24,744 nt of DNA from Chitinispirillaceae bacterium (GTDB lineage Bacteria; Fibrobacterota; Chitinivibrionia; Chitinivibrionales; Chitinispirillaceae). The position numbers were made by a program, and so were the translations under genes. This document shows, piece after piece, positions 1 through 24,744 of the stretch (position 1 is the stretch's first letter; each line of letters starts with the position of its first letter). The notes beneath the pieces are model-generated. The model worked only from the letters and a program-made list of their open reading frames with translations. It was not told the DNA's origin and did no database searches. Where the stretch lies: the NCBI GenBank assembly GCA_016926315.1, contig JAFGOU010000286.1, forward strand, positions 1-24,744, given 5' to 3'.

Positions 1-721
1 GGTATCCGAACAGAAATCCTCCTGCATGCAGGCCGAAGACCGCCGCCAGCAGACGCCATCCGCAGCCGAGGATCAGCTCTCTGCCGGAGCCGATTATGCT
101 CGACACGATCAGCACTATGGTCACGGTGGCCGCGACAGGGGCGAAAGGAAGAATGCGGCATGAGAATCTCGGAAGGTATCTGTTGAGCGCGACGCCCGCC
201 GTCACCGGCAGCAGGACCACCTTCAGCGTGTCGAAGAAGAGCGACCAGCCGCTGACCTCTACTTTACTTCCGATAAGGAACCCGCTCAATACCGGCGTCA
301 TGACAACGGCCATGATGGTGGATATCGCGGTCATTGTAACGGACAGCGGCACGTCGGCCTTTGCCAGATAGGTGACGACGTTCGACGCCGTTCCCCCGGG
401 GCAGCATGAAACGATGATCAGTCCGACGGCAAAAAAGGTCGGCAGATGGAAACACCATCCCATGAGCCAGCCGAGTGCCGGCATGACGGTATACTGCAGG
501 ACAAGGCCGGCACCTACCCATTTTGGCATTTTCAGTACGTTCTTGAAATCTTCAGCCTTTATCGTCAACCCCATGCCCAGCATGATGATGCCCAGTCCGT
601 AGGTGATGAGGCTGCCCGAGAACCAGGTGAACAGGGCGGGATGGATAAAAGTAAGGGCGACCCCGCACAGTATCCACAGCGGGAAAGCGGTTACGATGAA
701 AGAAGATATCTTCGCGATCAT
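1..721 (-). CDS. Bile acid:sodium symporter (BASS/SBF) family transporter, C-terminus cut by window edge
   Basis: Reading the minus strand from the ATG at 721 gives about 240 codons with no stop up to the window edge, so the C-terminus is missing (family members are usually about 300-330 aa). The protein is very hydrophobic with seven or so membrane segments. It carries features typical of the SBF fold: a glycine-rich GLGIIMLGMGLT stretch near residue 45 and the signature SCCPGGTASNVVTYLAKAD near residue 105, where the unwound helices of these Na+-coupled organic-anion transporters bind Na+ and substrate. The start codon overlaps the stop of the upstream YciB-like gene (ATGA, 718-721), which indicates translational coupling. 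Family assignment is firm; the substrate (bile acid, pantoate or another organic anion) cannot be told from sequence. Confidence 0.88.
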   Translation of the reverse strand, partial: MIAKISSFIVTAFPLWILCGVALTFIHPALFTWFSGSLITYGLGIIMLGMGLTIKAEDFKNVLKMPKWVGAGLVLQYTVMPALGWLMGWCFHLPTFFAVGLIIVSCCPGGTASNVVTYLAKADVPLSVTMTAISTIMAVVMTPVLSGFLIGSKVEVSGWSLFFDTLKVVLLPVTAGVALNRYLPRFSCRILPFAPVAATVTIVLIVSSIIGSGRELILGCGWRLLAAVFGLHAGGFLFGY

Positions 722-1293
722 ACCTTCCCTTTCCTTAATAGACGGCGCTTTCGCACGGACTTCAGCGTGATCACGGCCATGACAGGGATGAACAGCAGAT
801 AAAATCCCGGCCCGGAAACGAAAGCCCACATCCTTCGCGAGGAATAAAACGCCGTGTACAGTACTGCGCCGATATGAAGAAGAACGTAGACGCACATCCA
901 GAGCAGTATGGTCTTCATGACGCCGATCGCTTCGGGCCTTAAAACCATTCCTTCCGGCATCATCCTGCCGAAGTAGTCGAGCAGGAAACGGTCGGGCGAA
1001 AGGGCCAGCGCGAGGAAAACAACGATGGCAGCGCTTTCGACGACCGCCGGTTTGACTTTAAAGAAAAGATCGTTTTTGAATATGATCGCTACGGCGCCGA
1101 GTGCGATGATCAGCCCGACGTCAAGAAGGACAAACCAGTCGAACCGGCCGGTCTTACCATAGTAGAAAACCAGCTGTCCGCACGCGAACACAACGGCGGA
1201 AACAATGGAGATCCGTATGTTTTTGAACAGCCAGTCAACGATGATGAAAACGATCAGGGGAAGCATCTGTCCCAGAAAAAGCATCGGGGTCAT
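718..1293 (-). CDS. YciB/IspZ-like (intracellular septation protein A family) inner-membrane protein
   Basis: A 191-aa multi-pass membrane protein with about five hydrophobic helices. The stretch AVAIIFKNDLFFKVKPAVVE (residues 67-86) matches the family hallmark in which an F-x-N-D-x-F-x-K-x-K motif follows the third helix, as in E. coli YciB. Total length is close to the 180-aa family norm, and the protein ends in a basic cytoplasmic tail (RKRRLLRKGK). YciB has been linked to cell-envelope synthesis and elongation/septation, but its biochemical activity is not settled. It is the upstream gene of a two-gene unit with the BASS transporter (4-nt overlap). No strong Shine-Dalgarno precedes the ATG at 1293, and a second ATG lies three codons downstream, so the exact start is uncertain. 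Confidence 0.7.
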   Translation of the reverse strand: MTPMLFLGQMLPLIVFIIVDWLFKNIRISIVSAVVFACGQLVFYYGKTGRFDWFVLLDVGLIIALGAVAIIFKNDLFFKVKPAVVESAAIVVFLALALSPDRFLLDYFGRMMPEGMVLRPEAIGVMKTILLWMCVYVLLHIGAVLYTAFYSSRRMWAFVSGPGFYLLFIPVMAVITLKSVRKRRLLRKGKV

Positions 1294-1333
1294 CGGCGCA
1301 ACCAGGTTTCTTGTTCTCGAAGGTTATGCTGAT

Positions 1334-1366
1334 GCGGGATAGCCCTTTAAGGGCACGTTGTCCCGC
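1334..1366 (-). other. Imperfect hairpin spanning the stop codon of the FN3 lipoprotein gene
   Basis: The palindrome GCCCTTTAAGGGC (1342-1354) contains the TAA stop, and outer arms GCGGGA (1334-1339) and TCCCGC (1361-1366) can pair around it. No U-tract follows on the minus strand, so an intrinsic terminator is not established; it may simply stabilise the 3' end of the mRNA. Confidence 0.35.
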
Positions 1367-2429
1367 GGCGGAGGACCAGAGCCTGAGTGACCGTGTCCTG
1401 ATCGCTGTTCACCACGCTCCAGAGCAGGGTGTCGCTGCCGATATCTCCGCAGGAATGGGAAACTCCGTCATCGTATTCGACGACCCATCTGCGGATCCAG
1501 ATCGGAAAGCACACCGTTCCCTGCGCGGGAATGTAGATGCAGTATTCACCGTAGACTTTCACCAGCCGGTACAGGCCGCTTGAGCCGCGGACGGTGTCTC
1601 CGGGCCAGGACAGGCTGAAGGCTATATCGGCCGGGTCATCCACGCTGTCGCGGTCATAGGCGCAGGTATCGGCAAAGATGGTGTCGAAGACCGGACACGA
1701 ATTAAGGTGACAGATGCTGTTCACCCCGATGTAGAGCGAGGGCGAGAAAAACGGCTTGAGCATGGTGTCGTTTCCCGCGCCGTCTTTACGGATAAGATAA
1801 GCCACAAGCGTGTCGCGGCCGAATTTCCAGGAGACGAAATTGAATACGCGCTGCGTGTCCGCGGCCGCGAGCGCGGCAGCGAGTACCGTCGAGTCCCCCT
1901 TTTTCCTTTTGACCATTATGCTGTCGGCATATTCCGGAAGCCTTACCGAGAGCGTGCAGTTATAGCCGAAAACGTACCATCTGGTCGGGACCAGTGCCGT
2001 GTCGCCGCTCAAAAAACCCGTTCTGAAATCCGTGATGGATGCGTCCTCGTGCCCTGTCGTGAACGACCGCGGCTGCGTCCACGCGCCCGGCCCTTTGGCG
2101 TTCTTCGCGCGCACCCGCCAGAAGTACCTTGTCTCGAACGACAGCGAATCGCTGACCGATACAAAGGTGTCGGCGATAGTGATGTGCTTTACCTCAGTGT
2201 AGATAAACGTGCTGTCCGTGGACACCTCCAGCTCATACGCGGTCGCGTTGTCCGCCGCGGTCCAGACAAGGATCGGCGTCACGAACTGGCCAAGAGCGCC
2301 GTCGTCGGGCGAGACCAGCGATGTCGCGCCGGCCGGCCCAATGCTGTCCGCGGGGTTGTTGTTGCCGCAAACCATGAACAGTGCGATTGTTACAGCGGAA
2401 TACGCTACGAGTGACTTTTTTATCATCAT
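1347..2429 (-). CDS. Lipoprotein with fibronectin type III domain
   Basis: A secreted SPII lipoprotein. From the chosen start the protein opens MMIKKS, then a hydrophobic stretch and a lipobox FMVC (Cys21), followed by GNNNPADS with no Asp at +2, compatible with outer-membrane sorting. Residues about 35-125 form an FN3-like domain (PILVWTAADNATAYELEVST, then ETRYFWRVRAKNAKGPG and a closing RSFTTG). The remaining 230 residues hold several Cys and no domain I recognise. The reading frame stays open to an ATG at 2477, but AAGAAGG just before the two ATGs at 2429/2426 and the position of the signal peptide favour the shorter form (2426 is equally possible). It lies downstream of the FHA/sigma-54 gene, separated by about 120 bp. 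Confidence 0.75.
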   Translation of the reverse strand: MMIKKSLVAYSAVTIALFMVCGNNNPADSIGPAGATSLVSPDDGALGQFVTPILVWTAADNATAYELEVSTDSTFIYTEVKHITIADTFVSVSDSLSFETRYFWRVRAKNAKGPGAWTQPRSFTTGHEDASITDFRTGFLSGDTALVPTRWYVFGYNCTLSVRLPEYADSIMVKRKKGDSTVLAAALAAADTQRVFNFVSWKFGRDTLVAYLIRKDGAGNDTMLKPFFSPSLYIGVNSICHLNSCPVFDTIFADTCAYDRDSVDDPADIAFSLSWPGDTVRGSSGLYRLVKVYGEYCIYIPAQGTVCFPIWIRRWVVEYDDGVSHSCGDIGSDTLLWSVVNSDQDTVTQALVLRRGTTCP

Positions 2430-2547
2430 GCCCTTCTTAAACAGGTGACTCTCTCCCGGCCATTTCGGTTTATTCAATAAAATACTAGAAAGACCTTACG
2501 TAGCACCCTGCTATTGCAGGAAAATTCGGCGTAACACTTTATTTGGA

Positions 2548-4371
2548 CTACTTCCGGTAGCTGTCCGCGCCGATGCCGAGGTCGCCCATTTTCTTGATGA
2601 GCCACTTGCGGTCGATGTCGAGCAGTTTTGCCGCACCTGAGACATTGCCGATTGTTTTTGTCAATGCGTTTTCTATAGCCTGCGCTTCGGCCTGCTCGCG
2701 GGCGTCCCGGAGCGTGGACCCTGCGGCCATTGCGGGAACGGAGGCGGACGCGGACTGGTTCAGCATAAGGTCCTCGGGACCGATGCGGCTTCCCTGGGAG
2801 ACGAGAATGGCTTTCTGTATCACATTTTCAAGCTCCCTGATATTTCCGGGCCAGCTGTGTCCGGCCAGAACATTCCGGGCAGGCGGGGAAAGCGTCTTGA
2901 TCTGGAGGCCGAACTGCAGGCAGTATTTTTTAAGGAAATATTCCGAAAGGAGCGCGATGTCAGGGCCCCTTTCGCGAAGCGGGGGCAGCAGCAGGGTGAG
3001 AACGTTCAGCCGGAAATAAAGGTCCTGCCTGAACCTGCCCTCTTTGACCTCCACCTCAAGTTTTTTATTGGTCGCCGCCACGATCCGCACATCGGCATGG
3101 AGCGTTTCGGTGCCGCCGATGCGCGTGAACTCTCCCTCCTGCAGCACGCGCAGAAGCTTTACCTGCAGGTGCTGCGGCATCTCCCCGATTTCATCGAGGA
3201 ACACCGTGCCTTTGTCGGCCGATTCGAACAGACCGATCTTGCGGCCCTGCGCGCCGGTAAACGCGCCCTTTTCATAGCCGAACAGTTCCGACTCGATAAG
3301 GTTTTCCGGCAGCGCCCCGCAGTTGATGGCCCGGAACGGTTTGTCCGCGCGGGCGGAAGCCTGGTGGACGTAACGCGCAACGAGCTCCTTGCCGGTGCCG
3401 GTCTCTCCAAGGACAAGCACCGGGGAATCGGTGCGGGCCACCTTGACGGCGAGCGCCATGAGGTTTTTCATCTCGTCGCTTTCATACAGCATGCCGCCGG
3501 AAGGAGCGAGCTGCTGCGCCTGGAGCCGCGCGATGGTTTCGCGCTGACGCCGGCGTTCATGGTCGTTGGAAAGGATCTCCGAAAAAAGCGGCAGCAGTTC
3601 GTCACAGAGGAGCCGCTCTTCCTCGTTAAAGGGGCGGTTTCCCTGCACCCGGTCCAGGTAGAGATAGCCGATCAGCGTCTCTTTTTCGCGCAAAGGCGCG
3701 CACAGCACCGATGCGATGCGGTTTTTTTCAAGCGACGTGGTGGAATCGCTTTTTACCTCCCAGTCGCTGTCGTGCATTACCACAGTGCGGGCCGCGTTTT
3801 TCGCCCAGTCGATCGCACGCTCGGAAAAACGGTCAAGCGCGCTCTTTTCAGGATAGCGTGCTATGGTTTTCCTGGTTCCGGTTGACGGGTCCTCTTCAAC
3901 AACACGCGCCGCGTCGCAGTGCAGTATCCGCGAAACACCGGCGACAAGACCGGTAAACACCTCTTCGTCGGAGTTACGCAGAAGCGCAACGACGCTCGCG
4001 ATCAGGTCGTGCAGGCCGCTCCCCGCAGCGCCGTCCGGTGCTGGCTTCGCCCCGGCCGTTGTTTCGGGAGCGATCTTCTTTTCGGCAAAAACATACTCCT
4101 CTTCACCGAGCTTCAGCAGGTCCCCGTGTTTGAGGGGCATGAAGCCGGCCGCCGGCCTGCCGCCGACCGTGACGGTAATCTTATCTGTCAATACCTGAAG
4201 CGCGTAGGAGCCTTCTTTGAACAGCAGGTGCGCGGCGACTTCGGGCATGGAACGTCCGGGCAGCTGGAGACGGCAGCCGGCCGACGCTCCCAGGGTGAAA
4301 ATACGCCCCGATACCGGCGTCTCCCTGCCGGTCGCCCGCTCGATGAGCATCGGATATCCGTTTTTTTTCAT
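2548..4371 (-). CDS. Sigma-54-dependent activator with FHA, GAF, AAA+ and Fis-type HTH domains
   Basis: A 607-aa bacterial enhancer-binding protein. Order of domains: FHA-like N-terminus (about 10-97), linker, GAF domain (about 120-270), sigma-54-interacting AAA+ domain (about 295-530) and a Fis-type helix-turn-helix (about 565-602). The AAA+ core is complete: Walker A GETGTGKE (322-329), the sigma-54-contacting GAFTGA loop (369-374) and Walker B VFLDEIGEM (390-398). It should therefore remodel sigma-54 RNA polymerase at -24/-12 promoters. Its start overlaps by 4 nt the stop of the Ser/Thr kinase gene upstream, pointing to kinase-controlled activity. The FHA part keeps a His (H48) but has GAS where GR is normal and lacks the usual Ser before xxH, so phosphothreonine binding may be altered. 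There is no receiver domain. Confidence 0.95.
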   Translation of the reverse strand: MKKNGYPMLIERATGRETPVSGRIFTLGASAGCRLQLPGRSMPEVAAHLLFKEGSYALQVLTDKITVTVGGRPAAGFMPLKHGDLLKLGEEEYVFAEKKIAPETTAGAKPAPDGAAGSGLHDLIASVVALLRNSDEEVFTGLVAGVSRILHCDAARVVEEDPSTGTRKTIARYPEKSALDRFSERAIDWAKNAARTVVMHDSDWEVKSDSTTSLEKNRIASVLCAPLREKETLIGYLYLDRVQGNRPFNEEERLLCDELLPLFSEILSNDHERRRQRETIARLQAQQLAPSGGMLYESDEMKNLMALAVKVARTDSPVLVLGETGTGKELVARYVHQASARADKPFRAINCGALPENLIESELFGYEKGAFTGAQGRKIGLFESADKGTVFLDEIGEMPQHLQVKLLRVLQEGEFTRIGGTETLHADVRIVAATNKKLEVEVKEGRFRQDLYFRLNVLTLLLPPLRERGPDIALLSEYFLKKYCLQFGLQIKTLSPPARNVLAGHSWPGNIRELENVIQKAILVSQGSRIGPEDLMLNQSASASVPAMAAGSTLRDAREQAEAQAIENALTKTIGNVSGAAKLLDIDRKWLIKKMGDLGIGADSYRK

Positions 4372-5756
4372 AATTTCCCGCTGTCCGTCAATGCGGGAAC
4401 GGGGACAACGACCGCCCTGGTCTGGAACGGGAGCAGGCGCACGCGCTCTCTCCAGCGCGGAACACCGTTGTCGTCGCTCCAGGACACGACATGGTCGCCA
4501 TAAGGCAGATCGACGCCTCTGGACAAGTGCGCCTTGTCGCTGATGACAGCCTCGTCTATCGCAAGAGCGCCGCCTCCCGGAATCTGCCTGATGACAAGCA
4601 TACCCGCGAGTTTATCGGAATGCCCAAGGATTTCTTTCATTTCGGCGTTCAGGTCGCCGGCTCCTTTCCCGGCATTGTCCGGTGCCGCGATCCGCGCACC
4701 CGCACCGGCGGCCGGATTGGCGATGGCGTCAACGAGGCCCGCACCGCTTTTCTTCCCGGAATAAAAAGCACCGGCCGCAAGCACGACCACTGCCGCCGCC
4801 GCGACGGCATAGCGCATGGCTGCGCCGAGCCGCCGCTTTCCGGAAAAGCGCGGAAAATCATCCATGAGACGGAGCGCTTCGGGATGCTCATCGTTCTCCT
4901 CGATGGCCTCGACCAGCAGCCAGTAAGCCTCGCGGCTCCTGCCCGCAAAGAGCAGCTGTTTTGCCGCACCGACGAGCCGGTCCGCGAGCTGGCGCGCGGT
5001 GAGCGCGGCTATGCAGCCGGGCCAGCACCCTGCGTCAGCACCTGCGGCCGCCGGTGCGGCGTTCCAGAGGGAAAGAGCCTCTTTTCCCGAGGACGGACGC
5101 ATCTGCGGCCGGGTGTCTGCCAGTTCCTTTACTGCCGCGGCCGACGGATGATTGGCGAGTATTTCGAACAGCACCCGGCCGGCGGAATAGACATCGGCGC
5201 GCATGAGGTCGACTGCGGAGCCGTATTCCCACACTTCGGGCGCCATATAGGCCGGAGTCCCCTTGACTGTCGAGGAAAACGAGTCCTTGCCGCTGATAAT
5301 ATTTTTTGTAAACCCGAAATCGACGAAATACAGACCCCCTTCCGGCGTCAGCACGATGTTCGAAGGCTTGAGGTCGCGGTGCGCGAAGCCGAGGCCGTGC
5401 AGGCGCGCGAGCGCTTCCAGGAAACGCTTTGCCAGGCAGAGCCGCTCGTCTCCGGAAAGACCGCCGTCCTGTAGCACGGCGTCGAGGGAAATGCCCCGTA
5501 TCCACTCCATGACGATGCAGACTCTTGAACGCCATTCGAAAGCGTCGTACACGGCCGGGACGCACTCCAGGCGTATCTGCGACTGTATTTTCGCTTCTTT
5601 CAGTTTTTCCCGGCGCCGGTCGCGGTCTTTTTCAAAAAAGAGCTTGATCGCCGCAGGGCGGTCGATCCCTGACTGGAAGACGCGGTAGACGGATGCGAAT
5701 GCGCCCGAGCCGGCCGCGACGGGATGGGAAAAGCCCTTGGGAAGCCGCGGAATCAT
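4368..5756 (-). CDS. Membrane-anchored eukaryotic-like Ser/Thr protein kinase
   Basis: A 462-aa Hanks-type kinase. Residues 10-205 carry a glycine-rich loop (AGSGAFASVY, 15-24), catalytic Lys38 in AIKLF, the loop HRDLKPSN (126-133), metal-binding DFG (146-148) and MAPE (171-174). Thr163 and Thr167 in the activation segment are candidate autophosphorylation sites. After a TPR-like helical pair (about 268-301) comes one transmembrane helix (about 314-334), then about 125 residues expected outside the cytoplasm that include a PEGA-like beta segment near the end. All catalytic residues are present, so it is likely active. It is coupled by 4-nt overlaps to the TPR lipoprotein gene upstream (5753-5756) and the FHA/sigma-54 activator downstream (4368-4371). 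That arrangement suggests envelope sensing by the tail and signalling to the activator. Confidence 0.93.
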   Translation of the reverse strand: MIPRLPKGFSHPVAAGSGAFASVYRVFQSGIDRPAAIKLFFEKDRDRRREKLKEAKIQSQIRLECVPAVYDAFEWRSRVCIVMEWIRGISLDAVLQDGGLSGDERLCLAKRFLEALARLHGLGFAHRDLKPSNIVLTPEGGLYFVDFGFTKNIISGKDSFSSTVKGTPAYMAPEVWEYGSAVDLMRADVYSAGRVLFEILANHPSAAAVKELADTRPQMRPSSGKEALSLWNAAPAAAGADAGCWPGCIAALTARQLADRLVGAAKQLLFAGRSREAYWLLVEAIEENDEHPEALRLMDDFPRFSGKRRLGAAMRYAVAAAAVVVLAAGAFYSGKKSGAGLVDAIANPAAGAGARIAAPDNAGKGAGDLNAEMKEILGHSDKLAGMLVIRQIPGGGALAIDEAVISDKAHLSRGVDLPYGDHVVSWSDDNGVPRWRERVRLLPFQTRAVVVPVPALTDSGKL

Positions 5757-6457
5757 TTCTGCCGTCCGGTTTCAGAGGCGTCCCGTTTTTTCTTCTCGGC
5801 GCGGGCGAACCAGTAAAGCGCCGTCTCGTCTGACGGGGCGAGCTTCAGGCATCGCAGCCAGAAATCCCGCGCTTCCTCGAAAGCGCCGGAACTCCAGGCG
5901 GCCATGCCGAGGTTGAAAAGCACCGGCGCATTGGCGGAGTCGAGGGACAGCGCCCTGGCGAACAGCGTCCTGGACTTTTCAAGCTCCCCCTTCCGGAAAT
6001 AGATGATCCCGGCGGCATTGAGCGGTCCGGCGCTGCGCGGCGCGTATCCTATGGCGCGGGTGAGCGCCTCGAGCGCGGCGATGGTGTCTTTTTTGTCAAG
6101 AAGCTGCCGGGCGCGCTCCGACCACGCCTGGGACAGAAGCGGGTTCAGGGCCTCGCCGGCAGAGAGCGTCCGCGCCGCCTCGAGATGCATGCAGGCGTCC
6201 CGCCACGACAGGGTATCGCCGGTATTGCCGGCGGCACGCTGGAGCAGCGCCTTTCCCATGCCGAGCCGCGCGCCGTAACTGCCGGGGTCGTCGGCAAGCG
6301 CTTTGCCGAAAAAACGCACCGCTCCCTCGCAGTCGCCGAGCCTGAGGCAGACGGCCCCTTTTTCAAGGGGCGACTGCGAGCAGGTGACTGCCGCGGCGAG
6401 CAGCACCGCGGTCAAAACAAGGATCTTTTTCTCTGAATTTATTTTTTGTTTCCGCAT
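5753..6457 (-). CDS. TPR-repeat lipoprotein
   Basis: A 234-aa protein with an N-terminal hydrophobic stretch and lipobox AAVTC (Cys26). At least four tetratricopeptide-type helix pairs follow, for example LRLGDCEGAVRFFGKALADD (about 37-56), ALEALTRAIGYAP, KGELEKSRTLFARALSLD and GAFEEARDFWLRCLKLAP. TPRs are protein-protein interaction scaffolds, and a lipid-anchored one would sit at the periplasmic face of a membrane. The last codons overlap the start of the kinase gene, so the two are co-translated; the TPRs might contact the kinase's extracytoplasmic tail or the TPR/barrel protein encoded just upstream (16-nt gap). The ATG at 6457 is preceded by a modest GGAAG. Confidence 0.85.
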   Translation of the reverse strand: MRKQKINSEKKILVLTAVLLAAAVTCSQSPLEKGAVCLRLGDCEGAVRFFGKALADDPGSYGARLGMGKALLQRAAGNTGDTLSWRDACMHLEAARTLSAGEALNPLLSQAWSERARQLLDKKDTIAALEALTRAIGYAPRSAGPLNAAGIIYFRKGELEKSRTLFARALSLDSANAPVLFNLGMAAWSSGAFEEARDFWLRCLKLAPSDETALYWFARAEKKKRDASETGRQK

Positions 6458-6473
6458 TATTCGTCTTTCTTCC

Positions 6474-8087
6474 TTACAGCGCCTCCGGCACGTCTTCCCT
6501 GCCGAAAGACACCGCGAAGAACAGGCCGACCCCGTACAGCAGATCCTTTATCTCCGCCGGCAGTTCGTCCCTCAGCGATGACCAGTACTTATTGACATAT
6601 GCGTTCAGCCGCAGCGTACCCGTCTTCCCCACCCGCCATTTAAGCGCCGCATCGCCGCCCATACCGAAATCGATTCGCCGTTTGGAACAGCTGGCCATCT
6701 CGAGCGGACCGCCGTAGGTCTCGCCGCTGGTAATGTTTGAAAACTCTTCGACGGAATAATATCTGCCGTCGCCGTTTGAGAACGCGAGCATGGTATCGCC
6801 CGGCGCCGCCGATGAAATCCACTCATGCTCCTTCAGGTAATAGTATGCCATACCTTTCAACGTTCCTTCAACAGAAAATTTTGCAGACAGCTTGTGCATG
6901 ATGCCGACCGAGGGAGTCGCGGCCGCGAAACTCTCGGGCGCGCGGATGAAACCCTGCGGCACCGCGGCTTCGCGGTATGCGGCGAGAAGTTCGCGCTGCT
7001 GAACCGGGGTAAGCGGGCCGGACGGAATCGGAACGGTCTGGGTACAGGTGGCGTCGGTATAGTGCGTTACCGGATTTGCGGCCGGGGCCTCGATGTACAT
7101 CACCGGCACCGGGGTCGAAAGGTCGCCGGTCAGAAAACAGGACACGAGCGGCGACAATGCAATGTCGGTAGCCGCTGAAAGCCGGCAGGAAAAGTAGTTC
7201 ATGAGCAGGACGCTCTGAAACGATCCCGCCTCTTCACGCGAGCTTTCCATGATACCCATGAGCGAGCTGTAGGCCAGCCAGCGGTTTCCCTGGCGCAGGC
7301 GCGACAGCGATACCGTGTTCTGCGTTGAAACGCCGCCGAAGATGCTGCTCCTCTGCTGCAGCGAATACCCGATCGAAAAAAAACGCCACAGGTTCGTAAC
7401 GCCGAGCGAGATCCCCAGGGCATGATTGAGCGAATCGAGCCGCAGGTTGCCCTGTTCGATGCCGTTCGAAAAGTTGTAGCTTATCGCCGGCTGCAGCGCC
7501 GTTCCCTTCACAAAAGGGAAATACCACGACGATTTGAGCGTGATATCCTGCCCGGGGTTGACGACGCGGCCCAGGACCGGTACGCTCTTTCTGAAAGGAT
7601 ACGGCTGTTCTTCAAAGATGTTCCTCACGTTCAGCCCGGACCAGTTCATGACCGAAAAACGGGGAGCGAGCCGGTTTTCCCCGGCGCGCGTCTCCCGAAG
7701 GGGCTGCCGGGATTGAAGAAACTGAAGGGAGTCAACGATCTCGCCTGCCTCTTCTGCCCATCCGAGGGTCGCGTAAATAACATAACGCTGCTGCAAAAGG
7801 GGAATGGTCAGGCCGCCGGCGTTCTTACGCCGGGCCGCGATATTCAGGGCGAGCGCCGTGTCCAGAACGCCGCGCCGGCAGTAGATCTCGGCCCAGAAAT
7901 AGTACAGGCTGTCCTCGGAAAGTCCCCGTGAAAACGCCGTTTGAAAATATTCGTAGGCGGCATCGTACCGCCCGGCGTCAAGCGCTTCGGTGACATTTGA
8001 TACGCCCGTTCCCGCAAAGGAAACCGCTGCAAGCACCATCAACAGGAAAAACGGGCGGCATGCGCGCCGCCCTGTGAGAAATCTCAT
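6474..8087 (-). CDS. Secreted TPR protein with putative outer-membrane beta-barrel C-terminus
   Basis: A 537-aa exported protein with a Sec signal peptide (basic start, hydrophobic core to about residue 25, AAVSFAG). Residues about 28-135 contain TPR-like helices (DAGRYDAAYEYFQTAFSRGL; RRGVLDTALALNIAARR). The remaining 400 residues alternate polar and hydrophobic positions with many Ser/Tyr/Asn, like antiparallel strands of an outer-membrane barrel or usher-type protein (for example SIGYSLQQRSSIFGGVSTQN and LRLNAYVNKYWSSLRDEL), ending in strand-like GVGLFFAVSFG. No exact family is recognised. RBS-like GGAG lies 8 nt before the ATG. It heads the cassette that continues with the TPR lipoprotein, kinase and sigma-54 activator, so it is a candidate envelope component monitored or controlled by that system. 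Confidence 0.72.
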   Translation of the reverse strand: MRFLTGRRACRPFFLLMVLAAVSFAGTGVSNVTEALDAGRYDAAYEYFQTAFSRGLSEDSLYYFWAEIYCRRGVLDTALALNIAARRKNAGGLTIPLLQQRYVIYATLGWAEEAGEIVDSLQFLQSRQPLRETRAGENRLAPRFSVMNWSGLNVRNIFEEQPYPFRKSVPVLGRVVNPGQDITLKSSWYFPFVKGTALQPAISYNFSNGIEQGNLRLDSLNHALGISLGVTNLWRFFSIGYSLQQRSSIFGGVSTQNTVSLSRLRQGNRWLAYSSLMGIMESSREEAGSFQSVLLMNYFSCRLSAATDIALSPLVSCFLTGDLSTPVPVMYIEAPAANPVTHYTDATCTQTVPIPSGPLTPVQQRELLAAYREAAVPQGFIRAPESFAAATPSVGIMHKLSAKFSVEGTLKGMAYYYLKEHEWISSAAPGDTMLAFSNGDGRYYSVEEFSNITSGETYGGPLEMASCSKRRIDFGMGGDAALKWRVGKTGTLRLNAYVNKYWSSLRDELPAEIKDLLYGVGLFFAVSFGREDVPEAL

Positions 8088-8126
8088 GTTTCAATCTCCA
8101 GTCCGGAATAATCTTCTTCAATGCTT

Positions 8127-8152
8127 CATATAAAACGCCGACTTTCAGCGTT
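8127..8152 (-). terminator. Likely intrinsic terminator after the Ig-repeat lipoprotein gene
   Basis: Read on the minus strand, AACGCTGA-AAG-TCGGCGTT forms an 8-bp stem (one G-U pair) with a 3-nt loop, followed directly by TTATAT. It lies 14 nt past the stop of the Ig lipoprotein gene and would separate that transcript from the TPR/kinase cassette starting at 8087. Confidence 0.55.
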
Positions 8153-8165
8153 ACCATCCCGCTTT

Positions 8166-9311
8166 CTATGGATTTACCGTAAGGGTCGCCGGATATGACG
8201 TCACGCTCCCCTTGGTGTTAGAAACGATAACGGTATATACTCCCGCATCGGCGGCCGCAACGGCGGCGATACTGTAAGTCGCGTCGGTCGCCAGAGGAAT
8301 ATCCACGCCGTCCTTCTGCCACTGATATCCGGGGTCAGGTTGTCCGGTGGCCACGACGGTAAAACTGGCCGGATCACCTTCACTGACGGTCTGCGACAGC
8401 GGCTGGGTCGTAATCTCCGGCGTTCCCGGCGTAACATCGTTTACCGTAAGAACCGCCGCAACCGAGGTGTCGGCTCCCAGCGAATTCCACACAATGACCG
8501 TATAGTTACCAGCATCCAAAAGCTGAACTGAAAAGATGGTATACGTCGCGCTTGTCGCTGAAAGTATGTCAACACCGTCTTTCTGCCACTGGTAAGCGGG
8601 CGCGGGATTGGCTGATGCCGCCACAAAGAAACTCACCGGCTCGCCGCGGTTTACCGTGGCCGACACCGGCTGGGTCGTGATCTCCGGAACCGAGAGATCG
8701 TTAACTATAAGCGTTGCCGCATTCGAGGTATCGGCCCCGAGCCTGTTCGTGACGATGACCGAGTAGCTTCCCGCATCCGTTGTCTGCGCGGCCGCAATGA
8801 ACAACGTGTCGTTGTCAGGACTGCCAAGCGCGACGCCGTCCTTGAGCCACTGGTACGAAGGAGCGGGGTGCCCGGTCGCGGCCACAAAAAATATGACAGG
8901 ATTGCCTTCATCAATGGTCTGCGACACCGGCTGGGTCGTGATCTCCGGAGCGGCAAACGGGTTGACCGTCAGCGCCGCCCCTGCCGAAGTGTCGGCCCCC
9001 AGCGTGTTCGTAACGATGACCGAGTAGTTTCCCGCATCCGTTGTCTGCGCGGCCGCAATGAACAACGTGTCGTTATCAGGACTGCCAAGCGCGATGCCGT
9101 CCTTGAGCCACTGGTACGAAGGAGCGGGGTCTCCGGTTGCGGCCACATAAAACATGACCGGACCGCCTTCATCGACCGTCTGCGACTCCGGCTGGGTCGT
9201 GATCTCCGGGGAACGGAGTGTCGAGTTTGCAGGATTATCACCGCAGGCGAAATACAACGCCGCTACTGCCGTTAAAAAAAATGACGCCCGGATACTTGAT
9301 TTTTTAAACAT
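8166..9311 (-). CDS. Lipoprotein with four tandem Ig-like domains
   Basis: A 381-aa lipoprotein: hydrophobic leader, lipobox LYFAC (Cys23), then GDNPANS. It is almost entirely four Ig-like (I-set/Ig_3 type) repeats of about 85-88 aa. Each opens PEITTQP, carries a central YQW-x-KDG with the core Trp, then DAGxYxVIVxN and an ALTVN-type strand ending. The canonical DxGxY tyrosine-corner motif is kept in all four, while the Ig disulphide cysteines are absent, as is usual in bacterial versions. Such proteins display adhesive or spacer modules at the cell surface. Repeats 1 and 2 are nearly identical even in DNA. A good Shine-Dalgarno (AAGGAGA) precedes the ATG. It probably belongs to the transcript from 10385, with a gap of about 50 nt from the gene upstream. 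Confidence 0.88.
   Translation of the reverse strand: MFKKSSIRASFFLTAVAALYFACGDNPANSTLRSPEITTQPESQTVDEGGPVMFYVAATGDPAPSYQWLKDGIALGSPDNDTLFIAAAQTTDAGNYSVIVTNTLGADTSAGAALTVNPFAAPEITTQPVSQTIDEGNPVIFFVAATGHPAPSYQWLKDGVALGSPDNDTLFIAAAQTTDAGSYSVIVTNRLGADTSNAATLIVNDLSVPEITTQPVSATVNRGEPVSFFVAASANPAPAYQWQKDGVDILSATSATYTIFSVQLLDAGNYTVIVWNSLGADTSVAAVLTVNDVTPGTPEITTQPLSQTVSEGDPASFTVVATGQPDPGYQWQKDGVDIPLATDATYSIAAVAAADAGVYTVIVSNTKGSVTSYPATLTVNP
8701..9212 (-). repeat. Two near-identical 261-bp DNA repeats inside the Ig lipoprotein gene
   Basis: The stretch 8701-8951 matches 8962-9212 at an offset of 261 bp (87 codons), with near-identity from about 8742 onward; for example the 20-mer CCGCATCCGTTGTCTGCGCG occurs in both. 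The other two Ig repeats are clearly diverged. This indicates a recent in-frame duplication or gene conversion. Confidence 0.85.
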
Positions 9312-9360
9312 GAACCCGTCTCCTTTTTAAAATGCGGCGTGCGCAGGGGGATATTTTCGG

Positions 9361-9768
9361 TCAACGCCCCCGCTGTATCTCCTTCAATTCAATGTCACGT
9401 TCATTCTTCCTTTTTTCCATCTCCTGAATAACATTTTCAATCTGCAGGCGGAGTTCGTTCGATAATTCATCGGTCAGCCTGTTTTTCTGTTCCTGCGCGC
9501 TCTTCTCCAACCCTTCGGCCTGCCTTGCCGAATCAATTTTAGCCGTTTTAAACTGTTTTTTCTCTGTAAGCATGTGCGCCGAATCAAGTTTCTGCCTCAT
9601 CTCCCCGGGAAGGGAGATCATGATCTCATTATATATCGCGTCGATTTTGCCCCCGGTGTCGTTCCGCGTCGCTTTTTTTTCGACGCCCTCTTCGTCCGCA
9701 AATACCGCTCCGGCGGCGATCGTCATTGCCGCGGCTGCGGCCCAGAAGAACATCCGGTTTTTCTTCAT
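9361..9768 (-). CDS. Small periplasmic charged helical (coiled-coil-like) protein
   Basis: A 135-aa exported protein with a Sec signal peptide (MKKNRMFFW, then an Ala-rich core and AVFADEE). The mature part is highly charged and predicted helical, with Glu/Lys/Arg-rich heptad-like stretches (for example LEKSAQEQKNRLTDELSNEL and IENVIQEMEKRKNERDIELK). No catalytic motif is visible. I chose the ATG at 9768 rather than an upstream start at 9924 in the same frame because the signal peptide begins here and GAGGCGG stands in front of it; the extension looks like non-coding sequence in translation. The gene follows a second coiled-coil gene (ending at 9921) and precedes the Ig lipoprotein gene. The function is unknown; a chaperone-like or envelope-spacer role is only a guess. 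Confidence 0.75.
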   Translation of the reverse strand: MKKNRMFFWAAAAAMTIAAGAVFADEEGVEKKATRNDTGGKIDAIYNEIMISLPGEMRQKLDSAHMLTEKKQFKTAKIDSARQAEGLEKSAQEQKNRLTDELSNELRLQIENVIQEMEKRKNERDIELKEIQRGR

Positions 9769-9920
9769 ACATCCGCCTCTCTTGAAAGCATGCAAGGGGA
9801 AGTTTGACCTTCCCCCTGCTTCGCGCAGCAACCTGCAGGAACAGGCCGGACTGGAGATCGTGAGCCTGTGCCGTACCTGCTGCAGCGCCATGCCAACCAC
9901 CCTCCACCCCTTCAAAATAT

Positions 9921-10385
9921 TCAATTGCCACCCCTGTCAGGGCCGCCCTGCGCCTTTATACGCGCCTGCAGCTCCTTCATCTTGCGCATTTTTTCCTGCA
10001 CCTCGGCCATGACCTGCCGCTTTGCCTGCTCAACTTCCTTGTTGATCTGCGCCGAGGCCTTGTTAAGTTCTTTCATGCCTGCCTTGATCTGAGCCTGCAC
10101 CCGTGCGCGCTCCTGTTCCATGATCGCTTTACGCTCAGCTGCATTTTTGTCCTGCAGCCTTGTCTGGAGCGCCAGCGCGGCCTGCTGCGCTTTTTCACAC
10201 TCCGGCGTCGCCTGTTCCATGGCCAGTGACAGCTTCTCCCTAAGCTGCACACGCAGCTGTTCAAGGTTCCCGGACTGCGCCTGCGTCTGCACCCCTTCCT
10301 GAATGCGGGTCTGGGTCATCACCGTGTCCTGCGCCATCGCGGCCGAAACCACCCCGGCCAGCATAAGTACCGCGAGCTTCTTCAT
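9921..10385 (-). CDS. Small periplasmic coiled-coil protein
   Basis: A 154-aa protein with a clear signal peptide (MKKLAVLMLAGVVSAAMA then QD, cleavage near residue 18) and a very strong Shine-Dalgarno (AAGGAGG, 4 nt before the ATG). The mature chain is almost pure amphipathic helix rich in Gln, Glu, Lys and Ala (LEQLRVQLREKLSLAMEQAT; KEVEQAKRQVMAEVQEKMRK) and ends PDRGGN. It has a single Cys. General character resembles Skp/OmpH-like periplasmic helices, but no family is recognised. It is the first gene of the minus-strand unit 10385-8166 and sits just behind a sigma-54-like promoter (10454-10469). The shared size, charge and export with the next gene suggest they form a pair. Confidence 0.8.
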   Translation of the reverse strand: MKKLAVLMLAGVVSAAMAQDTVMTQTRIQEGVQTQAQSGNLEQLRVQLREKLSLAMEQATPECEKAQQAALALQTRLQDKNAAERKAIMEQERARVQAQIKAGMKELNKASAQINKEVEQAKRQVMAEVQEKMRKMKELQARIKAQGGPDRGGN

Positions 10386-10453
10386 ACGACCTCCTTGAAA
10401 AGAATTGATGTTTGTTCCAGTCCACCACTGCCTTGGCTCTGCTGTTGTAAGAC

Positions 10454-10469
10454 ATCAATCCCTGTGCCA
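10454..10469 (-). promoter_or_regulatory. Candidate sigma-54 (-24/-12) promoter for the coiled-coil/Ig lipoprotein unit
   Basis: On the minus strand the sequence is TGGCACAGGGATTGAT. The -24 element TGGCAC is a perfect consensus match; the -12 element is TTGAT instead of TTGC(A/T), with correct spacing. Transcription would start near 10443, leaving a leader of about 58 nt before the ATG at 10385. The C-to-A change in the -12 GC lowers confidence. Confidence 0.45.
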
Positions 10470-10543
10470 ATTGTACTAATGTTTTGATTTTAATGCAAAT
10501 AAGATTTCGGGGCCTTTGATCCTTTTTTTTTAAGTCCTTTTCT

Positions 10544-10581
10544 GGGGTCAATCAACCATGCCTTCGGGGTCAATTCACCCC
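10544..10581. repeat. Repeated GGGGTCAAT operator-like element in the divergent region
   Basis: GGGGTCAATCAACC (10544-10557) is repeated as GGGGTCAATTCACCCC (10566-10581) at a 22-bp offset, about two helical turns; the second copy is also palindromic (GGGGT-N6-ACCCC). It lies between two oppositely directed sigma-54-type promoters, 74-110 bp from each, where activator-binding enhancers usually sit. An alternative reading is the relic of an insertion-sequence end with multiple terminal repeats. Confidence 0.5.
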
Positions 10582-10653
10582 ACATTTTTGAACCTTTACG
10601 TTTGAAACTTCGGAAATATCAAAATTCGACATGAAAATACAACCGGTTCCGGT

Positions 10654-10669
10654 CGGCATACCATTTGCA
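10654..10669 (+). promoter_or_regulatory. Candidate sigma-54 (-24/-12) promoter for the T9SS-type secreted protein gene
   Basis: CGGCATACCATTTGCA matches the consensus TGGCAC-N5-TTGC(A/T) at the invariant GG and GC with exactly 10 nt between them, and has a full TTGCA -12 box. Transcription would start near 10680, about 80 nt before the ATG at 10762. No comparable -35/-10 pair is seen closer to the gene. Confidence 0.6.
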
Positions 10670-10761
10670 AGTACCAGTAGACAATCGGTCATACCGGCAT
10701 ATTTGCCGTACTTGATCGTGGAGGGACAACTTTTCCAACAACCTTATCTTGGGGGGGTCTT

Positions 10762-11652
10762 ATGCGTAAAGGTCTGGGCGCGGGCATGATGCTCGCCATG
10801 CTGTTCTGTTTTTCCGTCAATGCGGCCACCATCACCGGCACGGTGACCGACCAATCAACATCCAATCCTGTTGCCGGAGCCACGCTCATTCTGCTGAGCG
10901 GCACCACGCCGATGGATACCGTTACGACCAATGCAAGCGGTGTCTATACATTCTCAGATGTCGCGGTAGGCAGCTATACCATTAATGTGTCCGCAACCGG
11001 GTACGTGTCTGCAGTAGAGCCGGCCGCTATCTCCGGGACAAACCAGACCCTTACCCGCAATATCGCCCTCGTACCTGTCAGTGGAGCCTCGTACGGCGCC
11101 ATCGGCGGGACTGTCACTGACCGTGACTCCCTGGATTCGCTGAGCGGCGTCACAATCACTCTCCGCCAGGGCGTACGGGGGACCGGCGGGGTGGTCTGGA
11201 CAGACCTTGCCACCACAACCTCATCGGCCAGCGGCTGGTTTTTCTTTGACAGCGTGCTGGTGAATACCAACCAGAGGCCTTATTCTCTCGTGTTTGCCAT
11301 GCTCGGATATCTTCCGGATACGTCAGCGGAAATCATGGTGGACTCGGGGGTGATTGACACGGTCGATATGGCTTTAATCCCGGGGACCGCTGTTGTCTGG
11401 AACGGGAGCAGCCGCGCAGCGAATCCGGCGGTTTCGATCGCGGTCAATGATCAGGGGACTCTCCTGGTCAGGAACGCATCCCGATCCGGCACGCTCTCGC
11501 TTTATACCGCCAGCGGCCGCATGGTGCTCAGGAAGAATTTCCGGGCGGGACAGAACCGGATAGTAGCGCCGGGCCTTGCCGGCAACGCCATGATCGCAGT
11601 ACTGAGCGGAAACGGTTTCCGCGTGGTTGAAAGGCTGTCGCTTTGCAGATAA
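10762..11652 (+). CDS. Secreted protein with two carboxypeptidase-regulatory-like domains and T9SS-like C-terminal domain
   Basis: A 296-aa exported protein. The signal peptide runs to about residue 21 (FCFSVNAA). Two beta-sandwich repeats of the CarboxypepD_reg type follow, roughly 22-105 (TITGTVTDQSTSNPVAGATL, ASGVYTFSDVAVGSYTI) and 112-205 (GGTVTDRDSLDSLSGVTITL, GWFFFDSVL). The last 75 residues (GTLLVRNASRSGTLSLYTAS, then GRMVLRKNF and GFRVVERLSL) look like the C-terminal sorting domain used by type IX secretion in FCB bacteria. It is thus predicted to be exported through the outer membrane and attached or released at the surface. A G-run RBS (GGGGGGG) precedes the ATG, and a sigma-54-like promoter lies about 100 bp upstream. 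A lipoprotein gene follows after a strong hairpin. Confidence 0.78.
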   Translation: MRKGLGAGMMLAMLFCFSVNAATITGTVTDQSTSNPVAGATLILLSGTTPMDTVTTNASGVYTFSDVAVGSYTINVSATGYVSAVEPAAISGTNQTLTRNIALVPVSGASYGAIGGTVTDRDSLDSLSGVTITLRQGVRGTGGVVWTDLATTTSSASGWFFFDSVLVNTNQRPYSLVFAMLGYLPDTSAEIMVDSGVIDTVDMALIPGTAVVWNGSSRAANPAVSIAVNDQGTLLVRNASRSGTLSLYTASGRMVLRKNFRAGQNRIVAPGLAGNAMIAVLSGNGFRVVERLSLCR

Positions 11653-11658
11653 CTACCG

Positions 11659-11687
11659 GACGGGGCAGTTTTATTAACTGCCCCGTC
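11659..11687 (+). terminator. Strong 12-bp hairpin between the two plus-strand envelope genes
   Basis: GACGGGGCAGTT (11659-11670), loop TTATT, then AACTGCCCCGTC (11676-11687): a perfect 12-bp stem starting 7 nt after the stop codon at 11652. No U-run follows, so it may act as a partial terminator or a 3'-stabilising RNA structure that lowers expression of the downstream lipoprotein gene. Confidence 0.5.
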
Positions 11688-11717
11688 TCCGATTCCGCTA
11701 CAAAAAGGACACTCAAA

Positions 11718-12764
11718 ATGAGAACATCGCTAAAGCCCGTCGCTGTGCTTGCCGTGTGTGCCGCACTCGTCATGGCCGGCTGCTCGAATTCCCCGACGTC
11801 AAACACCGGAAACGGGCTCGGGAACACCTCCAACGGCTACTTTTCCATAACCGAACCCGGCTACATGGAGTCTGTCGCGCTCAACTCCGCCGTACCGGTC
11901 GCGTGGACTTCGCTGGAGACAGCGCCCGACTCGTTCGTGGTGATAAGCCTGTACAAGGGCGACGTTCTCGTTCATACCTATCCTTCTACCTCGAATACGG
12001 GCGCCGATACCGTGAACATCATGTCCGCGTACACGGGCTCGGGAACGGATTACCGGCTGCGGATAGCGTACTATTCTGATTCAACGAAATACGACATGAG
12101 TCACTATTTCTCTCTCTATTCCCTCTTTTCCGGCACCATTACCATAACAAACCCGTCCGCCTATGCTATATGGAACGCGGACTCGTCGTATACCATTCAA
12201 TGGACCTATACCGGCACGCCCGGATATTACGCGACCATCAGCCTGTATAATAATGCGGACCTCGTTCATACGTTCACGATTACCGCGGAAATAATCACCG
12301 GAAGCCACGTTGCGTTCTTCCCTGCAAACCTGGTGAGCGGAAGCACCTATCGCGTCATGATCTCCAGCAACGACGACAACGGCATCTGCGCGTACAGCGG
12401 GTACTTCACCATTAACGGGGTGACTCCTGACGCGTACGAAAGTGACAACTCGGCAGCTTCTGCCAAGGCCATCACCACCGACAGCGTCGAGCAGAGCCGC
12501 AACCTGACCGTCAATGATACGGACTGGGTGAGCTTCAGCGCGGACAGCGGCACCACCTATACAATTGAGACTTTCGGCGCCACCAACACCGTCCTGTCGC
12601 TGTATGGACCCGACGGCGTGACGCTGATCGCCGCCGACAACAACAGCGGAACCGGTTCCAATGCGATGATCTCGTGGGCATGCCCGGTGAGCGGCACCTA
12701 TTACTTCACCGTCACGGGGTTCAACGGCGCTACCGGAGCGTATACGGTTTCAGTGCGGTTATAA
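11718..12764 (+). CDS. Lipoprotein with Kre9/KNH-like repeats and C-terminal PPC domain
   Basis: A 348-aa SPII lipoprotein: MRTSLKP, hydrophobic core, lipobox VMAGC (Cys22), then a Ser/Asn/Gly/Thr-rich linker. Two beta-sandwich segments (about 38-125 starting YFSITEPGYMESV, and 137-235 starting GTITITNPSAYAIWN with IQWTYTGTPG) resemble the Kre9/KNH-type Ser-Thr-rich domain. Residues about 240-348 form a PPC (bacterial pre-peptidase C-terminal) domain with DAYESDNS, DTDWVSFSADSGTTYTIET and SGTYYFTVTG. The start at 11718 is chosen for the signal peptide and for AAAAAGGAC 7 nt upstream; an in-frame extension to 11643 would overlap the previous gene and destroy the leader. It probably acts at the cell surface as a binding protein. 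It shares a transcript with, or is hairpin-attenuated from, the upstream T9SS-type protein. Confidence 0.82.
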   Translation: MRTSLKPVAVLAVCAALVMAGCSNSPTSNTGNGLGNTSNGYFSITEPGYMESVALNSAVPVAWTSLETAPDSFVVISLYKGDVLVHTYPSTSNTGADTVNIMSAYTGSGTDYRLRIAYYSDSTKYDMSHYFSLYSLFSGTITITNPSAYAIWNADSSYTIQWTYTGTPGYYATISLYNNADLVHTFTITAEIITGSHVAFFPANLVSGSTYRVMISSNDDNGICAYSGYFTINGVTPDAYESDNSAASAKAITTDSVEQSRNLTVNDTDWVSFSADSGTTYTIETFGATNTVLSLYGPDGVTLIAADNNSGTGSNAMISWACPVSGTYYFTVTGFNGATGAYTVSVRL

Positions 12765-12839
12765 CGTATCCTCGGAAGGACATTTTCCGATATGCCGCCA
12801 TCCATGGCCGGCCTTCATTGACCGGAAGGCGAGGAAACC

Positions 12840-13050
12840 CTAATACCACATTCCAATGAAATATATCCTCGAATCGTCATTGGAAAAAATCGAGGCATAG
12901 CACAGGAACCCCGGTGGAAAATAGGACGGCGTAATGTCCCTGTTATCGCTGCCGTCCGCGTTCATCATGTAGATGCGGTATTTCCCTGCCCCGTTGATCG
13001 CGGAGACCAGATATATGAGATCCTTGTGCCGGGATTGCGGGGAAATGCCT
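12840..13050 (-). pseudogene. Remnant of a TolB-type PD40 beta-propeller gene
   Basis: In minus-strand translation, HKDLIYLVSAINGAGKYRIY then MMNADGSDNRDIT and FSNDDSRIYFIG, ending in MWY and a TAG stop. This closely resembles a PD40 (WD40-like TolB propeller) blade of the form IYxMNADGSxxxxIT...SPDGSRIxF. Only about 65-70 codons are left: the C-terminal blade with its natural stop is present, but no signal peptide or earlier blades precede it. The homology stops abruptly near 13050, where the DUF5674 gene begins on the other strand. The frame stays open for some distance antisense to that gene, but that part does not look like a propeller. It is best read as the 3' stump of a deleted envelope protein gene. 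Confidence 0.5.
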
Positions 13051-13086
13051 TGACGCGGCAGTCCATTGAATGGTAGATTTCCTTTC

Positions 13087-13431
13087 ATGAAAATCATCAA
13101 GGAAAACATTGCCCTGCCGGAATTGATCAAAATGGCGGAAAGCATGTATGGAAATCTGGTGAAGGCCGTGGTGGACATAAGACGTGAAATAATGGCGGTT
13201 GATGCCGAACTGCATTCCGATGAAGAAGCGGCCCTTCTTGAAAGCGGATCGAGGCAGGAAGACCTCTGGGGAATAAATATCTACACCGGGCTTGACCGGA
13301 ACGCGCCCGATTTCATCGAATTTGATTCACTCATCAATCTTCGGCCAAGGCAGAATAACCGGAGCCGCGGGGTCGAAGACCCGGCAGTCAGGGAAAAAAT
13401 AACCGCCTTAGTCAGAAAGCGGGTGGCATGA
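13087..13431 (+). CDS. DUF5674 family protein
   Basis: A 114-aa cytoplasmic protein that matches my knowledge of the DUF5674 family along its whole length: MKIIKEN start, LVKAVVDIRREIMAVDAELH, then EDLWGINIYTG, EFDSLINLRP, and the strongly conserved NRSRGVEDP near the C-terminus. Function is unknown; the conserved charged and His residues and small size suggest an enzyme-like or nucleic-acid-linked fold but prove nothing. The ATG at 13087 is preferred over a TTG at 13066 because the family begins with MKII. Its stop overlaps the start of the next gene (ATGA, 13428-13431), so the two are translated as a unit. Confidence 0.82.
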   Translation: MKIIKENIALPELIKMAESMYGNLVKAVVDIRREIMAVDAELHSDEEAALLESGSRQEDLWGINIYTGLDRNAPDFIEFDSLINLRPRQNNRSRGVEDPAVREKITALVRKRVA

Positions 13432-13778
13432 CCTTCCAGCACAAAGAGCTCGCGGCCGGACGATGGAAGAAGCTGCCTTTTTTAGAGCAGATGGCCAACG
13501 TCGGCGGCGAAATCGAACGGACGCTCAACTGGAAGAGAAAAGGCAATGAAGATTACAGCAGACGGGCTTTTGAACGCGCGCTGGAACTGCTGGATCTGAC
13601 TATCGGCGACGAGAAAAACAGGCGCAGATTGAAAGAGATAGTCAGGGCCCGGGAGGCCCTCGCCGACCATTTTGCCTTTGATAACGCCTATCGCTCGACC
13701 GATTCGTCCTGGCAGAAATATTTTTACTGTTACGCTTTCGCCGCGCAGAACGGACGGCACCACGGAGAAAACCCATAA
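13428..13778 (+). CDS. Small helical protein, translationally coupled partner of DUF5674
   Basis: A 116-aa predicted all-helical cytoplasmic protein. Visible features: HKELAAGRWKKLPFLEQMAN, then GGEIERTLNWKRKGNEDYSR, AFERALELLDLTI, and a Tyr/Phe-rich end (WQKYFYCYAFAAQ). From memory, similar small proteins occur beside DUF5674 genes in other genomes, but I can name no function or Pfam family. The 4-nt overlap with DUF5674 implies fixed stoichiometry, as in a two-component complex (a toxin-antitoxin pair is one possibility, without direct evidence). It is followed at 13788 by the convergent phospholipase-D-like gene. Confidence 0.78.
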   Translation: MTFQHKELAAGRWKKLPFLEQMANVGGEIERTLNWKRKGNEDYSRRAFERALELLDLTIGDEKNRRRLKEIVRAREALADHFAFDNAYRSTDSSWQKYFYCYAFAAQNGRHHGENP

Positions 13779-13787
13779 AGCAGTCTT

Positions 13788-14399
13788 TCACCTCGGCCCG
13801 CGCTCATCGAGAATGTCCCGGTAATCCGCGCAGTATTTCTTCCGTCCGCACTCTGTGCAATGCCGGCCCATCCAGATGCGGTCGAACTGGTCCATGATTG
13901 TTTCGATCAGATGCCTGTCGGTCGTGACGAACCCCGACTCGAAATTCCTGTTCCTGACGCTTTTCGCGCCCATGCCTGCGCCGGTAAGATTGGCGCTGCC
14001 GCTGTAGGCGAATTTGCCGTCGGCCACCACCGCCTTGAAATGAACGCGAGGGCAGAGGATCCGCTCCATCCCGCCGATCAGACCGGGAAAGCGGTCGAAA
14101 TCCCTGCGGAACGCCGGTCCCGGTTCACTAGCGTGCAGCAGCCGTATCGACACACCTGCCGAGGCAAGGTCGGCAAGGAGTTCAAGAAACGGGACCATGG
14201 TCCTGCCTTTATGAATGTAAAGGTCCTTGAGGTCTGAGGTCGCCAGCCAGAGAAATTTGGTGCATTGAGGGACGGCTTTGAGTATGACCTTCTCGTAGAT
14301 CTCGCGGTCGGTGACGAAGGCGGTGTTTTCCATGGTCTTGGTGCGACTCAATATACTCGCTTCTTTTCCCTGCGTCAAACGGGACTGCTCCGCGTCCAC
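13788..14399 (-). CDS. Phospholipase D-like protein with a single HKD motif and C-terminal Cys cluster
   Basis: A 203-aa protein with one HKD active-site motif: H120-F-K122-x4-D127, followed by the usual GSxN (134-137) and an Asn/Glu-rich segment (RNRNFESGF, about 150-158). Single-HKD proteins such as Nuc/BfiI-type nucleases act as dimers, so a nuclease or phosphodiesterase is likely. No signal peptide is apparent, arguing for a cytoplasmic role. The C-terminus adds a possible metal site HCTECGRKKYC (180-190), which is unusual for the family. The GTG at 14399 has AGGAG 8 nt upstream; an ATG at 14333 is an alternative start that would keep the whole domain. It converges with the DUF5674 pair and follows the small SAP-like gene on the same strand. 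Confidence 0.75.
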   Translation of the reverse strand: MDAEQSRLTQGKEASILSRTKTMENTAFVTDREIYEKVILKAVPQCTKFLWLATSDLKDLYIHKGRTMVPFLELLADLASAGVSIRLLHASEPGPAFRRDFDRFPGLIGGMERILCPRVHFKAVVADGKFAYSGSANLTGAGMGAKSVRNRNFESGFVTTDRHLIETIMDQFDRIWMGRHCTECGRKKYCADYRDILDERGPR

Positions 14400-14457
14400 G
14401 GCGGACTCTCCTGCCGTCGCGGAAAAGCCGTTAGCCCGATAGAAGTGTCAACCGCGG

Positions 14458-14649
14458 CTACTCCTGCTCCCCAAGGCACTCATCACGCCAGCAGCAATCC
14501 GTTTCCGGGCAATCAACGACGCCGGTAGAATAACACGGCTTGCCGCCTTCTTCAATCTGAATCAAACGGATCAATTCGGCCTTTTCCTCATGATCCATAT
14601 CCTTAATCCCCCTTTTTTTTGCACGCGATACGATTTTGGCCCGTTTCAT
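14458..14649 (-). CDS. Small SAP-like domain protein with C-terminal Cys motif
   Basis: A 63-aa protein. The N-terminal half (IVSRAKKRGIKDMDHEEKAE, then LIRLIQIEEGG) fits the SAP-type helix-extension-helix pattern of small bacterial proteins, where the usual layout is a LxxxAKxxGIKxxxxxKxELIRxIQxxEG core followed by PCFGT...CxxxxCxWRxxCL. Here the second half keeps that layout as KPCYSTGVVDCPETDCCWRD then ECL, with five Cys. SAP domains often bind DNA, and the Cys may bind a metal. AGAGGGTGAT provides an RBS before the ATG at 14649. It is the likely upstream neighbour in a unit with the phospholipase-D-like gene (58-nt gap). Confidence 0.75.
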   Translation of the reverse strand: MKRAKIVSRAKKRGIKDMDHEEKAELIRLIQIEEGGKPCYSTGVVDCPETDCCWRDECLGEQE

Positions 14650-14783
14650 ACATCACCCTCTTTTCAAATAGGCAAAAAGGCGTTTAATTTCCCGTGTGAA
14701 TCGTCGGGATATCGGGTAAACGATATGTGCAGTCCCCTTAAATTCATCGACGCACGAACAACCGAATGCCGAACCGCCGGCCG

Positions 14784-15209
14784 TCATTTCTTTTTCTTCT
14801 TCTTTTCCTTTTTTATGTTATCGCTTTTTTTTACCGTCTCCTGGCTGCTTGAATGCTTTTTACTTTTTCCCCTCACCTTATCACTCCCCTGGAACTCTAA
14901 AAAATTCCCCCAGATCAGACATTTCGGGCAAATCCGAACGGAATCGCCGTTCTTCAGATACAACTTATATCCATAGCTGTCGTGAAACCATACCGAGGAG
15001 CAAGTATCGCTGCAACTGCTTTTCCCCTTCTGCGCCTTCTTATAATCAATAATGATGCCGACCGGATCCACTGCGATACAAAACCATTTCGGCGACGCGG
15101 CCCGGGCCGTTGAAAGGGACCTTTTTTGCTCGCCATCGGCAGCCATCATGCAACAGGCGATGATAACAGCCGCTATTTTCCCGCTATTCCCGATTTTTCG
15201 CACGTTCAT
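14784..15209 (-). CDS. Putative lipoprotein with paired Cys motifs and poly-Lys tail
   Basis: A 141-aa protein not assigned to any family. A basic start and hydrophobic core end in VIIACC (Cys19/Cys20), a plausible lipobox. The mature part has two Cys pairs, CSDTC (66-70) and CPKC (94-97), flanking an aromatic stretch (VWFHDSYGYKLYLKNGD), which suggests a metal or disulphide site. The C-terminus is extremely Lys/Ser-rich and ends with seven consecutive Lys. GGGGGTTTAATT precedes the ATG at 15209, and a TTGACA (-35-like, minus strand, 15263-15268) lies upstream without a convincing -10. It is on the same strand as the PRC-barrel genes, 122 nt after them. Confidence 0.6.
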   Translation of the reverse strand: MNVRKIGNSGKIAAVIIACCMMAADGEQKRSLSTARAASPKWFCIAVDPVGIIIDYKKAQKGKSSCSDTCSSVWFHDSYGYKLYLKNGDSVRICPKCLIWGNFLEFQGSDKVRGKSKKHSSSQETVKKSDNIKKEKKKKKK

Positions 15210-15331
15210 AATTAAACCCCCTTTCCAAGGAAGACTTTAAAACAGCTGGTAGAATATATGCTTGTCAAACCGCGTTATCCTGATTGCAGATTCCATGTAT
15301 ACGAACAAAAACGGCCTTTTCCGCAGCCGGT

Positions 15332-16069
15332 TTACTCACCGATCGCTTCCCTGCCCGACAGAGACTGATAATGGTCAAGAAAATCCTCGTAACTGACATT
15401 TACATGAACTTTGGGATCGAACGCCGGGCAGTGTGTCATATAGTCGTTTCTGCACTCGAGGAACACGGTCTTTTTTATCCATTCTATATGGTCAACCCAG
15501 AAAGCGACGAGCAGCCTTATCTCCTGTTTTAAGCTGGCGTCCGGACTCACGAGAAGAAACTTGATATCCCAGAACCGGTCGTCAAAAACCATGTCCTCCA
15601 GTCGGTATTTTATGCCGTCTGCTGTCGCTGCATTACAGGTTAAAAATGTGCGGACAGAGCAGAAACGATCGTTCTGATTTTTCCCATCCTCCCGCTCATT
15701 CATTGAAGAAACAGGGGGAAATATCACCGGCCCGAAATGCCGGTTATAACTGTCCAGCGATTGTGAAATATGAAAAAGCAATTCGGAACTCTCTCTCTGC
15801 TGCATGCTGACGGGGGTGGATGAACTCCGGTCGGGACAACGGCAAATCTCATCTTTAGTCAATTTGACCTCAAGGTTTCCGTCGCCGGATGGCGATGATG
15901 CAAGGGGTGAGACAAGCACCTCCTTTGCAGCAGCGCCGGCAGACAATTCTATCACCAGGTAGCGAATCCGCCACGACCGTTCGTCAAAGTATAAATCGGA
16001 CAATCTGCCGATTGTTCCGTCTACGGCCGCGATCGGCATATTGATAACCTCACTGGCTCTCCGCATCAT
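15332..16069 (-). CDS. PRC-barrel domain protein (two PRC-like modules), copy 2
   Basis: A 245-aa soluble protein with two PRC-barrel-like modules, about 5-80 (INMPIAAVDGTIGRLSDLYF, then RSWRIRYLVIEL) and about 135-215 (DGIKYRLEDMVFDDRFWDIK). The second module is degenerate. It ends with a conserved tail DPKVHVNVSYEDFLDHY. PRC-barrels are small beta-barrels that bind RNA or protein; stand-alone two-module versions of about 250 aa with a D-x-x-G-x-h-x-D-h-h-F-D pattern are common in environmental bacteria and have no assigned role. It is paralogous to the gene immediately upstream (47-nt gap). Two adjacent ATGs exist at the start (16069 and 16066). Confidence 0.82.
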   Translation of the reverse strand: MMRRASEVINMPIAAVDGTIGRLSDLYFDERSWRIRYLVIELSAGAAAKEVLVSPLASSPSGDGNLEVKLTKDEICRCPDRSSSTPVSMQQRESSELLFHISQSLDSYNRHFGPVIFPPVSSMNEREDGKNQNDRFCSVRTFLTCNAATADGIKYRLEDMVFDDRFWDIKFLLVSPDASLKQEIRLLVAFWVDHIEWIKKTVFLECRNDYMTHCPAFDPKVHVNVSYEDFLDHYQSLSGREAIGE

Positions 16070-16116
16070 AAAAAGACCCTGCTGCCTTAAAAATTGCCTG
16101 ACTATCCTGACTATAT

Positions 16117-16863
16117 TTAAATCCGGATTAAATTATCCATCTGTGCCCTCATATAGTATCTCTTAAGGAAGTCATCATAGCTGACATTGACGTGCGATTC
16201 CGGATCAAATATGTTGCAACGCATCATATAATCACTCCCGCACTCAAGGAAGATGACCTCCCCTGCCGGATCTATCTTTTCAGCCATATATACCGAGACA
16301 AGACGTGTGCCGTTGCCCAGCTTCAAGGAAGGTCTGACCAGAAGGAACCTGATGATCCAGTACCGGTCATCAATAAGAAAATCCTCGATTTGTCCGGCAG
16401 GACCGTCATACGTCCTGACCCCATAACCCGCTATCATATTACTCGAACGAAGCGGCAGGTCGTGTCTTTTGTCCGTGTCCGGGTCATCAACGGTTGTCAT
16501 TGCGGGAAAAAATATCGGTTCTGAACAACGCCACAGGAAATGATTCGATCGCGCCTTGTCACGAGACGCATCCCCCCGGCCCTTTCCCCGCACAGCAACG
16601 GCGCCGGTCAAGTTGCCGACAGGACATTTGTCAATGTCATCCCTGCTCAGATCCACCCTCAACAACGAGCCGTCGAATGATGCGAAGGTTGCCGATAAAA
16701 CCAACATCCCTTTTCTTTTCATCCCGTTTCCCAATGCCACTACCAGATAACGTATTTTCCACGACCGGTCTTCATCGTAGAACAAAAATCCATGAAGCTT
16801 TCCCGCTTCGCCGTCGACGGCATAAACCGCTTTATTGTCGAACTCGTCTGCCTTGCGTATCAT
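16117..16863 (-). CDS. PRC-barrel domain protein (two PRC-like modules), copy 1
   Basis: A 248-aa paralogue of the adjacent gene, with the same layout: the first PRC module has AVYAVDGEAGKLHGFLFYDE and RSWKIRYLVVALG (about 12-45); the second has YDGPAGQIEDFLIDDRYWII (about 150-170); and the tail is DPESHVNVSYDDFLKRYY. Both copies keep the pattern LTKDEICRCP / LSRDDIDKCP after the first module. Divergence is considerable, so the duplication is old. It begins 18 nt after the Pal gene, so it should share the Pal transcript and the sigma-54-like promoter at 17479-17494. The likely location is cytoplasmic, as no leader is seen. Confidence 0.82.
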   Translation of the reverse strand: MIRKADEFDNKAVYAVDGEAGKLHGFLFYDEDRSWKIRYLVVALGNGMKRKGMLVLSATFASFDGSLLRVDLSRDDIDKCPVGNLTGAVAVRGKGRGDASRDKARSNHFLWRCSEPIFFPAMTTVDDPDTDKRHDLPLRSSNMIAGYGVRTYDGPAGQIEDFLIDDRYWIIRFLLVRPSLKLGNGTRLVSVYMAEKIDPAGEVIFLECGSDYMMRCNIFDPESHVNVSYDDFLKRYYMRAQMDNLIRI

Positions 16864-16881
16864 ATCGTGCCTGCACCTCGA

Positions 16882-17433
16882 TCAGATCCCGGATGAAATC
16901 ATTCTGAATTCACACCTGCGGTTTCTCTGGTGGCATGTTTCGTCAACACAGCCCTCAATTGCCAGACGCTCTTTCCCGTACGATGTGGTTTGTATCCTTG
17001 AATCGGCAATGCCATAAGCAACGAGCCACTTTTTTGCGGCCTTTGCACGATTTTCTCCCAACCCCACATTGTACTCTGAAGAACCTCGTTCGTCGCAGAA
17101 ACCTTCAATCATAATAATAATGTTCTGATGCTCCAAGAGAACACTTCCGATGGCTGTCAACTGATTCAATGCTTCTGTCTTCAGGTCGAAATTGTTGAAA
17201 TCGAAATAGATGTTCTGCAATGCCTGCCGCAGCAACGCATCGATAATTGCAGCGCTGTCGATTTCCGGTTCGGGTGCCGGAACAAGGACTTCCGCCGCTA
17301 CCGTATCTTTCACCGGTTCGGGCTGCGGCAGAACCGTCGTTTTAATTTCTTTTTTTGTGCATCCACTCAAACAAAAAAAAACCCCGGCTATGACCACCGC
17401 AGAAACCACGAAAATCACATAAGGCCTTTTCAT
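16882..17433 (-). CDS. pal: Peptidoglycan-associated lipoprotein (Pal/OmpA family)
   Basis: A 183-aa outer-membrane lipoprotein. Leader and lipobox CLSGC (Cys25), a Pro/Glu-rich spacer (30-60), then the OmpA-like peptidoglycan-binding domain (about 72-183). It shows IYFDFNNFDLK, EGFCDERGSSEYNVGLGENR and KRL-type ending YGKERLAIEGC. Asp114 and Arg129, equivalents of the diaminopimelate-binding pair, are present. The domain has extra cysteines (C113, C162, C167, C174), which is unusual. The ATG at 17433 is chosen because AAAGGAG lies 7 nt upstream and the leader begins there; a longer frame to 17457 is less likely. Unlike classical pal it is not next to tolB but heads a unit with two PRC-barrel genes, so it may be an extra, conditionally expressed Pal-like protein. 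The TGGCATAAAGATTGCT promoter lies 46 nt upstream. Confidence 0.88.
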   Translation of the reverse strand: MKRPYVIFVVSAVVIAGVFFCLSGCTKKEIKTTVLPQPEPVKDTVAAEVLVPAPEPEIDSAAIIDALLRQALQNIYFDFNNFDLKTEALNQLTAIGSVLLEHQNIIIMIEGFCDERGSSEYNVGLGENRAKAAKKWLVAYGIADSRIQTTSYGKERLAIEGCVDETCHQRNRRCEFRMISSGI

Positions 17434-17478
17434 TTCTATCTCCTTTCGCATATACAAGTTATCCGCACGCTTATCAAA

Positions 17479-17494
17479 AGCAATCTTTATGCCA
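17479..17494 (-). promoter_or_regulatory. Candidate sigma-54 (-24/-12) promoter for the Pal/PRC-barrel unit
   Basis: The minus strand reads TGGCATAAAGATTGCT, matching TGGCAC-N5-TTGC(A/T) in all but one defined base outside the variable spacer, with GG-N10-GC exact. Transcription would start near 17468, giving a leader of about 35 nt that includes the strong Shine-Dalgarno of the Pal gene. This is the best sigma-54 match in the window. Confidence 0.65.
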
Positions 17495-17621
17495 ACAGCA
17501 CAGGCTTGCTTTTAAAGAAAAGTGCGATCAATCAGTCCAGCAATAAGCGGCATATTTGGTAAAGGGCGGCAGCGAAACGGAATGATATCGTCAAACGCTG
17601 ATAACTCCGGCTGTGAACCGT

Positions 17622-17661
17622 GGGACAAATGTCCCGGAAAGAGACTAATGTCCTTGAAAGA
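17622..17661. repeat. Operator-like palindrome plus direct repeat between Pal and MscS
   Basis: GGGACA-AA-TGTCCC (17622-17635) is a perfect inverted repeat. AATGTCCCGGAAAGA (17628-17642) recurs as AATGTCCTTGAAAGA (17647-17661), with two mismatches and a 19-bp offset. The array sits between oppositely directed sigma-54-type promoters, about 70-130 bp from each, a fitting place for an activator-binding enhancer. Confidence 0.5.
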
Positions 17662-17707
17662 AATCGGGCAGGGAATACGCCTTTCACGCCGGCAGCGGTT
17701 CTCCGAG

Positions 17708-17723
17708 AGGTATATTTTTTGCT
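17708..17723 (+). promoter_or_regulatory. Possible sigma-54 promoter for the MscS gene
   Basis: AGGTATATTTTTTGCT has GG and GC separated by exactly 10 nt and a full TTGCT -12 element with a T-rich spacer, but the -24 element is poor beyond the GG. The predicted start near 17734 leaves a leader of about 43 nt holding the GTTACCGGTAAC palindrome. Confidence 0.38.
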
Positions 17724-17749
17724 ATAACGATGAATAGGGTCTAACAAAA

Positions 17750-17761
17750 GTTACCGGTAAC
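17750..17761. promoter_or_regulatory. 12-bp perfect palindrome in front of the MscS gene
   Basis: GTTACCGGTAAC ends 15 nt before the ATG at 17777. It may be a repressor operator or a small hairpin next to the ribosome-binding site (AGGGCGGAA, 17763-17771). No known regulator is matched. Confidence 0.35.
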
Positions 17762-17776
17762 CAGGGCGGAACATCC

Positions 17777-18871
17777 ATGGTCATATCCGACATACTGCAT
17801 CAGTCATATTTTGGGAATACCGTCGAACGATATGTAATGAGCGTCGCCGTTTTCACCGCGGCGTTACTGGCTATCGTCGTATTCAGATACGTCATAATCG
17901 CACGCTTGAGAAAAAAAATCGCTCCAACCCGCCATGTCTTCCACGAAATCCTTTCTCCGGGCATCGAAAGCAATATCATTCCCTTCATGATCGTCGCGGC
18001 ATTGTACGCTTCTGTTCAGGGACTCTGGATGAACGAGTCCCTTCGGAAGATCTTTCATATTTCCGTTTCTATTCTTCTGGTTTTCTTTGCGGTAAGGGCC
18101 CTTCTGGCCCTGATCTCTTTTCTCCTTGAACATCGCTGGAAACAACCTTCCGCCACCGGTGCACAAGGGCAGTCATTGAAAGCGCTGCGGGCGGGCGTTC
18201 AGGGCGTTGTGTGGGCAGTCGCCATAATAGTCCTTCTGGATAATCTTGGGGTGAAAATATCAACATTGGTGGCCGGTCTTGGCATCGGAGGCATCGCCGT
18301 GGCATTGGCCGCCCAAACCATGCTCGGCGACATCTTTTCCTATTTCATGATTTTGCTTGACCGTCCCTTTGAAGTCGGTGATTTCGTAATCGTAAACGAC
18401 TTAATGGGAACGGTGGAACACGTCGGGATAAAAAGCACGAGGGTACGCAGCCTCGGCGGAGAGCTCCTCGTCTTCCGTAATACCGACCTCACGGATTCGC
18501 GCATCAGGAATTTTAAAAAGATGGAACAGCGGAGGATCGTTTTCAGTATCGGCGTGACCTATGGAACCAGTCAGGAGCACCTGAAAAAAATACCGCTTCT
18601 CATCGCCTCGATCGTCGGATCGGTGAAAAACACACGTTTTGACCGCGCGCATTTCAAGGAGTTCGGCGACTTTTCGCTCGTCTATGAGGCGGCATATTAT
18701 GTATTATCGCCGGATTACAATACGTACATGGACATCCAGCAGGAGATCAATTTCAAGATAAGAGACGAATTTGAAAAAGCAGGCATTGAGTTCGCCTACC
18801 CCACTCACACTGTTTATTGTGCACGGCAGCAGCCGGATCACCTTACCCATGAGACACGCGGATCTTCCTGA
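17777..18871 (+). CDS. MscS family mechanosensitive ion channel
   Basis: A 364-aa inner-membrane channel. About five transmembrane helices are visible (near 17-40, 64-85, 90-117, 137-157 and 160-193). The last is the pore helix with the Gly/Ala pattern VAGLGIGGIAVALAAQ followed by TMLGDIFSYFMILLDRPFEVGDFV, the MscS signature leading into the beta domain. The cytoplasmic beta and alpha/beta domains continue with GTVEHVGIKSTRVRSLGGEL and a C-terminal region around YNTYMDIQQEINFKIRDEFE. It opens under membrane tension and releases solutes during hypo-osmotic shock. It is somewhat longer at the N-terminus than E. coli MscS (286 aa), with two extra helices. The gene converges on the two-component pair and is divergent from the Pal unit. 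Confidence 0.93.
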   Translation: MVISDILHQSYFGNTVERYVMSVAVFTAALLAIVVFRYVIIARLRKKIAPTRHVFHEILSPGIESNIIPFMIVAALYASVQGLWMNESLRKIFHISVSILLVFFAVRALLALISFLLEHRWKQPSATGAQGQSLKALRAGVQGVVWAVAIIVLLDNLGVKISTLVAGLGIGGIAVALAAQTMLGDIFSYFMILLDRPFEVGDFVIVNDLMGTVEHVGIKSTRVRSLGGELLVFRNTDLTDSRIRNFKKMEQRRIVFSIGVTYGTSQEHLKKIPLLIASIVGSVKNTRFDRAHFKEFGDFSLVYEAAYYVLSPDYNTYMDIQQEINFKIRDEFEKAGIEFAYPTHTVYCARQQPDHLTHETRGSS

Positions 18872-18958
18872 CGGCGACGCACAAGCGATCGCCATGTTCT
18901 TCTTCTTAAAAAACCGTTGTTAATGTAATCGCGGCCGCCGGACCGAACAGGGAAAAAA

Positions 18959-20380
18959 TCATTTGTCACCTTCGGTATCCTTGGCCCGCGTCAGCCGCTT
19001 GTTCAAGGCCGACCTGGTCAATCCCAATAACTGCGCGGCAAGGGTCTGATTGCCGTTTGAACGCCTGAGCGACTCTTCGATGAGCAGCTGTTCTGCCTCT
19101 TTGAGCGAGGGGAGCTGCGGCCACCGGGAAATACCTTCTCTGGTGAAGCGATCCGACGGCGAGGCATCAGGGCATATCGCCTGCTGGTTCTTCAGACGTT
19201 CCCGGAAATACGACTCCTCGAGGACCGCGGATCGTGCCACGCTGACCGCATCAACAATCATGTTCCGCAATTCCCGGACGTTTCCCGGAAACGGATATTC
19301 CTGCAGCAGCGCATAGACCGCTTCGGGCACCGCGATGGGTTCTTTTTTCTGCTCTCCGGCCGCATCCTCAATAAAGGTATCGACAAGGAGACGCACATCT
19401 TCCCTCCGCTCGCGGAGCGGCGGCAGTTCGATTTTATGGGCTTCGAGCCGGAAATACAGGTCGGTCCTGAAAATCCCGTCTTTCTGGAGTTGCACAATGT
19501 CCCTGTTGGTCGCCACGATGAACCGGGCATCGGTGGTCCGCTGCGCGTCCGAACCCGCCGGATAATAGGTCCGGTCTTCGAAAAGTCTCAGCAGTTTTAC
19601 CTGCGACTCGGCGGACAGCTCCCCTATTTCGTCCAGGAACAGGGTCCCGCCTGAGGATGCCGCCACCAATCCGTTCCGTTTACATTCTGCGCCGGTGAAC
19701 GCTCCCCGTTCGTGCCCGAAAAGCGCATCGCAGAAAAGCTGGTCATTGAGCCCTGCGGCATTGACGACAACGAATTTTCCCGTGCGGCCGCTGGCCCGGT
19801 GAATAGATTGCGCGATAAGTTCCTTGCCGGTGCCGGTCTCTCCCTGTATCAGCACCGGCATGCTGGTCTGCGCGATCGCCTCGACATACTGAAAAACGGC
19901 AATCATTCTGCCGTTGCGGGTAACGATCTTTTCAAACACCTCCGGACTCTCGATACGGTTTCTGAGGAGCCTTTCCTTGAGCAGTCTGTTTTCGGCCCCG
20001 AGTTCCGCCATGTCCAGAGCGCGTCTCACGGTCATTATCAGCCGGTCTTTCTCTACCGGTTTTATCAGATAGTCGAACGCACCCTTCTGCATGCAGGCGA
20101 CCGCCGTTCCGACATCGTTAACCGCCGTCACCATCACGACCTGTGAAAAAGGCGATATCTTCCTGACCTCCGGAAGAAGATCCGCTCCGGACCGCTCCGG
20201 CATCAGGATATCGAGGATGACGACGCCGAATCGCCGACCGGCAATGACGGCAAGCGCCTCATTTCCTCCGGAACAGGTCGTCACCTCCAGGCCGGCCATA
20301 CGCAATGTTATTGCGACACTTTGGAGGAACTGGACCTCGTCATCAACGATCAATACGGGATATAATGAAGTACTGGCCAT
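18959..20380 (-). CDS. NtrC-family sigma-54-dependent response regulator
   Basis: A 473-aa regulator with receiver, AAA+ and Fis-type HTH domains. The receiver (8-122) has acidic Asp13/Asp14, phosphoacceptor Asp57 (ILDILMP), Thr85 and Lys107 (IKP). The AAA+ domain (about 145-385) has Walker A GETGTGKE (180-187), GAFTGA (226-231) and Walker B TLFLDEIGEL (246-255). The C-terminal HTH (about 430-470) is ESLRRSNGNQTLAAQLLGLT then RSALNKRL. When phosphorylated by the histidine kinase encoded 22 nt upstream it should form a hexamer and activate sigma-54 promoters. Candidate targets nearby are those in front of Pal and MscS. All key residues are intact. Confidence 0.95.
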   Translation of the reverse strand: MASTSLYPVLIVDDEVQFLQSVAITLRMAGLEVTTCSGGNEALAVIAGRRFGVVILDILMPERSGADLLPEVRKISPFSQVVMVTAVNDVGTAVACMQKGAFDYLIKPVEKDRLIMTVRRALDMAELGAENRLLKERLLRNRIESPEVFEKIVTRNGRMIAVFQYVEAIAQTSMPVLIQGETGTGKELIAQSIHRASGRTGKFVVVNAAGLNDQLFCDALFGHERGAFTGAECKRNGLVAASSGGTLFLDEIGELSAESQVKLLRLFEDRTYYPAGSDAQRTTDARFIVATNRDIVQLQKDGIFRTDLYFRLEAHKIELPPLRERREDVRLLVDTFIEDAAGEQKKEPIAVPEAVYALLQEYPFPGNVRELRNMIVDAVSVARSAVLEESYFRERLKNQQAICPDASPSDRFTREGISRWPQLPSLKEAEQLLIEESLRRSNGNQTLAAQLLGLTRSALNKRLTRAKDTEGDK

Positions 20381-20402
20381 CGAACGCCTCTTCCCTTGTT
20401 CA

Positions 20403-22001
20403 TCAGTCGACCGGCAGCAGCATGGTCGCCGTGGTTCCGTTGTTTCTGTCCGATTCTATTTTAAGTTCACCGCCATGGTCTTTGATTATTGAAAACGCGA
20501 TGGCGAGGCCGAGCCCCGTGCCGCCGGTTTCGCGTTTTGTGGTGTAAAAAGGGTTGAATATGTTTTTTAAGTGCTCAGGGGAAATACCCTGCCCCTGATC
20601 CGACACCGACACGGCGATCAAATGCGACTCGGATAGATATTCTGCGGCGACGGTTATCGGTTTTTCGGGTTTATCGGTTGCCTGGCAGGCGTTGGTAAGC
20701 AGATTGATAATAACCTGTTCAAGGCGCTGGAAATTCCCGCGTACAGGAGGCAGTTCGCCCTTGACGTCGAAAGAAAACCTGCTGGTCGTCTTCTTGATAA
20801 GATTGCCGGTGATGAGCTGCGCCGCCTCAACGACCTTGCATATTTCAACCTTTTCTCTAAAGTCACCAGAGTCCTGGCGTGCGAAGTCCTTTAAAGAATC
20901 CACGATGTACTTGATCCGGCGCGCCCCGTCGACGATTCCCTGGGTAAGCACCGGGATATCTTGCCGGATCTCATTATAAGGAATACCCGCCAGGGTAAAA
21001 TCGCGCCTCTCTTCAGCATGACTGTCCAGAACCGGTTTCATGTCATTCCATAACTCGCCGAGGTTCTGGCTGTTGAGGATGATGAAATTGTTGGGGTTGT
21101 TTATCTCGTGAGCGATCCCCGAGGCGAGGATCCCGAGGGTCATCATCTTGTCCGCCTGAAGAAGTTTTTTCTGCTCGAGTTCCGCATATTTCTCGGCCTT
21201 TTTCTTGTCGGTGATATCGCTGCCCACAAAAAGGTATTCCTTCGGCAGGTTATCTTCTTTGTCAATTATCGGGCGGTTTGTCCACCCCACCCACAGGTAA
21301 CTTCCATTATGCGTCCTATGCTCAAGTTCAACGTACGGTTTTTTTCTAAGCGTCTCAAATACCGACGGTTTACCGGACGCTTCTTCTCTCCCGATAGTAC
21401 CATCCAGACGGGAGCCCATGACTTCCTCGGGCAGGTAACCGAACAATCGCTGCGCATACTCATTGAAGAACAGCACCCTTCCTTTATCGTCGACCCTGAT
21501 AATGGCGCTGTTGGCGTTTTCGATCAGTTCCCGGTATTTTTCGGCCGCTTCTTTGACTTTAGCGAATGAATTCTCCGTATGCTGGAGAAGGGTGTTGAAG
21601 CTGTCCGCCAGCCTGCCGATCTCATCGCGCGATTTGAGCGTAATGCGTTCCGAGTAGCTTTTCCGCCCCGCGGTGATCTCTTCCGCAAGAGTTACGAGTT
21701 TCATCACCGGACCGGTGATGTTACGGGAAAACAGGAAGATCACTATCACGAACACAACGAGGAGCAGGGCCGAAAAAACGATACGGTCCCTGATTATCTC
21801 CGTGGTATGTTCCTTTATCTCCTCGATACGGGAAATGAATACTTTTGATATATCCGGGTTCTGTTCGCTGAGATAGGTGATCCTTTCAATGTCCTTGTTT
21901 TTTCGCGCCAGTGTCTGTTGAACCGAAATGCTGAGGATAGCGATGGACGCAAGGAGCGCGAAAAGCGCGGTGAAAAGCGTTAGTTTGAAGCGCAGGCTCA
22001 T
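20403..22001 (-). CDS. Membrane sensor histidine kinase (HAMP-PAS-HisKA-HATPase)
   Basis: A 532-aa sensor kinase. Two transmembrane helices (about 7-27 and 74-92) enclose a short periplasmic segment of about 45 residues with no obvious ligand domain. HAMP follows (93-147), then a PAS domain (about 152-268; ENANSAIIRVDDKGRVLFFN) ending in the PAC-like YLFVGSDITDKKKAE. The phosphoacceptor helix has SGIAHEINNPNN (His298). The ATPase domain shows the N box (INLLTNACQA), G1 (DQGQGIS), F (FNPFYTTK) and G2 (GTGLGLAI). This layout is typical of NtrB/ZraS-type kinases paired with NtrC-type regulators, and its regulator lies 22 nt downstream. The small periplasmic loop suggests sensing within the membrane or by PAS. 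Confidence 0.95.
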   Translation of the reverse strand: MSLRFKLTLFTALFALLASIAILSISVQQTLARKNKDIERITYLSEQNPDISKVFISRIEEIKEHTTEIIRDRIVFSALLLVVFVIVIFLFSRNITGPVMKLVTLAEEITAGRKSYSERITLKSRDEIGRLADSFNTLLQHTENSFAKVKEAAEKYRELIENANSAIIRVDDKGRVLFFNEYAQRLFGYLPEEVMGSRLDGTIGREEASGKPSVFETLRKKPYVELEHRTHNGSYLWVGWTNRPIIDKEDNLPKEYLFVGSDITDKKKAEKYAELEQKKLLQADKMMTLGILASGIAHEINNPNNFIILNSQNLGELWNDMKPVLDSHAEERRDFTLAGIPYNEIRQDIPVLTQGIVDGARRIKYIVDSLKDFARQDSGDFREKVEICKVVEAAQLITGNLIKKTTSRFSFDVKGELPPVRGNFQRLEQVIINLLTNACQATDKPEKPITVAAEYLSESHLIAVSVSDQGQGISPEHLKNIFNPFYTTKRETGGTGLGLAIAFSIIKDHGGELKIESDRNNGTTATMLLPVD

Positions 22002-22048
22002 AGTTGAAAATTTATATCGTGCGGATTATCCCCTGTCACCTGAATCGA

Positions 22049-22073
22049 ACCAATTACGTCGACACCAATTACG
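22049..22073. repeat. Short direct repeat upstream of the histidine kinase gene
   Basis: ACCAATTACG occurs at 22049-22058 and 22064-22073, a 15-bp period extended by TCGA before each copy. It lies 48-72 bp upstream of the kinase start and just after the stop of the SUMF1 gene; it could be a regulator-binding site. Confidence 0.3.
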
Positions 22074-22086
22074 CGGGCAACTGTTT

Positions 22087-22938
22087 TTATTGGCAGACGC
22101 AGCGGAACCCTTTCCAATTATCCCTGAGCTCCGGGACGGAGTGAATACGGTAAGCGGACCGGTCAAAACCTGCCGGTTTATCGAATGCTCCCCCGCGAAA
22201 GACACGATATGTTCCCGTTGCCGCTCCTGCAGGGTCAGTCGCCTCGCCTGCCGCGTAACTCTCGTACCAGTCATTGCACCACTCAGACACGTTGCCCGTC
22301 ATATCATACAAGCCATAGGTATTTGCCAATCTGGTTGCCACCGGGTGAGATGTATATCCGCTGCTGTTTGATGACCACGAACGCTCTCCCCATCCGTTGG
22401 TATCGTTGCCCCACCACCAGTCAGTGGCGGTGTTGCTGCGGCATGCATATTCCCATTCCGCCTCTGTTGGCAAACGATAGCCGTTCTTGGTCAAGTCAAT
22501 GGCCAGCCCCGCCAACGAACTGCCGGCCCCTGCAGTCCCGGTAATACCGGTATAACGGTAAACGGTATCCCTGCCGTCACGCCTGCTCCGCGCGTTGCAG
22601 TACAGCGCCGCGTCAAACCACGTCACCATTTCCACCGGTCTCGCATCTTCCTGCTGCATAGAGGGATTCACCCCCATGAGCGCTTGATAATCAGCCTGTG
22701 TCACCTCGGTCGTATCCATATGGAACGCCGAGAGCGTCACCTGGCGGACGATTTCCCCGAATGTATTAACCGTTCCGTAGGTCTGATACCACGAATCCTC
22801 CCCCATTAAAAATGTCCCGCCGGAAATCAGCTTCATACCTGCGGGCATTGTATCGTCTTCGGAATCGGCCGTATTGCCGCAGACGATACAAAACGCCGCC
22901 GTTGCGATGATACCCGCAAAGATGGTTTTTTCTCTCAT
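22087..22938 (-). CDS. SUMF1 (formylglycine-generating-enzyme fold) lipoprotein
   Basis: A 283-aa lipoprotein: leader with lipobox CIVC (Cys20), GNTADSEDD linker, then a full SUMF1/FGE-sulfatase domain (about 34-283). Family landmarks are present in order: GGTFLMG, TTEVTQADYQALMG, RPVEMVTWFDAALYCN, GYRLPTEAEWEYACR, GLYDMTGNVSEWCNDWY, RGGAF and KGFRCV. The two copper-binding cysteines of true formylglycine-generating enzymes, which should follow the GGxF motif, are replaced (GGAFDKPAGFDRSAYR). It is therefore unlikely to oxidise sulfatase cysteines and more likely acts as a binding or structural member, as in many bacterial SUMF1 lipoproteins. GGAGGGGAAC precedes the ATG. A sigma-70-type promoter and hairpin lie upstream. 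Confidence 0.9.
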   Translation of the reverse strand: MREKTIFAGIIATAAFCIVCGNTADSEDDTMPAGMKLISGGTFLMGEDSWYQTYGTVNTFGEIVRQVTLSAFHMDTTEVTQADYQALMGVNPSMQQEDARPVEMVTWFDAALYCNARSRRDGRDTVYRYTGITGTAGAGSSLAGLAIDLTKNGYRLPTEAEWEYACRSNTATDWWWGNDTNGWGERSWSSNSSGYTSHPVATRLANTYGLYDMTGNVSEWCNDWYESYAAGEATDPAGAATGTYRVFRGGAFDKPAGFDRSAYRIHSVPELRDNWKGFRCVCQ

Positions 22939-22963
22939 GTTCCCCTCCGAGGATTAAAGACGG

Positions 22964-22989
22964 AACGGTTTACCGTCCGTTAAACCGTT
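22964..22989 (-). promoter_or_regulatory. Inverted repeat over the predicted transcription start of the SUMF1 gene
   Basis: AACGGTTTA (22964-22972) and TAAACCGTT (22981-22989) form perfect 9-bp arms around CCGTCCGT. An alternative 5-bp stem GACGG/CCGTC overlaps the same bases. It covers the expected start point, so a repressor operator or 5'-leader hairpin is likely. Confidence 0.5.
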
Positions 22990-22990
22990 A

Positions 22991-23020
22991 ATTATACATA
23001 AGGTAAAATGTATTTGTAAA
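22991..23020 (-). promoter_or_regulatory. Sigma-70-type promoter for the SUMF1 lipoprotein gene
   Basis: On the minus strand TTTACA (23015-23020) and a perfect TATAAT (22991-22996) are separated by 18 bp. The start would be near 22984, within the inverted repeat, leaving about 45 nt of leader. Confidence 0.6.
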
Positions 23021-23165
23021 GGCAATAATCCTGAAATGCTTTTTAACCGTATTCAACAATGAGGCTTGGACATATAGTCTACGGACACGTTCTCCTGCGG
23101 CGAATGACCGGCGCCCGCCGGCCCGGCATCCGCTGTAATATTTTCCAGACTTGCTAAAATCCGCT

Positions 23166-24038
23166 TCAATCCTTCCACTGATGATACCACGCCTTCAGCA
23201 GCGGCACGAACTCGTCGGTCGCTTTCTGCTGGCCGACGGCGGACGGATGGTCGTCGCCGCCATTGGACGGGTAATACAGCGTGTTCTGTAAGGCGGCTAC
23301 CACGTGATATTCGTAACCGTCACGCACGCAGTGGTGGTTCGAAGGGTGAGTTAACACGTTGTAGTAGTCAAACGCGAAAACGTTTCCCCCGTTGTAACCT
23401 GCCAGCCAGCCGTTCCAGCGGTCAGCGAGCCAGTTGGACAGCTCCCTGGTCCTTGCAGGATTGGAGATCGACTGCATGGGCGGCGGGATGACAAGCACGA
23501 ACATCTTGTCCGTATGCGCGGCGAAATACGGGAGCAGGCCGTTGTACAGCGCCTGCTCGTCCGCGATGTCGTCGCCCACATCGCTGTTCGGAAAACACGA
23601 CTTGAACATGACGATCTCGTTCTCCCCTCCCGGATCGGCCATGGTGTTCGCCGGATAGTCCTCGTGGTGCGTGTTCGCATAGACAAACGGCATGGTCGTA
23701 TCGTTGAACCAGCAGGGCCAGTCCCACGTATCGGTGTGGTCGCCGATAATGGTGTCGCATCCGGACGCGACCGACGCGACCGTCCACCCGTAATCGGACT
23801 CGGTGACATACATATTGCAGCCATTGAGGCTCGCGCCGAGGTTCCCGTACCCCGTTTCAATCCAGTTGGACCCCGTTGAATGGTGGATGAACATGAGCTT
23901 GACAACCGATGCCGGACCGGACGTGTCCACCGGCCCGCCCCACGGCGCAGTCGTGTCCTCTCCTCCCGCAGGGTCCTTGAAGCACGCGGCAAGCATTAGG
24001 CCGACCGCCAGCGGCATCCATGAGTGGATCTTTACCAT
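23166..24038 (-). CDS. SGNH-hydrolase-like lipoprotein
   Basis: A 290-aa lipoprotein with lipobox LAAC (Cys19) and an acidic Gly/Pro-rich linker (20-42). The body starts KLMFIHHSTGSNWIE, in which the Ser (S54) of HHSTG sits where the nucleophile of block I would be in SGNH/GDSL hydrolases. Further blocks are VMFKSCFPNSD, VLVIPPPM and the C-terminal DDHPSAVGQQKATDEFVPLL (Asp262/263 and His264), like the D-x-x-H block V. It may thus be an esterase or carbohydrate deacetylase acting at the cell surface; this rests on motif order, not on a recognised subfamily. The ATG at 24038 is chosen since GGGAGG stands 5 nt before it; the GTG at 24044 would overlap that RBS. Confidence 0.65.
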   Translation of the reverse strand: MVKIHSWMPLAVGLMLAACFKDPAGGEDTTAPWGGPVDTSGPASVVKLMFIHHSTGSNWIETGYGNLGASLNGCNMYVTESDYGWTVASVASGCDTIIGDHTDTWDWPCWFNDTTMPFVYANTHHEDYPANTMADPGGENEIVMFKSCFPNSDVGDDIADEQALYNGLLPYFAAHTDKMFVLVIPPPMQSISNPARTRELSNWLADRWNGWLAGYNGGNVFAFDYYNVLTHPSNHHCVRDGYEYHVVAALQNTLYYPSNGGDDHPSAVGQQKATDEFVPLLKAWYHQWKD

Positions 24039-24057
24039 CGGCACCTCCCGTTTTTAC

Positions 24058-24063
24058 ATTATA
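24058..24063 (-). promoter_or_regulatory. Candidate -10 box for the SGNH-like lipoprotein gene
   Basis: The minus strand has TATGTATAAT, with a perfect TATAAT at 24058-24063, about 20 nt before the ATG. The same ten bases occur in the promoter of the neighbouring SUMF1 gene. No good -35 box is seen, so this is tentative. Confidence 0.35.
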
Positions 24064-24201
24064 CATACTCTCTCATTAATGACTCCCGACCATATAAACC
24101 GGTTTCTAATCTGAACGCCGCCAATAATCCGCCCGTTATTCAAATCCCCGGTCCAGACGACGGCACGTCGCGCGGATTCCGCAACCGCGACGAGAAGAAT
24201 A

Positions 24202-24744
24202 TCATTTCGAGGCTTTCCCCTTCTTTTCCTTTGCCCCTTTCGCTTCCGGCGTTTTTTCTTTGCCCTTGACCGCCTCTTCCTTTTCCAGGTCCCCCTCTTC
24301 CCCGAAGACGATCTCGAACTCCCCGCCTTCGGCCGTGCCGATGTGCACGCGGGTGTATTTCCTGCCCTCCTCGCCCAGGTGTGATAATAACTGGCGCGCC
24401 ATGCCGGGCAGGATGGACTGGTCGATGATGGTCTGGGCCGCCCGCGCGCCGGTCTCGCCCGACGAGCACGCCTCGACGATCTGCTCCACGAGCGCGGGCG
24501 AGCAGCTGAAGGCCAGTTTGTGCACGTCGTGCATACGGCGCGCGATCCTGTCGAGCTTGAGCCCTACAATACCCGACAAGGCCTCTTTCGAGAGCGTCCT
24601 GAAAGGGATCACCCTGCAGCGGCCGATAAGGGCGGGCTGAAAGTGCGCGATGAGCGCCGGCTTTACCGCTTCCAGAATCTCGCCGTCGGACGCCGGCTTT
24701 TCGCCCGCGCATTTTTCTGCTATGACTTCGGACGCCAGGTTCGA
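24202..24744 (-). CDS. clpV: Type VI secretion AAA+ ATPase ClpV (TssH), C-terminal part
   Basis: The minus-strand frame is open from the window edge for 180 codons to a TGA. It begins SNLASEVIAEKC, the post-sensor segment seen in Clp ATPases as TSNxxS, and continues HFQPALIGRCRVIPFRTLS. That matches the ClpV form (FxPALLGRxxVVPYxPLS) rather than ClpB (RPEFLNRIDE). The C-terminal D2-small domain follows (LDRIARRM, SGARAAQTIIDQSILPGMAR). ClpV disassembles contracted VipA/VipB sheaths to recycle the type VI machine. The N-terminal effector-binding part and both Walker sites lie outside the window. Unusually, it ends in a Lys/Glu/Ala-rich low-complexity tail of about 35 residues. Confidence 0.85.
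   Translation of the reverse strand, partial: SNLASEVIAEKCAGEKPASDGEILEAVKPALIAHFQPALIGRCRVIPFRTLSKEALSGIVGLKLDRIARRMHDVHKLAFSCSPALVEQIVEACSSGETGARAAQTIIDQSILPGMARQLLSHLGEEGRKYTRVHIGTAEGGEFEIVFGEEGDLEKEEAVKGKEKTPEAKGAKEKKGKASK

Follow-up and report, generated by a model that had tools for sequence, protein, structure and literature searches.

A recurring envelope kinase–sigma-54 activator cassette in Fibrobacterota, with an FHA-fold domain that appears to have lost its phosphate-reading residues

Introduction

How might the state of the cell envelope be passed through a Ser/Thr kinase to sigma-54 transcription? To our knowledge, the route from membrane Ser/Thr kinases to sigma-54 transcription is largely inferred. 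The question is raised by a 24,744-nt stretch of DNA from a Chitinispirillaceae bacterium (GCA_016926315.1, contig JAFGOU010000286.1; hereafter the window), in which the region at positions 2548..8087 encodes envelope proteins, a kinase and a sigma-54 activator. A preliminary description read these four genes as a cassette that looks like a phosphothreonine (pThr)-based route from the envelope to an FHA-bearing sigma-54 activator. On comparison with relatives, the conserved envelope-to-sigma-54 cassette has held, while the pThr relay through the FHA domain and the restriction to four genes have not.

Results

The locus set comprised 28 loci, namely the window and 27 kinase copies from 22 of 167 Fibrobacterota genomes. 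In 25 of the 28, the genes for an outer-membrane protein (OMP), a TPR lipoprotein (LPP), the kinase (KIN) and the sigma-54 activator (EBP) lie in this order on the same strand, which confirms the four same-strand genes originally described; the finding thus survived the co-conservation check that had been proposed for it. Four genomes (G019, G020, G022 and G023) contain more than one cassette, and eight of their nine copies have all four genes. In 21 of 27 loci the LPP stop codon falls within ATGA or GTGA. As the loci are related, such counts are not independent. With two truncated EBPs left out, the pairwise distances of KIN, EBP, LPP and OMP are correlated (rho 0.61–0.75, against a maximum of 0.45 in 200 permutations). 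Among 79 other kinase loci that were checked, a sigma-54 AAA domain of any sort was nearby in three and the FHA-GAF region in none. The FHA-GAF part of EBP occurs in 21 of 22 genomes with the kinase vs 5 of 145 without it; RpoN is present in 22 of 22. Among the 80 loci listed in a scan of the genome contigs with general kinase motifs, L001 was the one clear member of the family. The four-gene set is genuine and conserved jointly in part of the Fibrobacterota. One of the three exceptional loci, L131, begins at a contig end.

KIN (4368..5756, minus strand) is classed by its sequence as a Hanks-type Ser/Thr kinase with intact catalytic motifs. The kinase domain spans residues 16–211 (Pkinase, 6e-35) and carries the Lys, Glu, HRD, Asn, DFG and APE motifs; K38, E54, D128, K130, N133, D146 and E174 are invariant in 33 KIN sequences, as is S159 of the activation loop, in what we take to be the customary roles of these residues. 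A single hydrophobic segment (~310–334) is accompanied by weak TPR-like juxtamembrane helices, and the C-terminal tail is presumed to be extracytoplasmic. A PEGA domain, considered for this tail, is absent among the 25 of 38 families listed for the 33 members. LPP (5753..6457, minus strand) is a TPR protein with the lipobox AVTC and Cys26, and OMP (6474..8087, minus strand) combines a signal-peptide-like N terminus and TPR-like helices with a predicted, closed outer-membrane β-barrel. A role for OMP in exopolysaccharide export, prompted by the top Foldseek matches PelB and BcsC, was dropped because a second look ranks plain porins and FadL first.

The conserved unit exceeds four genes: ahead of OMP come two genes for small secreted helical proteins and, in most loci, a secreted protein of ~240 aa (SEC). 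CC1 (9921..10385, minus strand), a small secreted coiled-coil-like protein, is the first cassette gene and could be identified in just 13 of the 28 loci; CC2 (9361..9771, minus strand; start at the Met of MKKNRMFFW), a small secreted helical protein, is present in 19 of 28 and SEC in 23 of 28, and we reject the four genes as a complete unit. SEC itself is absent from the window, where its slot is occupied by an Ig-repeat protein (8166..9311, minus strand). No relatives of SEC were found in the PDB at E 1, nor in NCBIfam for two members. Of two members examined for known families, one matched PsbP at no better than E 0.023, and assignment to a known fold was abandoned. CC1 lies on the opposite strand in L127.

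Before CC1 lies a −24/−12 (sigma-54) site, TTGGCACAGGGATTGAT (10454..10470, minus strand). The sigma-54 site ahead of the first gene outscores 95% of other sequence windows in 16 of 23 loci tested, and the tested stretch of the other seven contains no outstanding sigma-54 promoter. The expectation of an output at a −24/−12 promoter 2.3 kb upstream is supported as likely, and the main target is likely to be the cassette itself. A divergent −24/−12-like site, TCGGCATACCATTTGCA (10653..10669, plus strand), faces a secreted-looking protein with CarboxypepD_reg repeats (10762..11652, plus strand), which is a possible further target; no recurring family occupies this place in the relatives' loci.

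Between the two promoters we recognised an 18-bp palindrome that, judged by its sequence and position, is probably the EBP enhancer. The best copy in the window, UAS1 (CGGGGTCAATTCACCCCA, 10565..10582), is separated by ~103 bp from the −24 site downstream and by ~80 bp from the divergent one, and its score is matched by none of 20 shuffled windows; that of UAS2 (10543..10560) is reached by one of 20. When each locus was held out, the palindrome ranked first within its own locus in 15 of 18 loci, these having been picked for possessing a sigma-54 site and the seed having been taken by eye from all loci beforehand. A simple scan flagged the palindrome as a terminator, a reading that we set aside as its position upstream of sigma-54 sites recurs. 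A good palindrome is missing (best score ≤10.5) in L116, L117, L121, L126, L128 and L131, and L001, L115 and L139 have weak ones only. Of these loci, L117 and L121, like L131, start at contig ends.

Genome-wide, the exact palindrome, in a pattern built from the same cassettes, turns up in 14 of the 22 kinase genomes vs 9 of 145 others (Fisher p 1.9e-9) and is absent from the remaining eight kinase genomes; counting off-cassette sites alone, the figures are 7 of 22 vs 9 of 145 (p 0.0014), and a reversed-pattern control gave no site in the 22 kinase genomes. Eleven of the 23 sites in kinase genomes are at the cassette. Among the 12 off-cassette sites, four stand in front of additional CC1 genes and one in front of a CC1-like gene. 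The other seven look like chance or repeat: three neighbour a 264-aa ORF that is itself repeated, and the rest fall within ORFs or in a gap (G031). Given these seven, a broad regulon is unsupported.

EBP (2548..4371, minus strand) comprises an FHA-fold domain (residues ~1–100; ~4072–4371, minus strand), a GAF domain, a sigma-54 AAA+ domain with GAFTGA and a Fis-type HTH, the last two being the marks of a bEBP. The GAFTGA motif is unaltered in 17 of the 23 EBPs, and the other six have variants of it. In the regulatory part, the Ser/Thr residues with the highest conservation are T26, T169, S183, T196, S213 and S221 (P0134 numbering). Response_reg is absent from P0001 and the partner is a Ser/Thr kinase, which sets the pair apart from a two-component NtrC system. 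The FHA fold is clear (model pLDDT 88.7), and EmbR is its best match in sequence profile (2e-6) and structure (TM 0.79) alike, so that, together with the intact kinase motifs, one might expect a canonical relay in which KIN autophosphorylates on Thr and the FHA domain binds the pThr, as in PknH–EmbR. The phosphate pocket argues otherwise. Of its conserved Arg, Ser and Asn, the Arg of the GR motif is kept by one of the 52 members in the alignment, the Ser by two (none of 52 when the alignment is made on the invariant His) and the Asn, at the EmbR-aligned position, by none of 52; by eye, the change from GR to GS is also seen in four divergent EBPs. The alignment thus indicates a domain that has kept its fold while its phosphate-reading residues were lost in nearly all of 52 members. 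With the pThr-contacting residues missing, the relay is unsupported as originally stated, and we regard it as improbable.

A second reading would have KIN act on other targets and EBP sense a small molecule via its GAF domain, the genes being linked only by co-regulation. Besides the GAF domain itself, this could account for L001 and L126, where LPP-KIN is present without OMP or EBP in the available DNA, and for L203, where EBP is present without a kinase match. It is at odds, however, with the succession of KIN and EBP in 26 of 28 loci, with the correlation of KIN and EBP distances (rho 0.75) and with the order kept in divergent variants (LPP-KIN-EBP in L205 and L206, KIN-EBP in L204), and we consider it unlikely. 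The reading that we favour, and hold to be reasonably probable, is that of a self-contained, positively autoregulated envelope-response cassette in which KIN controls EBP and EBP drives the operon via the palindromes.

Discussion

We propose the following mechanism for an autoregulated cassette. It builds on what the comparison shows: how the genes are ordered, the promoter and the palindrome, the intact kinase motifs and the missing pThr residues. The OMP barrel with its TPR-like helices and the TPR lipoprotein would report the state of the envelope or surface to the extracytoplasmic tail of KIN, for which we infer contact between OMP, LPP and kinase. Single-pass KIN would then control the co-translated EBP, probably by phosphotransfer, and the FHA-fold domain would provide a surface on which docking needs no phosphate. 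EBP may bind the 18-bp palindromes, often paired and ~60–195 bp upstream of the −24/−12 promoter, and so activate expression of the small secreted proteins together with the downstream operon, EBP included, with the whole gene run presumably forming a single transcript. More tentatively, the cassette might represent a separate type of envelope signalling, as yet seen in one phylum, in which KIN controls EBP via an FHA domain that has changed from a pThr reader into a phosphate-independent dock. The circuit would be a closed one, with its secreted proteins and sensor operon as the targets that recur.

Sigma-54 activators with an FHA domain have reportedly been described in Myxococcus xanthus (Jelsbak 2005), where they may connect Ser/Thr kinases with sigma-54. 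EBP, carrying an FHA fold and a sigma-54 AAA domain in the same protein, fits the definition of that group. It differs, however, in the GAF domain after the FHA domain, in the OMP-lipoprotein-kinase operon that recurs beside it and has a promoter and palindromes of its own, and in the want of pThr residues, a comparison that covers the Fibrobacterota side alone. In layout, the cassette resembles Cpx/Rcs-type envelope stress systems, with an outer-membrane or lipoprotein sensor, an inner-membrane kinase, small secreted outputs and autoregulation, here as predicted from the genes; yet those are histidine-kinase phosphorelays, whereas the cassette pairs a Hanks-type Ser/Thr kinase with a sigma-54 activator.

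The closest solved FHA domain is that of EmbR, which with PknH forms a pair of Ser/Thr kinase and FHA-bearing transcription factor in M. tuberculosis (PMC4601284). EmbR is a SARP-family regulator, whereas EBP is a sigma-54 activator, and conserved FHA residues are needed for the interaction of EmbR with PknH and its phosphorylation by that kinase; in EBP the pThr residues are missing. For docking without phosphate, the FHA domain of KIF13B (3fm8) offers a precedent, partner binding without phosphorylation being reported in a review (PMC9203973); it has a common fold with the EBP domain, including an IGS...LPEH pattern, but belongs to a eukaryotic kinesin of unrelated function and is a precedent solely in this respect. 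No identical system was found among the literature matches listed (titles and abstract starts), in line with the initial view that none of exactly this composition had been described. We regard the cassette as a previously unseen form of the known systems that pair a kinase with an FHA activator.

The FHA domain of EBP would offer a natural case of a domain retained for its fold after losing its phosphate-reading residues, and the cassette a compact genetic unit, with predicted promoter and enhancer, in which to address the step from kinase to sigma-54. Among named organisms, EBP is found in Chitinispirillales bacterium ANBcel5 (P0191) and in Chitinispirillum alkaliphilum (P0205), of which strain ACht6-1 is an isolate (PMC4814513), and the question is therefore experimentally testable.

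Cassette and its conservation

The preliminary description had reported four genes on one strand, and all four open reading frames are found where it placed them: on the minus strand, a predicted outer-membrane barrel protein (OMP, 6474..8087), a TPR lipoprotein (LPP, 5753..6457), a Ser/Thr kinase (KIN, 4368..5756) and a sigma-54 activator with FHA-fold, GAF and AAA+ regions (EBP, 2548..4371). The ATGA overlaps claimed for the last three do join LPP to KIN and KIN to EBP, and 16 bp separate OMP from LPP. KIN has the full set of kinase catalytic motifs, a single hydrophobic segment and a tail of ~128 residues, near the end of which an LPF motif is invariant in the alignment; TPR-like signals N-terminal to the membrane segment are weak (TPR_14 in 12 of 33 members). 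A strict lipobox scan is satisfied by 18 of 27 LPP proteins, that of the window included, and several misses have a Cys within the hydrophobic leader in a form outside the strict pattern. OMP is predicted to consist of TPR-like helices followed by a barrel, a model that we regard as moderate because its mean pLDDT is 72.8 and it was built from 11 sequences.

The KIN family was gathered by a protein search in which 120 of 2394 matches were listed; just ten of the listed matches carry an organism name, and all ten are Chitinispirillaceae, Chitinivibrionales or Fibrobacteres. An alignment of 33 of the family members, searched against 167 genomes of the phylum of a Fibrobacter MAG (G001), returned 27 copies in 22 genomes at E 1e-60 or better. 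Gene families were then defined by BLASTP clustering of ORFs across 28 loci, comprising 26 KIN neighbourhoods, L001 as the 27th and the window. KIN occurs in 28, LPP in 27, EBP in 26 and OMP in 25, while a ~240-aa secreted protein (SEC) occurs in 23, the window not among them, and the small secreted helical proteins CC2 (9361..9771 (-)) and CC1 (9921..10385 (-)) in 19 and 13, respectively. Co-conservation of the four genes is borne out, since OMP-LPP-KIN-EBP stand in this order on one strand in all 25 OMP-bearing loci; in L135 and L139 the contig runs out within EBP. Three loci depart from this arrangement: L131, whose contig begins at the kinase, and L126 and L001 (Fibrobacter sp. MAG), in which LPP-KIN is present with no OMP or EBP within the locus DNA examined; ahead of its LPP, L001 has a weak palindrome as well as a -24/-12-like site. 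Distances among the cassette proteins, computed after removal of two truncated EBPs and a second SEC copy, are correlated above permuted labels, which is evidence of co-inheritance but not of contact.

Judging from gene order, the plan is kept by more distant relatives: LPP-KIN-EBP in L206, KIN-EBP in L204, and OMP-LPP-KIN-EBP-SEC in L205 (G037:C527), where SEC follows EBP and the kinase is 25% identical. L205 is a second, divergent cassette of a single genome, G037. L203 has EBP and no kinase match. Among 79 other kinase loci (L002-L080) a sigma-54 AAA domain is present in 3, and the FHA-GAF region in none within the locus DNA examined.

Promoter and palindromes

A hand-set -24/-12 matrix was applied to the region around the first cassette gene in 23 of the 28 loci, L001, L117, L121, L126 and L131 being left out for missing or too short upstream DNA. 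At 16 of the 23 the site at the first gene beats 95% of same-length stretches of its own locus; L115, L116, L128, L129, L135, L139 and L140 fail, with good sites farther upstream in L135 and L140. The likely output promoter anticipated nearby (10454..10470 (-)) stands out in the window, where none of 483 other stretches matches its score. An unusual -12 form, TTGAT or TTGAA, is common to seven loci including the window; that of L137 is TTGTT.

Palindromes of the form TGKRGTGAA-WNNACYMCA were noticed upstream of these sites, in the window at 10565..10582 and 10543..10560. In a held-out test of 18 loci having a sigma-54 site, with the matrix trained without the tested locus and the window represented by its first 13,000 bases, the locus-wide best score falls in the upstream stretch of at most 260 bp in 15 (exceptions L124 and L140, rank 2, and L125, rank 10), against a per-locus chance of ~260 in 8,000-19,000. 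Over the full 24.7-kb window, with a matrix trained without it, the two palindromes rank 1 and 2 (21.2 and 17.0); the best scores of 20 shuffled windows run from 8.6 to 18.2, so that only the first exceeds every shuffle. Of the 10 loci outside the test, L129 has two strong palindromes between CC1 and CC2, weaker ones are seen in L115, L139 and L001, and no outstanding palindrome is present in the other six.

Across genomes, the exact pattern has 23 sites in 14 of the 22 KIN genomes versus 9 sites in 9 of 145 others. The reversed pattern, used as a control, occurs in 0 of 22 and 15 of 145, which places the nine non-KIN genomes at chance level. One of these, G033, has a fragment of EBP and a contig with CC1-CC2-SEC, and its assembly is therefore probably split; G001, a genome without EBP, has no exact palindrome. 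Because the pattern was derived from cassette sites, off-cassette sites were counted separately, giving 7 of 22 versus 9 of 145 (p 0.0014), or 6 of 22 (p 0.006) without the G005 repeat, weaker than the full count. Cassettes account for 11 of the 23 sites, leaving 12 off-cassette. Four of these 12 (G022:C152, G023:C107 and G036:C98 twice) precede an additional CC1 gene, from which a -24/-12 site separates them; one (G039:C397) is upstream of a secreted coiled-coil gene resembling CC1 without a BLAST match to it, and seven look like chance or repeat. In G005, near-identical perfect palindromes adjoin three copies of a 264-aa ORF (L171, L172, L173) and probably belong to a repetitive or mobile element. 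RpoN is present in all 22 KIN genomes. Taken most simply, the distribution of sites points to an activator that serves just its own operon and CC1 paralogues. From co-occurrence and adjacency we infer that the cassette EBP, not another, binds the palindrome.

FHA-fold domain and proposed circuit

A phosphothreonine route through the FHA domain had been suggested; the fold survives as a prediction, but the residues that would read the phosphate are nearly absent. Pfam does not accept the N terminus of the window EBP as FHA, but its predicted structure is an FHA sandwich. Canonical FHA domains contact pThr through Arg, Ser and Asn, which alignment to EmbR places at residues 29, 43 and 65. In an alignment of 52 sequences, made up of the window EBP and 51 from a listing of 120 relatives, Arg is found in 1, Ser in 2, or in 0 when the invariant His sets the register and residue 45 is read instead, and Asn in 0; by eye, the GR to GS change is also seen in four divergent EBPs. 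G28, H48 and G54 are invariant and T26 is kept in 51 of 52. A fold maintained with its own invariant residues argues that the domain is under selection for a role other than canonical pThr reading. The second-best profile match is the FHA domain of KIF13B, for which phosphate-independent partner binding is reported (PMC9203973).

The individual parts of the cassette are already known. Pairing of a kinase with an FHA regulator has precedent in PknH-EmbR, and the Myxococcus activators are another. Among the literature matches listed, we found no description of the recurring six- to seven-gene unit, of its palindrome or of an EBP FHA domain without pThr residues.

We consider the following circuit reasonably probable. 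A putative envelope signal would be relayed via OMP and LPP to the KIN tail, and KIN would control EBP. At its enhancers EBP would then drive sigma-54 transcription of CC1-CC2-(SEC)-OMP-LPP-KIN-EBP, an operon that contains EBP itself, so that switching it on would constitute positive feedback.

The palindromes of the window lie between the cassette promoter and a divergent -24/-12-like site (10653-10669 (+)), downstream of which a secreted-looking CarboxypepD_reg protein gene (10762-11652 (+)), by its position, may be a further local target; a Kre9/PPC-domain protein follows it (the pair spanning 10762-12764 (+)). The SEC slot is occupied by an Ig-repeat protein with four repeat matches (8166-9311 (-)). 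The best -24/-12 site of the entire window, TTGGCATAAAGATTGCT (17479-17495 (-)), stands before a 191-aa ORF (16882-17457 (-)); close to this ORF, at 18959-22001 (-), are genes for a PAS-HAMP histidine kinase and an NtrC-type response regulator.
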